Shown here: one piece after another, positions 1-64,000 of the stretch
How positions within the stretch are numbered: the first letter of the stretch is position 1
How the letters are laid out: each line of letters opens with the position of its first letter
Source: an uncultured Prevotellaceae bacterium
Lineage (GTDB): Bacteria > Bacteroidota > Bacteroidia > Bacteroidales > Muribaculaceae
Length of the DNA stretch: 64,000 nucleotides
Direction: 5' to 3'
Assembly: GCA_900318535.1 (NCBI GenBank)
Contig: ONKU01000001.1
Coordinates: 233,791 to 297,790 of the forward strand
The notes under the pieces: model-generated
What the model was told of the DNA's origin: nothing
What the model saw: only the letters and a program-made list of their open reading frames with translations
The model's database searches: none
Translations under genes and position numbers: made by a program

Positions 1-652
1 GTGCATTGTCGGGTCGCACGTTATAAAGGCGTGCAGCATTGACCAGCGAGAAGAAGAGATCTCCAAATTCCTTTTCACGGTCGACCTCGCTGTTACCCTT
101 CAATTCGGCCTCCACCTCGTTGAATTCCTCACGCACCTTGTCCCAGACGTCCTCGCGCTGCTGCCAGTCAAATCCCACATTGGCGGCCTTCTCCTGTACT
201 CGCTCCGCCTTGATGAGTGACGGCAGACTGCGTGGTACCCCACTGAGTACCATCTTGTTACCGTCTTTTTCACTCATCTTGATCAGTTCCCAGTTCTTGA
301 GAACCTGAGCCGCAGTATCGGCTTTTTCGTCGCCAAAGACATGCGGATGACGGTAAACCAGCTTCTCGCACAGGGCATCACACACATCGGCGATGTCAAA
401 TTTCCCTTTCTCGTCTCCGATTTTTGCATAAAAGACAATGTGTAACAGCACGTCGCCCAGCTCCTTACGGATTTTATCATCGTCCTCGCCCATAATGGCG
501 TCGGCAAGTTCCATGGTTTCCTCGATGGTGTTGGGACGCAAGCTCTCGTTGGTCTGTTTCCGGTCCCAGGGGCATTTCACGCGCAACTCGTCCAAAATGT
601 CGAGCAGGCGGCCAAAGGCCTCCAATTTCTTCTCTCTGCTGTTGTCAGGCAT
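1..652 (-). CDS. mazG: Nucleoside triphosphate pyrophosphohydrolase MazG (3' end beyond window)
   Basis: An open reading frame runs from an ATG at 652 to the window edge without a stop and gives about 217 residues, so it is a C-terminally cut gene. The translation starts MPDNSREKKLEAFGRLLDIL and carries two MazG domains. The first has CPWDRKQT and an EETMELADA metal-binding helix; the second has EEVNEVEAEL followed by EFGDLFFSLVNAARL. Family members hydrolyse NTPs to NMP and pyrophosphate in the cytosol, clearing non-canonical nucleotides. By comparison with full-length MazG about 40 residues are missing. It diverges from the porin gene, and the two promoters lie in one palindrome. Confidence 0.9.
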   Translation of the reverse strand, partial: MPDNSREKKLEAFGRLLDILDELRVKCPWDRKQTNESLRPNTIEETMELADAIMGEDDDKIRKELGDVLLHIVFYAKIGDEKGKFDIADVCDALCEKLVYRHPHVFGDEKADTAAQVLKNWELIKMSEKDGNKMVLSGVPRSLPSLIKAERVQEKAANVGFDWQQREDVWDKVREEFNEVEAELKGNSEVDREKEFGDLFFSLVNAARLYNVRPDNA

Positions 653-684
653 GTTGTTGTATTGATAAATCAATGAATAATTGC

Positions 685-723
685 GCAAATTTACACAGAA
701 TTCGGAATTCAGTGTAAATTTGC
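685..723. promoter_or_regulatory. 39-bp palindrome holding divergent -7 promoter elements
   Basis: Two perfect 12-bp arms (685-696 and 712-723) flank a core made of two GAATTC hexamers around a single G. Only the A/A pair at 697/711 breaks the symmetry. Each arm carries the Bacteroidetes -7 box TAAATTTG, at 715-722 for the porin and at 686-693 on the minus strand for mazG. The site could be a shared promoter and also a dimeric-repressor operator. That it is an operator is inference. Confidence 0.6.
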
Positions 724-749
724 AGCCAGATTTTTTTAAATACCACATC

Positions 750-1970
750 ATGAAAACTAAATTGAATAAGAAAGCATTCTTTCTCGCCCTATTCACCAGC
801 CTGCTGACATTGACAGCCATGGCTCAGGGCAACAACACACGCATGGGCGGTGACGACGAGGATACAGAATCCCTGGCCGAGCGCATCTTCAATCTCGAGA
901 AAAAGACCAACGCCTTTAACTTCCACATCAACTTCGCATCAAGCCTGATGGCCGAGGACGCACATCACGGCGAATGGGACACCCGCTTCATCTGCCGTGA
1001 CCTGCGCCTTGACATCAAGGGTGACATCACGCCCAAGGTCTTCTACCGTCTGCGCCACCAATTCAATATCAACCAGAATGCCAAGGGATTAGACCGATTT
1101 GCCAAAGCCACCGACATCATGATGGTGGGCTACCGCCCCAGTAGCAAGGTGGAAATCGCCGCTGGCAAGCTGTGCCAGATTTGGGGCGGCTTTGAGTATG
1201 ACCAGAACCCGATGGAGATCTACCGCTACAGTGATTTGGTGGAAATGATGGACATCTTCATGGCCGGAGCGATGGTGAGCTACCACCCCATTCCCAGCCA
1301 AGAGTTGGCCCTGCAGGTTACCAACAGCTATAATGACTCGTTCAACGAGGAACTGGGCGTTGGCCCCCAAGTGGTGTCCAGCGACCTGATGAAACCCGAA
1401 AGGCTGAGCCGTAGCCGCGCGCCGCTCACCTATATTGTGAACTGGAACGGCAACCTCTTTCACAACCAGTTGCAGACCCGCTGGGCATGGGGCATCCAGA
1501 CCCAGGCCAAGCACAAATACTCCCGCATGTGGACCCTGGGACAACAGCTCAATCTGCCCAATTACCAGCTGTATCTCGACTATTATGGCGAATGGGATGA
1601 TGTGGACCGCCTGCACTATGCGACCATTGATCTGCAAGACATGCTTGCACCAGGCTCGACCCACGCGGGCAAGGTGCACAGTCACTCGCTGGTTGCCAAG
1701 ATGAACTGGCAGTTTGCGCCCAAGTGGAACCTGATGCTCAAGGGCACCTACGAGACGACGAGCATGGCACGCATCGAGGAACTGCACAACTACCGCAAAT
1801 CGATTGGCTACCTGGGCAGTCTGGAGTACTGGCCCCTGCCGAAGCACGATTTCCGCGTCTTTCTCGCCTACCTTGGACATAAATACAATTTCAACAAGTA
1901 CTGCAACCTCAACAGCTACAGCACCAACCGTGTGGAGTTGGGCTTCATGTACCGCATCAAGTGCTACTAA
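750..1970 (+). CDS. Phosphate-selective-type outer-membrane porin (OprP/OprO family)
   Basis: This is a 406-residue secreted protein. The start at 750 is preferred over an upstream in-frame ATG because it begins directly with a signal peptide (MKTKLNKKAFF, then a hydrophobic run and AMAQ). The mature part opens with a short polar/coiled segment (AERIFNLEKKTN), and then shows the alternating pattern of a beta-barrel with many aromatic residues, ending MYRIKCY. The body (FICRDLRLDIKGDITPKVFY, aromatic strands) resembles the OprP/OprO porin family. Members form outer-membrane pores for anions; the true substrate here is unknown. The gene stands alone with its own promoter at 715-722. Confidence 0.75.
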   Translation: MKTKLNKKAFFLALFTSLLTLTAMAQGNNTRMGGDDEDTESLAERIFNLEKKTNAFNFHINFASSLMAEDAHHGEWDTRFICRDLRLDIKGDITPKVFYRLRHQFNINQNAKGLDRFAKATDIMMVGYRPSSKVEIAAGKLCQIWGGFEYDQNPMEIYRYSDLVEMMDIFMAGAMVSYHPIPSQELALQVTNSYNDSFNEELGVGPQVVSSDLMKPERLSRSRAPLTYIVNWNGNLFHNQLQTRWAWGIQTQAKHKYSRMWTLGQQLNLPNYQLYLDYYGEWDDVDRLHYATIDLQDMLAPGSTHAGKVHSHSLVAKMNWQFAPKWNLMLKGTYETTSMARIEELHNYRKSIGYLGSLEYWPLPKHDFRVFLAYLGHKYNFNKYCNLNSYSTNRVELGFMYRIKCY

Positions 1971-2029
1971 GCGTAAGGCTTGAAAAGCACAGTGTCAACA
2001 AGTTGGAGTGGTGATTTCAAGATTTTTTG

Positions 2030-2037
2030 TATATTTG
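2030..2037 (+). promoter_or_regulatory. -7 promoter element for the metallophosphoesterase gene
   Basis: TATATTTG matches the Bacteroidetes -7 consensus TAnnTTTG and lies 31 bases before the ATG at 2069. Confidence 0.55.
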
Positions 2038-2068
2038 TGGCCCTAAACAACAAAGGCATTAACTACTT

Positions 2069-3157
2069 ATGGCAAAATTCTTCATCATAGCGCTGACCGT
2101 GATGCTGGTCATGCAGGGGTTCGTATCGTGGCACGTGTGGCGCGTGCTGCCTTTCTCGACGCCTGTCAAGCTTATCGTTCTCGTGCTCATGCTGCTGGCA
2201 CTTGCCTGCATGGTGCTGCAATTCAAGAGCGACAGCCTGCCGCTGGGCATGGCCACTGCAATGTATGAGATCGGCAACTCATGGCTGATCATCATGTTCT
2301 ACCTGCTGATGGCCTTCCTCGTGCTCGACATCGGGCGGCTGGTGCACCTGGTGCCTGCCACATGGCTTCGCGGCAATGCCATCACCTCGCTGGTGTTGAC
2401 GGGATTGATGCTGGTCACCTTTATTGCAGGAAATATCCATTACCACAACAAGCAAAGGCAGGAAATCAACCTCACAACTGACAAACATCTTGAGCGACCG
2501 CTGAAAATCGTGATGCTGAGCGACTTGCACGCCGGATTCCATAACCGCCGTGCCGAGGTTGGGCGCTGGGTGAACATGATCAATGCCGAGAAAGCCGACC
2601 TTATCCTAATCGCCGGCGACATGATTGACGGCAACGTGCGCCCTCTGCTGGCACAGGGAACTGCCGAAGAGCTGCAGCGCCTCAACGCTCCCACTATCGC
2701 ATGCCTGGGCAATCACGAATACATCACCGGCATTGACAAGGCACTGAACTTGCTGGAACAAACGGGCATCCGCATCCTGCGCGACAAGAGCATCAGCGTA
2801 GGCGACGTGACCATCATTGGACGTGACGACCGCAGCAACCGCAGCCGCAAAAGCATTGCTCAGCTCATGCGAGGCGTTACGCGTGGCGATTACATCATTC
2901 TGCTTGACCACCAGCCATTTAACCTGGCTGAAGCCGAGCAAAACGGTGTAGACCTGCAGCTGAGCGGCCATACCCACCGCGGCCAGGTTTGGCCTTTGAA
3001 CTGGGTGACCAAGAAGATGTATGAGTGTGATTACGGCCAGTGGCGCAGGGGCAAGACAGATTATTATGTGAGCTCGGGTATGGGCATCTGGGGCGGTAAA
3101 TTCCGCATCGGCACCGACTCGGAGTATGCTGTCATTACTGTCACGCCTAACAAGTGA
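2069..3157 (+). CDS. Membrane-anchored calcineurin-like metallophosphoesterase
   Basis: The protein has 362 residues. Residues 1-125 hold four hydrophobic membrane segments; from about 145 a cytosolic phosphoesterase domain follows. The metal-binding motifs are all visible: SDLHAG (Asp152, His154), GDMIDG (Asp184), GNHE (Asn215, His216), DHQP (His281) and GHTHRGQ (His301, His303). This matches the YkuE/YaeI group, some of whose members act on lipid or UDP-linked substrates at the membrane. The substrate cannot be read from the sequence. It is a single-gene unit that converges on the araC-family gene downstream. Confidence 0.85.
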   Translation: MAKFFIIALTVMLVMQGFVSWHVWRVLPFSTPVKLIVLVLMLLALACMVLQFKSDSLPLGMATAMYEIGNSWLIIMFYLLMAFLVLDIGRLVHLVPATWLRGNAITSLVLTGLMLVTFIAGNIHYHNKQRQEINLTTDKHLERPLKIVMLSDLHAGFHNRRAEVGRWVNMINAEKADLILIAGDMIDGNVRPLLAQGTAEELQRLNAPTIACLGNHEYITGIDKALNLLEQTGIRILRDKSISVGDVTIIGRDDRSNRSRKSIAQLMRGVTRGDYIILLDHQPFNLAEAEQNGVDLQLSGHTHRGQVWPLNWVTKKMYECDYGQWRRGKTDYYVSSGMGIWGGKFRIGTDSEYAVITVTPNK

Positions 3158-3205
3158 TGGAGCGGCCATGGCAGAGCCGTGGCACAGAGTGACTTAAGGT
3201 CACAA

Positions 3206-4069
3206 TCATTTCCATTTCTTGGGGGAAACGCCGACTGCTTCCTTGAAATACTTGCCGAAGAAGGACTGGTTGGGGAAATGCAGCTCGTCGGCGATTTGTT
3301 GGATAGAGTAACGGCCGCTGCGCAACATTGTCTTGGCCTCCAGGATAACATAATCCTTAATCCATTTTGTCGGGTGCCGTCCCGTTTTCTCGTAGATGAC
3401 GTGGGACATGTACTTGAGCGAGAGGCCCATCTGGGCGGCATAGAAGCCCACGTCACGGTGCTCGCGGTAATTCTCGTGCACACATTGCAGGAAACGCGCG
3501 ACAATCTCGTCTTGCCGTGACGGTTTGGCATCGGGGTTACTATTCCCTGCCTGCCCTATGATGCTGCCCATGAGGTTGAGACAACTGGCAATACTCTCTT
3601 CCCTATTGCGGGCAAAGGCATTATTGAGCATGATGGTCCTCATCATGCCATAAACCTGCTTCAACATCGTCATGTGCTCGCCATGCAGCTTCCAAGTCAC
3701 CACTGGCTGGTCTTGTTGCTGCATAGTAGTCATGCTGCAGGAGAATAACATGAGGATTACACGGGCATCGTCACTCACCGCCACACGCTCAAGCATCGCG
3801 TTTGCTCCAATCAAGGCACAGCAGCCAGCTTTCACGACCGAATCATGGAAGTTGACATTTAAGCCGACTTCGCCGCTCTCGACAATGAGCAAATGAGGCA
3901 TGGATAACTTCATGGGGAAACGTCCTGGAACGCTTTGCGCCTCAGAGTGTGCCAACGGCGATGCCAGACTGTCCATAATCAGCATTTTGTCACCCAGGGT
4001 AACGGCTGTATCGTTGACAGGCAGTATCGACTTGTTGAACAGATTTAGTGCTTGTTCCTCCATTTCCAT
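3206..4069 (-). CDS. AraC-family transcriptional regulator
   Basis: A 287-residue cytosolic regulator. Residues 1-175 form an AraC-type sensing domain without a clear ligand signature. Residues 190-287 hold the double helix-turn-helix: the first helix pair is around FYAAQMGLSLKYMSHVIYEK, the second around YSIQQIADELHFPNQSFFGK, with the family ending FKEAVGVSPKKWK. It is divergent from the DUF486 gene, and the two -7 boxes are only 33 bases apart, so it may control itself and that gene. That target is inference. Confidence 0.85.
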   Translation of the reverse strand: MEMEEQALNLFNKSILPVNDTAVTLGDKMLIMDSLASPLAHSEAQSVPGRFPMKLSMPHLLIVESGEVGLNVNFHDSVVKAGCCALIGANAMLERVAVSDDARVILMLFSCSMTTMQQQDQPVVTWKLHGEHMTMLKQVYGMMRTIMLNNAFARNREESIASCLNLMGSIIGQAGNSNPDAKPSRQDEIVARFLQCVHENYREHRDVGFYAAQMGLSLKYMSHVIYEKTGRHPTKWIKDYVILEAKTMLRSGRYSIQQIADELHFPNQSFFGKYFKEAVGVSPKKWK

Positions 4070-4085
4070 TCAGTGATTGGGAGTG

Positions 4086-4093
4086 CAAATATA
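4086..4093 (-). promoter_or_regulatory. -7 promoter element for the araC-family gene
   Basis: The minus strand reads TATATTTG, 17 bases upstream of the ATG at 4069. It lies back to back with the + strand element at 4126-4133. Confidence 0.5.
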
Positions 4094-4125
4094 GGCAAAA
4101 ATGGTTAGAAGTCAGAATAAATGAC

Positions 4126-4133
4126 TAATTTTG
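4126..4133 (+). promoter_or_regulatory. -7 promoter element for the DUF486 gene
   Basis: TAATTTTG fits TAnnTTTG, about 40 bases before the ATG at 4173. Confidence 0.5.
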
Positions 4134-4172
4134 CGCCGCAAAAAAACAATAATCTTGAATAACGAATAAGGC

Positions 4173-4556
4173 ATGCATCACCTGCAACAATTTTACACCA
4201 TCGGACTGCTCATCGTGTCCAACATCTTCATGACATTTGCCTGGTACGGGCATTTGAAGCTGCAACAAATCAAGGTCTTCACCGACAATACCCCGCTCTA
4301 TGTCATCATCCTGCTCTCATGGCTGCTGGCACTGCCCGAGTACTCGTGCCAGGTTCCTGCCAACCGCATTGGCTTTGAAGGCAACGGAGGCCCGTTCTCG
4401 CTCATGCAGCTCAAGGTGATCCAGGAGGTGGTATCTCTAACGGTGTTTACCGTGTTTATCACGGTTTTCTTCCAGGGAGAATCGTTGCGCTGGAATCATT
4501 TGGCAGGATTCATCTGCCTGGTGATGGCGGTGTTCTTCGTCTTCCACAAGTGGTAA
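4173..4556 (+). CDS. DUF486 small membrane protein
   Basis: A 127-residue protein with four predicted membrane helices. The signature SNIFMTFAWYGHLK near the start, the SWLLALPEYSCQVPANRIG segment in the middle and the last helix ending FFVFHKW are those of DUF486, a branch of the small drug/metabolite transporter superfamily. No substrate is known for the family. Its stop lies 7 bases from the stop of the convergent DUF2284 gene. Confidence 0.85.
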   Translation: MHHLQQFYTIGLLIVSNIFMTFAWYGHLKLQQIKVFTDNTPLYVIILLSWLLALPEYSCQVPANRIGFEGNGGPFSLMQLKVIQEVVSLTVFTVFITVFFQGESLRWNHLAGFICLVMAVFFVFHKW

Positions 4557-4562
4557 CGGCAC

Positions 4563-5117
4563 TCACGGCTCAAACAAGGCCGTGACCAGTGTAATGTGCT
4601 TGGGCAACGAGCCGTCGGTGCTCCATTCCAGGTCGATACCCAGCAAGTCACGCGTCATCGCGACGATGTCAAAACCGACCGACTCCAGCGAGTGACGCAG
4701 TTTGTCGGGATAGCGGCAAGGCTTGCCTTCAACACGGGTGCAACCCTCGGGGCACAGCACACAACGAAAAGTAAAACAACGGCTGCCAGGCAGTTCACGT
4801 TCCATTTCATACAATTGCGGCAGCAAGGTTTTCCACACCTCATTCATCGCTTCGCGGCCCGTTGCCGTCGATTGTTCGGCGGAAGTGCAAGCGGCACGGG
4901 TCTCCTCGTCAAACTCGATGGTCGTGCCCATCAGTTTCACGGTCTTGTAGCCATCGCTGACTGTGCAGGGGTCAAAGTCAAATGGCGGACAGCCCCACGA
5001 CGTGCCATAACCCGGACATTGCAGGCAATAGGCACCGATGCGCTCCACGTCACGATAGCGACGGATGAACTCATCGGCAGCAATGGTCACCTCTTTAGTC
5101 TTCACTGAATACTTCAT
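4563..5117 (-). CDS. DUF2284 predicted metal-binding protein
   Basis: A 184-residue soluble protein with two cysteine clusters: CLQCPGYGTSWGCPP with FDPC (residues about 32-51), and RCVLCPEGCTR with KPCRYP (about 118-133). This pattern is typical of DUF2284, which is thought to bind an iron-sulfur centre or another metal; no reaction is established. There is no second Met before residue 63, so the start at 5117 is firm, yet the -7 box lies only 5 bases upstream, which suggests an almost leaderless mRNA. Confidence 0.8.
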   Translation of the reverse strand: MKYSVKTKEVTIAADEFIRRYRDVERIGAYCLQCPGYGTSWGCPPFDFDPCTVSDGYKTVKLMGTTIEFDEETRAACTSAEQSTATGREAMNEVWKTLLPQLYEMERELPGSRCFTFRCVLCPEGCTRVEGKPCRYPDKLRHSLESVGFDIVAMTRDLLGIDLEWSTDGSLPKHITLVTALFEP

Positions 5118-5122
5118 GGTTG

Positions 5123-5130
5123 CAAAATTA
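5123..5130 (-). promoter_or_regulatory. -7 promoter element for the DUF2284 gene
   Basis: The minus strand reads TAATTTTG ending 5 bases before the ATG. The predicted transcription start falls at or next to the start codon. Confidence 0.45.
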
Positions 5131-5142
5131 GGCGATAGTGAT

Positions 5143-5150
5143 TACCTTTG
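5143..5150 (+). promoter_or_regulatory. -7 promoter element for the HAD hydrolase gene
   Basis: TACCTTTG fits TAnnTTTG and lies 28 bases before the ATG at 5179. Confidence 0.55.
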
Positions 5151-5178
5151 CAAGTGATTTTCAAAAAAATGACACATC

Positions 5179-5820
5179 ATGGATACAAACAACAATAAGA
5201 TGCACGTCGTGTTTGACCTGGGCGGCGTTGTGTTCCGCCTGGACAAGATGATTGCCATCCAGCGGTTCAAGGAAATCGGCGTTGAACGGGTCGAGGAGTT
5301 TCTTGACGATTATGCCCAGAAAGGCATTTTCGGGGACCTCGAGGCCGGCAAACTCACTGCCGAGCAATACCGCGACGAGTTGAGCCGCATAGTGGGCAAA
5401 CTATTGACAATGGAGCAGTTGGAATATGCCTGGACGGGATATGCCGCAGAGCTGTATCAGCGCAACTTCGATGCCCTGCTGCGATTGCGGCAGGAAGGGT
5501 TTCCCGTTGCCCTGCTGTCTAATACCAACCCCTTCATGATGCGATGGGCACGCAGCAATGAGTTTGACGGCCACGGCAATGGCCTGGACCACTACTTTGA
5601 CCGCCTGTACCTGAGCTACGAAATGCGCATGATGAAGCCATCACCTGAAATTTTCAAGGCGATGATTGACGGCGAACAAACCGTCCCCGAGGACATCCTG
5701 TTCATTGACGACAGCGCCCGCAACTGCGAGGCTGCAGCCGCCTTGGGCATCCAGGCCCTTAACCCCGACAACGGCGGCGACTGGCGAGGCGATGTCTTCT
5801 CTATCTTGGGAATCGACTAG
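5179..5820 (+). CDS. HAD-superfamily hydrolase (YihX-like phosphatase)
   Basis: A 213-residue cytosolic protein. HAD motif I is VFDLGGVVFRLD (residues 10-21), motif II is ALLSNTNP, the conserved Lys lies in MKPSPEIF, and motif IV is FIDDSARN. The cap region between motifs I and II is helical, as in subfamily IA. Relatives dephosphorylate small sugar or nucleotide phosphates (YihX: alpha-glucose-1-phosphate). The second acidic residue of motif I is Gly, which is usual in the YihX-like group. The substrate is unknown. Confidence 0.8.
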   Translation: MDTNNNKMHVVFDLGGVVFRLDKMIAIQRFKEIGVERVEEFLDDYAQKGIFGDLEAGKLTAEQYRDELSRIVGKLLTMEQLEYAWTGYAAELYQRNFDALLRLRQEGFPVALLSNTNPFMMRWARSNEFDGHGNGLDHYFDRLYLSYEMRMMKPSPEIFKAMIDGEQTVPEDILFIDDSARNCEAAAALGIQALNPDNGGDWRGDVFSILGID

Positions 5821-5822
5821 AT

Positions 5823-5857
5823 GTTCTAGAGAATCTAGGTATTCTAGATTGTCTAGA
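5823..5857. repeat. Short CTAG-rich intergenic repeat
   Basis: Four copies of a TCTAG(A/G) motif recur every 8-10 bases between the HAD stop and the terminator hairpin. CTAG is usually a rare tetranucleotide, so the run stands out. Confidence 0.5.
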
Positions 5858-5865
5858 ATAACACA

Positions 5866-5899
5866 AACAGGGTGGCCCCGATGGGGACCACCCTGTTGT
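5866..5899. terminator. Bidirectional terminator hairpin
   Basis: Arms ACAGGGTGG-CCCC and GGGG-A-CCACCCTGT pair with one bulged A. The hairpin sits between the convergent HAD and S9 peptidase genes, with a T-rich tail on the + strand. Confidence 0.75.
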
Positions 5900-5920
5900 T
5901 TGGATTGATGAACTGTATTA

Positions 5921-8128
5921 TCAGTTCTTTTTCTCCTCGGCTGCGGGAGCGGGATTAACGGCAGCCTTGGCTGCAGCGATGGAATCCTGCTCGGCCTTGT
6001 ACTGCTTGGCGGCCTCACTGCCCGGTTTCAGCCACGTGTCGAGCCAGCGGAAGAACTCACGTTGCCACAGGATGCTGTTCTGGGGTTTGAGAATCCAGTG
6101 GTTCTCGTCGGGGAAGAGCAGCAGACGTGCGGGCAAGCCCTTGATCTTGGCGGCATTGAATGCCTGGCAAGCCTGGGTGAAGACGATGCGGTAGTCGAGT
6201 TCACCAGCGGTGCACATGATGGGAGTATCCCAGTTCTGTACGTAGTTCTTGGGGTTGGCCTGGGTGTAGGAACGCTGAGCGGTAGCGTTGTTCTTCTCCC
6301 AGAACGGCCCACCCAGATCCCACTGTACGAACCACATCTCCTCGGTCTCAAGGTACTGGGCCTCAAGGTTGAAGATACCAGCGTGAGCCAGGAAGCAAGC
6401 GAAACGCTTGTTGTGGTTACCAGCCAGGAAGTAAACCGAATAGCCACCGTAGCTGGCACCGACAGCACCAATGTGGTCACCATCGATGTAAGGCTCCTTC
6501 TTCATGTAATCGACTGCTGCCAGGTAGTCACGCATGTTCTGGCCGCCGTAATCGCCACTGATCTGGGCATTCCACTCGGTGCCGAAGCCCGGCAGACCGC
6601 GACGGTTGGGCAGGATAACGATGTAGCCGTTGCTGGCCATGATGCGCATGTTCCAGCGATAGCTCCAGAACTGGCTCACAGGCGACTGGGGACCGCCCTC
6701 ACAGAACAGGATAGCGGGATACTTCTTGTTCGGGTCGAAGTTGGGCGGGTAGCATACCCAAGTAGTCATCAGCTTGCCGTCGGTGGTGGGCACCATGCGC
6801 TTCTCGATGCCGATGGGATCCACCTGAGCGAGCATCTCGTCGTTGACATGGGTGAGCTGAACGGGCTCCTTGCCCATCTGTACGCTATAGATCTCGTTGG
6901 GGGTCTGGTAGCTGTGCTGGCAAGTGATAACGGTCTCGTTGTCGGCAAATGCCAGACCATCGTAGTCACACACGCCCATGGCAATGGTATCCACCTTTTG
7001 GGTAGCCACATCCATGCGGAAGATGGGCTGCACACCCTGGAACGGGCAGATGAAATAGATGGCCTTTTCGTCGGGCGACCAGGCGATAGCGTCAACGCTG
7101 TAGTCCCAATTTGCGGTCAGGTCCTGCTTGTTGCCGTTCTCGTCCATGAAGAAGATGCGGTTCTTGTCGGCCTCATAGCCGTCGTGCTCCATCGAGAGCC
7201 AAGCCATCTGTCCCTTGCTGTTGATGATGGGATAAGTGTCATAACCCATCATGCCCTGGGTCAGGTTCTCGGCCTTGCCGGTCTCCAAGTCATACTTGTA
7301 CAGGTCGCTATTGGTCGAGAAGGCATAGTCCTTACCCGTTTTCTTGCGGCTGACGTACACGAGGCTCTTGCTGTCGGGTGTCCAAGCCAGCGACTCGATA
7401 CCGCCCCAAGGCCTCATGGGCGACTCGTAAGGCTCACCCTCCAGGACGTCCTTCACGTTACCAGCCTTGCTGCCATCGAAGTCAGCAACAAAGGGGTGAG
7501 GAATAGCGGTTACCCACTCGTCCCAATGCTTGTACATCATGTCGTCATAGAGCTTGCCGGTGGTCTTATCCAGATCGGGATAAACATCCTGGACCGTTTG
7601 ACCGAACTTCACGGGAGAAATCATGACCACGCGCTTCTCATCGGGCGAGAACACGAATCCCTCGATACCCTCCTCGAGGTTGCTCACGCAGCTGCGTCCG
7701 CCGCCGTCGGCATTCATGGTCCAGAGCTGAGGCATCTTAGCCTCGCCATCCTCGGTGTAGATAAAGGCGATTTTCTTACCTCCATCGATCCACACATAGT
7801 TACTCTCACTGCGCGGAGTGTTGGTGATCTGGCGGGCGTTCTGGCCATCGATGTCCATTACCCACAGGTCGCAGTTACCCTTGTTGGCGGCGATATCATA
7901 ATGGGTGACGCCGTAAAGGATCTTCTTGCCGTCGGGCGACACTTGCGGACCACCCACACGACCCAACAAATTAAGGAATTCGGGAGTAAACTCTTTCTTC
8001 TCCATCTTGGAAGTGGATTTTTCGGTGGCAGGAGCCTGACCAGGAGCCGCTTCCTGCTTGGAGCAGGTCGAAGAGGTCAACAGAGTCAAGACTGCAACCG
8101 ACATTGCTGTAATTCTTGCTAATTTCAT
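5921..8128 (-). CDS. S9-family (prolyl oligopeptidase-type) serine peptidase, probable lipoprotein
   Basis: A 735-residue exported enzyme. The N-terminal signal sequence ends near LTSSTC (Cys22), an imperfect lipobox. Residues about 45-470 hold repeated WD40-like/TolB-type propeller blades (SPDGKK, SPDEKR, TPDSKS, SPDEKA). The C-terminal part, about 490-710, is the alpha/beta-hydrolase domain with GASYGGYS (nucleophile Ser), AGELDYRI (Asp) and DENHWI (His). Relatives are dipeptidyl- or acylaminoacyl-peptidases that trim peptides in the periplasm or at the cell surface. The tail is rich in Ala, Glu and Lys. Single-gene unit. Confidence 0.88.
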   Translation of the reverse strand: MKLARITAMSVAVLTLLTSSTCSKQEAAPGQAPATEKSTSKMEKKEFTPEFLNLLGRVGGPQVSPDGKKILYGVTHYDIAANKGNCDLWVMDIDGQNARQITNTPRSESNYVWIDGGKKIAFIYTEDGEAKMPQLWTMNADGGGRSCVSNLEEGIEGFVFSPDEKRVVMISPVKFGQTVQDVYPDLDKTTGKLYDDMMYKHWDEWVTAIPHPFVADFDGSKAGNVKDVLEGEPYESPMRPWGGIESLAWTPDSKSLVYVSRKKTGKDYAFSTNSDLYKYDLETGKAENLTQGMMGYDTYPIINSKGQMAWLSMEHDGYEADKNRIFFMDENGNKQDLTANWDYSVDAIAWSPDEKAIYFICPFQGVQPIFRMDVATQKVDTIAMGVCDYDGLAFADNETVITCQHSYQTPNEIYSVQMGKEPVQLTHVNDEMLAQVDPIGIEKRMVPTTDGKLMTTWVCYPPNFDPNKKYPAILFCEGGPQSPVSQFWSYRWNMRIMASNGYIVILPNRRGLPGFGTEWNAQISGDYGGQNMRDYLAAVDYMKKEPYIDGDHIGAVGASYGGYSVYFLAGNHNKRFACFLAHAGIFNLEAQYLETEEMWFVQWDLGGPFWEKNNATAQRSYTQANPKNYVQNWDTPIMCTAGELDYRIVFTQACQAFNAAKIKGLPARLLLFPDENHWILKPQNSILWQREFFRWLDTWLKPGSEAAKQYKAEQDSIAAAKAAVNPAPAAEEKKN

Positions 8129-8187
8129 ACAATAAAAGTGTTACTGATGTTATAGTGGTTAAATTGGTTTTCAGACGTTTCAAACCG

Positions 8188-8195
8188 CAAATTTA
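8188..8195 (-). promoter_or_regulatory. -7 promoter element for the S9 peptidase gene
   Basis: The minus strand reads TAAATTTG, 60 bases before the ATG at 8128. Confidence 0.5.
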
Positions 8196-8290
8196 GGACT
8201 TTTCCGTTACCGATGCAATATTTCGCGGCAAGTTTTTGTTTTACTTCATTTCATAGGGGTGAAAAGTTAGCTTTTATGGAATAAAAACTG

Positions 8291-8298
8291 TACCTTTG
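8291..8298 (+). promoter_or_regulatory. -7 promoter element for the B3/B4-domain, Sua5 and thioredoxin genes
   Basis: TACCTTTG, 25 bases before the ATG at 8324. The next two genes follow at 15 and 35 bases, so it probably serves all three. Confidence 0.55.
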
Positions 8299-8323
8299 CA
8301 CCAATTTTCAAGAGACGATAGCA

Positions 8324-9004
8324 ATGATACAGGTAAAGATAGATCCAAGGATACTGCAGGCCTGCCCCGAGACCCGCATCGGTCTCATCCGCTCGACGGT
8401 AGTCAACGGACCGACGTGCGATGCCCTGTGGGCCGAGATTGAGGCAGCTGCTCAGGAGATTAAGCAACGCTATGAGTTGCTCCAAATCAACCAGCGTCCC
8501 GCCATCGCCGGCACCCGTCACCTGTACAAGGCTCTGGGCAAGGACCCCAGCCGCTACCGTGTAGCCAGCGAGGCCCTGTGCCGCCGCATCATCCGCGGAC
8601 TGGGCATCTACCGGCTGACCACCCTCATCGACGTGGTAAATCTGGTATCCATCAAGAGCGGCTATGCCATCAGCGGGCTGGACGGTGACCGCATTGTGGG
8701 CGACACGCTCACGATGAGCGTGGGAACAAGCGACGACGTGTATAACGGCATCGGGCGCGGTCAGCTCAACATCGAGGGCATGCCGGTCTATCGCGATGCC
8801 GCCGGTCCCATCGCCACTCCCACGAGCGACGAGGAGCGCACCAAGTTCACCGACCAAACCGTCACCGCCCAGATCAATATCAACGCCTTTGCTCCCGAGA
8901 TGCCTCTTGAAGAAGCCGTTGACTGGATGGCAGACCTGCTCAAGAAGTATGCCCACGCCACCAACGTGGAAACGGCAATCTACACACCCGACAGAAACAA
9001 CTAA
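8324..9004 (+). CDS. B3/B4 tRNA-binding-domain protein
   Basis: A 226-residue protein made almost wholly of the B3/B4 fold found in the beta subunit of phenylalanyl-tRNA synthetase (visible core: RPAIAGTRHLYKALGKDPSR, then IYRLTTLIDVVNLVSI). Free-standing members are proposed to edit or bind mischarged aminoacyl-tRNA, but no reaction is established. It sits 15 bases before a Sua5/YrdC gene, another protein linked to tRNA, so a role in tRNA quality is plausible by context. Confidence 0.8.
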   Translation: MIQVKIDPRILQACPETRIGLIRSTVVNGPTCDALWAEIEAAAQEIKQRYELLQINQRPAIAGTRHLYKALGKDPSRYRVASEALCRRIIRGLGIYRLTTLIDVVNLVSIKSGYAISGLDGDRIVGDTLTMSVGTSDDVYNGIGRGQLNIEGMPVYRDAAGPIATPTSDEERTKFTDQTVTAQININAFAPEMPLEEAVDWMADLLKKYAHATNVETAIYTPDRNN

Positions 9005-9019
9005 AACAAGAGACAAGAT

Positions 9020-9625
9020 ATGGAAGTACTTGAAATCTTAGAAAAGAATGTCAACCAGCGTTACATCGACCAGGTTGTGGAGACCCTGAAGGAGGGCGGA
9101 CTCATCATCTACCCTACCGACACGGTATATGCACTGGGTTGTGATGCGCTTAACAACCAAGCCATTGAACGCATCTGCTCCATGAAGGAGATGAAGTCGG
9201 CCAAGACCAACCTGTCGATCATCTGTGATGATATCTCACAGGTTGCGCAGTACGCCAAATTTGACAACACACAGTTCAGGCTGATGAAGTCCAATCTGCC
9301 TGGCCCGTTCACCTTCATCCTTCCCGCGCTGTCCAAGCTGCCCAAGGCGTTCAAGGGTCGCCGCACCGTTGGCATCCGCATTCCCGACAACGAGGTCGCA
9401 CTGGCCATCGTGCGCACACTGGGTGGTCCCATCCTGACGACATCGGTACCTGGTGATGACGAGGATTACCGCTGCGAGCCGGGACTGATGGCCGAAGTAT
9501 TTGAGTCCAAAGTGGATATCGTCATTGACTCGGGCCGTGGACAGCTGCTGCCCTCAACCATCGTGGACTGCACGGGCAGCGAACCCGAGATTACCCGTCT
9601 GGGCAAAGGGAAACTCATCAGTTAA
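9020..9625 (+). CDS. Sua5/YciO/YrdC-family protein (threonylcarbamoyl-AMP synthase type)
   Basis: A 201-residue single-domain YrdC protein. The nucleotide-binding start GGLIIYPTDTVYALGCDA, the loop SAKTNLSIICDD and the ending PSTIVDCTG are present. TsaC/Sua5 enzymes make L-threonylcarbamoyl-AMP from threonine, bicarbonate and ATP for t6A in tRNA. The usual KxR motif reads as KEMKSAKTNLS, which is closer to the YciO branch, whose activity is weaker or different, so the exact function is left open. Cotranscribed with the B3/B4-domain gene. Confidence 0.75.
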   Translation: MEVLEILEKNVNQRYIDQVVETLKEGGLIIYPTDTVYALGCDALNNQAIERICSMKEMKSAKTNLSIICDDISQVAQYAKFDNTQFRLMKSNLPGPFTFILPALSKLPKAFKGRRTVGIRIPDNEVALAIVRTLGGPILTTSVPGDDEDYRCEPGLMAEVFESKVDIVIDSGRGQLLPSTIVDCTGSEPEITRLGKGKLIS

Positions 9626-9660
9626 CTAACAAAAGACAATCGATTTATAATTTACTGAGA

Positions 9661-10119
9661 ATGAAGAAGTTTTTATTCATCATAGCTGCTGTGATGATGC
9701 TCACGGCCTGCAACAACAAGGCCGGGCAGCAGAACGGCGTTAACGGAACCGAGGAAACGGCACAGACCGAAATGCCAGCTACCAACCCCAACGACGAGGG
9801 TCAGGGCGAATGGAGCAAACAGACCACTCTCATGGGTTCAAAACCCATGGTCATCGACTTTTTCGCCACCTGGTGCGGCCCATGCAAGCAACTGGCTCCC
9901 ATCCTGGACGAAATTGAACAGCGCCACAAGGGCGATGTCATCTTCCAGCGCATCGATGTTGACCAGGAGCCCGAGCTGGCCCAGGAATTCCGCATCGAGT
10001 CTATTCCGACGCTGATGTTCGTCACCCCCAAGGGAGAGTATCAGACCCTGATCGGCCTGCAAGAAGCCGCAGTTATCGAAGCAAAAATCGCCGAGCTGCT
10101 CACCCGAAGCGCGAAGTAA
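9661..10119 (+). CDS. Thioredoxin-fold lipoprotein
   Basis: A 152-residue protein. A lipoprotein signal ends at LTAC (Cys17), followed by a flexible Asn/Thr/Glu-rich linker to about residue 50 and one thioredoxin domain. The active site WCGPC is at residues 71-75 and the cis-Pro motif is SIPTLMF. It is therefore likely to be a periplasmic disulfide reductase or redox donor anchored to a membrane. It is 35 bases downstream of the Sua5-type gene. Confidence 0.88.
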   Translation: MKKFLFIIAAVMMLTACNNKAGQQNGVNGTEETAQTEMPATNPNDEGQGEWSKQTTLMGSKPMVIDFFATWCGPCKQLAPILDEIEQRHKGDVIFQRIDVDQEPELAQEFRIESIPTLMFVTPKGEYQTLIGLQEAAVIEAKIAELLTRSAK

Positions 10120-10134
10120 GACCAAAAGCAGGAC

Positions 10135-10161
10135 GAAAAGGCCACATTATTGTCCTTTTTC
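10135..10161 (+). terminator. Possible weak terminator after the thioredoxin gene
   Basis: A 7-bp stem, GAAAAGG with CCTTTTTC, with a 12-base loop and a run of five T in the 3' arm. Confidence 0.35.
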
Positions 10162-10270
10162 ACACATCACGTCTTATAGATAACGTGATAAAGTTGTGAT
10201 ATTCTGATTTTTTTGCGAACTTTGCAGCCGTTTTTGAAAGATAGAGACTAGTCAATATATAACTACATCA

Positions 10271-11293
10271 ATGGAAATTACTGCACAACAACTTGCAGCA
10301 ATGGTTAACGGCACAGTCGATGGTGACGCATCGACGGTGATTAACAACTATGCAAAGATAGAAGAGGCAACACCAGGCTGCCTGACGTTCCTGGCCAATC
10401 CCAAATACACGCATTTCATCTACACGACCCAGGCCTCGGCTGTGCTGGTCAACAAGGACTTCCAACCCGAGCAGGAGGTCAAGGCGACACTCATCCGCGT
10501 TGACGACCCCTACAAGACACTGGCAGACCTGTTGAACTTTGTGAACAGCCAGCGTCCCGAGAAACGCGGCATTGAGCAGCCCATCCATGTGGGCCAGGGC
10601 ACTTCCCTGCCTGATGATGTATATGTGGGCGCATTTGCCTACATTGGCGACGGTGTGACCATCGGCAAGAATGTCAAGATCTACCCCCAGGTGTACGTGG
10701 GTGACGGCGTGACCATCGGTGACAATGTGATCCTGTACCCGGGCGTGAAGATTTACCACGGCTGCCGCATCGGCAACCGCTGCATTGTGCAGGGCGGCGC
10801 CATCATCGGCGGTGACGGCTTTGGCTTCGCGCCCAAGGAGGACGGCACCTACGAGAAGATTTCTCAGGTAGGCATCGTCATTCTTGAGGACGACGTCGAA
10901 ATCGGCGCCAACACGACCATCGACCGCGCTACCATGGGTGCTACCGTGGTAAAGAAGGGCGCCAAGCTCGATAACCTGATCCAGATTGCCCACAACGTCG
11001 AAGTGGGCGAAAGCACCGTCATGGCAGCCCAAGTGGGCGTTGCCGGATCCACCAAGATCGGCAAATACAACATGGTGGGCGGCCAGGTGGGCTTTGCCGG
11101 ACACATCACCGTGGGAGACAAGAACGGCATCGGCGCTCAGACCGGTGTTGACAACAGCATCGGCAGCAACGGCAAGTGGCTGGGAGCCCCCGTACAGCCG
11201 GCTATGGAATTTGCGCGCCAGACGGTTTATCTGAAACGCCTGGGCGAAATGTACAACGACATCAAGGACCTGAAGAAGAAAATCAACAACTAG
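10271..11293 (+). CDS. lpxD: UDP-3-O-acylglucosamine N-acyltransferase LpxD
   Basis: A 340-residue enzyme. Residues 1-100 form the N-terminal uridine-binding domain; 105-310 form a left-handed beta-helix of hexapeptide repeats; the end is a short helical tail ([12 protein letters not shown]). The catalytic His241 lies in [11 protein letters not shown]. LpxD transfers a hydroxyacyl chain from acyl-ACP to UDP-3-O-acylglucosamine, the third step of lipid A synthesis, in the cytosol. It is followed at 22 bases by lpxC-fabZ and then lpxA, so the three form a lipid A operon. Confidence 0.95.
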
Positions 11294-11315
11294 GCATTAG
11301 TTGTAAACTGACATC

Positions 11316-12710
11316 ATGAAACAGAAGACGTTAAAGAATGCCTTTACAGTCACAGGCAAAGGACTGCATACGGGCCAAATGTCAACAGCGACGTTCAAGC
11401 CTGCCGATGTGAACACCGGTTATGTGTTTAAGCGCATGGACCTTGAAGGCCAACCTACCATCCAAGCACTGGCCGAGCACGTCATCGAGACCACGCGCGG
11501 TACCGTCATTGCCAACAAGAGCAACAAGGAGGCTCGCGTGAGCACCATTGAGCACGCCATGGCCGCCCTGTATGCTGCCGGCATTGACAACTGCCTGATC
11601 GAGGTGAATTGCGGCGAGGTGCCCATCCTTGACGGCAGCGCCATCATCTGGTGCAAGGAAATCGAGAAAGCCGGCATCGTCGAGCAGGAGGCCGAAAAAG
11701 AGTTCTACGTCGTGAAGCAGCGCATCAAGGTCGTTGACAAAGAGACAGGTTCTTCGCTTATCGTGCTTCCTGACGATGAACTGTCGATAGACTGCATGAT
11801 CGAGTTTGACTCGCCTGTGCTGGGCAATCAGTTCGCTTCGCTGACCGACATCCGCCAGTTCAAGCAGGAGATTGCCGCCAGCCGCACGTTTGTGTTCGTT
11901 CGCGAGGTGCTGCCGCTCATCCAGCTCAACCTCATCAAGGGCGGTGACCTCGACAACGCAATCGTCATCTATGACTCCCCCATGAAGCAGGAGGATCTGG
12001 ACCACATGGCCGACGTGATGAAGGTGCCCCACAAACCCGCTACCGAGTTAGGCTACCTCAACAACAAGCCCTTGGCATTCAAGAACGAACCCGCACGCCA
12101 CAAACTGCTGGACGTGCTGGGCGACCTGGCATTGATAGGCCGTCCGTTGAAGGGCCGCATCGTCGCAACCCGTCCGGGCCACACCATCAACACCCAGTTG
12201 TCCAAGAAAATACGTCAAGAATTGCGTTACCAGAACGTTCAGGCCCCGATTTACGACCCGAACAAGGAACCGCTCTACGACATCAACCAGATACGCGCCA
12301 TGTTGCCTCACCGCTACCCCATGCTCCTGGTTGACAAAATCATCGAGAAGGGCAAAAAGCATGTAGTGGGCATCAAGAATGTCACGGCCAACGAGCCGTT
12401 CTTCCAGGGACACTTCCCTGACGAACCCATCATGCCTGGCGTGCTGCAAGTTGAGGCTATGGCCCAAGTGGGCGGCATTCTGGTACTGAGCAGCGTTGAA
12501 GATCCCGAGAACTACTCGACCTACTTCCTGAAGATTGACAACGTCAAGTTCCGCCACAAGGTCGTTCCCGGCGACACGCTCATCTTCCACCTGTCACTGA
12601 TGACCCCAATCCGCCGCGGCACTGCGGTGATGAAGGGCTACGCCTTTGTGGGCGAGAAGATTGTCACCGAGGCCGAATTCATGGCGCAGATTGTCAAGAA
12701 TCCTGACTAG
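11316..12710 (+). CDS. lpxC-fabZ: Fused LpxC deacetylase and FabZ hydroxyacyl-ACP dehydratase
   Basis: A 464-residue two-domain enzyme. Residues 1-305 are LpxC, with zinc ligands His80, His262 and Asp266, general base Glu79 and His289 in RPGHTIN. Residues 315-464 are FabZ, with PHRYPMLLVDK, His366 in GHFPDEPIMPG and catalytic Glu380. LpxC removes the acetyl group from UDP-3-O-acyl-GlcNAc, the committed lipid A step; FabZ dehydrates 3-hydroxyacyl-ACP for fatty acid synthesis. The fusion is typical of the Bacteroidetes and ties together the two pathways that compete for hydroxyacyl-ACP. Confidence 0.96.
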   Translation: MKQKTLKNAFTVTGKGLHTGQMSTATFKPADVNTGYVFKRMDLEGQPTIQALAEHVIETTRGTVIANKSNKEARVSTIEHAMAALYAAGIDNCLIEVNCGEVPILDGSAIIWCKEIEKAGIVEQEAEKEFYVVKQRIKVVDKETGSSLIVLPDDELSIDCMIEFDSPVLGNQFASLTDIRQFKQEIAASRTFVFVREVLPLIQLNLIKGGDLDNAIVIYDSPMKQEDLDHMADVMKVPHKPATELGYLNNKPLAFKNEPARHKLLDVLGDLALIGRPLKGRIVATRPGHTINTQLSKKIRQELRYQNVQAPIYDPNKEPLYDINQIRAMLPHRYPMLLVDKIIEKGKKHVVGIKNVTANEPFFQGHFPDEPIMPGVLQVEAMAQVGGILVLSSVEDPENYSTYFLKIDNVKFRHKVVPGDTLIFHLSLMTPIRRGTAVMKGYAFVGEKIVTEAEFMAQIVKNPD

Positions 12711-12771
12711 GTGTTAGGCTTTAGGTGTAATTAAGAAATCAATAATCAATAACAGAGACAATAAACAGGAT

Positions 12772-13545
12772 ATGGATATCCATCAGTTTGCCGTCGTCCA
12801 CCCCGACGCTAAAATTGGGGAAAATGTGAAAATCGGTCCCTTTGTGACCATCGATGCCAATGTGGAAATCGGTGACGGCACCATCATTGACAGCGGAGCT
12901 GTTGTGCGCAGTGGTGCGCGCATCGGCAAGAACTGCCACATTCACGCCAATGCCGTGGTTGGCGACATCCCTCAGGACCTCAAGTTCCAGGGCGAGGACA
13001 CCGTTGCCATCATCGGCGACAACACCGTCATCCGCGAGTTTGTCACCATCCATCGCGGCACTGCATCACGCGGCAAGACCGTTGTGGGCAACAACTGCCT
13101 GATCATGGCCTATTGCCATGTGGCACACGACTGCATTGTTGGCAACCACGTCATCATGTCCAACTCGGCACAACTGGCCGGAGAGGTCGAGGTAGGAGAT
13201 TGGGCCATCATCGGTGGCGGAGCCCTCGTGCACCAGTTCACGCTCATCGGCTGTCATGTCATGATTCAGGGTGGCGCCCTGGTCAACAAGGACATCCCTC
13301 CCTATTGCATGGCTGCCCGCTACCCCATCGCCTATGAGGGCGTGAACAAGGTGGGTCTGCATCGTCGCGGCTACAGCAGTGAGCAAATTGATGCCATCGC
13401 CGACGTTTACCGAACCATCTATGACTCGGGCCTGAACGTCACCCAGTCGCTGGAAGAGGCTGCCAAGCTGCCCGCCAGTGCAGAGCGCGACATCGTCATC
13501 GACTTCGTGCGTGCCAGCAAGCGCGGCATCGTGCGCAAGCCGTAA
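12772..13545 (+). CDS. lpxA: UDP-N-acetylglucosamine O-acyltransferase LpxA
   Basis: A 257-residue protein, close to the usual length. Residues 1-185 are the left-handed beta-helix of hexapeptide repeats, with catalytic His119 in HVAHDCIVGNH; residues 190-257 form the C-terminal helical domain (RRGYSSEQIDAIADVYRTIY). It catalyses the first step of lipid A synthesis, acyl transfer from hydroxyacyl-ACP to UDP-GlcNAc. Last gene of the lpxD-lpxC/fabZ-lpxA run, 61 bases after the preceding stop, and followed by a strong hairpin. Confidence 0.96.
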   Translation: MDIHQFAVVHPDAKIGENVKIGPFVTIDANVEIGDGTIIDSGAVVRSGARIGKNCHIHANAVVGDIPQDLKFQGEDTVAIIGDNTVIREFVTIHRGTASRGKTVVGNNCLIMAYCHVAHDCIVGNHVIMSNSAQLAGEVEVGDWAIIGGGALVHQFTLIGCHVMIQGGALVNKDIPPYCMAARYPIAYEGVNKVGLHRRGYSSEQIDAIADVYRTIYDSGLNVTQSLEEAAKLPASAERDIVIDFVRASKRGIVRKP

Positions 13546-13552
13546 TGGTTTA

Positions 13553-13582
13553 TTCAGTTCCTGATCATAATCAGGAACTGAA
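13553..13582 (+). terminator. Terminator hairpin after lpxA
   Basis: Arms CAGTTCCTGAT and ATCAGGAACTG form a perfect stem 8 bases after the lpxA stop. There is no long T run. Confidence 0.6.
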
Positions 13583-13583
13583 G

Positions 13584-13611
13584 TTTAGAGTTTAGGGTTT
13601 AGAGTTTAGAG
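13584..13611. repeat. Four-copy 7-base tandem repeat TTTAGRG
   Basis: Four consecutive units, TTTAGAG/TTTAGGG/TTTAGAG/TTTAGAG, lie between two hairpins. It is non-coding. A single related TTTAGG motif follows the lpxC-fabZ stop near 12720. Confidence 0.7.
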
Positions 13612-13612
13612 G

Positions 13613-13653
13613 AACGAGGTCGTGGCGAGAATACTCACCACGACCTCGTTTTG
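13613..13653. terminator. Terminator hairpin between lpxA and the TPR gene
   Basis: Perfect 13-bp arms at 13613-13625 and 13638-13650 with a 12-base loop. TTTT follows on the + strand. It can act on both convergent transcripts. Confidence 0.75.
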
Positions 13654-13669
13654 TATATCCCGATATCCT

Positions 13670-14914
13670 TTACCGCGCTGATTCGATGGCTTGCAGCTTG
13701 TCGGCCTCGCCCAATTTGTAGTAGATGTCCCGCAGGGCGTTAACCAGGTCTTGATTACGAGGATTGATCGCATAGGATTTCTCCAGATAGGGTAAAGCCT
13801 CGCGGTACATGGGATTGACCAGATCGGCCAGCTTCTTGCCATACAAATGGCTGTTCATGCGTGTCTCCATCGCCTTGTTGTAGAAATAGCGCCCCACGTT
13901 GAACAGTCCACTGGCATTGCTGTCGTTGAGTTCAATGCAACGCTGGTAATAAGGAAATGCGTTATAAATGTTTTCCTTGCTTTCTATCACAAGTCCTTTG
14001 AGGTTAAGCAATTCGTCATCGTTGGGATTGGCTTCCAACGCATCATCGAGCAGATCATTAGCTCCGGAATAGTCCTCACGGGCTATAAAGTCGTTGATCA
14101 GGATGCGGATGTATTGCGGATCGCTGGTACCGAACTTGAGGAACGCCTCCCATGCCAGTTTCACCACTTCTCGCTCATTGCCCAAGTCGCTGAGGCACAC
14201 CAGCGCATAGTCATAGGCCTCCTTGCGGTTGTAGCCCGAGTGGCGCGCTATGCTGAACAGGCGCACGGCATCGATGGTGTCGGTCTTTTGCCAAGCGGCA
14301 ATGCCCTGGTAATACCTTACCTCGGCAACGATGCTATCGGGCTTGATCCAACGCGGGTCATCGCTGCGAGTCGCCATTTGGCAATAATTATCCCATGCCT
14401 GATAAGCACCGTCCCAATCCTTGGCATTGTAGAGTTCACTGCCCACAAAGCGGAAATTGTCATGATGATCGACAAGACGGTTGACCACGTCCTTGCTGAA
14501 TTTTGTCTTGAACTTGGGACGCTTGGTCTTCTTGTCGATGACAGGTTCGCCTTTCTTATCCTGAATGAAGGTCGTATCGAGCTTGAGTGCCATGAGACCG
14601 TATTCATAGGCATCAATCAGCGTGTGCCCCATTGCCTTGACGTCAATCTTCTTACCCACGCGGCGGTTGTCCATGTATTTATCGAACTGCTCAGCCTTGA
14701 TGCGGCTTGCCAGCGCCCAGGTTTCGGCCTGATCGCGCGTTTCCTCATTGGTGAGTGCCGGTTTGAGCCTGTTAAATGCCTTGTTGTAGCTGTCCACTGT
14801 CATTGTCAAGCCAGTGATATCTTTCTTGGCCTGACTGATTAAAAGATGTTGCCCCCATGCGCCGAGCGGCAGCATGACGGCAGTCATCAGCAATATGATG
14901 GTAAACTTCTTCAC
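13670..14914 (-). CDS. Exported TPR-repeat protein (paralogue 1)
   Basis: A 414-residue protein with a signal peptide (MKKFTIILLMTAVMLPLGAWGQ) and then helical tetratricopeptide repeats through the whole length; clear units are near GELYNAKDWDGAYQAWDNY-type and FPYYQRCIELNDSNASGLFNVGRYFYN segments. No enzyme motif is seen. TPR proteins of this kind are periplasmic scaffolds. It is a paralogue of the next gene (both share the xFKTKFSKD/IKTKYSKE block and the repeat order). Its own -7 box is at 14946-14953. Confidence 0.75.
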   Translation of the reverse strand: MKKFTIILLMTAVMLPLGAWGQHLLISQAKKDITGLTMTVDSYNKAFNRLKPALTNEETRDQAETWALASRIKAEQFDKYMDNRRVGKKIDVKAMGHTLIDAYEYGLMALKLDTTFIQDKKGEPVIDKKTKRPKFKTKFSKDVVNRLVDHHDNFRFVGSELYNAKDWDGAYQAWDNYCQMATRSDDPRWIKPDSIVAEVRYYQGIAAWQKTDTIDAVRLFSIARHSGYNRKEAYDYALVCLSDLGNEREVVKLAWEAFLKFGTSDPQYIRILINDFIAREDYSGANDLLDDALEANPNDDELLNLKGLVIESKENIYNAFPYYQRCIELNDSNASGLFNVGRYFYNKAMETRMNSHLYGKKLADLVNPMYREALPYLEKSYAINPRNQDLVNALRDIYYKLGEADKLQAIESAR

Positions 14915-14945
14915 GATAGTATTATTCCCTATTTAAAAACCGCTG

Positions 14946-14953
14946 CAAAATTA
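14946..14953 (-). promoter_or_regulatory. -7 promoter element for TPR paralogue 1
   Basis: The minus strand reads TAATTTTG, 32 bases before the ATG at 14914. Confidence 0.5.
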
Positions 14954-14995
14954 GTGCTTTTTCCAATACTGTGCAACGGGGGACAAAACAGCAGG

Positions 14996-15027
14996 CGGTG
15001 AAAGAGCACGTTTGCCCTCACCGCCCG
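14996..15027 (-). terminator. Terminator hairpin after TPR paralogue 2
   Basis: Arms GGCGGTGA and TCACCGCC with a 16-base loop, 28 bases past the stop of the upstream minus-strand gene, followed on that strand by GTTTTGTCC. Confidence 0.55.
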
Positions 15028-15054
15028 CGGTATAGTTGGTTGAATCCGTGCGAA

Positions 15055-16188
15055 TTACTTCACGCCCATAACCTCAAACTTGTAGAGAATGTCATCCAGG
15101 ACGTTCTTAGCCTTGGTGTCATCGGGATTGAGCTGGGAAGCCTTCTCCAGGAAGGGGATTGCCTCGTCATAGAGGGGCTTGATCTTGGGAACGAGCTCCT
15201 TGTTGGTGGCGTTGGGATTATCGTCGATAATCTTCTGAGCCTGCAGGTAGAGGCAGCGGCCCACATCAAAGAAAGCGTTGGCATAGGTGGGATCCACCTC
15301 GGTTGCCTTGCGATAGAAGGGCAACGCAGCGTCAACACCATCCTTCAACTCGGTGGTAAAGCCTAAGATGTCATGCAGGGTGCCGTTCTTGGGATCAGCC
15401 TTCAAGGCATTGTCGATGAAAGCGAAAGCCTTGTCATACTCGTTCTTGTCGAGCATGCCCTGTACCATGTTGGCCAGCGAAGAGGTCTGGAAATCAACGA
15501 TGTTGTTGTCGGTGTAACCCAGCTTGCGGGCCTTGGTGAAAGCATCATAGGCCTCGGCAAACTTCTGGATCTGATACAGCGAATAGCCCTCGAAGAAACG
15601 CACCTGGCTCAGCGTGCTGTCGGGAGCGGCAACACCGTTGGCAATAGCGAAGGCTGACGAAGCGATGTTGGCATAGTTACCGAAAGAGGCGGCAGCCTTC
15701 TCCCAGTTGCTGGCCTGCAGGTAAACATTACCGGCATTGGCGATATCACCCATGTGTGAGGTGAGCGCACCGATAATCTCCTTGCTATACTTGGTCTTGA
15801 TCTTCTTGCTACCGTCCTTGTTGAGCTTGGGAGCACCATTCTTGTCGAGCTCGGGAACGCTGTCCAAGGGAAGAGCCTCCATGTAGCACTCGTAAGCGCT
15901 GGACAACAACTCGTTCATCAAGTCGTCATCAACGGGCTGCTGCATGAGTTTCATCTTGTACATCTCGTCGTACAGGCTGAAAGCGGCTTTACCATAGGTG
16001 TAGAAAGTCAGCACGTCATTGGCAGACTCGGGATTCTCAAAAGCGGGAGCAATGGCCTGAAGCACCTCCATGAGTGCCTGAGGGTTGCCCGAAGAGGCCT
16101 TCTTGGCGAGGTCTTTCACGAGGCTCATCTGAGCCGATGCGCCGAACGCCATGATGGCGGCTGCGGCGAAAAGAATCATCTTTTTCAT
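15055..16188 (-). CDS. Exported TPR-repeat protein (paralogue 2)
   Basis: A 377-residue protein. The start at 16188 is chosen because it gives a compact signal peptide (MKKMILFAAAAIMAFGASAQ); an ATG four codons earlier adds nothing. Helical TPR units follow, such as NVYLQASNWEKAAASFGNYA, SLYQIQKFAEAYDAFTKARK and ALPFYRKATEVDPTYANAF. No catalytic motif is seen. It begins only 31 bases after the gyrA stop and probably shares its transcript. It is a paralogue of the TPR gene downstream, from which a hairpin separates it. Confidence 0.78.
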   Translation of the reverse strand: MKKMILFAAAAIMAFGASAQMSLVKDLAKKASSGNPQALMEVLQAIAPAFENPESANDVLTFYTYGKAAFSLYDEMYKMKLMQQPVDDDLMNELLSSAYECYMEALPLDSVPELDKNGAPKLNKDGSKKIKTKYSKEIIGALTSHMGDIANAGNVYLQASNWEKAAASFGNYANIASSAFAIANGVAAPDSTLSQVRFFEGYSLYQIQKFAEAYDAFTKARKLGYTDNNIVDFQTSSLANMVQGMLDKNEYDKAFAFIDNALKADPKNGTLHDILGFTTELKDGVDAALPFYRKATEVDPTYANAFFDVGRCLYLQAQKIIDDNPNATNKELVPKIKPLYDEAIPFLEKASQLNPDDTKAKNVLDDILYKFEVMGVK

Positions 16189-16219
16189 TTTTCTTAACAA
16201 TTAAATTCGTTTATAATGT

Positions 16220-18757
16220 TTATTCGTTATCGTTTTGTTGTTCGTTCTCGTCTTGCTGGGCTTCCTGGGTGTCCTGTACATCCTGGACTTCCTGAGGAGT
16301 GTCCAAAGGCTCTTGGCTGAACGCGTCGCGAACGCTTTCCTCGTCGGTGGTCTCGGGTTCGGTATCCACCTTGCAAACGCTTGCTATCTCGTCGTTCTTC
16401 TTCTCCAGGTTGATGAGTCTCACGCCTTGTGTCGCGCGTCCCACTATCCTGAGCGAGCTCACCTTGAGCCTGATGGCGATGCCGCTCTTGTTGATGATGA
16501 CAAGGTCGTTATCGTCATTCACATTCTTGATTGCAATAAGCTTGCCAGTCTTGGCGGTGATGTTAATGGTTTTAACACCTTTACCGCCACGGTTGGTCAC
16601 GCGGTAGTCCTCGAGGGCGCTACGCTTGCCCATGCCCTGCTCTGAAACGACGAGCACGTCGTCGCGAGTGCCGGCACGCATGCAAATCATGCCGATGACC
16701 TCATCGTCCTCGCTCAGGCGCATACCCTTCACACCAGTGGCGGTGCGGCCCATAGAGCGGACTGCCGTCTCGGGGAAGCGGATTGCGTAACCCTTGCTGT
16801 TGGCCAGGATCACCTCGCTGTCGCCCTCGGTGAGGATGGCGCCCACAAGCTGGTCGTCCTCGGCGATATTGAGGGCGCGTACACCGTTGGCACGCGGACG
16901 AGAGTAAGCACTCAGGCTCGTGCGCTTAACGATACCGTTCTTGGTGGCAAAGACAATATAATGTGACTGGTTATACTCGGGATCGGTCAATGCCGTTGCA
17001 CGGACAAAGGCCATGATGCGGTTCTCGGCATCCAGGTTGAGCAGATTCTGGATGGCGCGACCCTTGCTGTTCTTGGTGCCCTCGGGAATCTCGAACACGC
17101 GCAGCCAGAAGCAGCGTCCCGTGGCGGTGAAGAACAGCATATAGTTGTGGTTGGTGGCTTCATAGACATACTCGATGAAGTCCTCATCGCGTGTGTCACT
17201 GCCCTTGGCGCCCACGCCACCGCGTGCCTGGGCACGGTATTCCTTGAGCGGGGTGCGCTTGATATAACCGAAGTGGGAGATGGTGATGATCATGGGATCA
17301 TCGCTGTAGAAGTCCTCAGCATTCATCTCCTCGCTGGAATAAACGATCTGGGTGCGGCGCTCGTCGCCGAATTTCTCCTTGACCTCGATCAGTTCCTGTT
17401 CGATGACCTTGCGGCACTCGGCGGGATCGTCGAGGATAGCCTGCAGGTGCTCGATGGTCTTGCGCACCTCGGCCAACTCGTTGTGCAGTTTCTCCTGCTC
17501 CAAGCCGGTGAGCTGGCGCAGACGCATCTCGACGATGGCACGGGCCTGCACCTCGGTGAGGCTGAAGCGCTCACACAGGCGCTGGATGGCGTGCTCGGTC
17601 GAGTCGCTGCTCTTGATGATGGCAATCACCTCGTCGATGTTGTCGCTGGCAATGATGAGTCCTTCCAGAATGTGGGCACGCTCCTTGGCCTTCTTGAGGT
17701 CGTACTGGGTGCGGCGAATCACCACCTCGTGGCGGTGTTCCAGGAAGTAGTGCAGCAACTGCTTGAGGTTGAGCAACATGGGACGGCCGTTGACCAGACA
17801 CACGTTGTTGACGCTGAACGATGACTGCAGCTCGGTCATCTTGTAGAGCTTGTTGAGCAGCACATTGGGGTTGAAGTCCTTCTTCACATCGATGACGATG
17901 CGCATACCATGGCGGTCGCTCTCGTCGTTGATGTCGGCAATGCCCTCGATCTTCTTCTCCTCGACCAGGCGGGCAATATTCTCGATAAGGTCCTTCTTAT
18001 TGACATTGTAGGGAATCTCGTTGACCACGATGCGCTCATGGTTGTGCTCGGTCTCGATCTCGGCCTTGGCGCGCACGACAATGCGTCCGCGTCCAGTCTC
18101 GAAAGCGTCTTTCACGCCCTGATAGCCGTAGATGATACCACCCGTGGGGAAGTCGGGAGCCTTGATATAGTTCATCAGGTCGCTCACTTCCATCTCGGGG
18201 TCCTCGAGCAGCGCAAGGCAGCCATCGATGCACTCGCCCAGATTGTGGGGAGCCATGTTGGTGGCCATGCCGACGGCGATACCCGTTGCACCGTTCACCA
18301 GCAGGTTGGGGATGCGGGTGGGCAATACCGAGGGTTCCTCAAGCGTGTTATCAAAGTTAGGCACAAAGTCCACGGTGTCCTTGTCCATGTCGTCCATCAT
18401 GCTCTCGCCCATCTTGTCGAGACGCACCTCGGTGTAACGCATGGCAGCGGGGCTGTCACCGTCGACCGAGCCGAAGTTACCCTGGCCGTCGACCAGCGGA
18501 TAACGCATGGCCCAATCCTGGGCCAGACGGACCATGGCAAGATAAACCGAAGAATCGCCGTGGGGGTGATACTTACCCAGCACGTCGCCCACGATACGGG
18601 CCGATTTCTTGTAGGGGGCATTGGAATAGTTGCGCAACTTGTCCATGCCATAGAGTACCCTGCGGTGCACCGGCTTGAAACCGTCGCGCACATCGGGTAG
18701 CGCACGCGAAACGATGACCGACATCATGTTGATCTCTAGAATTCGATCGTTGTTCAT
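16220..18757 (-). CDS. gyrA: DNA gyrase subunit A
   Basis: An 845-residue protein. Residues 1-480 form the winged-helix/tower/coiled-coil breakage-rejoining core with the active-site Tyr108 in [10 protein letters not shown]. The six-blade C-terminal DNA-wrapping domain follows (GyrA-box-like [12 protein letters not shown] near its start and NRGGKGVKT later). The tail from about 805 is very acidic and Gln-rich. With GyrB it introduces negative supercoils using ATP. In the quinolone region the order is [11 protein letters not shown], so the site equal to E. coli Asp87 is Leu73 while Ser83 is kept as Ser69. Confidence 0.96.
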
Positions 18758-18853
18758 TTGTATTTTTACATTTTAAATCTGTTGCGGGCACCGCACTGCA
18801 GGCTCACTTTAGCCCCAGGCTAGCACGAATGCCCCGAGATTAGGTTTAACTTA

Positions 18854-18861
18854 CAAAAATA
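18854..18861 (-). promoter_or_regulatory. -7 promoter element for gyrA
   Basis: The minus strand reads TATTTTTG, 97 bases before the gyrA ATG, implying a leader of about 90 bases. Confidence 0.45.
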
Positions 18862-18978
18862 CGCATTATTTCTCATTCGGCAACCCGATTTGCGCCACTT
18901 TTTGACTGAATTGTAGATAAAATGTTTAAAACGGCTGTGATTTTTCATTAAAGAACTCATTTTGTCCCATGAAAGCAG

Positions 18979-18986
18979 TAATTTTG
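18979..18986 (+). promoter_or_regulatory. -7 promoter element for the exonuclease gene
   Basis: TAATTTTG, 22 bases before the ATG at 19009. Confidence 0.5.
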
Positions 18987-19008
18987 TCCTTGATTCAGCG
19001 ATTTATAG

Positions 19009-19503
19009 ATGATGAAGGATTTTGCAGCCATCGATTTTGAGACCGCCAACAGCGAGCGCACCAGCGTGTGCTCGGTGGGCGTTGTCGTCGTGCGCAACGG
19101 CCGCATTGTGGACACATTCTATTCCCTCATCCAGCCTGAGCCCAACTATTACAGCTACTGGTGCCAGCGCGTCCACGGCCTGGGGCATGAGGACACCGAC
19201 GATGCACCCGTGTTTCCCCATGTGTGGGCACAGATTGAGCCCCTCATCGAGGGACTACCGCTGGTAGCGCACAACAAAGCCTTTGACGAGAGCTGCCTGA
19301 AAGCCGTCTTCCGCTGCTACCAGATGGATTACCCTGACTATGTTTTTTATTGCACCTGTGTGGCCGCCAAGCGCCTGCTCAAACAGCTGCCTAACCACCA
19401 GTTGCACACCGTCGCTGCCTACTGCGGCTACAACCTGCTCCACCATCACCATGCCCTGGCCGATGCCGAGGCGTGTGCTCACATCGCCCTGCAACTGCTC
19501 TAA
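19009..19503 (+). CDS. DnaQ-like 3'-5' exonuclease (DEDDh type)
   Basis: A 164-residue single-domain protein. Exo I is FAAIDFETAN (Asp and Glu ligands), Exo II is VAHNKAFDESCL, and Exo III is HHHALADAEACAH, with the His and Asp of the DEDDh group. The family degrades DNA or RNA from the 3' end with two metal ions; free-standing copies take part in proofreading, repair or RNA turnover. The polymerase subunit of replication is not nearby, so the role is open. Confidence 0.85.
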   Translation: MMKDFAAIDFETANSERTSVCSVGVVVVRNGRIVDTFYSLIQPEPNYYSYWCQRVHGLGHEDTDDAPVFPHVWAQIEPLIEGLPLVAHNKAFDESCLKAVFRCYQMDYPDYVFYCTCVAAKRLLKQLPNHQLHTVAAYCGYNLLHHHHALADAEACAHIALQLL

Positions 19504-19507
19504 AACG

Positions 19508-19543
19508 AAGGGCGGGCCCGCGTACAGCCGCGGGTCCACCCCC
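19508..19543. terminator. Terminator hairpin between the exonuclease gene and dnaA
   Basis: GGGCGGGCCCGCG and CGCGGGTCCACCC pair with two G-T wobbles around a 6-base loop, between convergent genes. Confidence 0.55.
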
Positions 19544-19567
19544 ATCAGTGATTCTCTTGACTTGTAA

Positions 19568-20971
19568 TTATTGAGTCAGGCTGGCAGTAATCGCCTGTAC
19601 CTCACGTGAGAAGTCTTTCTCGATCGACATGCGCTGCTCGATCTGGATGCAGGCATGCAGCACGGTGGCATGGGTGCGATCGAGCTTGGCACCGATGCTG
19701 GTCGATGACATCTGGGCCTCTTTCTTGGCCAGGTACATTACCAGCTGGCGGGCATCGCTGATTTCACGCTTGCGCGACTTGCCGTACAGCAAGTCGGTGG
19801 GCAAGTTGTAGTAGTCAGCAACCGTCTCGGCAATGTACTCGAACGTCAACTGCTTGGGTGCCACCTTGACCGTATTGCCGATGATGTCTCGTGCCAGGTC
19901 AATGGTAATATCCTGATTGAGCATGGTGGCATGGGCCAGCAGCGATACCATCACTCCCTCAAGCTCACGCACGCTCTCAGTAACATTGGATGCGATGTAG
20001 TCGAGCACCTCGTCGGTGATATGGAGTCCGTCTTGAGCGGCCTTCATCGTCAAGAACTTGCGGCGCAGCTCAAAATCAGGTTTCTCCAGTTCCACAGTCA
20101 AGCCCCACTTGAATCGCGAGATGAGCCTGGGCTCCATGCCGTCGAGGTCACTGGGACGGCAATCGCTGGACATCACCAGCTGACGCTGGCGCTGATGCAG
20201 GTGGTTGAAGATGTGGAAGAAGGTGTTCTGTGTGCCCGGCTTGCCGGCAAAGAACTGGATATCATCGAGAAGGAGCACGTCGATGCTCAGATAGAAATTG
20301 ATGAAGTCGTTGATCTTCTTTTGCTGGACAGCCGTCGTGTATTGGCTCTCAAACACTCGCGACGAGACGTAGAGCACCCTCATGCGCGGGTTCTCTTCCT
20401 TCAGCTTGATGCCGATGGCCTGTAACAGGTGGGTCTTGCCCACTCCCGTGGTACCGAACACAAACAAGGGATTGTAGGTCTTCACCTCAGGGTGTTCGGC
20501 AATAGCTTGACCAATGCTCACAGCGAGCTTGTTGCTCATGCTGCTGCAATAGTTCTCGAAAGTATATCGCGGATTGAGCTGCGGGTCAATGTCCTCCAGC
20601 CGGTCGTCCTGTGCAAAGGGGTTGGCAATGCGCGGTTTGCGGATATTGAGTTCCTTCTTGAGTCTGGTGCTCGAGTTGTCCTCATTCTGCTCCACAGCGC
20701 TGGTGTCGTCGCTGCCCACTACATTATATTTATAGGTGAGCCTTACGTTTTCGCCAAAGACCTTCTTCAAGGCGGCCGAAAGGATGGTGATATAACGTCC
20801 CTCGATCTGCTCGACAAAGAACTGCGAGGGCACTCTAAGCGTCACACGGTTGTTTTCCTGGTCAAAGTCAACGGCAACAATGGGTGCAAACCAAACATCG
20901 AACTGTTCGGCCGGCAGGTTAGCCTTGATGACGTCAAGGCAGCGGTTCCACTGTTGTGCAACGTTAAACAT
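19568..20971 (-). CDS. dnaA: Chromosomal replication initiator DnaA
   Basis: A 467-residue protein with the usual four domains: I (1-85) for self-interaction; II, a short acidic linker (86-125); III, the AAA+ core with Walker A GTTGVGKT at 173-180 and Walker B LLLDDIQF; and IV, the DNA-binding helix-turn-helix with the signature GAKLDRTHATVLHA. It binds DnaA boxes at oriC and opens the duplex. dnaN and other usual origin neighbours are absent; its upstream spacer shows no clear DnaA box. Confidence 0.97.
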   Translation of the reverse strand: MFNVAQQWNRCLDVIKANLPAEQFDVWFAPIVAVDFDQENNRVTLRVPSQFFVEQIEGRYITILSAALKKVFGENVRLTYKYNVVGSDDTSAVEQNEDNSSTRLKKELNIRKPRIANPFAQDDRLEDIDPQLNPRYTFENYCSSMSNKLAVSIGQAIAEHPEVKTYNPLFVFGTTGVGKTHLLQAIGIKLKEENPRMRVLYVSSRVFESQYTTAVQQKKINDFINFYLSIDVLLLDDIQFFAGKPGTQNTFFHIFNHLHQRQRQLVMSSDCRPSDLDGMEPRLISRFKWGLTVELEKPDFELRRKFLTMKAAQDGLHITDEVLDYIASNVTESVRELEGVMVSLLAHATMLNQDITIDLARDIIGNTVKVAPKQLTFEYIAETVADYYNLPTDLLYGKSRKREISDARQLVMYLAKKEAQMSSTSIGAKLDRTHATVLHACIQIEQRMSIEKDFSREVQAITASLTQ

Positions 20972-21392
20972 TTTTGATATTTTAGCTTAGTATGGTTGGT
21001 TTGTTAGGTGCTTTTTAGCAGTACAAATTTCGGTCAATAATTTCTTATAAAAAAGTGCTCTAAAAATTTGGATATTTCATTTTTTATCTAACAATATTGA
21101 AAAACAAAGGTTTACAACACTGTTTAGAAATCGTAACTTTTCGGCCCACAAGAATATCAACACATCGTTGAAAATCAGCACATTAATTCATCCTTAGAAT
21201 ATTCCTATCTATTTTGGCACGCTCGCAAATCGCTGTTATTTCAAGGGTTTGAATTTGTAAATCCCGAAAACGGTAATTTTTAAAAAAATCCCTATTTAGA
21301 TTGAGTCCAAATAGGGATTTTTTGCCGTCAGTTCGTCGTGTTTTTGAGCACGATTTTGAAAGGTTGACTGGCTATGAATATGTTACCTTTCA
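20972..21392. other. 421-bp AT-rich spacer between dnaA and the MCE gene
   Basis: No coding frame is supported. The half next to dnaA is very AT-rich with long A and T runs and must hold the dnaA promoter and leader. I see no TTATNCACA DnaA box on either strand. The other end holds the strong hairpin at 21284-21323. A replication origin cannot be claimed. Confidence 0.6.
21284..21323 (-). terminator. Terminator hairpin after the MCE gene
   Basis: Perfect 14-bp arms, AAAAATCCCTATTT and AAATAGGGATTTTT, around an 11-base loop, 70 bases past the stop of the minus-strand gene, with a long T run on that strand. Confidence 0.8.
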
Positions 21393-22295
21393 TCAGAACA
21401 CTTTCACATTGATGTAGCGTTTCGGGTGAGCCTTGATATCGGTCAGCAACGAGTCGAGACTGGCGATAGCATGATTGGCGTTATCATAGAGTTCGCGGTC
21501 ATTGATGACCTTACCCAGGGATGAGTTTTTGTCGTTAAGCTGCTCGCTCAGGGCCTGCAGATTAGCCAGCGTCGTGTTGAGCTTGTTCATCGTCTCATCA
21601 AGCGGCATGTTCTTTAATGACTCCGACAGATCGGTCAAGTTGCCTGTCGCACCTGTCAGGTTGGTGGTAATGCCGTTCACATTGTTCATCACGCCCGGCA
21701 CGCTGCGGTTCAAGCCGTTCATGAGTACCGTGAGCTGCTGAGCGCTGATCTGCAGCTGACGTGAAATGGCGTCGAGACGGGTCAATGCGGCCGTCAAGGC
21801 CGGATTACCGGTCAGGCCGTTGACATTATCCATAATGGAGTCCACCTTGGGAAGCATGCCAGTTACCATGGGCATCACGTTCTCGGTCACATGGTCCATC
21901 AGTCCGGGGACATCGATCGTGGGGATATAACTCCCCTGGTCCATGGCTGGTCCATCACCCAGATTGAGCACGAGCGAAGTTCCGCCCACAAGTCCTGACA
22001 CCAAGTTGATGGTACTGCCTTGAGGAACCACCATATCCTTGTTCATGGCCAGCATGATGGTAATCTTGTTCTTGCTATAGTCGTAGTTGATTTCCCTCAC
22101 CTGCCCCACCTGGAAGCCGTTGACTGTAACCGGAGCTGCCTCAAGCAAGCCATCGGTGCTCTTGACTTCAGTATAAAAACGGTTTGCCGGTGTAAAGAGG
22201 TTAACACCCTTCAGGTAGTTGATGCCCCAATACAGCAGAGCAAGGCCAGCTATAACAGTGAGGGCTATCTTGACATTCTTGTTGAAAAACTTCAT
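21393..22295 (-). CDS. MlaD/MCE-family lipid-transport protein
   Basis: A 300-residue protein. One N-terminal membrane helix (residues about 8-26) is followed by an MCE domain (about 38-115; VTVNGFQVGQVREI, then GTSLVLNLG), and then a long amphipathic helical region (130-300) with Asn/Leu-rich heptads that probably forms a tube or needle. MCE proteins shuttle phospholipids between the inner and outer membranes. The ATPase and permease partners (MlaE/F) are not in this window. It has its own promoter at 22330-22337. Confidence 0.88.
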   Translation of the reverse strand: MKFFNKNVKIALTVIAGLALLYWGINYLKGVNLFTPANRFYTEVKSTDGLLEAAPVTVNGFQVGQVREINYDYSKNKITIMLAMNKDMVVPQGSTINLVSGLVGGTSLVLNLGDGPAMDQGSYIPTIDVPGLMDHVTENVMPMVTGMLPKVDSIMDNVNGLTGNPALTAALTRLDAISRQLQISAQQLTVLMNGLNRSVPGVMNNVNGITTNLTGATGNLTDLSESLKNMPLDETMNKLNTTLANLQALSEQLNDKNSSLGKVINDRELYDNANHAIASLDSLLTDIKAHPKRYINVKVF

Positions 22296-22329
22296 TATAG
22301 GTACAAATTGATTCTATTGTTCTAAACGG

Positions 22330-22337
22330 CAAAATTA
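22330..22337 (-). promoter_or_regulatory. -7 promoter element for the MCE gene
   Basis: The minus strand reads TAATTTTG, 35 bases before the ATG at 22295. Confidence 0.5.
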
Positions 22338-22486
22338 CAAATTTGTTCTGTATATAGACGGCATTTTCCTGTTTTTTACGTTATTTTAATACCCTTCCAG
22401 GCCACTTTGAGGGGAAAGAAGACACAAAAATCGCCTTTTCGGACAAAAAAATGACCATTTGCGGTGATATTTACGAGAAATGTCAC

Positions 22487-22494
22487 TATTTTTG
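22487..22494 (+). promoter_or_regulatory. -7 promoter element for aroE
   Basis: TATTTTTG, 23 bases before the chosen aroE start at 22518. It lies downstream of an earlier in-frame ATG and therefore supports the shorter start. Confidence 0.55.
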
Positions 22495-22517
22495 CGATAA
22501 TTAAAAACGCTGATGTT

Positions 22518-23294
22518 ATGAAATCTCCACATGCCTGCAAGAATATCTACGGCCTGATCGGCTACCCGCTGGTCCACTCTTTTTCGCGCGATTTCTTCAA
22601 CCAAAAGTTTATGGCTGAGGACATTGACGCACAGTATATCAACTTCGAAATCGAGGACATCGGGCAACTCATGGAAGTGATTGCCGAGTACCCCAACCTG
22701 AACGGATTGAACGTGACCGCCCCGTACAAGGAAGCGGTCATACCGCTGCTGGACTCCCTCGATGACGATGCGCGAGAGATTGGGGCCGTGAACGTCATAC
22801 GTTTCATCCGTGACCACCGGTCAGGCGATTTTGTGGAATTGCGCGGTTACAACAGCGATGTTGCAGGCTTTGAGAGAACCATCCCGAGCATTCTCACCCC
22901 ATCGCGGACGAGTGCGTTGGTGCTGGGCACCGGTGGGGCCGCCAAGGCCGTAACTGCCGCTTTGCGCCGTAATGGAATCAATGTTCAGCTGGTATCCCGC
23001 CGCAAATCGGAACACACATTAATCTATGAGGAGATTACGCGCGCCATGGTTGCCGAGCACAAAATCATCGTCAATGCCACCCCACTGGGCAAATACCCTG
23101 ACGACAACGTGTGTCCTGACTTCCCTTACCGCTTCCTTACCAAGGAACACCTGTGCTATGATCTGATTTACAATCCCGAGGAGACGCTGTTCATGAAGAA
23201 GTCGGCACAGTTCGGCGCCGAGACCAAGAACGGCATCGAGATGCTGCTGCTGCAGGCCTTTGACTCCTACCGCATCTGGACGATGGAGGATTGA
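22518..23294 (+). CDS. aroE: Shikimate dehydrogenase
   Basis: A 258-residue enzyme that reduces 3-dehydroshikimate to shikimate with NADPH, the fourth step of the chorismate pathway. The shikimate site is visible as YPLVHSFSRDFF (Ser21, Ser23), NVTAPYKEAV (catalytic Lys71) and GYNSDVAGF (Asp). The nucleotide-binding loop is LGTGGAAKAV. The start at 22518 is used because the promoter box lies between it and the earlier ATG at 22464. comEC follows at 12 bases, so the two are probably cotranscribed. Confidence 0.92.
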   Translation: MKSPHACKNIYGLIGYPLVHSFSRDFFNQKFMAEDIDAQYINFEIEDIGQLMEVIAEYPNLNGLNVTAPYKEAVIPLLDSLDDDAREIGAVNVIRFIRDHRSGDFVELRGYNSDVAGFERTIPSILTPSRTSALVLGTGGAAKAVTAALRRNGINVQLVSRRKSEHTLIYEEITRAMVAEHKIIVNATPLGKYPDDNVCPDFPYRFLTKEHLCYDLIYNPEETLFMKKSAQFGAETKNGIEMLLLQAFDSYRIWTMED

Positions 23295-23306
23295 CCATAG
23301 GTCACA

Positions 23307-25376
23307 ATGGAAGCTAAGTCGGTGCTCTCCAGAATTCCCGTGTTGCGGGTACTTGTGCCGTTTGCGCTGGGCATTATGCTTCATCAGTTGTGGCACTGCT
23401 GGTGGGCTCCCATAGCCGTCATTGCAGCGGCGATTCTCCTGTATCTGTTTTTCGCTTGGAAATCCCGCTCCCCACAGGGGCGGCTGCGTTGGCGTTCCTA
23501 TTTTGTCATTCCACTGGCATTGGCAGCACTGGCGTTAGGCTGGTTGACGGCGGTCATTTATTGTCCTCCACGCCTCGATGAGGGACAACGTGCCGGCCGC
23601 TTGCTCATGGGGCGTGTCAACACCCTGGAATACACCGATTTCTCGATGCGGATGACGGTAGATGTATTAGACCGCGATCTGCCACCATGCCGCGTGCTGA
23701 TCTCGACCCGCGGTTGTGACTACACCATGCGTGCGGGGGAACTGATTGCCTGGCACGCAAAACTCGGCGAGGTGGGCAACATGGGCAATCCAGGTGAGAT
23801 GGACTATGCCACCCATCTGCTCAACAGCGAAGGAATCCGTTACCAGCAGCATATGCCGCTCACCCAATTGAAGAAGGTGGGGTACTCCCCTACACTGCTC
23901 AGCCGGCTGGTCAATGCGAGACGCGAGTTGCAAGAGCAGGTATTCAACTCAAGGTTGTCAGATGGCGCCCAACGCTTTGTCGTAGCTCTGCTGTTGGGAA
24001 ACAGCAGCCTCATCGATAAAGCGACAAGGCAAGAATTCTCGGCAGCGGGTGTAGCCCACATCCTGGCATTGAGCGGCCTTCACGTCGGGTTTATCACATT
24101 GATTATCTGGTGGTTACTGTTTCCTCTTGACTACCTGAAGCAGAAGAAATTGCGCCTTGCCCTCACGCTTGCTGCCATCATCGGGTTTGCCCTGTTCACG
24201 GGCGGCTCACCCAGTGTGGTGCGTGCGACAGTGATGATAGGATTCGTGTTTGCATCACTTATCTTTTTTCGGCGTTCCGTCTCGCTCAATGCGCTGGCGA
24301 TGGCGGCACTCGTTATCCTGTTGTTCACGCCATCAGCCCTATACAGCGTTGGTTTCCAACTCAGTTTCATCACTGTGGCAGCTTTGCTGGTTTTCGCACG
24401 ACTGCCAGAACGCTACACGAGCCGTCACCGGTGGGTCAACTATATCAGCTCCGCCATCATGGCGTCGATAGTGGCGATGCTGGCGACTGTCACTTTGAGT
24501 GCCCACTATTTTCACACCATCTCATTCATGTCGGTACTGAGCAATCTGCTCATTCTGCCCGTGCTTCCCTTCTTCATGGTACTGGGGGCTATCTTCTTGC
24601 TGGTCACTGCCGCCGGACTGCACTGGCACATGCTGGACGGCATGCTCGACGGGCTCTACAACTACATCCGTTGGGCAGCGGGCGCGGTTAATGCCATGCC
24701 CCTGTCGCACATGGGCGGCGTGTATATGAGCACATTTGGCGTAGTGGCCTATTTTGCCGTGATGGCGCTGGTCGTGTTATGGCTCTACCGCCGCAATTTC
24801 CGTTATCTGCTGGCTGCTGGCGTCACCTTAGCCGTTGGGCTGGCCCATTCGTTATGGACCGACGCACAAATCCCGCGACAGGGCATGATTGTGTTCAACT
24901 CGTTCACGGCCACACCCGTGCTGTACTACGACCACGGGACAGGCTATGTGTGGACACCCGATGAGGAGGATACCGACTCAGCCTCATTCGCTCGCTATCA
25001 CGCCGGTTTTCTTGCCCGATACCATATCAACAATCTGAGATTTATCGCCAACGACACCGTCGTGCGTCTGGACGGTGCCCTTTTCAAGCCACCGTATGCC
25101 CACCTGATGGGGCACCGGCTTGTGGCTGTGGGCAGCGGTCAGTGGAAACATGCAACGGCGCCAGGGCGTCTTAATGTTGATGAGATTATCGTTACCAAAC
25201 GCTACCATGGCGGTGCCGCCAAGTTGCAGGAACTCTATAAGTTTGACCGCATGATTCTCTCTGGAGCCATGCATGCCACTGTCCTCACGCCATTACTCCA
25301 AGAGTGCGACTCGCTATCCATTGCCATTCACCCGCTTTCACGCCAGGGAGCCTACTGTATTCCGTCAAGCCAATGA
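23307..25376 (+). CDS. comEC: ComEC/Rec2-family DNA-uptake channel
   Basis: A 689-residue polytopic protein. N-terminal membrane helices and a DUF4131 beta domain (to about 200) are followed by the Competence domain, with the family hallmark FSAAGVAHILALSGLHVGF and many helices (to about 520). The C-terminal 170 residues form a soluble region. The HxHxDH of the metallo-beta-lactamase domain that ends many ComEC proteins is absent, which is common in this phylum. The family carries single-stranded DNA across the inner membrane in transformation. Confidence 0.88.
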   Translation: MEAKSVLSRIPVLRVLVPFALGIMLHQLWHCWWAPIAVIAAAILLYLFFAWKSRSPQGRLRWRSYFVIPLALAALALGWLTAVIYCPPRLDEGQRAGRLLMGRVNTLEYTDFSMRMTVDVLDRDLPPCRVLISTRGCDYTMRAGELIAWHAKLGEVGNMGNPGEMDYATHLLNSEGIRYQQHMPLTQLKKVGYSPTLLSRLVNARRELQEQVFNSRLSDGAQRFVVALLLGNSSLIDKATRQEFSAAGVAHILALSGLHVGFITLIIWWLLFPLDYLKQKKLRLALTLAAIIGFALFTGGSPSVVRATVMIGFVFASLIFFRRSVSLNALAMAALVILLFTPSALYSVGFQLSFITVAALLVFARLPERYTSRHRWVNYISSAIMASIVAMLATVTLSAHYFHTISFMSVLSNLLILPVLPFFMVLGAIFLLVTAAGLHWHMLDGMLDGLYNYIRWAAGAVNAMPLSHMGGVYMSTFGVVAYFAVMALVVLWLYRRNFRYLLAAGVTLAVGLAHSLWTDAQIPRQGMIVFNSFTATPVLYYDHGTGYVWTPDEEDTDSASFARYHAGFLARYHINNLRFIANDTVVRLDGALFKPPYAHLMGHRLVAVGSGQWKHATAPGRLNVDEIIVTKRYHGGAAKLQELYKFDRMILSGAMHATVLTPLLQECDSLSIAIHPLSRQGAYCIPSSQ

Positions 25377-25414
25377 CGAGCCATGAAATCATGCTGAGTG
25401 AAATAAAAAAGTAT

Positions 25415-25422
25415 TACCTTTG
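25415..25422 (+). promoter_or_regulatory. -7 promoter element for the MarC gene
   Basis: TACCTTTG, 38 bases before the ATG at 25461. Confidence 0.5.
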
Positions 25423-25460
25423 TAGCGTCAAAAGGCTAACTGGCATATAATGATTTTAAT

Positions 25461-26039
25461 ATGGGAACGATCAATTTTACACAAATCCTGAGTGCGACAC
25501 TGGTATTGCTCAGTATCATCGACATCGTCGGGTCAATACCTATCATCCTGCAGTTGAGGGAAAAAGGGCGTCATGTCGATGCCATCAAGGCGACCCTCTA
25601 CTCCACCCTTCTGATGGTGGGCTTCTACTATGGCGGCCACTGGTTGCTTCGCATCTTCAACTGCGACATCCACTCGTTTGCCACTGCTGGCGGTTTCTTG
25701 ATGTTCCTGATGGCGTTGGAGATGATTCTTGACGTGGAAATCTTCAAAAACAACACGCCCAACAAGGGAGCGACAATGGTGCCGATGGTTTTCCCGCTGA
25801 TTGCAGGCGCCGGCGTGCTCACCACACTGATTTCGCTCAAGGCGATGTATGACGACGTCAATATCTTCATCGGCTTGGCTATCAACATGATATGGGTCTT
25901 CCTCGTCATCAAGAGCACTGGTAAAATCCAACAACTGCTGGGTGACGGCGGCATGATGTTCTCGCGCAAATTCTTCGGCATCATCCTGCTGGCGATGAGC
26001 GTGAAAATGATGACCGAAAACATTGCCCACCTGTTCTGA
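25461..26039 (+). CDS. MarC-family integral membrane protein
   Basis: A 192-residue protein with six membrane helices. The family marks are SIIDIVGSIPIILQL near the start, the second helix with FYYGGHWLLRIFN, the VPMVFPLIAGAGVLTTLI segment and the end FGIILLAMSVKMMTENI. MarC proteins have no proven substrate and were first thought to be linked to drug resistance, which was not upheld. Single-gene unit that ends in a shared terminator. Confidence 0.88.
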   Translation: MGTINFTQILSATLVLLSIIDIVGSIPIILQLREKGRHVDAIKATLYSTLLMVGFYYGGHWLLRIFNCDIHSFATAGGFLMFLMALEMILDVEIFKNNTPNKGATMVPMVFPLIAGAGVLTTLISLKAMYDDVNIFIGLAINMIWVFLVIKSTGKIQQLLGDGGMMFSRKFFGIILLAMSVKMMTENIAHLF

Positions 26040-26064
26040 GAAAAAGCACTTAACGGCATAAACG

Positions 26065-26103
26065 ACGGCAACCGCCCCGAAACTCGGGAAGCGGTTGCCG
26101 TTT
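26065..26103. terminator. Bidirectional terminator hairpin
   Basis: Arms ACGGCAACCGC and GCGGTTGCCGT, flanked by AAA/TTT, between the convergent MarC and GH10-like genes. Confidence 0.75.
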
Positions 26104-26133
26104 GAATAGTATGGGAGAGGATCGGGCTATCAG

Positions 26134-27651
26134 CTATTTCCAAACAGGGTCGCTCTCGTTCCAGCAACGGTCCAAAGCAGTGACAGCATACTGCCAGTTG
26201 CCTTTACCGCCATCAGGGAGCGCAAAAGTCGTCTCGCCTGTGATGGCAAGGATGGCATCGGCATTGTCAAGGCTGCCTTTCTTGCCCTTGGGGAATCGAT
26301 AGATGACGTATCGCACTGCCTGCTGCATGGGATCGTCAGTATCGTGGGCTTGCCAAACGAGGCATTTCTTGCCACTGACCTTCTTGATCTTGAGGTCGTT
26401 GACACGATGAGGCTTTTCGGCATCGAGCCAGGTATAGGCGGGGATGAGAGCCGGGCGGCAAGTCTGCTTGCTGGAGAGAGAGTCAAGCACACCCTTGAAG
26501 TTACTGGTAATGGTATAACCCGGCCACCAAGTCACGCCGTGAACATTGTCCATCGCACGCTGCAGGCGCATCTTGTGATCGAGTTGTGTGGGATTGGTGG
26601 GATCGCCGCCTTCGTCGGCAATATCCTGATGGGACATCACGTTGTTCAGTGCCTGCCCATAATACATGTGACGGCCATTGGCATGGTCGTTCCACCAGTG
26701 CATGAGCACGAGGTCACTGGCCGCTTTGTGTTCCAGTTCCCAATAGAGTTGGGGCACCATGTAGTCTACCCACCCCTCGGCAGTCCACTTGGGACAATCG
26801 GCATAGAGTGCATCGTAACATTGCAGGCCGTTGGTCTCGCTACCGTCGGGGTCATTGGCCTTGTTGCGCCAGATGCCGAAGGGGCTGATGCCGAAGCGCA
26901 CCCAGGGTTTAACCTCCTGGATGGTATTGTGCAGCTGCTCGATAAGCAGATCCACGTTGTGACGCCGCCAGTCGTTCTTGTCCCAGCCGATGCCATACTC
27001 GTTATAGGAGGCCGTGTCGGGGAACTCAACACCAGTTACAGGATAGGGATAGAAATAATCGTCCATGTGCAGGGCATCGATGTCGTAGCGCACCAGGATG
27101 TCCCTGACCACGGTATCTATAAAGTCACGACACTCGGGCAAACCTGGGTCAAAATAGAGTTTGCCGTCGGCATACTTCAGGAACCACTCGGGATGCTCAT
27201 AGTAGATGTGTCCCGGCGCGGGCTTATCCTCCTCACTGCTGGTAACGCGATAAGGATTGATCCATGCGTGCAATTCCATGCCGCGCTGGTGGGCCTGTTC
27301 TATCATGAACTTCAACGGATCCCATACGGGATCGGGAGCCTTGCCCGGTTCACCAGTGAGCCAGCGTGTCCACGGCTCAAGCTCGCTGGGATAGGCTGCG
27401 TCGGCTTGGGGCCTGATTTGCCAGATAATGGCATTACAGTTGGCCTGCTGCAACAGGTCGAGCTGCTTGACGAGGTAGTCGCGCATCTGCGCGGGCGACA
27501 TCTCGGCATACTGTTTTTGCCCGATGATATGCATCCATGCCCCACGGAATTCATGTTTGGGCAACTGTGACTGCCGCGCACCACTATCGGCAGCGGCCAA
27601 ACAGCCTGTCAACGCCATCACAAGCATCGACAAGAGAAAAACTCGTTTCAT
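26134..27651 (-). CDS. GH10-like (GHL10/DUF187, YngK type) glycosyl hydrolase lipoprotein
   Basis: A 505-residue surface or periplasmic protein. The lipobox LTGC puts the lipid on Cys17. Residues 30-370 form a TIM-barrel of the GHL10 family: EFRGAWMHII at the start, NAIIWQIRPQADA, the HAWINPYR loop, DIDALHMDDYFYPYP with conserved acids, and VRFGISPFGIWRN. The C-terminal 90 residues look like a fibronectin-like domain (KCLVWQAHDTDDPMQQAVRY). Relatives are proposed glycosidases with poorly known substrates. It follows the beta-helix gene by 20 bases. Confidence 0.87.
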   Translation of the reverse strand: MKRVFLLSMLVMALTGCLAAADSGARQSQLPKHEFRGAWMHIIGQKQYAEMSPAQMRDYLVKQLDLLQQANCNAIIWQIRPQADAAYPSELEPWTRWLTGEPGKAPDPVWDPLKFMIEQAHQRGMELHAWINPYRVTSSEEDKPAPGHIYYEHPEWFLKYADGKLYFDPGLPECRDFIDTVVRDILVRYDIDALHMDDYFYPYPVTGVEFPDTASYNEYGIGWDKNDWRRHNVDLLIEQLHNTIQEVKPWVRFGISPFGIWRNKANDPDGSETNGLQCYDALYADCPKWTAEGWVDYMVPQLYWELEHKAASDLVLMHWWNDHANGRHMYYGQALNNVMSHQDIADEGGDPTNPTQLDHKMRLQRAMDNVHGVTWWPGYTITSNFKGVLDSLSSKQTCRPALIPAYTWLDAEKPHRVNDLKIKKVSGKKCLVWQAHDTDDPMQQAVRYVIYRFPKGKKGSLDNADAILAITGETTFALPDGGKGNWQYAVTALDRCWNESDPVWK

Positions 27652-27670
27652 ATATACTTTGGGATATCAG

Positions 27671-29104
27671 TTAGTTGGTATCGTCCTCAGGAACAGGGAC
27701 CCAGACGTAGGCGCCCAGGTCGATGGCACCGCGGGCTGAACGGTCGTTGCCATAGCGGTCATAGCGGGCCTCGGCGGGACAAAGGTCAGGATTACCCTTG
27801 CCGATGGCGTCGCTCTCGTTGCCCAACCGGTAGTCGAAGATGTAATCGTCACGCACGGTCAAGAATTGGGGATCACCTTCCCAAACGCAATTGATGAAGT
27901 GTGCGTCATCCTTACCAGGGCTCTTCAACAGACAATAGCGCAGATAGACGTTGAAGTCGGCTAAATCACCCTCGTTGATCTCAGGACAGAGGCCGTGGAT
28001 GATGCAGTTGTTGAAATCGGCCTTGATTTTGCCGATGGTGCCATTGCTGTACTCCACGTCAAAGACGTTGACGATGGGTAATGACGGCAACTTGAACAGG
28101 TAATAGTTGGCAAACGTGCACTGGCTAGCCTGCACCTTACCGCCGGCAAAGTAAGCGACTTCTTCGGCCGCATCACTGATTTCAGTACCGATGAGCTGAA
28201 CATAGCAGGTAGCTGTTGCCAGGCAAGTCGATGTCGAGTTGGTCAGGACGCAATTCACGAGCTTGAGGGCGCAATGGATGGTGTCACCATATGCGCTACA
28301 GTGCATGCCGATGCTGCTGCCTTTCATGATGACGTGCTTGAGCACGTTGTTCATCGTGGGAGGCGTGAAGATGATGCCGCCCCACTGTCCCGACATGATG
28401 TCAAAACTGGTGCGGCCAACAACGCGGTCAAGACGGTCACCGCGGAAGGTGACCGGAGCCTCGGCAGTGCCATTGGCCAGCATGCGGCCGGCGCAACGCA
28501 TCGCGGCCTTGTCGTGGAATAGCAAGGTGGCTCCTGCGTCAATAGTCAGAGTGGCCCCTTCTTTCACATACACAGTGTCATAGATCAGGTAGGGCTTGTT
28601 GGCCGTTAGACGCATGCTGTGGTCAATCGTGTCGCCATTGAGGCGTACCACATCCTGTCCCCATGCCGAGAGCAACACATACTGGGTAACACCGTTAGTC
28701 ACAAATTCCAGACGGTCCTCCAACAGGGTGGGCTCGTCCTTTTCCATCTCATCGAGACGCGCCTCGATGAAGATGAAAATCGAGTCATTGCCACGGATTT
28801 CCACATTATGGAATTCATCACCGCGCACACCGTCCACATTGAGGTGGAAATGTCCTTTTGAGGCCAAGCCAGCCACCTTGATGGATGAGATGCTGATTTG
28901 TTTCTTGCTGCGGTTATAGACCACCATCTGCTTGGTGGCGGTTCCCTGAAGGGTGATGACCGTGTCAAATGCGACCGTATCTGATTTGAATGCCAGCACA
29001 TCGCTGGACGACGTCGTGAAGCCGTCCTCGATGCACGAGGAACACATCAGCATCGCCAGACCAGCGACAAGAGCGATCCACAATAAATTCCTGGTATAAT
29101 TCAT
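27671..29104 (-). CDS. Right-handed beta-helix lipoprotein
   Basis: A 477-residue exported protein. The signal region ends in MCSSC, with Cys24 the likely lipid site. Residues 35-170 form an N-terminal beta-sandwich; from about 175 on, short repeating strands (GATLTIDAGATLLF, HVIMKGSSIGMHC, LKLVNCVLTNSTST) form a parallel beta-helix of the pectate-lyase type. No catalytic residues can be named. The ending RGAIDLGAYVWVP resembles the choice-of-anchor Q ending of surface helices. It may bind or modify glycans together with the GH10-like neighbour. Confidence 0.75.
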   Translation of the reverse strand: MNYTRNLLWIALVAGLAMLMCSSCIEDGFTTSSSDVLAFKSDTVAFDTVITLQGTATKQMVVYNRSKKQISISSIKVAGLASKGHFHLNVDGVRGDEFHNVEIRGNDSIFIFIEARLDEMEKDEPTLLEDRLEFVTNGVTQYVLLSAWGQDVVRLNGDTIDHSMRLTANKPYLIYDTVYVKEGATLTIDAGATLLFHDKAAMRCAGRMLANGTAEAPVTFRGDRLDRVVGRTSFDIMSGQWGGIIFTPPTMNNVLKHVIMKGSSIGMHCSAYGDTIHCALKLVNCVLTNSTSTCLATATCYVQLIGTEISDAAEEVAYFAGGKVQASQCTFANYYLFKLPSLPIVNVFDVEYSNGTIGKIKADFNNCIIHGLCPEINEGDLADFNVYLRYCLLKSPGKDDAHFINCVWEGDPQFLTVRDDYIFDYRLGNESDAIGKGNPDLCPAEARYDRYGNDRSARGAIDLGAYVWVPVPEDDTN

Positions 29105-29172
29105 GATTGGTATTCCTTGTTATTCTATATAAATAACGAGAAACCTGTCTGTTTAGTATATCCTGAGTTTCC

Positions 29173-30228
29173 TCAACGCTCAAACATAGCGACCAACGGA
29201 TAGTGGTCACTCTCACCCGCTTTGTCGCGTCGGCACCACAACGGTTTGAGGTGGCCGCGGTACAGGATGTGGTCGATTTTCACATACAAGTGATGAGAAT
29301 TGAAGGTGTAAGTGGGGCCAAGTCCAGTTTCGGCCCAAGCGTCATGCAGGTCGTCGCCGCACACGGTGCGATAAGCAAACGAGCCCGGGGTATCGTTCAT
29401 GTCACCCATGACCAGCACATCGCCTGGTGAGTCGTTGAGCACTTGGCGCATCGCATCGGCCTGACGGGCATGACTGATGAAACCTACATCCAACTTGCGA
29501 GTTACCGACTGGATGCGACGCTTGCGGCCCGACGGCAGATTCATTGACTCGATGACGCCCCGCTCGTTTTTGTTCAAGCGCAACGAACTCAAATGCATAC
29601 TCATCACCCTGATATCTCCGCCTGGGGCCTCCACATCCCATGCCTTGATAAAGTAGCCCAGAGAATCCTGAGCGAGCACAGGCGATTGGACCTCGGTGAA
29701 GGGATACTTGGACAAGATGCCGACGTCAAAGAAGTGCTTCTTGCGATAAGGATATTTCTTGTAGAGTTCTTCCAGCATCGGCTTGATGCGGGCCTGCTGC
29801 TCATAGGAGAAATAGACCAGACCCTCCTGGATAACGACGATATCGGCATCCTCGTCAAGAATATAGCGCATGTTTTTGCTGGGCTCGGAGGTTTTCTCCT
29901 GCCAGTTGAATTCGGTCACGTTCATGGTCATTACCTTGAGATGGACCTCGTCAGGATCCTCTTTTGGGCCCCACAAATTGACAGGAGATATCAATCGCAG
30001 CGTTGGCCATGACAGGCAGATGGCTCCAAGCAGGACAACGGCTGAACGCCATTGCCGAAACAATACCAATAGAAGCAGCAGAACCAATACCGCAACAGCC
30101 ACAGCCGGCAGTGCCAGCGTAGCCAACGAGGGCAAGGTCCAGATATTGGGGTCTACACGGCCTCCATAGGCTGCAAACAACAGCACGAAAGAAGCGACGA
30201 TTGCTATGAGACGAAAAATATACTTCAT
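29173..30228 (-). CDS. Endonuclease/exonuclease/phosphatase-family membrane protein
   Basis: A 351-residue protein with three N-terminal membrane helices (residues 5-85) and then an EEP catalytic domain (100-351). The visible active-site motifs are MTMNVTEFN, IVVIQEGLVY (catalytic Glu), HLSSLRLN, VMGDMNDTPGS (Asp and Asn) and SDHYPLVAMF (Asp-His). The family cuts phosphodiester or phosphoester bonds in nucleic acids, lipids or inositol phosphates; the membrane anchor suggests a periplasmic or lipid-like substrate. It starts 5 bases after the acyltransferase stop and is probably cotranscribed with the glycan locus. Confidence 0.85.
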   Translation of the reverse strand: MKYIFRLIAIVASFVLLFAAYGGRVDPNIWTLPSLATLALPAVAVAVLVLLLLLVLFRQWRSAVVLLGAICLSWPTLRLISPVNLWGPKEDPDEVHLKVMTMNVTEFNWQEKTSEPSKNMRYILDEDADIVVIQEGLVYFSYEQQARIKPMLEELYKKYPYRKKHFFDVGILSKYPFTEVQSPVLAQDSLGYFIKAWDVEAPGGDIRVMSMHLSSLRLNKNERGVIESMNLPSGRKRRIQSVTRKLDVGFISHARQADAMRQVLNDSPGDVLVMGDMNDTPGSFAYRTVCGDDLHDAWAETGLGPTYTFNSHHLYVKIDHILYRGHLKPLWCRRDKAGESDHYPLVAMFER

Positions 30229-30232
30229 GGAT

Positions 30233-31249
30233 TTACAGTTTCCACCCTACTTTGAAAAACGGCTCTTGTGCCACAAAACGGGGGAAAAAAGTCTTCAGAA
30301 TCCAAATCGTGGGCAACTCAAGCAGCATGGTGACGGCAAACACAATCAACGTGAGTTCCACTCCCGGCTCAAATCCGTAATGAATCAGCACAAAACGCAT
30401 AGGGAGGAAAAATAATGGATGAGTGCCCAGGATAATCAGTGAATAACGCCCATAATGACACAGCAAGGGCACCCGCTTAATCGGTTTGCAAGCCCAGAAG
30501 AACGTCAGAATGGCCAGGAACGGGAAGAAATAGAGTTTCCAGTACCGAGGCAATACCTGATAATGGAGATTCAGGAAATCACTGAATAAATAGATGGGTA
30601 TCAGGGCTATAATCAATGCAGCCACACCCCATTTGTCCCAACGGGAGGGTTGTAAAGCGCCCAAACGGTTGATTCCCCAGCCCAAGACGAAATAGGGCAA
30701 GGCCACAAGCGAAGTGTCCATCATGAGGGGCAGCTGAATCTTGTGGACCGCAAGCTCATAACCGGCCACCGAAAGCGCTATCGTCACCAGCAGTAAGGCC
30801 CATAACGGTTTGATGTAACGCTGGATAGCATAGAACAGGATATTGACCCAAAACAGGCTGAGCAGGAACCAGAGCGGCGTTGTCCACAGCCAAGTGCGCA
30901 GGTAGAAAGGCTCCACAAGTATCACCGGGTTGACCTCGATGGGATCGGCTCCGATGATGTGACGCAGCAGTGCCTCGACGCACTTCATCACGAAGTTGAG
31001 GACAATAAAGAAAACAAACGGCACAAGGATGTTGTTCACCTTGCGCCGCGTGAAATCGGCAAAGCCCTCGTAGAGCTTGAAAAAAATGCCCGAGATAAAG
31101 TAGTACATGGGCAGGCGGAAAGCCTGCAAAGCGTTATTCAGATTAGGCGCCAGGTAATTAAAGAATTCATGGTCAATGTGGTACATCACGATAAGCATGA
31201 TGCACAAGCACTTCATGAAATCAATGTAGGCAATGCGCTGGCGCGGCAT
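30233..31249 (-). CDS. Acyltransferase 3 (OafA/OatA-type) membrane protein
   Basis: A 338-residue protein with about ten membrane helices. The family start is present (RIAYIDFMKCLCIMLIVMYH, His24), followed by MYYFISGIFF. Members move an acyl group, mostly acetyl, onto sugar hydroxyls of surface glycans at the inner membrane. It stands 23 bases after an ACP gene and closes the FkbH-ACP unit, so it may use a non-acetyl acyl group. That donor is inference. Confidence 0.85.
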   Translation of the reverse strand: MPRQRIAYIDFMKCLCIMLIVMYHIDHEFFNYLAPNLNNALQAFRLPMYYFISGIFFKLYEGFADFTRRKVNNILVPFVFFIVLNFVMKCVEALLRHIIGADPIEVNPVILVEPFYLRTWLWTTPLWFLLSLFWVNILFYAIQRYIKPLWALLLVTIALSVAGYELAVHKIQLPLMMDTSLVALPYFVLGWGINRLGALQPSRWDKWGVAALIIALIPIYLFSDFLNLHYQVLPRYWKLYFFPFLAILTFFWACKPIKRVPLLCHYGRYSLIILGTHPLFFLPMRFVLIHYGFEPGVELTLIVFAVTMLLELPTIWILKTFFPRFVAQEPFFKVGWKL

Positions 31250-31272
31250 CTGGTCAGCTGGACGTGAGCGTA

Positions 31273-31500
31273 TTACAATTTAGACTCCAGCATTGCGATG
31301 ACACGAGAAAAGTCGGTCATTTCGGCAATCTCCTCAGGTTCCAACTCCAGGTCAAACGCATCCTCCAACTCGGAGGCCAAAGCGAGATGCCGCAACGAGT
31401 CCCATTGCTCACAATTCTTTTGTGATGCGTCGATTGTCACATCCTCGACACCGAACACCTCACGCATGATTTCCAAAACTTTCTCTTCCATGGGGTTCAT
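31273..31500 (-). CDS. Acyl carrier protein paired with FkbH (canonical DSL)
   Basis: A 75-residue four-helix ACP. The phosphopantetheine site is QWDSLRHLAL, Ser35. Its ATG overlaps the FkbH stop by 4 bases, so translation of the two is coupled and this ACP is the likely partner of FkbH. FkbH enzymes load a glyceryl unit from 1,3-bisphosphoglycerate onto a dedicated ACP. The fate of the group here is unknown; the next gene encodes an acyltransferase. Confidence 0.88.
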   Translation of the reverse strand: MNPMEEKVLEIMREVFGVEDVTIDASQKNCEQWDSLRHLALASELEDAFDLELEPEEIAEMTDFSRVIAMLESKL

Positions 31501-33089
31501 AACACTCTTATATTGTAGTAGTTCTTTAATTCAAACACATCGTTCAAAACCATCTCGTAATGCTTGGCACCATCATTGCCGATATTCACACACGTCATGC
31601 CCATACGGTCGTAAAAATCAGCTGTTTGGAGATTTTTGGCGGTGGGCAGATAGGTTGCCTGGACTTTCCTGAAACCATCCAGCCTCAAGAGGTTAAATAC
31701 CGTCTTGATAAAGGCCTCCTCAATGCCTCGGCCCAAAATGCGGCAACTGAGCAACATGGTATCGATGTTTACCGTCAAGTCATCGACCGGCTCGAGGAAA
31801 ATGGTACCCGTAATGCCGCTGTCGCCGAAACGGTCGCTCACGCTCATGCAATAGACGCGCCAGCCGTCATCCAGCCGTTGCCGCACTTCACTCTCCTGAT
31901 AGCGGCGAGTGGTAAGGTTGAACTGGTTGGTCTTCTGTGTCATCTGGGCGATGCGGGGCAGATTGTGCTCATCGGCAGGAATGATGTCCAGCGACATGTC
32001 CAGGCTGTAAAGGTAACCCTCGAGGTCGGTGAAACGCGATTGCTCCGCCTGACGACGAGCGTTGGCCTGATACTGCTCGGTTTTAGAGCGGTCCTCATCG
32101 GTTACAGAATAGATGCGGAAATACTTCTCTACCAATTCCTTAAAGAATGACATCAATTGATAAGGCTTGCCGGGGAAATCAGGCACCACAACCTCAGGCA
32201 AAAGCTGCTTGACGAGTTCGCGCTCGATGGGATTGTCATCGAGGAACACCATGCTGTCCAGCCCGATATTGAGTTCAGCTGCCAATTCCCGCATATTGGT
32301 CACCTTATCTTGCCAATTGATGCGCACGGCGCTGAAGTGCTCGCGCTTGAGCACCATTGCCGCATTCTTGTCCCAGGCCTCCATCACATCGGCCTCATTA
32401 TTCTTGCTGCACACAGCCAGGATCACACCGTCATGTGCGAGCTGCAAGAGGGAACGTTGCCAGTAAGAATAAGCCTTTCCTGGATAGTCGCCGCCCAACT
32501 GGATGCCGTCGATGCCATCCTCGCCCAATACTCCGCCCCACAAGGTGTTATCCAGATCCAGCACGACGCATTTTTTACGTTTCAGGGCCAGTTCCTCCTC
32601 GATTCGGTGCCACCAAGTCTGGAAATCATGGGTCAACTTGGGATTGAGGAGCGTTTGAGACATCAAATAGTATTTCCAATTGATGAGCGTAGCAGCATCA
32701 TAGCGCAGAGTGAACTCCGAGAAGTCTATCCACTTGATATGGCGGCGCTCACGCGACAATTGTGCCACATGGCCATTAAAAGCGGCAATGGCCTCGTCTA
32801 GAGCGGTCTGGTCTCCCGTCACCCTCAACGGGAACAGGTTGACCAGCGAGAAGACGATAAACGGCTTTTGGTCACCGGTTTGGGAGAGCACCAGATCCAG
32901 TTTGCCACGGTAGGAATCAATTTCCTCGGCCAGTTGGATACTGTCGGCATTGACAGGCACCTGATAGAACCAGATATACCTATCGGCATCGGCAGACACC
33001 ATACTGATGTCGCCATAACCCGAATAAGTCATGCCGTCATAGCCGAGAAAAGGCTCAACCGTTTGATTGCGAAAGACAAATGTTGTCAT
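31497..33089 (-). CDS. FkbH-type HAD enzyme (glyceryl-ACP synthase family) with GNAT domain
   Basis: A 530-residue protein. Residues 1-155 form a variable N-terminal domain; residues 170-330 are the HADIIIC/FkbH domain with motif I VVLDLDNTLWGG (Asp178, Asp180) and a later FLDDNPIERELV. Residues 345-525 are a GNAT-like acyl-transfer domain (ILGRGIEEAFIKTVF). Characterised relatives convert 1,3-bisphosphoglycerate to glyceryl-S-ACP. In surface-glycan loci they may supply a glyceryl or derived acyl unit. It overlaps its ACP gene downstream and follows a GT2 gene by 4 bases. Confidence 0.88.
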   Translation of the reverse strand: MTTFVFRNQTVEPFLGYDGMTYSGYGDISMVSADADRYIWFYQVPVNADSIQLAEEIDSYRGKLDLVLSQTGDQKPFIVFSLVNLFPLRVTGDQTALDEAIAAFNGHVAQLSRERRHIKWIDFSEFTLRYDAATLINWKYYLMSQTLLNPKLTHDFQTWWHRIEEELALKRKKCVVLDLDNTLWGGVLGEDGIDGIQLGGDYPGKAYSYWQRSLLQLAHDGVILAVCSKNNEADVMEAWDKNAAMVLKREHFSAVRINWQDKVTNMRELAAELNIGLDSMVFLDDNPIERELVKQLLPEVVVPDFPGKPYQLMSFFKELVEKYFRIYSVTDEDRSKTEQYQANARRQAEQSRFTDLEGYLYSLDMSLDIIPADEHNLPRIAQMTQKTNQFNLTTRRYQESEVRQRLDDGWRVYCMSVSDRFGDSGITGTIFLEPVDDLTVNIDTMLLSCRILGRGIEEAFIKTVFNLLRLDGFRKVQATYLPTAKNLQTADFYDRMGMTCVNIGNDGAKHYEMVLNDVFELKNYYNIRVL

Positions 33090-33093
33090 TTCA

Positions 33094-34101
33094 TTATTTG
33101 ATCATTTGATAGATTTTGCTTAAAAAACGCCAAAGGCCAGGAACCATCATCAGGCGATGAATCATCTTCCATTTTGAGCCATGATAGTCGGCCTCGGGAC
33201 CCACACAAGGGAACGGAAAGAGACCGGCCTTGCGGATGCGGTCCAATATCTCGTCCACCAGGCCGCAGGTCAGCGCCTTGGTCATGGAGAAATAGAGATA
33301 GACGTTCCTCACGCCATATACACTAGCAGGCGCTTTTTTGCCCGTAGAGGTCTCAAACTGCCGTGCAGCAGCGTCAATCGACGCGGCGGCATCGACCTGG
33401 CTGCAGATGCGGCGCCGCAAGTGGTCCTTATCGGTATTATGCATTGCACTGTCGCTACGGTTCACGTAGCAATAGGCGATTGTATCGTCATGGGCCATGC
33501 GCGGGGCGTTCAACAGGAAACTGGCGATGAGGGCACCATCCTCACATACAATGAGAGACGTGTCAAAACGCCATCCCCGTTGCACCAGATAATCACGCTT
33601 GATGAAAAACCGCCACACGTAAGGCGTCATGCTGTGGGAATTCAGGAAGTCATAGCCCGTCATGACGGGGGTTGACGCATAGTTGTCGTCGCGCGTGTGC
33701 GGCAACACCTTGCCTTGAGAATCCTCACAGTTATAGTTGAACGAGAGCACATCAAGGTCATCGTCAATGGCACGCTGCACCAAACCGTGAATCACATCGT
33801 CCTCCAAGCGGTCATCACTATCTACAAACATGACGTAACGGCCTCGAGCACAGTCCAACGCATGATTGCGGGCAGCGCTCACGCCCAAGTTCTCCTGGGT
33901 CAACAACTTCACCTGACGATTGCCGCGGGCAAAAGCCTCGACGACAGCCCTGCTGCCATCGGTCGAGCCGTCATCAACGACAAGGACCTCGTAATCATCG
34001 GGCCACAACTGCTGATTCACAATGGAATGCAAACACCGCAGCACATAGTGCTCGGTGTTGTATAGCGGGATGATATATGTCAACAGGAGTTCATCCATCA
34101 T
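33094..34101 (-). CDS. Family 2 glycosyltransferase
   Basis: A 335-residue GT-A fold enzyme. The N-terminal half shows LTYIIPLYNTEHYVLRCLHS, VVDDGSTDGS, GVSAARNHAL and the metal-binding FVDSDDRLED. The C-terminal part is helical. It transfers a sugar from a nucleotide donor at the cytosolic face of the membrane; donor and acceptor are unknown. It overlaps the VOC gene by 4 bases, an odd place for a transferase inside an acyl-metabolism unit, and suggests that acyl and sugar steps act on the same product. Confidence 0.88.
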   Translation of the reverse strand: MMDELLLTYIIPLYNTEHYVLRCLHSIVNQQLWPDDYEVLVVDDGSTDGSRAVVEAFARGNRQVKLLTQENLGVSAARNHALDCARGRYVMFVDSDDRLEDDVIHGLVQRAIDDDLDVLSFNYNCEDSQGKVLPHTRDDNYASTPVMTGYDFLNSHSMTPYVWRFFIKRDYLVQRGWRFDTSLIVCEDGALIASFLLNAPRMAHDDTIAYCYVNRSDSAMHNTDKDHLRRRICSQVDAAASIDAAARQFETSTGKKAPASVYGVRNVYLYFSMTKALTCGLVDEILDRIRKAGLFPFPCVGPEADYHGSKWKMIHRLMMVPGLWRFLSKIYQMIK

Positions 34102-34499
34102 GGCTGAGCCTCAACCAGTTCGACGAGCCCGGTGTTCTTTTGAAAGAGAAAAGCAATACGTCTGTTATCCATCGCACATGCGGGAACAGGGCCATTGACA
34201 AGCAGGAAACGCTGCTCGCGCAGGGATGCAATGGCGGCCTCGATATCCTGCACCTCATAGCACATGTGATAAGGCGTCACACCAGCGGTAGCCAAGGTGC
34301 GTGCCACTGGGTTCTGCTCGTCAAGCGGCTCGAGCAGTTCCAGCCGCGGTGCCCCACCCTTATCCAGGAAGCAGATGCGCACATGCTGCAGCGGGTCTTC
34401 GATGACAGGCGAGGCCGTATAGCCCATCATCAGGTAGAAGGGCTTGGTCTTCTCGATATCACGGCAAGCGATACCTATGTGATGAAAAGTCAACATCAA
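34098..34499 (-). CDS. VOC-superfamily protein (methylmalonyl-CoA epimerase/glyoxalase-like)
   Basis: A 133-residue protein with two beta-alpha-beta-beta-beta units. The likely metal ligands of the family are visible: His7 in FHHIGIACRD, Glu54 in PRLELLEP, His78 in YHMCYEV and Glu127 in GLVELVEAQ. VOC enzymes bind a divalent metal and act by proton abstraction (epimerases, glyoxalases). Next to KAS III and ACP genes it could act on an acyl thioester. It overlaps the KAS III and GT2 genes by 4 bases on each side, so all three are translationally coupled. Confidence 0.82.
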   Translation of the reverse strand: MMLTFHHIGIACRDIEKTKPFYLMMGYTASPVIEDPLQHVRICFLDKGGAPRLELLEPLDEQNPVARTLATAGVTPYHMCYEVQDIEAAIASLREQRFLLVNGPVPACAMDNRRIAFLFQKNTGLVELVEAQP

Positions 34500-35545
34500 T
34501 ACTCGATGACAGGAGATATCTTGCAGTCACGCATCGGCATGAGGACCGATCCCCAACTCAAGCCAGCACCAAAGGCACTCATCATCACCAGGCGTTCTCC
34601 ATCCAAGCAGCCGGCCAATTCACTGGCTATGGTCAAGGGAACCGATGCGCTGCTGGTGTTTCCATACTTGTGGATGCAATAAGGCACACGGGCAGGATCC
34701 ATCTTGAGTTTCTTGACAAAGAAGTCCATCATGAAGCGGTTAGCCTGATGGAAAACCAGATAGTCCAGGTCATCGATGGTGTGATCGGTCTCCTTAAGCA
34801 ATGTTTTTATGCTCTTGGGCACCTTGCTAATGGCGAAATTAAACACATCCATGCCATCCATAAACACTTCCAGGTCGGTGCGGATGTTGCCGTCTTCACG
34901 CTCACGCTCCACGCAGGAGTCGGGCGTGATGGGATGTCTCATGCCGGCATGAATCTTCAGCACATCCTCACCGCTACCGTCGGTATAGAGCAGGAACGTT
35001 GATGTGCCGTAGTCACCTTTCTCAATCAGTGTTGCCGTTCCCGCATCGCCATAGAGGGGCCAGTCCACCTTATCACGGCGATTGACAATCTTGGAAAACG
35101 TCTCGCCGTCAAGCAAAAGCACGCGGTTGACGCCCTGCATCGAAGCATAGGCGAATGCTGTACTGAGAGCGAACAAATATCCCGAACAGCCAAGCGAGAT
35201 GTCGAAGCACATGGTCTCGCGCGGCAGTCCCAGACGATGCTGCAACAAGCACGAGGTGGCGGGAATGCGGTAATCCGGAGTCTGGCTCATGAACAAGAGC
35301 ACATCGATGCTGGCCGGATCTATATCGTTATCTTCCATCAACTGCCGTGCAGCCTTGTAACACAGGTCGCTAGCGGTGACATCGGGGGCAGCAATGCGCC
35401 GCTGCTCGATGCCGATGTTGTTGATGGTCTTTTCGATTTCCTCTTCAGGAATGAGATAGCCGAGGTCTTTGTTATAGACAACCTCAGGGGGCACACAAGC
35501 GCTCATAGCCTTGATGCCTACACCTTGAAAAGTAATTTTTGCCAT
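34496..35545 (-). CDS. Beta-ketoacyl-ACP synthase III family protein (copy B)
   Basis: A 349-residue thiolase-fold enzyme. The triad is intact: Cys120 in SLGCSGYLFA, His266 in FHQANRF and Asn296 in YGNTSS. KAS III condenses an acyl-CoA or acyl-ACP starter with malonyl-ACP. It is not the house-keeping FabH in context: it lies between ACP and VOC genes in a glycan locus and has a close paralogue at 39667-40731, with Cys120 at the same place. Its substrate is unknown. The ACP gene lies 105 bases upstream. Confidence 0.9.
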   Translation of the reverse strand: MAKITFQGVGIKAMSACVPPEVVYNKDLGYLIPEEEIEKTINNIGIEQRRIAAPDVTASDLCYKAARQLMEDNDIDPASIDVLLFMSQTPDYRIPATSCLLQHRLGLPRETMCFDISLGCSGYLFALSTAFAYASMQGVNRVLLLDGETFSKIVNRRDKVDWPLYGDAGTATLIEKGDYGTSTFLLYTDGSGEDVLKIHAGMRHPITPDSCVEREREDGNIRTDLEVFMDGMDVFNFAISKVPKSIKTLLKETDHTIDDLDYLVFHQANRFMMDFFVKKLKMDPARVPYCIHKYGNTSSASVPLTIASELAGCLDGERLVMMSAFGAGLSWGSVLMPMRDCKISPVIEY

Positions 35546-35649
35546 AGAAAGAGGGAATTAACCCTTGTTGTGGTGAAAATGATATCTGTCAGAGAACAGA
35601 TTCAAAGCAAAAGCCTCAGCACTGGCTGTAGGCTGAACTGGTAACAGTT

Positions 35650-35892
35650 TTATGGACGCACGCCCACCTTGTCCTTGACGATGTTGTAAAGGTCCTCAAC
35701 CGTGTTGCTGCCGCGAATATCATCGCCACGAAATTCGACATCATATTCCTCGTCAACCATCGCTATGACTGACAATGCAACAAGTGAAGACCATTCTTCC
35801 AAGTCCTTGAAATGGGTAGTGGCCTTTATATCGTCGGCATCTGTTTCATCGAACAGATCCGCAAAGTATTCTATGAATTGATCCAAATTCAT
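35650..35892 (-). CDS. Acyl carrier protein with SSL site (unit B)
   Basis: An 80-residue ACP. The start at 35892 is chosen over an earlier ATG because it aligns exactly with the paralogue at 42454-42687 (both begin MNLxxFIExFA). The attachment site is EWSSLVALSVIAM, with Ser36 at the normal phosphopantetheine position but the preceding Asp of the usual DSL replaced by Ser. A -7 box (35940-35947) precedes it, so it probably heads a transcript through KAS III, VOC, GT2, FkbH and ACP. Confidence 0.87.
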   Translation of the reverse strand: MNLDQFIEYFADLFDETDADDIKATTHFKDLEEWSSLVALSVIAMVDEEYDVEFRGDDIRGSNTVEDLYNIVKDKVGVRP

Positions 35893-35939
35893 CTGCTGTA
35901 AATACAACGTAATTACACCATGATTTATTTTAGCGGGTG

Positions 35940-35947
35940 CAAAATTA
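35940..35947 (-). promoter_or_regulatory. -7 promoter element for acyl unit B
   Basis: The minus strand reads TAATTTTG, 48 bases before the ACP start. The flanking DNA to 36047 is AT-rich. Confidence 0.5.
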
Positions 35948-36047
35948 AACAAAAAAAACTTAAATCAGCACTTTCATACGTATTTTTACAGCACATTTTT
36001 CAAAAAGCGGTACAATCCTGACCGAAATTAGTGAAAAATGTCAGCAA

Positions 36048-36692
36048 TCAGAAGTCAAATCTCTTAGCCGGAACCCCCAGATAGGTAGCATTATCACGGG
36101 GCTGGGTCATGAGCACGCTGTTGGCACCCAGAGTGACTCCGTTACCGATGACCATTCCTTGCAGAACGACACTGGCAACACCCAGCAGGTTGTTGTCACC
36201 GATGGTGATACCGCCCGAGAGATGAGCTGCCGGCATGAGTCCGTTGAAGTTACCGATGACATTGTCATGCCCCACCACGACGTGGTCATTGATGAGGTTG
36301 AAGTCACCGATCGTTACATCGCATGAAATCATGCAGTCGTTCTGGATGATATTGCCCTCACCCATCGTCAAAGTCTCTTTGTCAACGAGAAACAATGACG
36401 GATCAATTAGATTCGGGAAGGTGATATTGGGATTGTCAATGCTTTCACGGATGCGCCTGACGGCCTTGTTATCGTTGATGGCGATAGCAATAGCCAATGG
36501 CTCATTACATTTGGAAAGCCACTCCATACCACCAATCACTTTTCCATAACTGGAGACTTGCATCCCCACAGGCTTGGAATCATCAAAGAAACCTATCAGA
36601 TTCCATTGTCCATCACCGTGGGCATTGATCCTGTTGATCAGGCAGGCTACTTCCTTGCCAAAACCTCCAGCTCCATAGATTGCGATATTCAT
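36048..36692 (-). CDS. PglD/NeuD-type sugar acyltransferase
   Basis: A 214-residue enzyme. Residues 1-95 form the N-terminal Rossmann-like domain (IAIYGAGGFGKEV); 100-205 form a left-handed beta-helix of hexapeptides, with the candidate base His in VVVGHDNVIG. PglD and NeuD relatives acetylate a 4-amino sugar nucleotide or sialic acid with acetyl-CoA. It follows a DegT aminotransferase by 39 bases, the usual pair for making an N-acylated amino sugar. It is a paralogue of the C-terminal half of the fusion at 43546-44811. Confidence 0.87.
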   Translation of the reverse strand: MNIAIYGAGGFGKEVACLINRINAHGDGQWNLIGFFDDSKPVGMQVSSYGKVIGGMEWLSKCNEPLAIAIAINDNKAVRRIRESIDNPNITFPNLIDPSLFLVDKETLTMGEGNIIQNDCMISCDVTIGDFNLINDHVVVGHDNVIGNFNGLMPAAHLSGGITIGDNNLLGVASVVLQGMVIGNGVTLGANSVLMTQPRDNATYLGVPAKRFDF

Positions 36693-36731
36693 TGTCTATA
36701 AAGTATTGATTTTTATGATATTCACATTTTA

Positions 36732-37874
36732 TCACTTCTTGCAGCAAGAAATTATCTCACGTGCAACACGTTCCACATCCTCGTCGCTCACCCAAGGCCC
36801 GCTGGGCAAGCACAGACCCATCGAGAACAGATGCTCGCTTACGCCATTCACATAGGCAGGAGCACCCGAGAACACCGGTTGGGTGTGCATCGGCTTCCAC
36901 AGGGGGCGCGACTCTATATTGCATGTTTCCAAGTGCAAGCGAACAGTCTCATAATCGGTACCCGTCTTATCTGGGTCGATCAGGATCGTGTTGAGCCAGT
37001 AGTTACTGTCGGAGCGCTCGTCAAAGTTGGTGTGCACATCAATGCCATCAACGTCGGCAAACAGCTCGACATAGCGGTCACACAAGTGCTTGTGGTGAGC
37101 CAGATGCTCCTCAAAGACAGTCATTTGGCCTCGGCCTATACCGGCACAGATGTTACTCATGCGGTAATTGTAACCGATCTCCTTGTGCAGATAATAAGGC
37201 ATGGGCTCTCGCGACTGGGTGGCGTAGAACATGATCTTCTTCTTTGCCTCGTCGTCGGGGCAGATGAGAGCTCCACCGCCGCTGGTGGTAATCATCTTAT
37301 TGCCATTGAAGCTCATGATGCCAAAATCGCCAAAGGTACCGCACAGCTGTCCACGATAACGAGAACCGAAGGCCTCGGCAGAATCCTCGACAACGGGAAT
37401 CTCATAACGACGGGCCACCTCCATAATGTCGTCAATCTTGGCCGGCATACCATATAGGTAGACGGGGATGATGGCTTTGGGCTTACGTCCGGTCTTGGCA
37501 ATACGGTCCTTGATCGCATCCTCGAGCAGGTTGGGGTCGATGTTCCAGGTGTCGGGTTCGCTATCTACAAACACTGGAATGCCACCCTGATAGGTCACCG
37601 GATTGGCACTGGCCGAGAAAGTCATCGACTGGCAAATCACCTCGTCGTCGCGACCAACGCCCAACTTGACGAGTGCCAGATGGATAGCCGCCGTTCCCGA
37701 GCTCAAAACGACCACCCGCTTGTCATTACCGCAGAGGCGTTCAAGATCTTCCTCAAAGGCGTTCACATTAGGTCCAAGGGGCACGACCCAGTTGGTGTCA
37801 AACGCCTCTTGGATGTATTTCATTTCCTGGCCGCTCATGTGAGCCAGACAAAGCAAAACTCTGTTATTAGCCAT
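36732..37874 (-). CDS. DegT/DnrJ/EryC1 (PglE-like) sugar aminotransferase
   Basis: A 380-residue PLP enzyme. The PLP Lys is Lys193 in FNGNKMITTSGGG; Asp164 in VVEDSAEAFG binds the pyridine nitrogen. Such enzymes move the amino group of glutamate to the 4-keto (or 3-keto) carbon of a nucleotide sugar. With the PglD-type gene downstream and a PglC-type transferase in the same locus, it most resembles the route to UDP-2,4-diamino-2,4,6-trideoxy sugars. The 4,6-dehydratase that would make its substrate is not in this window. Confidence 0.9.
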   Translation of the reverse strand: MANNRVLLCLAHMSGQEMKYIQEAFDTNWVVPLGPNVNAFEEDLERLCGNDKRVVVLSSGTAAIHLALVKLGVGRDDEVICQSMTFSASANPVTYQGGIPVFVDSEPDTWNIDPNLLEDAIKDRIAKTGRKPKAIIPVYLYGMPAKIDDIMEVARRYEIPVVEDSAEAFGSRYRGQLCGTFGDFGIMSFNGNKMITTSGGGALICPDDEAKKKIMFYATQSREPMPYYLHKEIGYNYRMSNICAGIGRGQMTVFEEHLAHHKHLCDRYVELFADVDGIDVHTNFDERSDSNYWLNTILIDPDKTGTDYETVRLHLETCNIESRPLWKPMHTQPVFSGAPAYVNGVSEHLFSMGLCLPSGPWVSDEDVERVAREIISCCKK

Positions 37875-37895
37875 ATTATCGAAATTACTTTAATA

Positions 37896-38483
37896 TCATA
37901 AAACATTTTCAGACTGTGCCGGATGGCCGGGATAAATCTGGATGTGCTCAGCCAGTCGCAAAATGCGTTCCCGGTTTTGCAGTGCCAGCACCTTGTCGGA
38001 ATGCGGGAAATTGGTGACCGTCCTCACTCCCGGAATGTAACTGTCGCCCGTGAAGAGCGCAGTCTCGCCCACCTGCCATGTCACACAATCGGGGCTATGT
38101 CCCGGCGTGTAGATGGCCTTGGCATCGATATCCTCAAAGAGTTTCAGCACCTCGCCATCGGCAACAATCCTGATTCTTTCGGGTTCATCCAGGACAAAAG
38201 GTGTCTCGTGATACCTTGAGAAGTTCAGTTTATCGCTGAGCAAGCCTTCACGCCCGGCCTCATTAGTCATGATGAAAATGCCCGGGTAGTGTTGCAACAG
38301 TTGATTGAGGCCATATATATGGTCGAAGTGGGTATGGGTTAACAATACCCCCGCCAAGTGATCACCAATGAGCGGCAACAGCTGTTCCACGTCGCCACAA
38401 TCGACAATCCAAGAAGCATCGCCCTGAGACAGGACATAGCTGCATGAGTTGAAAACCGTATTGACGACTTGCCGTATGACCAC
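37896..38483 (-). CDS. Metallo-beta-lactamase-fold hydrolase
   Basis: A 195-residue single-domain protein. The dinuclear metal site is complete: LTHTHFDHIYG, the TPGHSPDC His, the FTGDSYIPG Asp and the YPGHP His. It resembles the glyoxalase II/YcbL group, which splits thioesters and similar bonds. Between an ATP-grasp gene and a sugar aminotransferase gene, next to ACP and KAS III genes, a thioesterase or editing role is plausible but unproven. Confidence 0.85.
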   Translation of the reverse strand: MVIRQVVNTVFNSCSYVLSQGDASWIVDCGDVEQLLPLIGDHLAGVLLTHTHFDHIYGLNQLLQHYPGIFIMTNEAGREGLLSDKLNFSRYHETPFVLDEPERIRIVADGEVLKLFEDIDAKAIYTPGHSPDCVTWQVGETALFTGDSYIPGVRTVTNFPHSDKVLALQNRERILRLAEHIQIYPGHPAQSENVL

Positions 38484-38545
38484 TTATAAAAACTTTGGTT
38501 AATATTATATAACGTAAAGACCCACTATAAAATTGTGCTGAACCT

Positions 38546-39646
38546 TTATTGCATGTGCAAAAAGAAGTTCATTTCCTTGCCAAAGGTCTTCTTATATGTC
38601 TGCATGCGAGCACACTTAACCTGCCGCGCCCGGTCTATCACTTCATCGAGATATTCCCCGAACATGGGGCCGGCCATCATCTGAGGCCCCTCGACACTGG
38701 GCACGAGGTTAAACTCAATGAGCAAGGGCTCGCCATCAGGCAAAACCGTGACATCCCAGCCCACGAAATCGAAATACGGCAATCGACGATGCAGTGAAAG
38801 CAACGTTTCAATGACTTTGCCGTAATTGGGGACAACGAGATTCTCCACCCCGGTCTCCAGTTTGAGCGAGGACACTTCCATGTTCTTGAAGCGATAAACC
38901 CTGTCGTCAACCCTGCCGTCATCATGAATCAGGCAAGTGCCACCACCCTGCGACACATTATCCTTGATGGCGCCCTTGCCTCCGAAACGCATGTGAGCGA
39001 AGGGATACAGGAACTCATAACTCCCGTCCTGACGGCGATAGGTATAAAGGCGCATAGAATTGAGCGACGTGGGATTAACGCGCTGCAAATCAGGATGCTG
39101 CTTTACCTTCTCCTGTACAATGAAGTTGAGGGCATATTGATTGAACAGGGCCCTGAGCTTGTCGGGATCACGGCCATCAATCTGCTCAACACCCTCGCCA
39201 TTGCAGGTCTCGACTGTGGGCTTGATGATGAGGTCGTGATCAGCAGCGCAGACAGCCTCAATGGCTTGATCGAGGTTTATTTCCTCACCGTCACGATAAT
39301 AATGGCCATGGATATTCTTTATGATGGCGAGGGGCTGTTTCACCTGAGGGAACAACTCGCTATAGATGTTCTTGTCCAGATAAGCGTCCTTGAAATCATG
39401 ACGGTTAAGCGCCGGAATCACATAGAAGTAATATACATCCATCGACAAGTAACGGTCGCTGTGGATGCCACTCAGACTAGAGAAATAGTCATCAAACATC
39501 ATCGAGACCTTGAATCCCTTGTTCTCATAATAAGCCGAGAGTTCCTTCTTGTGAGCCTTGTAGTTAAAGCCGTCGCACATGACGTGGTTCTTGAAATACC
39601 AGTCACCCCAGTAATACTCTTGGTTGGAATTGATGTATTTTGCCAT
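38546..39646 (-). CDS. Sugar-transfer-associated ATP-grasp protein
   Basis: A 366-residue protein. The ATP-grasp core is visible from about residue 110: DLIIKPTVETCNGEGVEQI (ATP lid and Lys), NFIVQEKVKQHP, RLYTYRRQDG, GGKGAIKDNVSQGGGTCLI and the metal site FVGWDVTVLPDGEPLLIEFN. ATP-grasp enzymes join a carboxylate to an amine or thiol through an acyl phosphate. This subfamily is found in capsule and O-antigen loci, where it may add an amino-acid or similar amide to the glycan. The substrates here are unknown. Confidence 0.87.
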   Translation of the reverse strand: MAKYINSNQEYYWGDWYFKNHVMCDGFNYKAHKKELSAYYENKGFKVSMMFDDYFSSLSGIHSDRYLSMDVYYFYVIPALNRHDFKDAYLDKNIYSELFPQVKQPLAIIKNIHGHYYRDGEEINLDQAIEAVCAADHDLIIKPTVETCNGEGVEQIDGRDPDKLRALFNQYALNFIVQEKVKQHPDLQRVNPTSLNSMRLYTYRRQDGSYEFLYPFAHMRFGGKGAIKDNVSQGGGTCLIHDDGRVDDRVYRFKNMEVSSLKLETGVENLVVPNYGKVIETLLSLHRRLPYFDFVGWDVTVLPDGEPLLIEFNLVPSVEGPQMMAGPMFGEYLDEVIDRARQVKCARMQTYKKTFGKEMNFFLHMQ

Positions 39647-39666
39647 AGGATTACCGCTTTTAACTA

Positions 39667-40731
39667 TTAATATGTAATCACATCACTCATTTTCAGACCG
39701 CCAGCATAGAATTCCATGCTCGCCCATGCCAGGCCGACCCCAAATCCACAGGCCAGGCAATGCTGCTCTTCGTCTCCTGACAGCTTGTCTTGACAACGAG
39801 TCACCATGGTCAAGGGGATAGATGCACTCGTGACGTTGCCGTATTCCTCGAGGCAATAGGGGGTCTTCTCGGGAGGAATCTTGATGGCTTTGCGTATTTT
39901 CTCGTCGATAAACCTGTTGGCTTGATGCAGGAGCAACAGGTCAACCGTCTCAACATCAATATTGAAGGTGGCAATCAACTCCTTGAGGGAGCGAGGCGGC
40001 CGCTTAATGGCGAAGCCAAACACGTCCATGCCGTTGACTACCATATCCACGCCACGACGATAAACGCCTGGCGAAACCTCTTTCTCCTCCAGCGACTCGG
40101 GAGTAACGGGATTACGCATTCCGCCATAAGGAGCCCAAACAGCGTCAAATCCCTTGCCATCAACACCATACATGAAATTCATGGGATGCGGATACTCGGG
40201 ATCGAATTCCAGGGCAGTTGCCGTGGCGGCATCGCCGAACAGCGGGCGCACCGTCGTATCGCGGGGATTGCGGTTTTGGGTATTGGTCTCGGCTGCTACC
40301 AGAATGGCACGCTTGAATGTTCCATGTGACATCAGCGAGCCGACAATACTCATACCATAGACCCAACCAGAGCAGCCGAAAGGCAAGTCGAACACGCAAC
40401 AATCGCTTCGAAGCTTCAGCCTGTCCTGAAGAACGCAAGCCGTCTGGGGAGCAATATAGTCTCGCGACGTGCACACATAGGCGAAACAGTCCACGTCCTC
40501 GGCCGCCCACCCCATGTCAGCCAGCAAGCGCTCCACGGCCTTGACCGTGAGATCAGATGCCGTTGTGCCGGGTTCTACCTTGTGGTGGCGTTCGATGCCT
40601 GTCGATGCTATGACCTTGAGGGCATCGTTCTGGTCCTTGTAGATAGGAAGTGTGAGGTTATCCTCGACGGTGGCGGGCACACAGGCGCTCATGCCTGCGA
40701 TGCGCACGTTGTTGATGGTGAGTTGTGACAT
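39667..40731 (-). CDS. Beta-ketoacyl-ACP synthase III family protein (copy A)
   Basis: A 354-residue thiolase-fold enzyme with an intact triad: Cys120 in PFGCSGWVYG, His269 in LLHQANRF and Asn299 in YGNVTS. It is a paralogue of the protein at 34496-35545, as shown by matching blocks (AGMSACVPA/KAMSACVPP, GMRNPVTPES/GMRHPITPDS). It follows the AMP-ligase gene by 3 bases and is expected to condense an acyl starter with malonyl-ACP or to transfer an acyl group between carriers. The product is unknown. Confidence 0.9.
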   Translation of the reverse strand: MSQLTINNVRIAGMSACVPATVEDNLTLPIYKDQNDALKVIASTGIERHHKVEPGTTASDLTVKAVERLLADMGWAAEDVDCFAYVCTSRDYIAPQTACVLQDRLKLRSDCCVFDLPFGCSGWVYGMSIVGSLMSHGTFKRAILVAAETNTQNRNPRDTTVRPLFGDAATATALEFDPEYPHPMNFMYGVDGKGFDAVWAPYGGMRNPVTPESLEEKEVSPGVYRRGVDMVVNGMDVFGFAIKRPPRSLKELIATFNIDVETVDLLLLHQANRFIDEKIRKAIKIPPEKTPYCLEEYGNVTSASIPLTMVTRCQDKLSGDEEQHCLACGFGVGLAWASMEFYAGGLKMSDVITY

Positions 40732-40734
40732 ATC

Positions 40735-42204
40735 CTATTGTTTCAGTTTTAATCGTTGTATTTTCCCTGAGCTGGTACGGGGAATGCTGTCTACCCATTC
40801 CCACTCAACGGGTATCTCGTGTGGTGGCAGCAATTGGGTTAATTGCTGCTTGATATCTTCGAAAGTGACTTGATTGTCATCCTTTTGGAGAAAGGCTTTA
40901 GGTACCTCGCCCAATACTCCGTTGGGATCAGGCACAGCGATACAGGCGCAGTCGGCGATGCCAAGGGAACGTATCGCGTCTTCAATAGTGGCTGGGCTCA
41001 CTTTCTCGCCTCCGACGTTGATGAGCTCTTTTTTTCGGCCTGTAAGATAGAAATTGCCCTCATCGTCACGATGTCCCCAGTCACCAGTGCGGAACCAGTC
41101 ACCATAAAAACTGCCTGCGTTGTCTTGGGGTTTGAAATAGGAACGGGTAACCATATTGCCGCGCACGCAAATTTCACCATCCACGCCATTGGCAACGAGA
41201 TTGCCATCATCGTCGCGAATCGACGCCTCGACCAATGACGAAGCAGGACGGCCTACAGCCTCCAGATTACCGGCATTGGCATGGAACTCGGTGAACATGG
41301 CGCGTGAGGCCTCGGTAAGGCCATAATGCATGCACAGGCGCGTATTGGGGAAAATTTCCATCAGGAGCCGCTTGTCCTCGAGAGGCAAGGCGGCACTGCC
41401 GATTTCAATATATTTCAACTGTTCAGCAAAGCGGGCAATGCGCCGTCCGCTCAGCCGCTTAATGTATTGCCAAACCGCTGGCACCATGCCAAAGCCTGAC
41501 ACATGCCAGGCATCGAGTACAGAGAAAAACGATTTAAGGTTAGCGAAATTGCCAACCAGCACCAGTGTAGCTCCAGCCATAAGCACGCAACGCAGGCGTC
41601 CAAGGCCAAACGAGTGGCTCAGCGGCAGCGCTAGAGCCTCGATGTCGTCGGAACAGGTGCCGATAAAGCCATTGGTGTTGCTCGCCGATCCAGCGATATT
41701 GGCATGAGTCAGGCACACACCCTTGGGAACTCCTGTAGTCCCTGTGGTGAACATGACATCGGCCACATCGTTGACATCAACTGTCGGCCACGTCAAATCA
41801 GCCGAGTGGGCATCATCCGATTCTGGTCGATTAAATGAATAACATGGCACCCCATTCACACCCTCAAGCCCGGAACTGAATAGTGCAGACGGTTTGACCA
41901 CATCAATGATGTAATCCAAACGATCTCGGGGCGATGCCACATCCACTACCACATTGACCACACCCAGCAAGTGGGCCGCAAAATAATGATAGACGAAAGA
42001 CAGTTCCTTTTGCGCTGCCAGAACGATGCGGTCGCCAGGCTTCAGGCCCAATGCGAGCAAGGCACGCGCCGTCTGCTCGATGCGGGCCATCAGTTGGGCA
42101 TAAGTCACTTGAAAATCGCCCTCGACAAGAGCGACCTTGTCGGGGGTTTCGATGGCATGCCTGGAAATTTCACACAGCAGTATGCTGTGGGGGGCGTCAA
42201 ACAT
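40735..42204 (-). CDS. AMP-dependent acyl ligase (acyl-CoA/acyl-ACP synthetase family)
   Basis: A 489-residue adenylate-forming enzyme. The P-loop-like motif TTGTTGVPKG is at 153-162, YGLTEASRAMF is the A5 motif, FRTGDWGHRDDEGNFYLTGRKKELINVGGEKVSP covers motifs A7 and A8, and the catalytic Lys481 lies in SSGKIQR. It activates a carboxylic acid as acyl-AMP and loads it on CoA or a carrier. The gene overlaps the neighbouring ACP gene by 8 bases, so that ACP (42197-42427) is the likely acceptor. The acid is unknown. Confidence 0.9.
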   Translation of the reverse strand: MFDAPHSILLCEISRHAIETPDKVALVEGDFQVTYAQLMARIEQTARALLALGLKPGDRIVLAAQKELSFVYHYFAAHLLGVVNVVVDVASPRDRLDYIIDVVKPSALFSSGLEGVNGVPCYSFNRPESDDAHSADLTWPTVDVNDVADVMFTTGTTGVPKGVCLTHANIAGSASNTNGFIGTCSDDIEALALPLSHSFGLGRLRCVLMAGATLVLVGNFANLKSFFSVLDAWHVSGFGMVPAVWQYIKRLSGRRIARFAEQLKYIEIGSAALPLEDKRLLMEIFPNTRLCMHYGLTEASRAMFTEFHANAGNLEAVGRPASSLVEASIRDDDGNLVANGVDGEICVRGNMVTRSYFKPQDNAGSFYGDWFRTGDWGHRDDEGNFYLTGRKKELINVGGEKVSPATIEDAIRSLGIADCACIAVPDPNGVLGEVPKAFLQKDDNQVTFEDIKQQLTQLLPPHEIPVEWEWVDSIPRTSSGKIQRLKLKQ

Positions 42205-42427
42205 TTGTGAGTTTCTCGACCTCCTCGACTATTGAGCGTACAGAGGTCAGATCGAAGAGATCTTCGAGCGGGAACTCCAAGTCAAGTTCCTGCTCTATTG
42301 TACTAATAATTGCCAAATTACCAACAGAATCCCACTCGGGGATATCGCCCGAAGACAAGTCGTCGGTAATCCGGTCAAAAGCCACGTTCAGTACACGGGC
42401 TATAATTTCCTTTACTTTTGAATCCAT
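42197..42427 (-). CDS. Acyl carrier protein paired with the acyl ligase (DSV site)
   Basis: A 76-residue ACP with the phosphopantetheine site EWDSVGNLAI, Ser34. Its stop overlaps the start of the acyl-ligase gene, so the pair is translationally coupled and the ligase probably loads this carrier. It is only distantly similar to the SSL-type ACP just upstream, so the unit holds two functionally different carriers. Confidence 0.88.
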   Translation of the reverse strand: MDSKVKEIIARVLNVAFDRITDDLSSGDIPEWDSVGNLAIISTIEQELDLEFPLEDLFDLTSVRSIVEEVEKLTNV

Positions 42428-42453
42428 TGATGCGCCTGTTCTAAGGCAGCGGT

Positions 42454-42687
42454 TTATCCACGTAATTTTACAACGACGTCGAACAAATCCTTGATGGTAT
42501 CAGAACTGATGATGTCATTACCCTTGATAATCACATCATACTCATCGTCAACCATGGCGATAATCGACAATGCAGCCAGGGATGACCATTCATCCAATTG
42601 CTTGAATTGTGTTTCAGCGGTAAACAATTCTGGTTCAGTATCGTCGAACTGAGCAGCAAAGTTTTCAATAAAGTCCTCTAAATTCAT
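42454..42687 (-). CDS. Acyl carrier protein with SSL site (unit A)
   Basis: A 77-residue ACP with the site EWSSLAALSIIAM, Ser36, where the usual Asp before the modified Ser is a Ser. It is a close paralogue of the ACP at 35650-35892 (shared MNLxxFIExFA start and VDxEYDV block). The -7 box at 42738-42745 precedes it, so it seems to head the transcript of acyl unit A. Confidence 0.88.
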   Translation of the reverse strand: MNLEDFIENFAAQFDDTEPELFTAETQFKQLDEWSSLAALSIIAMVDDEYDVIIKGNDIISSDTIKDLFDVVVKLRG

Positions 42688-42737
42688 ATATTGGTTATAT
42701 TATGTACCTGATTTTTCAATTCTATAGATTTATCGGG

Positions 42738-42745
42738 CAAAAGTA
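42738..42745 (-). promoter_or_regulatory. -7 promoter element for acyl unit A
   Basis: The minus strand reads TACTTTTG, 51 bases before the ACP ATG at 42687, in an AT-rich 96-base spacer. The position matches that of the element before unit B. Confidence 0.5.
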
Positions 42746-42783
42746 CATACAATTTTGAAAAACACAAAATAAACAAGAAAAAA

Positions 42784-43527
42784 CTATATCGAGAAGCCCC
42801 CATCAATGACCAAATCGTGCCCTGTAAGCCACGATGAAGCATCACTCAGGAGGTAAACGGCACCGTTGGCGATATCATCGGGTTTACCATATCGGCCCAA
42901 CGGATAACGCTTGGCGTCCTCGGCCAGTTGTTCTTCGGTGATTGTCCCGCGATGGATGAGCGGGGTGTCCACCATACCAGGGCAGATGCTGTTGACCCTG
43001 ATCTTGCGCGATGCATACTCGCGGGCAGCATATTTCATCAGCGAGTTGAGCGCAGCCTTGGATGCTCCATACACGCCATTGCCCGGCATGAAACTGTGAG
43101 TACCGCCAATCGAGGCTATCAGTACCACCGAGGCTCCCTTTTGGAGAACCTTCTTTTTGTACATCAGCCGCAACAACTCGACAGGAGCGAAGAAATTGAC
43201 ATTGAACATTTCATCAAATTTCTCACGAGAGCCGAACTGTAACGGCAATGTCGTCGAGTTACCCGCACACAACACTGCTCCATCTAGAGGCGGCAGGGCG
43301 GCAACCAGGCGCTCGACGTCCTCTTGGTTAGTTAAATCGGCGGCAATCTGTGCTTTGAGGTTCCCCATGAGGTCTGCTGTTGCCTGCAGACGCTCGGTGT
43401 CGCGCCCTGTGATTACCACTTCAGCGCCCATCTGTGCACACTCTATAGCCGTCGCCTGGCCGATGCCTGACGATGCCCCAGTGACCAGAATGGTTTTACC
43501 CTTGAGCGAAAAAGGATTATACTCCAT
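42784..43527 (-). CDS. SDR-family oxidoreductase (FabG-like)
   Basis: A 247-residue classical short-chain dehydrogenase. The NAD(P) motif is TGASSGIG (16-23), NNAG-like CAGN follows, and the catalytic Ser139, Tyr153 and Lys157 (YGASK) are present. FabG relatives reduce 3-ketoacyl-ACP to 3-hydroxyacyl-ACP, which would fit a unit that also has KAS III and ACPs; a sugar keto group is the alternative. It lies 18 bases after the double acyltransferase gene and 96 bases before the first ACP gene. Confidence 0.87.
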   Translation of the reverse strand: MEYNPFSLKGKTILVTGASSGIGQATAIECAQMGAEVVITGRDTERLQATADLMGNLKAQIAADLTNQEDVERLVAALPPLDGAVLCAGNSTTLPLQFGSREKFDEMFNVNFFAPVELLRLMYKKKVLQKGASVVLIASIGGTHSFMPGNGVYGASKAALNSLMKYAAREYASRKIRVNSICPGMVDTPLIHRGTITEEQLAEDAKRYPLGRYGKPDDIANGAVYLLSDASSWLTGHDLVIDGGFSI

Positions 43528-43545
43528 TATTTCTCAATTGTTTAA

Positions 43546-44811
43546 TTATTCAAAATCAAATTTCTTGGCAGGCACTCCGATGTAAGTGAAGCCGTCTTTG
43601 GGTTTGGTCATCATCACACTGCCAGCGCCCAGAGTGACGTTGTCACCAATCTTGACGCGTTGCAGCACAATACTGTCCACGCCCAGCAGATTGCAAGTGC
43701 CCAGTTTGACCTCACCAGACAAGCGCACGCCAGGCATCAGCACATTGAAGTCACCCACATTGACATCATGTCCCAACGCATTAGAGCCATTGAAAACGTT
43801 GAAGTTGCCAATCTTGACATCACAAGTAACGCTACAGTTATCCTGGATGATATTGCCCTCACCAATCTCAAAGGTTTGCCTATCAAGAACCCGGAACGAC
43901 GGAGCTATCAGATTGGGAAAACTGATGTTAGGGTTAGAAATGCGGTCATGAATCTGCTTTCGTGTCTTGGTCGCCCCGACAGCAATTGCCAGTGCCAAAG
44001 GCTCACTGAATGCATTGAGCTCATTAATACCACCAAGCACTTGCCCGTAGTGCGATACCTGTGACCCCACCGGGATGTTGTCGTCAAAGAAGCCAACAAT
44101 CTCCCACTGCTGCCGCCCGGCATTGTTAATACGTTGTATGCCGCCAGCCACTTCGCGCCCAAGTCCGCCAGCACCATAGATAGCAATGCGTTTTGCGCAA
44201 GATGCTGTGAGATCGCTATACGGAATCGCGGGCTTTGTTCTAATTCGACATGGGTTGCCATAGGCAGTCGCTCCATCTGGCACGTCACTTACCACAACAC
44301 TGCCAGCTCCAACTGTACACCACTTGCCAATCTTAACACCTGGTATGACTACAGCCGCTGCTCCAATCCAAGCTCCTTCTCCCACCTGAACATTTCCACA
44401 TAGGGTAGCTTGAGGCGAGATGTGGACATAGTCGCCAATGATACACTCATGGTCAATTGAAGCTCCTGTGTTCAAGATGCAATGCTTTCCCATTTTTACA
44501 TCACTCTGAATCACAGATCCCTGCATGATTACGGTACCCTCACCGATTGTCGAGTAAGGAGAAACCACTGCCGTCGGATGAATAATGGTTCCGAATTCGC
44601 AGTCAAGCTTCTCGGCTATCTGTCTACGGGACAGATTGTTGCCTACACTGACCACTACGGGAGATTCACCATTCCAATGGTGCTTGACCGGAATCGTTAA
44701 CAACTCCTTGATTGAAGGGTCATCGTCAAACAATGCATCGACCTTGATTCCAGATGCATTTAATATGTCAATAATGACTTTAGCGTGTCCGCTTGCTCCG
44801 TATAGATACAT
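43546..44811 (-). CDS. Double PglD/NeuD-type sugar acyltransferase (two fused copies)
   Basis: A 421-residue protein made of two complete acyltransferases. Residues 1-205 are a PglD-like unit: MYLYGASGHAKV, then a beta-helix with TGASIDHECIIGDYVHI, whose His matches the catalytic base. Residues 210-421 start again with IAIYGAGGLGREV and end in a second beta-helix with His in ALGHDVNVG. The second half is closer to the free-standing protein at 36048-36692 than to the first half. PglD-type enzymes N-acylate amino-sugar nucleotides. Its stop/start overlaps with the PglC-type gene by one base. Confidence 0.88.
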   Translation of the reverse strand: MYLYGASGHAKVIIDILNASGIKVDALFDDDPSIKELLTIPVKHHWNGESPVVVSVGNNLSRRQIAEKLDCEFGTIIHPTAVVSPYSTIGEGTVIMQGSVIQSDVKMGKHCILNTGASIDHECIIGDYVHISPQATLCGNVQVGEGAWIGAAAVVIPGVKIGKWCTVGAGSVVVSDVPDGATAYGNPCRIRTKPAIPYSDLTASCAKRIAIYGAGGLGREVAGGIQRINNAGRQQWEIVGFFDDNIPVGSQVSHYGQVLGGINELNAFSEPLALAIAVGATKTRKQIHDRISNPNISFPNLIAPSFRVLDRQTFEIGEGNIIQDNCSVTCDVKIGNFNVFNGSNALGHDVNVGDFNVLMPGVRLSGEVKLGTCNLLGVDSIVLQRVKIGDNVTLGAGSVMMTKPKDGFTYIGVPAKKFDFE

Positions 44812-45425
44812 CAGTTATTACCGTTAAAAGTTTCCATTGTTGCTTGACCGTTTTGGGCAATCCCATCACGGGCAATCACTTTTTTTATTGTCGTAAGTAT
44901 TACTTTTACGTCTGTAAGAAAGCTGCAGTGGTCCACATACCACACGTCGAGCTTGAATTTGTCGTGCCATGACAAGGTGTTGCGTCCATGGCATTGTGCC
45001 CATCCTGTGATGCCAGGTCGCACCTCGTGGCGGCGCGCCTGTTCAGGAGAGTAAAGGGGCAGGTACTGAACCAACAGCGGACGGGGCCCTATCAGTGCCA
45101 TGTCGCCCTTGAGCACATTGAAGAGTTGGGGCAGTTCATCTATGCTTGTTGAGCGGACGAAACGCCCTACCCTGGTCAATCGCTGAGCGTCAGGCAGCAG
45201 TTTGCCATTAGCGTCACGCTCATCGGTCATTGTCTTGTATTTGATGATCTTAAAAATCTTGCCATCCTTGCCTGGGCGTTCCTGCAGGAAAAAAGCGCCA
45301 GCCCCCTTGTTAGCGAAGTGCAGCCAAATCGTCACCACCAGCAGCAGCGGCGACAGACAAATAATAGCCACAAGAGCGATGCTGAAACCCAACACCCGCT
45401 TGATACAATCACGATATAATTTCAT
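44811..45425 (-). CDS. PglC-like phosphoglycosyl transferase (initiating sugar transferase)
   Basis: A 204-residue monotopic enzyme with one N-terminal membrane helix/hairpin (11-33) and the bacterial sugar-transferase core: KYKTMTDERD (catalytic Asp-Glu), RVGRFVRSTSIDELPQL, IGPRPLLVQYLPLY and the RPGITGWAQ end. It transfers phospho-sugar from UDP-sugar to undecaprenyl phosphate, starting the repeat unit. The close PglC likeness and the DegT and PglD-type genes point to a diamino-sugar (bacillosamine-like) as first sugar. This is inference. Confidence 0.92.
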   Translation of the reverse strand: MKLYRDCIKRVLGFSIALVAIICLSPLLLVVTIWLHFANKGAGAFFLQERPGKDGKIFKIIKYKTMTDERDANGKLLPDAQRLTRVGRFVRSTSIDELPQLFNVLKGDMALIGPRPLLVQYLPLYSPEQARRHEVRPGITGWAQCHGRNTLSWHDKFKLDVWYVDHCSFLTDVKVILTTIKKVIARDGIAQNGQATMETFNGNN

Positions 45426-45426
45426 C

Positions 45427-46539
45427 TTAATCTTTCAGAATCTCTTTATAGAAGTCATATAGGCATTGCCTGACATAGCCTTGTTCGTAGCGAGAAGCAA
45501 TGAGAGGTCTAGCATTAGCGGCCATTGTCTCCACTTCATCGGGGTGCTCTACAAATCGTTTCATTGCTTGGTATAGTGCCTCCTCGTCCTGGGATGGGAC
45601 GATGATTCCATTCTGACCATCGATGATAATTTCGCGCGAACCGTTGATATCAGTGACTATGCTAGCTAGGCTCATAGCACCCGCCTCGATCACCACATTG
45701 GGGAAACCTTCTCGATAACTGGGAAAAACCAGGGCATCGGCTTGGGCATAGAAGGGTCTTACATCTTTTTGGCTGCCAACCGATTCGATGCCATCGCCAA
45801 GATTGATGCGTTGAAGGGTTTCGGGCAAAACCGGATCCAGATTATCTTCGCGAGGTCCAACAAGCACTAATCGCGTGCTGTCATACTCTTTATGCAGACG
45901 GTCAAACGCAGCGACCAACTCATTAATGCCCTTGTCACGCACAATGCGGCCCACGAACACAAAAGTAAATCCCTCATGAGCAATCGTCTCATAATCCTGA
46001 GGGTTATAACGCTCCAAATCAATGCCCATCACGTTACCATATCCCAGGACGTGGATTGGTTTGCGGGTGATGCGGTGATTGAGCAAATCGCTCTTCACGC
46101 CCTCCCCTTCGGGGATAACGTGCGTAGCACAAGCGCAAGTCAGCCAATCTGTTGCCATCAGGATGCGGCGCTTCAAGCCAGTAGCGGTAGGCCAAACCAG
46201 TCCCGTGAAAGTGTGTACACGCACAGGTACACCGGCCAGCCAGCCGCCGACCATGCTCATAAGGCCAGCCTTAGGCGTCATCGAGTGGATCATGTCAGGA
46301 CGCTCCCGGCGCAGCACCCGCCACATGCGCCACAACGACTTCAAGTCCTTCAGGAGTGATATGTGCCGCGCCATTGGGACCGCTATAGTGCGCACCCCCT
46401 CGCGTTGCCTTACCCTGTCAAGCGCTTCACCTGGTGATGACACAGCCACCACCTCATACTCCTGCGACAGTTCCTTCAACATACCTTTACAGAACGTATT
46501 CAACGACTGCGGCACCGTAGAACTACGAATAATTTTCAT
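45427..46539 (-). CDS. Family 4 glycosyltransferase (PglA-like)
   Basis: A 370-residue GT-B enzyme. The C-terminal domain shows FVFVGRIVRDKGINELV, the donor site PSYREGFPNVVIEAGAMSLA and INGSREIIIDGQNGI. Directly after the PglC-like gene (1-base spacing) it is well placed to add the second sugar to the lipid-linked first sugar, as PglA does. The base composition is still GC-rich here, unlike the genes upstream. Confidence 0.9.
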   Translation of the reverse strand: MKIIRSSTVPQSLNTFCKGMLKELSQEYEVVAVSSPGEALDRVRQREGVRTIAVPMARHISLLKDLKSLWRMWRVLRRERPDMIHSMTPKAGLMSMVGGWLAGVPVRVHTFTGLVWPTATGLKRRILMATDWLTCACATHVIPEGEGVKSDLLNHRITRKPIHVLGYGNVMGIDLERYNPQDYETIAHEGFTFVFVGRIVRDKGINELVAAFDRLHKEYDSTRLVLVGPREDNLDPVLPETLQRINLGDGIESVGSQKDVRPFYAQADALVFPSYREGFPNVVIEAGAMSLASIVTDINGSREIIIDGQNGIIVPSQDEEALYQAMKRFVEHPDEVETMAANARPLIASRYEQGYVRQCLYDFYKEILKD

Positions 46540-46627
46540 TGTTCAAAAATAAGAGACAACACATCTTATCGAAAAAGATGTGATCAGCGTATCATTCCTA
46601 GACAGCAATAACAATAATAGATAACGT

Positions 46628-47632
46628 TTAATTACGAGAAATCTTTGGTAGGATAAATGGAAGAAAAACTTTTCGATACACAAAACTACCGATCGGGTAA
46701 AGAGCAGAATGTTGACAAAAAACATTAATAATCCTATCCCGTTTTTCATAAACAGATATCGGAAATATCTTCTTTTGCCTAAATTGAGTAATTATCGACA
46801 AAAACTCCCTTCTGGTTAGATTTGCACTCAATAATCGACTTACAAACGGTGTGAACTGTTTTGAGAAAAATAAATCATTTCCTATCGAAATACTTTCATC
46901 TTTCAGTTTTGCCTCATATGATTTTGCCAAATCAAATAAAAACTCATAACTCTTTATTGCTTTCCTCGATGTGTTTTCATCTCGTTGCCTAGTTAATTGG
47001 TCATTATTAATTGTGTATCTATAAACATTTGCATTAGTTGTTCGGATTCGTAGATTCCTCATGTATACATCAAGATTGAAAGCCACATCTTCGCACATCG
47101 TTACATTTCTAAACATTATGCCCTTTATAGCACTTAACCTGTATAAATGATTCCATACAGACCATGGAAAATGTTGATTATATTTTGTAATCGTTGTACC
47201 TTCAAAGATTACGTCTCCACTTATCGACTTTAATTCTCTAAAACTTTTCAAAGCTATTGAATCAAGTGAAATTGAACAGAATGTACATATATCAATAGAA
47301 TCGTCCACAAAATTATCAAGAACATAGCTTAATCCATTCCTTACGATATAATCATCAGCATCACAAAACCATATCCAATCACCAGTAGCAACGTCTAAAC
47401 CTGCATTCCGAGCAGAAGACACGCCTCCATTTTCCCTTTTGACAATCTTGAAAAGAGTTGGATATTTTCTACAATAGTTATCTAGAATATCTTCAGTGGA
47501 ATCCGTACTACCATCATTAACTACAATTATTTCTATTACATTGTTATACTGTTGGTCCAAAATACTATCAATGCAGCGTTCAATATAATTCTCTGCGTTA
47601 TATGCAGGTATTATTATGGATAACTTCTTCAT
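46628..47632 (-). CDS. Family 2 glycosyltransferase
   Basis: A 334-residue GT-A enzyme: SIIIPAYNAENYIERCIDS, VVNDGSTDSTE, GGVSSARNAGL and the metal site WFCDADDYIV. The C-terminal third is basic and hydrophobic and may sit on the membrane. It is markedly AT-rich compared with the genes at 44.8-46.5 kb, the first clear composition change when reading the window from left to right. Donor and acceptor are unknown. Confidence 0.88.
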   Translation of the reverse strand: MKKLSIIIPAYNAENYIERCIDSILDQQYNNVIEIIVVNDGSTDSTEDILDNYCRKYPTLFKIVKRENGGVSSARNAGLDVATGDWIWFCDADDYIVRNGLSYVLDNFVDDSIDICTFCSISLDSIALKSFRELKSISGDVIFEGTTITKYNQHFPWSVWNHLYRLSAIKGIMFRNVTMCEDVAFNLDVYMRNLRIRTTNANVYRYTINNDQLTRQRDENTSRKAIKSYEFLFDLAKSYEAKLKDESISIGNDLFFSKQFTPFVSRLLSANLTRREFLSIITQFRQKKIFPISVYEKRDRIINVFCQHSALYPIGSFVYRKVFLPFILPKISRN

Positions 47633-47696
47633 ATTCTACATAAAAAACTAATACAGTCATTTCGCATGACTTGCTATGAGAGTTTGAAACACCAGT

Positions 47697-48677
47697 TCAT
47701 ATTTTTACCCCTGTAATGTAGTTAGGTAAACACTTATAACCATCAGATTGGATACTTTTTAAACCATCAAAAAGACCTTTTATATAATAAAACAGCACTT
47801 TAAAGGAATGGAGGATTATCGCAGATAAAGCATGAACCAACAATAGCCATATAGCTTTGAAGCAAAAAGATAGTAGTATCCACATTTTCTTGAAAAACGA
47901 TATGCCTTTCAAGTTAAAACAGGTTCTATGCCAAATTAGAAAAGAAGCACAAGAGCGGGTGTAAAACTTTTTGGGGTCACGCTGAAAAGACCCACTGGAA
48001 GACTTACCATCCAGATTAATAATCCCAGAGTTATAATGCACGGCTAAACGATGCCCATTTTTATACAGTTTATTAAATGTCAATGCATCTTCTCCATATG
48101 GGAAGCCGAACTTCTCAAGCCACAATTCATCAGTCAAATGTAATGCCAAAAAAACATCTTTCTTCCAAAGAGAAGCTGGTCCTGCAGCACTCTGTGAAAG
48201 ATATACGTCTCGCATGACTCTATTATTATAACTAAAACTTCCATTACTATGGATCTTAAACGCCCATTTATTGCTATAATGAGGGAAAACGAGATTTGTA
48301 ACAGCAGCATATAATTTCCCAGACAAAGGCATCTTGTGATTTCTAAACGTATCTGCTGCAATACAATCAAGATGATACTCATTTAGTGCATAAATCATTT
48401 TCTCGGCACTATCAGAAGCAAGTTCTACATCATCATCAAGAAGAAGGATTAACGGTGAATCAATTTCCTCATAACGGAGAACCCGTTGCCGCATCATCCC
48501 TTTTTTAACCCAGACATACTCTTCTTTCCCGATGGTGTATTCAGGACGGGCATATCCTTCAGCTATATATATAACTACCTTTTCAGGTTGTACAGTCTGC
48601 CGTTTTATGGACTCAAGTTCACGAACGAATTTCTCGCCTGACGTGCCCAATGTACGAATAGCGATAGAGTATTTCAT
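47697..48677 (-). CDS. Family 2-type glycosyltransferase with membrane tail
   Basis: A 326-residue protein. The start SIAIRTLGTSGEKFVRELESI and LILLLDDDVELASDS (metal site) are GT2-like, and FPYGEDALTFNKLY fits the acceptor-side ED motif. The last 80 residues hold two hydrophobic helices (FKAIWLLLVHALSAIIL region), so it is membrane-bound. It overlaps the next GT2 gene by 4 bases. AT-rich. Substrates are unknown. Confidence 0.82.
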   Translation of the reverse strand: MKYSIAIRTLGTSGEKFVRELESIKRQTVQPEKVVIYIAEGYARPEYTIGKEEYVWVKKGMMRQRVLRYEEIDSPLILLLDDDVELASDSAEKMIYALNEYHLDCIAADTFRNHKMPLSGKLYAAVTNLVFPHYSNKWAFKIHSNGSFSYNNRVMRDVYLSQSAAGPASLWKKDVFLALHLTDELWLEKFGFPYGEDALTFNKLYKNGHRLAVHYNSGIINLDGKSSSGSFQRDPKKFYTRSCASFLIWHRTCFNLKGISFFKKMWILLSFCFKAIWLLLVHALSAIILHSFKVLFYYIKGLFDGLKSIQSDGYKCLPNYITGVKI

Positions 48678-49597
48678 CTTCTAGTCTTATACTTAATAAA
48701 CAAAAAAAGACAAAGACCTAATGGAGCTGCAATCAACACCATTGTCCTGTTGGGTGCATCCTTAAGCCATGAGGAATCTTTAGCGATGATGCAACTCGAT
48801 ACATAATGCACCGCAGAACGGAAACGGTTCTTAAACGTGTTCCTCTTCAAATTCATTTCCAATCGACGCAACTTGGCAAAACTGCGAGGACTATTCATAT
48901 ATTGGCGATAGATACCACGCGACATGCTGTCGTCTTGCTGATATTCTACAATACACAGGTTTTCATTAAGCACTATTAGCGGGTAATCATCACACACCTG
49001 GAGAAGCATATAAACTGGGTTGAAGTTTTTTTCTCCCTCAAAGCCCACTTGCGGCGCAACTTGCTTCATCAGTTCGGTACGCATCACCTCCTTGGTATCG
49101 GCCCGATGGATATTGTTAATATACATATCAAGGAAATAGGCTTCATGGAGATCGTCGGGGAAAAAGCCGCCCAATGGCTTCCCTTTGGTATCAAAGTCCA
49201 ATCCCATGATACCGGCATACTTAGAAGACCCTTTTTCTTGCCAACAACGAGTAATCTTCTCTACGGCATCATCAGGCATCCAGTCGTCACTGTCAATGCA
49301 GACGCATAACTCGGTGTTAATGTTAGCGTATGCCGTATTATAACCCGTGTGTAGGCCTCCGTTCTCTTTCCAGATATACCGAATTGAAAAGCCAGCCTCG
49401 CATTGACCACTGAAATCTGCTGCAGTTTGTGACGCATCTATCCACGATGCCACCAGTTGACGAGTATTGTCAGTACTCCCGTCATCGACAACCAACCAGC
49501 AAAAGTCTTTGCATGTCTGGCGGCAAAGACTTTGATACGTTCTGCCTATAGTGTGTGCCCGATTATAGGCTGGAGTGAAAACCGTTAGAGTTGGCAT
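48674..49597 (-). CDS. Family 2 glycosyltransferase
   Basis: A 307-residue GT-A enzyme. LTVFTPAYNRAHTIGRTYQS, LVVDDGSTDNTRQ and VCIDSDDWMPDDAV are the donor and metal motifs. The C-terminus ends in a hydrophobic helix (LIAAPLGLCLFLFI). Its 4-base overlap with the gene after it and the 12-base gap from the GT4 gene before it mark one operon. Substrates are unknown. Confidence 0.88.
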   Translation of the reverse strand: MPTLTVFTPAYNRAHTIGRTYQSLCRQTCKDFCWLVVDDGSTDNTRQLVASWIDASQTAADFSGQCEAGFSIRYIWKENGGLHTGYNTAYANINTELCVCIDSDDWMPDDAVEKITRCWQEKGSSKYAGIMGLDFDTKGKPLGGFFPDDLHEAYFLDMYINNIHRADTKEVMRTELMKQVAPQVGFEGEKNFNPVYMLLQVCDDYPLIVLNENLCIVEYQQDDSMSRGIYRQYMNSPRSFAKLRRLEMNLKRNTFKNRFRSAVHYVSSCIIAKDSSWLKDAPNRTMVLIAAPLGLCLFLFIKYKTRR

Positions 49598-49609
49598 AAG
49601 ATAATCGAT

Positions 49610-50698
49610 TTATGAATGATGTTCACTATAAAGTTCATCATATAAACTCAAGTAATTGTCAGCCATTACTGATATGTCATACTGCCGTGCCCTTTTTTGA
49701 CACTGTTGGGCAACCTTCTGATATTCTGCAGGATGTTCACACAGGTATTGAATTTGTCTAGCGAGTTCTTGGTCATCACCTTCAGGGAAGAGAATACCTG
49801 CCCCATCCACAATTTCATGCAGGCCATCCACATCGCTCGCAACAAAGGGGCGGCCTGACGCCATTCCCTCGATACTCGATAGCGACAAGCCTTCCCAATG
49901 AGAAGAAAGAACAACAATGTCACTCTTTTCCAATATTTCAGGCACATCCGAACGGATTCCTAAAAAAAACACCCGATCTTCTAGACCCAATTGAGAGCTG
50001 TATGCCCTTATGCGTCCGCCCTCATGAGGGTCACCTCCGCCCACAATCTGTAGTCGGTAGTTGTCAGGCAAATGAGTTATCGACCGCAATAATGTATCAT
50101 AATCTTTTTGAGGCCTAAAGGCCGCCACCATCGTTATGACGAATTCATTCTTGCTGGATATGTTTCCTATTGGTTTTAAGAATCGCGAAACATCAACACC
50201 ATTATGAATGGTGTGTAGACGATTATTGTTGCCAAGATATCTAGCTAAATTATTATAGGTCTGATCGGCGATGCAGACAATCGCTTTATAGCGGCCATAC
50301 ATCCACTTATCAAATGGTTTAAACCAACGTTTTGAGCGACGGCGATTTGTTGAATTATGTTCTGTTGTTACCATTTTTGCCTTACATCGAGCAACTAGGC
50401 CAGCTAGTGCAACATAAAACTGACAAGCGGTATTATGGCTATGAATTATATCATATTTCCGAACTAGCGGCAACAACTTCATCAAATTCAATGGGTTGTA
50501 TACATTGTGAGACTGTGACAGCGCAATAATATTTATTCCTTTTGACTTTAGCTCTTGATAAAACGCTCTACCTGAACATTTAAAGACGACTAATTCTACA
50601 GAATTAGTGTTTTTTTCTTTGAGACGTGGAAGCAGATCAACCATTAATCGCTCAGCCCCACCCACATCAAGGGTTGTTATCACATGAAGGATTCTCAT
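49610..50698 (-). CDS. Family 4 glycosyltransferase
   Basis: A 362-residue GT-B enzyme. The start at 50698 is chosen because MRILHVITTLDVGGAERL is the normal family beginning; an ATG four codons earlier is in frame. The C-terminal donor domain shows VITMVAAFRPQKDYDTLLRS and SSHWEGLSLSSIEGMASGRP. It adds one sugar of the repeat unit at the cytosolic membrane face; which sugar is unknown. Confidence 0.89.
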   Translation of the reverse strand: MRILHVITTLDVGGAERLMVDLLPRLKEKNTNSVELVVFKCSGRAFYQELKSKGINIIALSQSHNVYNPLNLMKLLPLVRKYDIIHSHNTACQFYVALAGLVARCKAKMVTTEHNSTNRRRSKRWFKPFDKWMYGRYKAIVCIADQTYNNLARYLGNNNRLHTIHNGVDVSRFLKPIGNISSKNEFVITMVAAFRPQKDYDTLLRSITHLPDNYRLQIVGGGDPHEGGRIRAYSSQLGLEDRVFFLGIRSDVPEILEKSDIVVLSSHWEGLSLSSIEGMASGRPFVASDVDGLHEIVDGAGILFPEGDDQELARQIQYLCEHPAEYQKVAQQCQKRARQYDISVMADNYLSLYDELYSEHHS

Positions 50699-50923
50699 AC
50701 ACAAAAACATCTGAAGGTTTTATCCCAGAGAAGAAGGGTATAAAAAGTGTATTGTGCAAAAACAGTATTTGACTCTTATTCCCCTTTTTGCTGTAAATAT
50801 ACTTATTATCTATCGAAACCCGCTCGACGGGATATCGCCCGATGCGTTTTTCATGTTTATGGCTAACGCAAAGCAAGGAGAACCATTCGCACTTCGTATT
50901 TGAACTTTGAGTGTAGCCATTAG
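50699..50923. other. 225-bp spacer without a supported gene inside the glycan operon
   Basis: This is the longest gap in the assembly part of the locus, where genes otherwise overlap or nearly touch. A 92-codon minus-strand frame spans it and runs into both neighbours, but it matches no family I know. The gap may be what is left of a deleted gene. Confidence 0.4.
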
Positions 50924-52111
50924 CTAATATTGTCGTCTGTACCAATAAAGGTCAAAGCCTCTGAAGCCATTAGATGTTCCGAAATAAAAGATAAAGAACA
51001 TAAAGAGAGTGAAACCAGAGTACAAGAAGAAGATAAGAGCCGTTTTGCGATCCTGGTCTTTCCATAAGTTCATACGCACTAACGGATACGCCATCACGAC
51101 GGGATATAGGAACCAAGACAAATATGCAAAACGATTGGAGAATGCTGAACGGATAACCATAATCCAAAATGCGTTGCATAATAAGTATGAGTTCGCTAGA
51201 ATAGTATACACATTATCTTTAAACATACGATATCGTGTCACATACCATATCATAACAACAGCTCCTGAACTATAAAACAAGAAGTCCCAACGGAAACCCG
51301 TCTGAGAGAACTGGTCCATAGACACCCCCTCTTGGTTTGTACTAGCATAATTACTCATTCTGTCATCAAAACCCAGTGCAGCAAAAAAGCGTTCAACGAG
51401 TGGACCGGCTACAAGGGAAATTGCAATTGATGCTATCCAGAAGCGAATAGCAGTTTTCGTATCTTTCACAAAATATAATGAAGCAATTGCAGCCATACTT
51501 GGTAAAGCAGTAGAGCGGTGAATTCCCATAGCCAGTGCCATCAAAACAATACCCGCTGGACGTTTCGTGCCTCCTAAGGCGAAAAGAGAGATGGCAATCA
51601 AATCGACACTACACCCCAGACCATTACGAATTCCATTTGTCCCAAAAGAATAACAAGAAAATGAAATATAGAAGAACAACACTGCAAACCACATATTCTT
51701 ACGCATCAGCAGGAGTGAACATATGTACATACCCCCAAAATAGCCCATTTCAACAATGAAGAAGTACTCGTACACATTAAAGCCAATTCGCTTACAAAGA
51801 AACGACAAATCATGCCATAACCATTCTGATTTAAAGCTTACTGAATCATAACTATTAATAACATTCTCATACGAATGACGATACATGTTCATGTCACCGA
51901 ACGAGTTCGAAAGAGGCCTTAGCCCCAAATAGAACGTAAGAGCCACCGTCAAAAACAGAGCAGCGCCCTGCATGGCGGACCCTTCAGACCGAAGAATCTT
52001 CTGTTGATCGGAGCCTATATAATAGAGTACTGTTCCCCAACTGAGAAACAGGAACAATATGAAATAAACCGTATTATAGTACCACGGTTCGACGAGGTCA
52101 AGTGGTTGCAT
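50924..52111 (-). CDS. EpsG/Wzy-like polysaccharide polymerase
   Basis: A 395-residue protein with about ten membrane helices and a middle periplasmic loop. It shows the EpsG-family pattern: FYLGLRPLSNSFGDMNMYRHSY after the second helix, FGTNGIRNGLGCSVDLIAISL in the middle and ALAMGIHRSTALPSMAA next (the GxR and HxS features of the family). EpsG/Wzy proteins join lipid-linked repeat units in the periplasm. It is the only polymerase candidate in the window. Confidence 0.82.
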   Translation of the reverse strand: MQPLDLVEPWYYNTVYFILFLFLSWGTVLYYIGSDQQKILRSEGSAMQGAALFLTVALTFYLGLRPLSNSFGDMNMYRHSYENVINSYDSVSFKSEWLWHDLSFLCKRIGFNVYEYFFIVEMGYFGGMYICSLLLMRKNMWFAVLFFYISFSCYSFGTNGIRNGLGCSVDLIAISLFALGGTKRPAGIVLMALAMGIHRSTALPSMAAIASLYFVKDTKTAIRFWIASIAISLVAGPLVERFFAALGFDDRMSNYASTNQEGVSMDQFSQTGFRWDFLFYSSGAVVMIWYVTRYRMFKDNVYTILANSYLLCNAFWIMVIRSAFSNRFAYLSWFLYPVVMAYPLVRMNLWKDQDRKTALIFFLYSGFTLFMFFIFYFGTSNGFRGFDLYWYRRQY

Positions 52112-52150
52112 AACTTAATATTCTGAGTATATAACAAAAAAACGAGGTAG

Positions 52151-52894
52151 CTATTTGGCCGCTTTCAGCATTTCTTTCATTCGGTGCAAACGCAATCCAA
52201 ATAGGCGATGTGACAAACGTGAAAGCCATTTTCTAAAAGAGCTGGCACCTTGCCACGATGCCATATACCAGTGAATTGAACGCGTATTTTCGGTCTTATG
52301 TAGACGTCCCGTCAAGGAGTCGAGTGGGTTAAAGTAGTCTTTAGGATAAATCCATATCCCATCCACCTGTTGCATTTCATTATGAGGCTGAAGTCCAGAC
52401 TCAATTAGAATCCGCGTCGTCCGTGGGACAACTGTCTCATGATTCAACTCACCATTCTCGCCCATAAAATGGACTTGCGAATAATAGTCTATCATCTTGC
52501 CATAAACCTCATGTCCCGACTCCACTGCAATGCCTAATCCCGGAGCGACCATTGGATAAGGCTGTTGAGGGTCACACTCTACTTCGATGCCCATGAAGGG
52601 ACCTCGCTCGATGATGTCATCCATCGGTCTAATGACTTCAACATCAGTATCGAAATATACACCTCCATAGTGAAACAGAATCCAAAAGCGGGCATAGTCG
52701 CTGACAAAAGCATATTTGCGAGCCTGATAGGCTTCGGCCGTATAGGGAATGCTGTTCACATCAAAGTTGTCTTCGTTCCACTCCTTTATTTCGTAATCGG
52801 GGAAGAACTTACGCCAACTATTTATGCATTTAACCGCACTCTCAGGCAAGGGATTACGGCCAAACCAGCAGTAATGTATTGTCTTGGGTATCAT
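52151..52894 (-). CDS. GT32-type capsular polysaccharide glycosyltransferase
   Basis: A 247-residue enzyme. IPKTIHYCWFGRNPLP at the start, the DXD motif in HYGGVYFDTDVEVIRP and SDYARFWIL are the marks of the GT32 (Gly_transf_sug, mannosyltransferase OCH1-like) family. The donor is not predictable. It lies 39 bases downstream of the GT4 gene at 52932 and upstream of the polymerase gene. Confidence 0.9.
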   Translation of the reverse strand: MIPKTIHYCWFGRNPLPESAVKCINSWRKFFPDYEIKEWNEDNFDVNSIPYTAEAYQARKYAFVSDYARFWILFHYGGVYFDTDVEVIRPMDDIIERGPFMGIEVECDPQQPYPMVAPGLGIAVESGHEVYGKMIDYYSQVHFMGENGELNHETVVPRTTRILIESGLQPHNEMQQVDGIWIYPKDYFNPLDSLTGRLHKTENTRSIHWYMASWQGASSFRKWLSRLSHRLFGLRLHRMKEMLKAAK

Positions 52895-52931
52895 ACTCCT
52901 AATAAAAAATTGCTATAAGGTAGACGTGACA

Positions 52932-54140
52932 TCATAGTAAATTTAATACTTTCTCGATTTCAGTCTCATTGCCATAGTCATGCTCTTGCAGATATGCCGT
53001 GAAAGCATCCAACTGAACCCTCCTTTGAATGGCGCGAGATATACCATCGGCACAACCCTCATTATCCTGAGGCACAATTATACCATCCACGCCATCCTTA
53101 ACCTGACTTTTTGCAGTGGGATAATTGGAGACAACAACCGGCTTGCAAAGTACCTGAGCTTCGCGAACCGTTACACTCTTACCCTCATAGCGACTTGGCT
53201 GAACATAGATGTCACATGCCTTGATATAGGGATACGGATTATCCTTTTTGCCTAGCAGTATCACATGATCCTCCATGCCTGCTTCAGCAATCTTTTGACG
53301 AATCAATGGTTCATCGCCCCCAAATCCGATGATGTACCATCGCAGATCTTTAAAACCCTTCTCGAGCAATCGCTTCATTATGTCGGGCACATTATCATAA
53401 TTTTTTGCATGGCAATAACGCCCTACTGATAGCAAATTGATGCCATGTTTTGGCATCTCATCAGAGACGTCAAGTAATTCGGCTTGTTGACGAATAAAAT
53501 CCGACGAAAGTATGTTTTCAATTTCGATGATTTTGTTCTCCAGCGAAGGAAAAGCCTTCAAAAATGACTTAGTACAGTCGGGAGATATTGATGCAATGTA
53601 ATCAAAACCAGCCCAAACAGGCAATTCAAGTTTAGTATTGACGTGAACAGAAGAGTAGTCTGTATGGATCCAGGCAACTTTCTTTTTTGCTTTAACTTTG
53701 TTTAGAACGATGTTGTGTGGCTGCAAGAAACTGATGGCCAGGTCATACTCGCCCAATTCCTCAAGAGACGGAAGGAATGGTTGCACACTGTCAGCAACAT
53801 AGTGGAAAGCGCTTGAATCAAACATCTTCTCCTCATTTGTGAGCGTCTCATGGTACTCCTTATAGCGGCGGCGGGCTCTCCATCTCCCAAAAGCGACACC
53901 GAATTGTCCTTCTTTTAGAATCTGTTTTATCGGTCGCTCTAAGGCATTATAACCTCGACGTTCGGGCAAGAGGTTGATTTTATCAGGTATCAACGGCATG
54001 AACTCCCCTGTGTGCTGATTCAAAAACAAATCCACATCTACTTTATCGGTGTCCAAAGCATTGAGAAGGCCCAGTAACGCTCTTTCAGCGCCGCCAAGCT
54101 CCATATAATGCATATTGATGAAAATGCGAGGCTTATTCAT
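52932..54140 (-). CDS. Family 4 glycosyltransferase
   Basis: A 402-residue GT-B enzyme. It begins PRIFINMHYMELGGAERALLGLL; the C-terminal donor site is IYVQPSRYEGKSVTVREAQVLCKPV and ISPDCTKSF marks the inter-domain region. It overlaps the pyruvyl-transferase gene by 4 bases. It is similar in plan to the GT4 pair at 56.2-58.6 kb (shared LGKKDNPYPYIKACDIYVQ-type block). Confidence 0.9.
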   Translation of the reverse strand: MNKPRIFINMHYMELGGAERALLGLLNALDTDKVDVDLFLNQHTGEFMPLIPDKINLLPERRGYNALERPIKQILKEGQFGVAFGRWRARRRYKEYHETLTNEEKMFDSSAFHYVADSVQPFLPSLEELGEYDLAISFLQPHNIVLNKVKAKKKVAWIHTDYSSVHVNTKLELPVWAGFDYIASISPDCTKSFLKAFPSLENKIIEIENILSSDFIRQQAELLDVSDEMPKHGINLLSVGRYCHAKNYDNVPDIMKRLLEKGFKDLRWYIIGFGGDEPLIRQKIAEAGMEDHVILLGKKDNPYPYIKACDIYVQPSRYEGKSVTVREAQVLCKPVVVSNYPTAKSQVKDGVDGIIVPQDNEGCADGISRAIQRRVQLDAFTAYLQEHDYGNETEIEKVLNLL

Positions 54141-55246
54141 CGTGCAAGATCTATTTGTTCGGACAAGAAAGACTTCGAGAATTCTATATCCTGCCGCAGT
54201 CTTTCAGATATGGGTTTGAAATATATATCTCGCATTAACAATCTATCTGGAGTTTCATGGGTTATAAGTCGTTCGGTCAAACCATAGTGGTCAAGGAGGT
54301 CCTTCATTCTGGTATTGAGTCCATCTTCGCGATTAACGACAAAGAAAGGAACCTCATAAATTAGCGAGAACGCTGTGCCATGGAAAGAATTACTGATGAC
54401 ACACTGAGCATGTTTTATCAATGAGACAAACACGTCAGGAGAAACATCAACGAAACATTTATCAGCATACCCCCTCTTGAAAGGACTGACAGAATAAACC
54501 TTACTGTCAGCCAAACCAGCTAATCGTTTTGCAATAGAAGCTATATTAGTACCATTCTTCTCAAAATCATATGTCAAAACATATCTTTCCTCCTCAAAAT
54601 CGGCAATGTCAAATTGATCCCACCATTCTTTACTCAATAGAAAAACTGGATCAACTACTATTCGGCCTTCATAACCCAAGTCCTTAAGAATCTGCAAGCC
54701 TGAGCGCTCTCTTAAGCTAATAGCATCAAGATTACTCAATTCTTTCTTTACGAACTCCTCAGCTCCAGATTCTATTGATTCGGTCGCAAAACTCGCTGCA
54801 TAACTAATTCTGCGATTAGGTTCACCAAAATCCAAATAAAAAGCGGCATCTTTCCCGTTTTGGAACGATGTGTTCCAGATCTGGTCACTACCCGCGATAT
54901 ACAGTTCAGCAATCGGAGGATTCTTTTTCAGATCAGTTATCGATTGGTATTCTGTATCTGTAATAGAGATATACTTTTTGAAGAATTGTTCTAACGCATT
55001 ACGCCGTCGCTGTTCAAGTTTAAGATATGGCAATTTAACTATTCGATATAATTGTTTTAATATCGGATAATTATATCCTGGAGGTGCCCAGTTAAAATTC
55101 ATATTAAGCTGGGGCATATAGTAAGGCCTATAATCAATAACCTTAGCATCGTGCCCAAGAGATTGAAGATAGGTCAACAGTGCATATGCCTGCAACATCG
55201 CACCATGATTAAACGAATGATGACATGTTATAGTCCGGATGATCAT
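54137..55246 (-). CDS. Polysaccharide pyruvyl transferase
   Basis: A 369-residue GT-B-like protein of the PS_pyruv_trans family: HHSFNHGAMLQAYALLTYLQ near the start, YIAGSDQIWN, SYAASFA and VISNSFHGTAFSLIYEVPF near the end. Such enzymes add a pyruvate ketal from phosphoenolpyruvate to a sugar, giving the glycan a negative charge, although some members transfer other groups. It overlaps genes on both sides by 4 bases. Confidence 0.88.
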   Translation of the reverse strand: MIIRTITCHHSFNHGAMLQAYALLTYLQSLGHDAKVIDYRPYYMPQLNMNFNWAPPGYNYPILKQLYRIVKLPYLKLEQRRRNALEQFFKKYISITDTEYQSITDLKKNPPIAELYIAGSDQIWNTSFQNGKDAAFYLDFGEPNRRISYAASFATESIESGAEEFVKKELSNLDAISLRERSGLQILKDLGYEGRIVVDPVFLLSKEWWDQFDIADFEEERYVLTYDFEKNGTNIASIAKRLAGLADSKVYSVSPFKRGYADKCFVDVSPDVFVSLIKHAQCVISNSFHGTAFSLIYEVPFFVVNREDGLNTRMKDLLDHYGLTERLITHETPDRLLMRDIYFKPISERLRQDIEFSKSFLSEQIDLAR

Positions 55247-56226
55247 TTCGCTACCAGTTTTGAGAGTCTTTTATCTACAAAGAACAAAAAAACAGATAAG
55301 GGAATTACTGTCACCATAAATGTCAATGGGTACCAAACCGTGACGTGATAATCACTATGCAACATCAAGAACTTGTTGTGGAGCAAGTATATCTCGTAAG
55401 AATAAAGTCCAATGAAAGATGCAGGTTTCTTTAAACTGTACACTAATTCAAAAATCAGAGACATGCGATAATTCCGCAACTCCACCAAAATCAGCATCAA
55501 ACATAAGATGACAGCACTACAATAAAGGTTGGCCAACAAATGGGTTTTATAACCCGTACAGAACATAGCCATCGAACCGAAAAATGCAACCACAGGTAAA
55601 AACGTGATCATCATCAATTTGGTCATGTTCATTTTATCTTGAAGAATAGCCACCAAACCACCCAAAGGGAATGCCACAAGTGAATAGACATAACATGGCC
55701 GATTAGGGAAATATGAAACCAATGTCACTGCTAATGACAACATCAGAATCCAATTGACCAGAATCTTCATCCAATCTTTTTTCAAGCGGTTAGATACATA
55801 GAATATCACATAGCAGACAATAATGACATTACAGAACCACGTGGCCAAATCCAGTAAATCGCCAATATTCAAAATCTGTAAAAAAGATTGAACGAAACTT
55901 TGCCCACTATACCGTAATACTAACCATAGCACATTTGTCACCACTAGCGGAATAAAGACCTTAGTCAGACGTTTGGTAAAAAATGAGCTGATGCTATCTT
56001 TTTTCACAAGTTGTGAACGCGTTAGACCATAAGAAGACAGGAAAAAGAAAATGGCAACACCGGTCACGCCACCTGCTTGTGTCAACAATTTCGCAAGAAT
56101 ATTATCGTAGCCCACTCCTAATAATCCAGAGCACCAATGGTGCAATACTATCAGCAAACAGGCCATGCCTTTCAAGCAGGTCGACGCATCTTTGGACAAA
56201 TTGAACCAAACAGCATTTTCACTCAT
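55243..56226 (-). CDS. Acyltransferase 3 family membrane protein
   Basis: A 327-residue protein with about ten membrane helices. The family start is LKGMACLLIVLHHWCSG (His29, His30), then GVAIFFFLSSYGLTRSQ. It acylates, most often O-acetylates, sugars of the surface glycan at the inner membrane. It overlaps the pyruvyl transferase gene by 4 bases and the next GT4 by 8 bases. Confidence 0.87.
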   Translation of the reverse strand: MSENAVWFNLSKDASTCLKGMACLLIVLHHWCSGLLGVGYDNILAKLLTQAGGVTGVAIFFFLSSYGLTRSQLVKKDSISSFFTKRLTKVFIPLVVTNVLWLVLRYSGQSFVQSFLQILNIGDLLDLATWFCNVIIVCYVIFYVSNRLKKDWMKILVNWILMLSLAVTLVSYFPNRPCYVYSLVAFPLGGLVAILQDKMNMTKLMMITFLPVVAFFGSMAMFCTGYKTHLLANLYCSAVILCLMLILVELRNYRMSLIFELVYSLKKPASFIGLYSYEIYLLHNKFLMLHSDYHVTVWYPLTFMVTVIPLSVFLFFVDKRLSKLVAK

Positions 56227-57391
56227 TGCCTATCAACGCATGAAATTTTTCGACCTCTGTAATTGACGTAGTGTTGGTTTCTTGTTCAAGATTAGACACG
56301 ATATTACACCTCAGTTCCTCGTTTTGGAGCAATTCCAAGATTTTACTCGCCACACTCTCTGGAGTCATTTCGGCAATCAAACCATTTTGATGATCGATTA
56401 TTTGGTCATACACGACATCAAAGTTAGTACTAACGATTGGGCAATGCAGGATTTTAGCTTCGGCAACTGTCAAGCCAAATCCCTCAAAGCTAGATGTCTG
56501 CACATAGATGTCAGCGTTAGCCATATAAGGATATGGATTGTCTTTAAATCCTAGCAATTTCACATCATCAACTAAATCCAAATCACTTATACTACGTTCA
56601 ATCTTATTTCTGTCACTGCCTTCCCCAACAAAAAACCACTTAAAGTTAATCTGGTTATTCTTCAAAATTCGAGCAGCTTCAACTGCAAGCAGATAGTTCT
56701 TTTGGGGTACTAGTCTTCCAGTCGTTACTATCGAGACAACACCATCTTGCCTCAACATATCCCGTACTGGCTCATCAGACATTAATCTGATTACATCTTG
56801 GTTAACGATGTCATAGATTGTTACCAACTTATCTTTCATCCATGGAGACCGCTCCAATAATTTATTCTGAAGTTTATCTGACACAGCAACAATATGATCC
56901 ATTCTATCATAGAATTTCCGACAATACTCCATATCATACCCTGCCTCATATACATCAACGTTTATCCACGCAATCTTCTTCTTAGCATGTACTTTTGTAG
57001 CAAGAAAAAAGGTTGGAACGCCCTGCTGGTATGCTATGGCCACATCATAATCCTTATCCAGTATTTTATAATCAAAATGAGCTGATCGCCAATGTACCTC
57101 TGCTCCATGCCTATGTTGATTTAAGCGTAATTGAGGGGAAAGTCTTGCATAATAACAGAATTTCCGGAACTTCTCGATCAAAGATGTTCCAAATAACCTA
57201 AAATCAATTACATTAACGGTTTTGGCAATATACTTTTCAAAGACCCCCACCTCTTTATCATGTTCGGGGTCCATGATAATCAGATCTATGTCATAGCGAG
57301 ATGCATCAATAAGTGGCAATAGAGAAATAAGGCTCTTCTCTGCGCCACCACAACCCATTGTATCAATTAAGAATAAAAGTTGCTGTTTCAT
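56219..57391 (-). CDS. Family 4 glycosyltransferase (tandem copy 1)
   Basis: A 390-residue GT-B enzyme beginning QLLFLIDTMGCGGAEKSLIS; the donor site is IYVQTSSFEGFGLTVAEAKI. It is clearly a tandem paralogue of the next gene upstream (57399-58556): both share DVAIAYQQGxPTFFLA, KKIAWINxD and VYDQIIDHQNGLIAEMTP. The two enzymes probably add related sugars in successive steps, or one is becoming redundant. Confidence 0.9.
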   Translation of the reverse strand: MKQQLLFLIDTMGCGGAEKSLISLLPLIDASRYDIDLIIMDPEHDKEVGVFEKYIAKTVNVIDFRLFGTSLIEKFRKFCYYARLSPQLRLNQHRHGAEVHWRSAHFDYKILDKDYDVAIAYQQGVPTFFLATKVHAKKKIAWINVDVYEAGYDMEYCRKFYDRMDHIVAVSDKLQNKLLERSPWMKDKLVTIYDIVNQDVIRLMSDEPVRDMLRQDGVVSIVTTGRLVPQKNYLLAVEAARILKNNQINFKWFFVGEGSDRNKIERSISDLDLVDDVKLLGFKDNPYPYMANADIYVQTSSFEGFGLTVAEAKILHCPIVSTNFDVVYDQIIDHQNGLIAEMTPESVASKILELLQNEELRCNIVSNLEQETNTTSITEVEKFHALIGNE

Positions 57392-57398
57392 TCAATAA

Positions 57399-58556
57399 CT
57401 ATTCCTCAATTAATTCATTAAATTTCAGGACCTCAGTAAATGATGTGTTGTTGGTTTCTTCCTTCAAACTACTTATGAGATGTTGTCTTAGTTCTTCATC
57501 TTGGTACAATTCTATGATTTTATCAGCAACACTATTGGGCGTCATTTCTGCAATCAGACCATTCTGATGGTCAATAATTTGATCATAAACTATATCAAAA
57601 TTGGTACAAACTATAGGACGGTGCAATATCTTAGCTTCAGCTATTGTCATGCCGAAGCCCTCAAAGCTAGAAGTCTGAACATAAATATTCGCTTTTATCA
57701 CAAAAGGATACGGGTTTTCCTTTAGCCCAAGTAAAAAGACATTGTTTTGTAGTCCCTTTACTGCTATTCTCTCCTCGATTGCAGGCCTCATCTCTTCTCC
57801 TTCTCCAACAAAGTACCATTTAAAGTCTAGCCCCCTATCTTTCAATATTTTAGCAGCATCTACTGCAAGTAAATGATTTTTTGGTTTAGTTAGACGACCC
57901 ACTGTCACTATGGTTATTTCCCCTTTTTTTGATACGGGCAAGTCATTTTCAGGCGATTGTGCAAGATTACGAATCACATCTGGATTAATAATATCATATA
58001 TACAGCGGAGTTTTTGCTTCATCCATGGTGCTACAGTACACAGTTTCTCTTGCAACTTTTCGGATACAGCTACAACATGATTCATCTTCTCATAAAACTG
58101 CCGACAGTAGTTCATATTATAACCCGCTGCAATAATATCCGCATTAATCCAAGCAATCTTTTTATTTGCAGTTACCTTTGATGCCAGGAAAAATGTTGGC
58201 AAACCTTGTTGATAGGCAATCGCCACATCATATTTTTCGACTAAGCTTTTAATGATACGATGCATTGATATCCAATGAATCTCAGCTTTATGCCGATTAC
58301 TCAGTCGCAACCGAATAGAGAAATCAAGTTGATGAAAGAAATTACGAACTTTTTTTTCGGATCTTATTTTAAAAATATTGTAATTGACTATATTTACCTT
58401 AGCGGGCAAGTACTTTTCAAATACTCCGCCTCGCCTGAATATCAGCAAATTGACATCCAAGCGCTCATAGTCAAGCAGTGGCAAAAGAGAGATCAAGCTC
58501 TTTTCTGCCCCACCGCAATTCAATGAATCAATGATAAACAGCAACCGCTTTTTCAT
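57399..58556 (-). CDS. Family 4 glycosyltransferase (tandem copy 2)
   Basis: A 385-residue GT-B enzyme. The start at 58556 (MKKRLLFIIDSLNCGGAEKS) matches copy 1; an ATG 11 codons earlier would overlap the upstream GT2 gene. The donor site is IYVQTSSFEGFGMTIAEAKI. It is 7 bases from copy 1. Both copies keep all the core motifs, so both look active. Confidence 0.9.
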   Translation of the reverse strand: MKKRLLFIIDSLNCGGAEKSLISLLPLLDYERLDVNLLIFRRGGVFEKYLPAKVNIVNYNIFKIRSEKKVRNFFHQLDFSIRLRLSNRHKAEIHWISMHRIIKSLVEKYDVAIAYQQGLPTFFLASKVTANKKIAWINADIIAAGYNMNYCRQFYEKMNHVVAVSEKLQEKLCTVAPWMKQKLRCIYDIINPDVIRNLAQSPENDLPVSKKGEITIVTVGRLTKPKNHLLAVDAAKILKDRGLDFKWYFVGEGEEMRPAIEERIAVKGLQNNVFLLGLKENPYPFVIKANIYVQTSSFEGFGMTIAEAKILHRPIVCTNFDIVYDQIIDHQNGLIAEMTPNSVADKIIELYQDEELRQHLISSLKEETNNTSFTEVLKFNELIEE

Positions 58557-58569
58557 CAAAGGTATGAAT

Positions 58570-59565
58570 TTAATCCCGCCATTTGGCAAATGCCCTTGCT
58601 ATAGGCACGTATATTCTTTCATAAACCTTCAGCAAAAGATGACCGCTTGCTAATCGCCCTTTCAAAGCCAACAAAAGCCCGTACTTCGTACCGAAAGGCA
58701 TATCCGATGATGACGATAGAATCTTTCTGAATTCTTTAGAACGCTCTGGAAAAATTGAATAGAACTCAGAAGAAGAGCAGTCTGAACGAAAGGCCAGTCT
58801 TATCGCATTGAACCTGAGCATAGCAAGCTCATCTCTGAATTTACTCTCTTGCAACTCATCATGGATAAAATCAATAAAAGACAGATAATCTTTTACGGAC
58901 TTTGAACTCAACTTGCGAGATAATCCACTTGAGTTAGAATAATAATCATAATGGTAAAAAGGTTTCTGCAGATACGCTACTTTAACATCTTGATTCAAAA
59001 ACAGTTCGCAATTAAACCACAGGTCTTCACTGTAATTGATTCCCTGCGGGAAAGCGACATTATGCTTCTTCAAACAAGAACTCCGATATAATTTGTTCCA
59101 TGTAAACCCATGCAGTTCCCCTGAAATCAGTTGACGCAAGACAGAATCGGAACTCAAAGCTCTGGGATTTTGGTATTTACGGTCTCCTGTTTCCTCTGAA
59201 CTGTTTATCCAAAAATCGCATATCACCACATCAGCATCATCATTGATGGCGACTTCTAACAGCTCCTCAAGCATTGTCGGCTCAACCCAGTCATCAGGAT
59301 CCGCAAAGATGACGTACTGCCCATTAGCAGCGTCTAATCCCTTTTGACGTGCAGCACTTACGCCTTGATTCGTTTGATGAATGACGCAAACCTGTGGATT
59401 TGATTGTGCATAATCATCACACATCTTTCCGCTACCATCTGTACTGCCATCATCGACCAGGATCAATTCATAATCCGTAAACGTTTGTGCGAATAAACTA
59501 TTCACACAACGCTCAATATACCTCTCTGCATTATAGACAGGCACTATTACAGACACACTAATCAT
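58570..59565 (-). CDS. Family 2 glycosyltransferase
   Basis: A 331-residue GT-A enzyme: SVIVPVYNAERYIERCVNS, LVDDGSTDGSGKM, GVSAARQKGLD and FADPDDWVEPT (the usual metal-site SD is PD here). The C-terminal half is helical and ends in a basic segment. It follows the flippase remnant by 12 bases on the coding strand and precedes the GT4 pair. Confidence 0.88.
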   Translation of the reverse strand: MISVSVIVPVYNAERYIERCVNSLFAQTFTDYELILVDDGSTDGSGKMCDDYAQSNPQVCVIHQTNQGVSAARQKGLDAANGQYVIFADPDDWVEPTMLEELLEVAINDDADVVICDFWINSSEETGDRKYQNPRALSSDSVLRQLISGELHGFTWNKLYRSSCLKKHNVAFPQGINYSEDLWFNCELFLNQDVKVAYLQKPFYHYDYYSNSSGLSRKLSSKSVKDYLSFIDFIHDELQESKFRDELAMLRFNAIRLAFRSDCSSSEFYSIFPERSKEFRKILSSSSDMPFGTKYGLLLALKGRLASGHLLLKVYERIYVPIARAFAKWRD

Positions 59566-59577
59566 TCAAGGACAATT

Positions 59578-59775
59578 CTAACGCTGAATAACTGTCAAAC
59601 AAGCCCGACAGTCATCTCTGAGCAGTTTGCAAAACCGTTTGGTACCAGAATCCTCAACACCCAACACATTTAAAACCAATCTTGATGTATAGAGCCCCAA
59701 AATCATGGTAAAGAACATGCGGATGTATAGCATCACCGCATTCTTCGCTATCCGACGGTTACCGTTATCTGTCAT
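59578..59775 (-). pseudogene. Remnant of a Wzx-type polysaccharide flippase
   Basis: A 65-codon frame begins MTDNGNRRIAKNAVMLYIRM and goes on with a hydrophobic helix to SRLVLNVLGVED, the standard start of oligosaccharide flippases of this phylum (normally about 450-500 residues). After VED the usual YGIYNVV block is missing; the frame runs into about 20 unrelated residues and stops. All but the first helix is therefore deleted. No intact flippase is present elsewhere in the window. Confidence 0.8.
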
Positions 59776-59829
59776 CCGATTGTTTTTGTGCAACGATAAA
59801 GCACAATAGTCCGTCAAATACGACAAACT

Positions 59830-60834
59830 TCAATTCCTTAAGGAACGCTCAATTTTCCTTCTCCACATCATACTTGCCACGTCAAATAATCGATAGCACT
59901 TGTTGACGTACAAGAACTTGAATATTTTATTATTCATGGTCGGTGGCACGAAATAATCTCGATACAACCGCACAAAAGTATCATCTACACTCCTTAACTG
60001 ATTGATTCTGACAGAACGTTTTGGTCTTGGCGCCTCATAAATCGAGGTTAAAACCTTTGCTGTATAGTATGCCAAGAAATCATCTATCTGCTTATCGATT
60101 GCCTCATAGTGATACTGTTGGCTCAATCCTGACAAACTGTCGCTCAATTGTGATAAACAAGAATACTCGTTTTCAAAAAAAACATACCTATCCGACAATG
60201 AGCCGTCATTAATCATGTAATAATAATTGGCACATGTTGAGACTTGTACACAATTACAATAAATCAAATATTTTGCCAGAAAATCAAAATCTTCCCCATG
60301 GTTCAACGACCCAGAAAAAGATATTTCATGATTTTGGATAATATCCCTTTTAAATAATTTACTGTAGACCGCACAAAAGCGAAACAATTCAACATCCTTA
60401 AAAAAACCAGGATCCTTACTTAAGAAATAGACCCCATCGCGATTTGGAGTAATAATAGTTTGCTTGTCCCCTTCGCATTTTATCCTGCCCTGCAACACCA
60501 AATCGATTTTATCATTCTGCAAAGCCGGTCTTACCAATTGTTCAAGATATGATGGACTTACATGATCATCAGCGTCAACAAAACAAATATAATCGCCTTT
60601 CGCCATTTTTACCCCATGGTTTCTGGCAGAGCTGACGCCCCCATTCGCTTGACTGACTACGATTACTCTTGAATCAGTTTCTGAATACTGCTTACAAATC
60701 TTTAGAGAATGATCATGAGACCCGTCATCCACAAGAATCAATTCAAAATCAGTAAAAGACTGTGCTAGAGCACTATCCACACACTGCTTCAAATATCGCT
60801 CTGCATTAAATATTGGTATGACAATTGAAACCAT
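59830..60834 (-). CDS. Family 2 glycosyltransferase
   Basis: A 334-residue GT-A enzyme: SIVIPIFNAERYLKQCVDS, LVDDGSHDHSLK, GGVSSARNHGVK and CFVDADDHVSPS. The C-terminal part is basic and helical. It is AT-rich. It lies just before the flippase remnant in transcription order; donor and acceptor are unknown. Confidence 0.88.
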   Translation of the reverse strand: MVSIVIPIFNAERYLKQCVDSALAQSFTDFELILVDDGSHDHSLKICKQYSETDSRVIVVSQANGGVSSARNHGVKMAKGDYICFVDADDHVSPSYLEQLVRPALQNDKIDLVLQGRIKCEGDKQTIITPNRDGVYFLSKDPGFFKDVELFRFCAVYSKLFKRDIIQNHEISFSGSLNHGEDFDFLAKYLIYCNCVQVSTCANYYYMINDGSLSDRYVFFENEYSCLSQLSDSLSGLSQQYHYEAIDKQIDDFLAYYTAKVLTSIYEAPRPKRSVRINQLRSVDDTFVRLYRDYFVPPTMNNKIFKFLYVNKCYRLFDVASMMWRRKIERSLRN

Positions 60835-60875
60835 TAAGATGCTAAAGCCTGAATAGCAATAATTACAACTGATTT

Positions 60876-61916
60876 TTAATGACTAAAATTGCTATTATAA
60901 AAATCTATTGACTTTCTTAACAATTTAGTCATCAGCATAATATACTTTGAATGACCCCTAGATTTGTACCATAAACTAACGTATGGCACTCTACATAAAG
61001 TATAATCCCTAAAACCATGATAATCGCGCCTATTTGTTTTGCACAATGATGATATTGATTGTTTTAAAAAAACATCTATAGTCTTATTATAATTAAAATA
61101 TTGCAAATAAACAGGCACTGCCATATCGATTAGTCTACCGGCCAAAGCAGAATAAATACTTCCTTCATTTTGATTAAATTGAGAGGAATCATGTCTCAAA
61201 TGTACTGATTGTATTTTCTGTAAGGTACCTAATATGTGATTCAAGTTCTTTTGCAGTACTACTGCTGACATAGACTGATCATCTCTGCCATAAAAATACT
61301 GATATAAAGATAGGTTGACAAAGTATATATTTTTTGAGCATGCAAGGGGCATATAAGAGTACTCCGTATCAGTATAACAGATTCCCTCAGATTGAATATA
61401 ATCAATTCTATGAAGCAACTCCGTTGAGTAAGTTAAAACATGCATGAAGAAGCAACTCTCTGGAAGCTTAAAAAATTCCAAATCCAAATACCTATCAAAC
61501 GGTGCTTCATGTACTTCTGTCTTAATTGTATCAGATTTAAAATTATGCACAGTGTATTTGGTACAAACACAATCAACATCAATTGTCTCAAGCTTGTTGA
61601 TGAAAGTCACAAGAGCATTGCTATCCACCCAATCATCAGCATCGACAATGCGAAAATACTTACCTGTCGCAATCTTTAGCGAGGCATTGACACATGAGCC
61701 ATAATGTCCATTGGGCTTATCGATGACGACAATGGTTTGAGGATACCTCGCCTTATAATCGTTAGCAATAGACAAGGTTTCATCAGTGCTACCGTCATTG
61801 ACTATAATGAGTTCAAGACGATCGAGTACTTCTGGAACCAAGAACGAATCGATGCATCGATTCAGATACTTCTCCATGTTATAGCTTGGCACACATACGC
61901 TCAATACTTTGCTCAT
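60876..61916 (-). CDS. Family 2 glycosyltransferase
   Basis: A 346-residue GT-A enzyme: SVCVPSYNMEKYLNRCIDS, IVNDGSTDETLSIA, GSCVNASLKIATG and FRIVDADDWVDSN. It starts 5 bases after the glf stop, so UDP-galactofuranose made by Glf may be used by this or a nearby transferase. That link is inference. The AT content is very high. Confidence 0.88.
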   Translation of the reverse strand: MSKVLSVCVPSYNMEKYLNRCIDSFLVPEVLDRLELIIVNDGSTDETLSIANDYKARYPQTIVVIDKPNGHYGSCVNASLKIATGKYFRIVDADDWVDSNALVTFINKLETIDVDCVCTKYTVHNFKSDTIKTEVHEAPFDRYLDLEFFKLPESCFFMHVLTYSTELLHRIDYIQSEGICYTDTEYSYMPLACSKNIYFVNLSLYQYFYGRDDQSMSAVVLQKNLNHILGTLQKIQSVHLRHDSSQFNQNEGSIYSALAGRLIDMAVPVYLQYFNYNKTIDVFLKQSISSLCKTNRRDYHGFRDYTLCRVPYVSLWYKSRGHSKYIMLMTKLLRKSIDFYNSNFSH

Positions 61917-61921
61917 AACTA

Positions 61922-63052
61922 TTAGAATTTAGCGACTGACAATGCACGTTCGATGACCTTGTCCATGTCATAGTACTTATACTCAGCGAGACGGCCTCCA
62001 AAGATGACACGCTCTTCCTTGTCGGCCAATGCTTTGTAGCGCTCATACAGCGCCGTGTTTTTTCCATCGTTAACCGGATAATATGGTTCCTTTCCTGGTG
62101 TCCATTCTGTAGAGTATTCTCGGCTAATGACGGTCATGGGGATTTGATACACTTCATTTCCAAACATCTCGAAATGCTTGTGCTCGATGATGCGTGTGTA
62201 TGGCACCTCTCTCTGTGTATAGTTAATTACTGCATTCCCCTGATAATTAGAGGTATTCAGAATTTCCGTTTCAAAAGAAACACTCCGATATTGTAGGTTT
62301 CCATAGCAGTAATCGAAATATTCATCAATGGCTCCCGTGTAAACCAATGTTTCTGCCATGTCTTTCCATTGATCCCGCAACGATGCAAAATCCTTTTCAG
62401 TTCGGGTTTCCACTCCGTCCAGCAAGCCATCAATCAATTTGTTATAGCCACCAACGGGAATCCCCTGGTATGGATCATTAAAGTAGTTGTTGTCAAAGAC
62501 CAGACGAACAGGCAACCTACGAATAATCGATGCCGGAAGGTCACGACAATCACGCCCCCATTGCTTCTCGGTGTACCCTTTGATGAGCCGTTCATAGATA
62601 TCCCGGCCCACCAGCAGCAACGCTTGCTCCTCCAGATTACGTGGCTCCGTGGCACCTTCGGCATTCATTCGGGCCAACGCCTCGGCCTTCTGCTCTTCTA
62701 TTTTGGCTTGTGCCTCGGCAGGAGTGACAACGCCCCACATGCGGTTAAAGGTGTTCATGTTGAATGGCAGGTTGTACAACTCATTGCCATAACATGCCAC
62801 AGGACAATTGGTGTAACGGTTAAACTCAACTATCGAATTGACAAACTCCCAAACCAGCTTATTGCTCGTGTGGAAAATATGGGCTCCATATCGGTGAACG
62901 TTGATGCCCTCTACCCGGTCACAATACACGTTTCCTCCCAGATGGTTACGCCTATCGATGACCAGACACCTCTTTCCAGCCTGCCTGGCCTGGTGGGCAA
63001 ATACCGCTCCAAACAAGCCCGCTCCAACTATGAGATAATCAAACGGTTTCAT
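61922..63052 (-). CDS. glf: UDP-galactopyranose mutase
   Basis: A 376-residue FAD enzyme. The FAD Rossmann motif is YLIVGAGLFGAVFA (residues 6-19), then VIDRRNHLGGN; the substrate region has YGAHIFHTSNKLVWEFV and GYTEKQWG; the end shows FGGRLAEYKYYDMDKVI. It turns UDP-galactopyranose into UDP-galactofuranose in the cytosol, so the glycan is expected to hold galactofuranose. It is more GC-rich than its neighbours. A possible promoter lies at 63145-63152. Confidence 0.95.
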   Translation of the reverse strand: MKPFDYLIVGAGLFGAVFAHQARQAGKRCLVIDRRNHLGGNVYCDRVEGINVHRYGAHIFHTSNKLVWEFVNSIVEFNRYTNCPVACYGNELYNLPFNMNTFNRMWGVVTPAEAQAKIEEQKAEALARMNAEGATEPRNLEEQALLLVGRDIYERLIKGYTEKQWGRDCRDLPASIIRRLPVRLVFDNNYFNDPYQGIPVGGYNKLIDGLLDGVETRTEKDFASLRDQWKDMAETLVYTGAIDEYFDYCYGNLQYRSVSFETEILNTSNYQGNAVINYTQREVPYTRIIEHKHFEMFGNEVYQIPMTVISREYSTEWTPGKEPYYPVNDGKNTALYERYKALADKEERVIFGGRLAEYKYYDMDKVIERALSVAKF

Positions 63053-63144
63053 TATTCCGTTAAATCAATTAAATATTGTAACGCTATTAAAATCTCAATA
63101 AAAGAGTAACTCTATTGGTGTTTTCAAAAAACACAAAACTTCAA

Positions 63145-63152
63145 CAAAAATA
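63145..63152 (-). promoter_or_regulatory. Possible -7 promoter element for glf and downstream genes
   Basis: The minus strand reads TATTTTTG, 93 bases before the glf ATG. The region is AT-rich, so a chance match is possible. Confidence 0.35.
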
Positions 63153-63219
63153 TGTGTTAGTATTAGCGAGCATCTAAAGCTTCTTGTCTATATCTTGTGC
63201 CACTGCGACCCTAATCGTT

Positions 63220-63906
63220 TCATGGAACAATCAGTCTTGTCAATCGGCCTTTCTGCAAAATTGCAACAATTATCAATGAGATTGAATACACCGACAACGC
63301 AGATATGGGAATAAAGCAAGGATTCTGTCTGCTTACTACATTAGATAATAAGACGATTAAAAATGTATGTATCAAGAATATGCCATAACTTTTCTTAGCA
63401 AGAAATGTAAAAATTTCTTGTACTCGAACATTTGTTATAGATATTCTCTTAAATAACAAGAATACTGCAATAGCAGGAATAATAGCATATAATCCAAAAT
63501 AAGTGAATAGCATTGGTTCTTTTTCATTTGATATATAAAGTAACCAATATCTCACCATCATCGAAAGGATTGCTATTAAAAACACCGCATAGCACAACTT
63601 ATTATTTTTCTCAATATCGAATGTAGCTATATAGTAACCTAATAGAGCATAGGTAAAATAGCCACCAATAGGCATCGAGATTCTAAATTCTAGTCCAAAA
63701 ATAGAGTATATCGTAGGCAGCAAAGATTGAAAAAGAATCATGATTGCAATCAAACAAGTCATTTGTTTAAAATTCAATCTGAGCACCATCAACGACAAAA
63801 ACGGAATAAATATATACAACAAAAACAACGGTATGAAAAACCAGTAATTGGTATAAGCTATTTTACCTGTTGTGAACGACATGATTATCCCGCCTATACT
63901 GTGAAG
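63220..63906 (-). pseudogene. Acyltransferase 3 family protein, 5' end cut by an IS element
   Basis: About 228 residues with seven or more membrane helices and the C-terminal acyltransferase-3 pattern (FTYALLGYYIATF, FLAKKSYGIFLIHTFLIVLL). Full-length relatives have about 330-350 residues and an N-terminal helix with a catalytic His, which is missing. The open frame continues into the IS end, where an ATG at 63936 gives about ten IS-encoded residues (MFNPSNFLGS). A truncated product could still be made, but it is unlikely to be active. Confidence 0.8.
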
Positions 63907-64000
63907 TGACCCCAAAAAGTTGGACGGGTTAAACATTATTGTTAAGAGTAAAGAGTTCGGTATTGCACCGGGCTCTTTCCTTTTAACCGGGATTTGATTC
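63907..64000. mobile_element. End of an IS3-type insertion sequence (continues beyond window)
   Basis: The block starts TGACCCCAAAAAGTTGGACG, the terminal inverted-repeat pattern of IS3-family (IS150-like) elements. The remaining 75 bases to the window edge hold no complete frame. The other end and the transposase are outside, so neither the target duplication nor activity can be judged. Confidence 0.7.

Follow-up and report, generated by a model that had tools for sequence, protein, structure and literature searches.

The bacillosamine pathway of Campylobacter takes its acetyl group from acetyl-CoA, and to our knowledge it involves neither an acyl carrier protein (ACP) nor a KAS III. ACP-based counterparts have been described in P. 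syringae and in Flavobacterium psychrophilum, the latter a member of the Bacteroidota. In the accessible text of PMC3927599, the P. syringae viosamine island (vioA, vioB, vioS, vioR, and acp) leads to an N-(3-hydroxybutyryl) amino sugar, with vioA, vioB, and vioR mutants analyzed by mass spectrometry. For the F. psychrophilum O-antigen, the available part of PMC6519341 links wfpC to wfpG to 3,5-dihydroxyhexanoyl-Qui2NAc4N, the glycan structure coming from NMR and the gene roles being proposals. A third set of related parts, the tetronate glycerate-utilization genes, comprises the FkbH-like Mad7, the ACP Mad8, and the FabH-like Mad16 (PMC7489565, accessible portion).

We analyzed a 64,000-nucleotide stretch of DNA (here, the window) in which a surface-sugar locus of a gut bacterium carries two sets of acyltransferase, SSL-type ACP, and KAS III genes; all features given below lie on the minus strand. 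Unit 1 (44811 to 39667) reads PglD fusion, SDR, SSL ACP, canonical ACP, AMP ligase, and KAS III, while unit 2 (36692 to 31273) reads PglD-like protein of 214 aa, SSL ACP, KAS III, VOC protein, GT2, FkbH, and ACP, with ATP-grasp, MBL-fold, and aminotransferase genes sitting between the two. Spacing is tight, with overlaps at ACP1/ligase, KAS-B/VOC, VOC/GT2, and FkbH/ACP2. These three intervening genes and the sole SDR are not attributable to one unit alone. The initial annotation had reported the triad as occurring twice, which the coordinates and family assignments bear out, and a canonical ACP beside a loader in each unit (an AMP ligase in one and FkbH in the other), which also holds.

The Vio/Wfp-type gene set (an ACP, a KAS III, a reductase of the ketoacyl type, a PglD-type acyltransferase, and a sugar aminotransferase) is complete within one glycan locus. 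With the viosamine island the locus shares a sugar aminotransferase, a VioB-type acyltransferase, KAS III, a ketoacyl-ACP reductase, and an ACP, whereas the island has one KAS III and one ACP, acts on dTDP-viosamine on flagellin, and shows no FkbH, ligase, VOC protein, fusion, or second set among its seven listed genes (PMC3927599, accessible text). With wfpC to wfpG it shares PglC and PglD homologues, an ACP, KAS enzymes (wfp has two 3-ketoacyl-ACP synthases), and one reductase; in contrast, wfp uses one acyltransferase and one ACP for its group, and FkbH, an AMP ligase, a VOC protein, and a swappable N-terminal domain are not described in the available part of the source (PMC6519341). As in the tetronate system, a FabH-like condensing enzyme would be supplied by FkbH together with a stand-alone ACP, although that system, according to the accessible portion of PMC7489565, makes an actinomycete polyether antibiotic and no glycan, with ring formation and two further genes. 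The aminotransferase, PglD-type N-acyltransferase, and PglC recall Campylobacter PglD/PglE/PglC (as cited in the accessible text of PMC6519341), and the first half of the fusion belongs to the PglD family. Given that the core pathway is already published for P. syringae and F. psychrophilum, the earlier description of this locus as an undescribed system does not stand. We regard it as a new layout of already described ACP-based amino-sugar N-acylation, in which the double layout and one starter-loading route look new. Specifically, three features appear to be new: a KAS III lineage that goes with FkbH and, in most cases, with a glyoxalase-like VOC protein, in several Bacteroidales; an ordered two-line cassette found in 16 of the 37 genomes searched in the genus; and an exchangeable N-terminal domain (PglD, ATP-grasp, or FemAB-like) on the fusion protein. 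No paper was found joining FkbH with O-antigen, or with Bacteroides, ACP, and capsular polysaccharide together, in a search that covered few subscription papers and is weak evidence of absence.

The fusion (43546 to 44811) combines an N-terminal PglD/NeuD-type acetyltransferase (about residues 1 to 200) with a C-terminal divergent PglD-like acyltransferase (PglD2f). As a whole protein, it matched TIGR03570 with 376.5 bits in two stretches (best, 2 to 189; cut-off, 160.8). Its N-terminal domain is replaced in relatives by ATP-grasp or FemAB-like domains. The stand-alone PglD2 of unit 2 (36048 to 36692; 214 aa; PglD_N and Hexapep) scored 154.5 bits, slightly below the same cut-off, and is related, keeping PglD_N. 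It is 56% identical to the second half of the fusion over 213 residues (E 3e-85), and the catalytic-type GH(D/N) His was kept in all 104 distinct PglD2 relatives. Structure prediction for PglD2 performed poorly in the beta-helix (mean pLDDT of 74, at most 52 per block from residue 141), and the model was not used. No separate origin of the two acyltransferases, an outcome that the initial annotation had named as refuting its reading, was found; they are probably sisters in the tree, with an SH-aLRT of 89 (not starred) that is not decisive. Directly before the fusion, with a 1-base overlap, lies a PglC-type initiating sugar-phosphate transferase (44811 to 45425; Bac_transf E 9e-60). Among the cassette loci (L054 to L091), PglC was 82 to 99% identical in 19/19 loci with a PglD-type fusion and 70 to 74% identical in four ATP-grasp loci (L065, L079, L083, and L088), yet 82 to 83% in L054 and L076; it was 54% identical in the FemAB-like L066 and was not found, within the stretches examined, in five other FemAB-like loci or in L055. 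A joint change of PglC and the fusion N-terminal domain is therefore only partly true, and we make no claim about it.

The two SSL ACPs are 57% identical over 72 residues (E 8e-28), and the attachment-site Ser was invariant in 26/26 aligned sequences. The unit 1 copy (42454 to 42687) reached 18.4 bits for PP-binding (PF00550), below the Pfam cut-off of 20.8, and its predicted fold (mean pLDDT of 91) was ACP-like: the ten best solved matches were all ACPs, with TM values of 0.74 to 0.81 and a best E of 5.7e-3, none reaching E 0.001. The unit 2 copy (35650 to 35892; 80 aa) scored 25.8 bits against the same cut-off; its start was set at the ATG at 35892, conserved in aligned relatives, the mechanical ORF beginning at 35952. 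The SSL ACP tree, with 77 columns, gives little resolution of whether the two copies share an origin. The canonical ACPs are a DSV type in unit 1 (42197 to 42427; PP-binding, 33.5 bits), which shares 8 bases with the ligase gene, and a DSL type in unit 2 (31273 to 31500; 24.2 bits), overlapping FkbH by 4 bases.

The KAS III proteins, designated KAS-A in unit 1 (39667 to 40731; ACP_syn_III and _C) and KAS-B in unit 2 (34496 to 35545; ACP_syn_III_C E 3e-25), are 37% identical over 354 residues (E 5e-77), both with Cys120. With acyltransferases at 56%, SSL ACPs at 57%, and KAS III at this value, the part-by-part paralogy noted earlier is far above chance. However, whole-unit duplication is not supported as the origin of the repeat. 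The initial annotation had proposed a phylogeny of both KAS III as a check and named unrelated lineages as refuting its reading; the two KAS III do fall into separate lineages (AU test, P = 6.4e-7; 14 versus 44 rows), which excludes recent tandem copying of the complete triad as far as KAS III is concerned. The Cys-His-Asn triad was present in 81/81 KAS III rows, both window proteins among them. Neither window protein (151.5 and 213.8 bits) reached the cut-off of 292.1 for the housekeeping FabH model TIGR00747. Trp32, which we take to be the CoA-binding residue of FabH, occurred in 0/81 of these KAS III and is kept in the FabH of the same genome; given that presumed role, its absence fits ACP-bound starters, but it is also lost in KAS III of loader-less loci, so this loss alone is no proof of an ACP starter. 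Regarding the association with FkbH, 16 of 17 rows in the starred KAS-B clade came from FkbH-bearing loci, and the tree requires no more than 2 changes to account for the 16 KAS rows (of 57) that lie closest to an FkbH.

The proposed loader of the DSV ACP is an AMP-forming acyl ligase (40735 to 42204; AMP-binding E 9e-67), with NRPS adenylation domains and acyl-CoA ligases as PDB matches. Across 295 genomes of the order, relatives at E <= 1e-90 occur in 3, its own included. Loading of an amino acid is less likely, since HSFG aligns where the NRPS domain has FDIS, a position that we take to be a marker of alpha-amino-acid adenylation. FkbH (31497 to 33089; TIGR01686, 293.4 bits; cut-off, 146.65) is proposed to form the acyl group carried by the second canonical ACP. 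The only SDR in the cassette, a candidate 3-ketoacyl-ACP reductase (42784 to 43527; adh_short_C2 E 3e-57), had FabG-type models among the 25 matches listed, none of those 25 above its cut-off. The VOC-superfamily protein (34098 to 34499; Glyoxalase_4 E 7e-24) resembles glyoxalase I and methylmalonyl-CoA epimerase, with 2qh0 (lactoylglutathione lyase) and 3hdp (glyoxalase-I) as best PDB matches; an epimerase identity was rejected at 68.3 bits to TIGR03081 (cut-off, 114.95), and a glyoxalase-like route from methylglyoxal to lactoyl-ACP is a conceivable role, but the FkbH unit of B. fragilis Q1F2 has no such gene at this place. A GT2 glycosyltransferase (33094 to 34101; Glycos_transf_2 E 4e-34) overlaps the VOC gene by 4 bases. 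Between the units lie a sugar-transfer-associated ATP-grasp protein (38546 to 39646; PF14397 E 2e-26), whose order is conserved in the cassette; an MBL-fold hydrolase (37896 to 38483; Lactamase_B E 6e-16; GSH_gloB, 43.5 bits versus a cut-off of 200.8), often found beside the aminotransferase; and a DegT-type sugar aminotransferase (36732 to 37874; DegT_DnrJ_EryC1 E 1e-91), the proposed source of the acceptor amine. The latter scored 357 bits to a LegC-type model (below the cut-off of 420) and 204 to PseC; it is the only one in the cassette, the next match in the genome being 30% identical (E 3e-22), and a strong PglF-like match (398.7 bits) occurs elsewhere in the genome. At the cassette end is a membrane acyltransferase (30233 to 31249; Acyl_transf_3 E 3e-29), not found in L049 and L051.

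Because FkbH, an ACP, and a FabH-like enzyme form the core of tetronate ring formation, the unit 2 product could be tetronate-like or an otherwise cyclized glycerate. The accessible portion of PMC7489565 counts these parts among the tetronate genes, and KAS-B and FkbH go together as described above. We nevertheless consider this very unlikely: single-KAS FkbH loci (L105, L108, L109, L111, and L116) contain an SDR, which fits simple reduction; in Pfam scans of the locus, no relative of the other two genes of the five-gene tetronate set (acyltransferase and dehydratase) came to notice; and none of the 40 KAS-B PDB matches at E 1e-20 was a tetronate-named enzyme.

Both cassette acyltransferases recur together in the 16 genomes mentioned above, and gene order was the same, with small exceptions, in 12 double loci from relatives; both PglD2 types occurred in 33 of the 38 cassette loci, several of them partial. 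Among 26 loci outside the cassette (L092 to L117), an SSL ACP label lay no more than three genes from PglD2 in 21, KAS III was present in 24, and an SDR also in 24. Two of the five loci without a nearby label still have an SSL ACP, missed in gene picking in L092 and joined to PglD2 as one 299-aa protein in L115. This natural fusion directly supports acyl transfer from ACP. The KAS-B/FkbH lineage was found in several Bacteroidales, including, in a minimal form, B. fragilis Q1F2, where no VOC gene lies between KAS-B and FkbH. The idea that a lipid or secondary metabolite is the product of the KAS III and ACP genes, and that these sit in a glycan locus by chance, draws on KAS-ACP-KAS-SDR-GT operons that have no recognized PglD-like gene nearby (9 of 14 loci from other orders of the class). 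It is most improbable given that PglD-like enzymes adjoin these genes across genera, often also with PglC and an aminotransferase, and given the PglD2-ACP fusion and the two published pathways (PMC3927599 and PMC6519341, accessible texts). These precedents and the recurrence outside the cassette uphold the proposal of the initial annotation that acyl groups made by ACP and KAS III are passed to amino sugars by PglD-type enzymes; its claim of two different chains from two separate lines is plausible only.

On balance, we favor a sugar-modifying polysaccharide-locus cassette with two short type II acyl lines, in which all substrates, the direction of flow, the division into two lines, and the acceptor sugar are putative. 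The genes, their families and conservation, the lineages, the catalytic residues, and the acyltransferase-ACP fusion of L115 are observed. In line 1, the AMP ligase would load a carboxylic acid onto the DSV ACP, KAS-A would condense this starter with malonyl on the SSL ACP, the SDR would reduce the beta-ketone, and the second half of the fusion would acylate a nucleotide-activated 4-amino sugar at its amine, giving the substrate for PglC. In line 2, FkbH would draw on a glycolytic intermediate to charge the DSL ACP with an acyl group, by analogy a glyceryl group from 1,3-bisphosphoglycerate, KAS-B would join this to malonyl carried by the second SSL ACP, and the SDR shared with line 1 would carry out the reduction; the resulting glycerate-derived chain would be transferred by the 214-aa PglD-like enzyme to a sugar that the embedded GT2 probably adds. 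A point against this scheme is that in L040, PglD2-VOC-FkbH-ACP occurs with no KAS III in 20 kb, as in L110 with 2.4 kb upstream covered; direct transfer of the FkbH product may therefore be possible.

Alternatively, though this appears unlikely, a single longer line could start from FkbH and be extended by KAS-B and KAS-A in turn, with a shared SDR, yielding one polyhydroxy acyl group of greater length and leaving the second acyltransferase and SSL ACP partly redundant. The single SDR of the window cassette points this way and against two lines, as does G033 (L034), which lacks the 214-aa acyltransferase yet has KAS-B, VOC, FkbH, and both SSL ACPs, so that one acyltransferase may serve both lines or there may be only one line. 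L035, L037, L093, and L101 each carry one PglD2, SSL ACP, SDR, VOC, FkbH, and ACP plus one KAS per lineage, and two synthases with one reductase were proposed for the single 3,5-dihydroxyhexanoyl group of F. psychrophilum (PMC6519341, accessible text). Conversely, most cassette loci keep two acyltransferases and two SSL ACPs together; there are two pairs of loader and ACP, and one line started by FkbH would leave the ligase without a role. The single strong aminotransferase for three acyltransferase domains is a point against the favored scheme.

More tentatively, the two-line cassette may include a glycan-polyketide hybrid, in which a C3 unit taken from glycolysis by FkbH would be passed to an ACP, extended by KAS-B, and linked by a PglD-like enzyme, as an amide, to a surface amino sugar as a polyhydroxyacyl (or lactone-like) group. 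This arrangement would recur in several Bacteroidales and, in the genus of the window, stand beside a ligase-fed line, the acyltransferase of which has a second, exchangeable amide-forming domain, so that surface chemistry might vary by swaps of acyl modules and not only of sugars. If the scheme is true, it would provide testable enzyme pairs (FkbH and its ACP, the ligase and its ACP), along with a KAS III lineage expected to use an ACP-bound starter. As a general inference, antibodies, phages, and enzymes that contact a capsule or O-antigen can encounter acyl groups on its amino sugars, and gut and rumen Bacteroidales, one B. fragilis strain included, would carry a modular kit for custom short acyl chains on their surface sugars.

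The gene and family reading of the window placed both sets of acyltransferase, SSL ACP (an ACP with an SSL motif) and KAS III where the initial annotation had called them, all on the minus strand. Unit 1 (44811-39667) opens with a PglD-PglD-like fusion and continues with an SDR, an SSL-type ACP, the canonical ACP1, an AMP ligase and KAS-A, its KAS III. In unit 2 (36692-34496), the PglD-like protein stands alone and is accompanied by an SSL ACP and by KAS-B, the other KAS III; VOC, GT2, FkbH and canonical ACP (ACP2) genes follow downstream on the same strand, in that order. Computed gaps indicated operon-like packing, with overlaps at ACP1/ligase, KAS-B/VOC, VOC/GT2 and FkbH/ACP2. The part-by-part paralogy claimed for the two units also held: identity is 37% between the two KAS III proteins, which share Cys120, 56% between the acyltransferase domains and 57% between the SSL ACPs. 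The SSL ACP of unit 1 fell below the Pfam cut-off, and its predicted fold was ACP-like, without any match reaching E 0.001. Among relatives, a W-S-S-L motif was found in 86 of 95 distinct SSL ACPs and W-(D/N)-S in 80 of 81 other ACPs.

The cassette is real and conserved. At E 1e-30, both cassette acyltransferases were present in 16 of the 37 genomes of the genus (own included); G033 had only the fusion, G003 had two other copies, and G005, G010 and G014 had one other copy each, while at this threshold neither a cassette acyltransferase nor another copy was detected in 16 of the 37, many of the genomes being incomplete drafts. The 20 regions taken from the genus list comprised 12 double loci (L042 to L053) and 8 others. 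Gene order is common to all 12, running PglC, fusion, SDR, SSL ACP, ACP, ligase, KAS-A, ATP-grasp, MBL, aminotransferase, PglD2 (the PglD-like type of the 214-aa stand-alone protein), SSL ACP, KAS-B, VOC, GT2 and FkbH. As exceptions, MBL was not found in L043 nor Acyl_transf_3 in L049 and L051, L045 has an extra ATP-grasp, L046 has a second PglC with intervening genes, and other genes separate PglC from the fusion in L042. The glycosyltransferases upstream of the cassette differ among the double loci. In G032, two further pairs of SSL ACP-like and KAS III-like genes lie upstream of PglC (L045, 1389-4022).

A wider sample took in the best 64 of 183 relatives, each a locus from a named genome. 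An SSL ACP lay no more than three genes after PglD2 in 59 of these 64, and the loci had a KAS III in 61 cases; FkbH occurred in 44, VOC in 43 and both in 42. The 38 loci L054 to L091 are cassette copies or pieces and partly come from the same genomes as the 37-genome set, so that the two samples are not independent. The 26 loci outside the cassette (L092 to L117) had a neighboring SSL ACP label in 21 cases, KAS III in 24, SDR in 24, FkbH in 9 and VOC in 8. Of the five lacking such a label, L092 has an SSL ACP as an ORF that gene picking had passed over, and in L115 the SSL ACP is fused to PglD2. No ACP-like ORF was seen within 1.5 kb in L096, nor was one in L103 or L110; the sole ORF listed at that place in L110 was its VOC.

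In a KAS III tree of 58 rows (57 from chosen loci plus FabH), the genus KAS-A and KAS-B fell in two different well-supported lineages, and their joint grouping was rejected on a quick tree (p 6.4e-7). KAS-B belongs to a well-supported clade of 17 rows, all from FkbH loci except L115, and labeling the KAS nearest each FkbH required only 2 changes over the 57 rows. In the acyltransferase tree (47 rows), the two genus copies were sisters with a support of 89, a node not counted as well supported, and the SSL ACP tree (43 rows) gave little resolution. This makes the "triads" a mosaic in which the acyltransferases were possibly duplicated and the synthases are old and separate.

Parts of the cassette recombine in loci outside it. 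The arrangement PglD2-SSL ACP-SDR-KAS-B-VOC-FkbH-ACP was found in L105, L108, L109 and L111 and, as a minimal FkbH unit without VOC, in Bacteroides fragilis Q1F2 (L116). The L109 record, with a full FkbH-type unit, is labeled Verrucomicrobia, reflecting either horizontal transfer or a mis-binned contig. The FkbH-type arrangement is accompanied by a KAS of the other of the two lineages in L035, L037, L093 and L101 (L094, the same contig as L037, was left out of the trees). PglD2-VOC-FkbH-ACP with no KAS seen occurred in L040 and in L110, whose contig begins 2.4 kb upstream. PglD2-SSL ACP-KAS-SDR-KAS was the arrangement in L095, L112, L114 and L117, and more distant ligases appeared in the versions of L097, L099, L100, L102, L104, L106 and L107. 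The window's ligase has few close relatives, present in 3 of 295 order genomes. VOC was found at E 1e-30 in 2 of 295 and KAS-B relatives at E 1e-60 in 66 of 395 genomes from across the class, all three counts including the own genome. Ligase and ACP relatives adjoin LuxE-LuxC fusions and transketolase-like genes in L159 (8042-12937; order) and L038 (13012-18954; genus), and an iron alcohol dehydrogenase in L158 (9532-12422), where the next gene encodes 828 aa. A KAS-ACP-KAS-SDR-GT2 operon without a recognized PglD-like enzyme was seen in 9 of 14 fetched loci (L162 to L165 and L167 to L171), and these nine all come from genomes that belong to the class but not to the order; in L162, the operon precedes a weak GNAT and a protein resembling Asp/Asn hydroxylases.

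Cys, His and Asn were kept in all 81 KAS III proteins compared. Trp at FabH position 32 was present in none, Arg at position 36 in 3 and Arg at position 151 in 18, and both window proteins lack all three of these residues, which are linked to CoA binding. Since the Trp loss is family-wide, it does not separate loci with loaders from those without. At the PglD catalytic place, the His of GH(D/N) was found in 104 of 104 PglD2 proteins (89 by pattern, 15 read by eye); the second PglD His is replaced in both window proteins. In the alignment, the window's ligase has HSFG at the place of FDIS in the NRPS domain.

Among the 32 readable fusions of L054 to L091 (within the best 64 of 183 relatives), the N-domain corresponding to that of the window's fusion (43546-44811) was of the PglD type in 19; 6 carried a PylC-like ATP-grasp, 6 a FemAB-like domain and 1 both ATP-grasp and HAD, as judged from resemblance to the PglD of the window and to three representatives scanned with Pfam. 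The N-domain exchange was noted in L042, L046 and L050 as well. The C-terminal half (PglD2f) was attached to every type seen. From these exchanges we infer that the N-domain would provide a second, exchangeable amide-forming step. In a Tannerella sp. record (L115, 1441-2340), ACYLTRANSFERASE and ACP are joined in one 299-aa protein, with PglD2 at residues 3-210 and SSL ACP at 219-292. This one case is the most direct indication of acyl transfer to PglD2 from the SSL ACP.

The source genome (2.9 Mb, 43 contigs) has as its nearest named records, among the matches listed, MAGs labeled Muribaculaceae, Prevotellaceae or Bacteroidales, several of them with names that refer to ruminant stomachs. Genes on the upstream side of the cassette encode glycosyltransferases, an EpsG-family protein, a pyruvyl transferase and a UDP-galactopyranose mutase. 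After it (26134-30228) come an EEP-type phosphatase family member, a 477-aa protein with no Pfam match and a GHL10 protein; the EEP and 477-aa genes were both present in 30 of the best 64 of 183 relatives. Searches of the own genome gave one more KAS III outside the locus (FabH-like, found with KAS-B), one strong and five weaker PglF-like matches elsewhere and, for the aminotransferase (36732-37874), a single second copy only 30% identical. Against three acyltransferase domains in the cassette, the search with that protein gave a single strong sugar aminotransferase for the whole genome.

The locus had been proposed as a candidate undescribed system; the kind is already known from P. syringae and F. 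psychrophilum (PMC3927599, PMC6519341). N-(3-hydroxybutyryl)viosamine of P. syringae is made by acp, vioS (KAS III), vioR (reductase), vioB and vioA, and the sugar is missing from mutants in vioR, vioA and vioB (PMC3927599). The F. psychrophilum O-antigen carries 3,5-dihydroxyhexanoyl on Qui2NAc4N, for which wfpC and wfpE (synthases), wfpD (ACP), wfpF (reductase) and wfpG (PglD homologue) were proposed, and a tailoring of PglC C-termini to the acyl group is considered possible (PMC6519341). In tetronates, FkbH plus an ACP supply a FabH-like enzyme (PMC7489565). The window locus combines sugar acylation of the Vio/Wfp type with this tetronate-type FkbH-ACP-FabH-like feeding; a literature search of limited coverage gave no publication that connects FkbH with an O-antigen. 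Two acyl lines serving the N-acylation of sugars, with substrates and products that we infer, are the best explanation of the cassette, and what looks new here is the FkbH-fed lineage of KAS III, the two-line layout and the fusion swap site.
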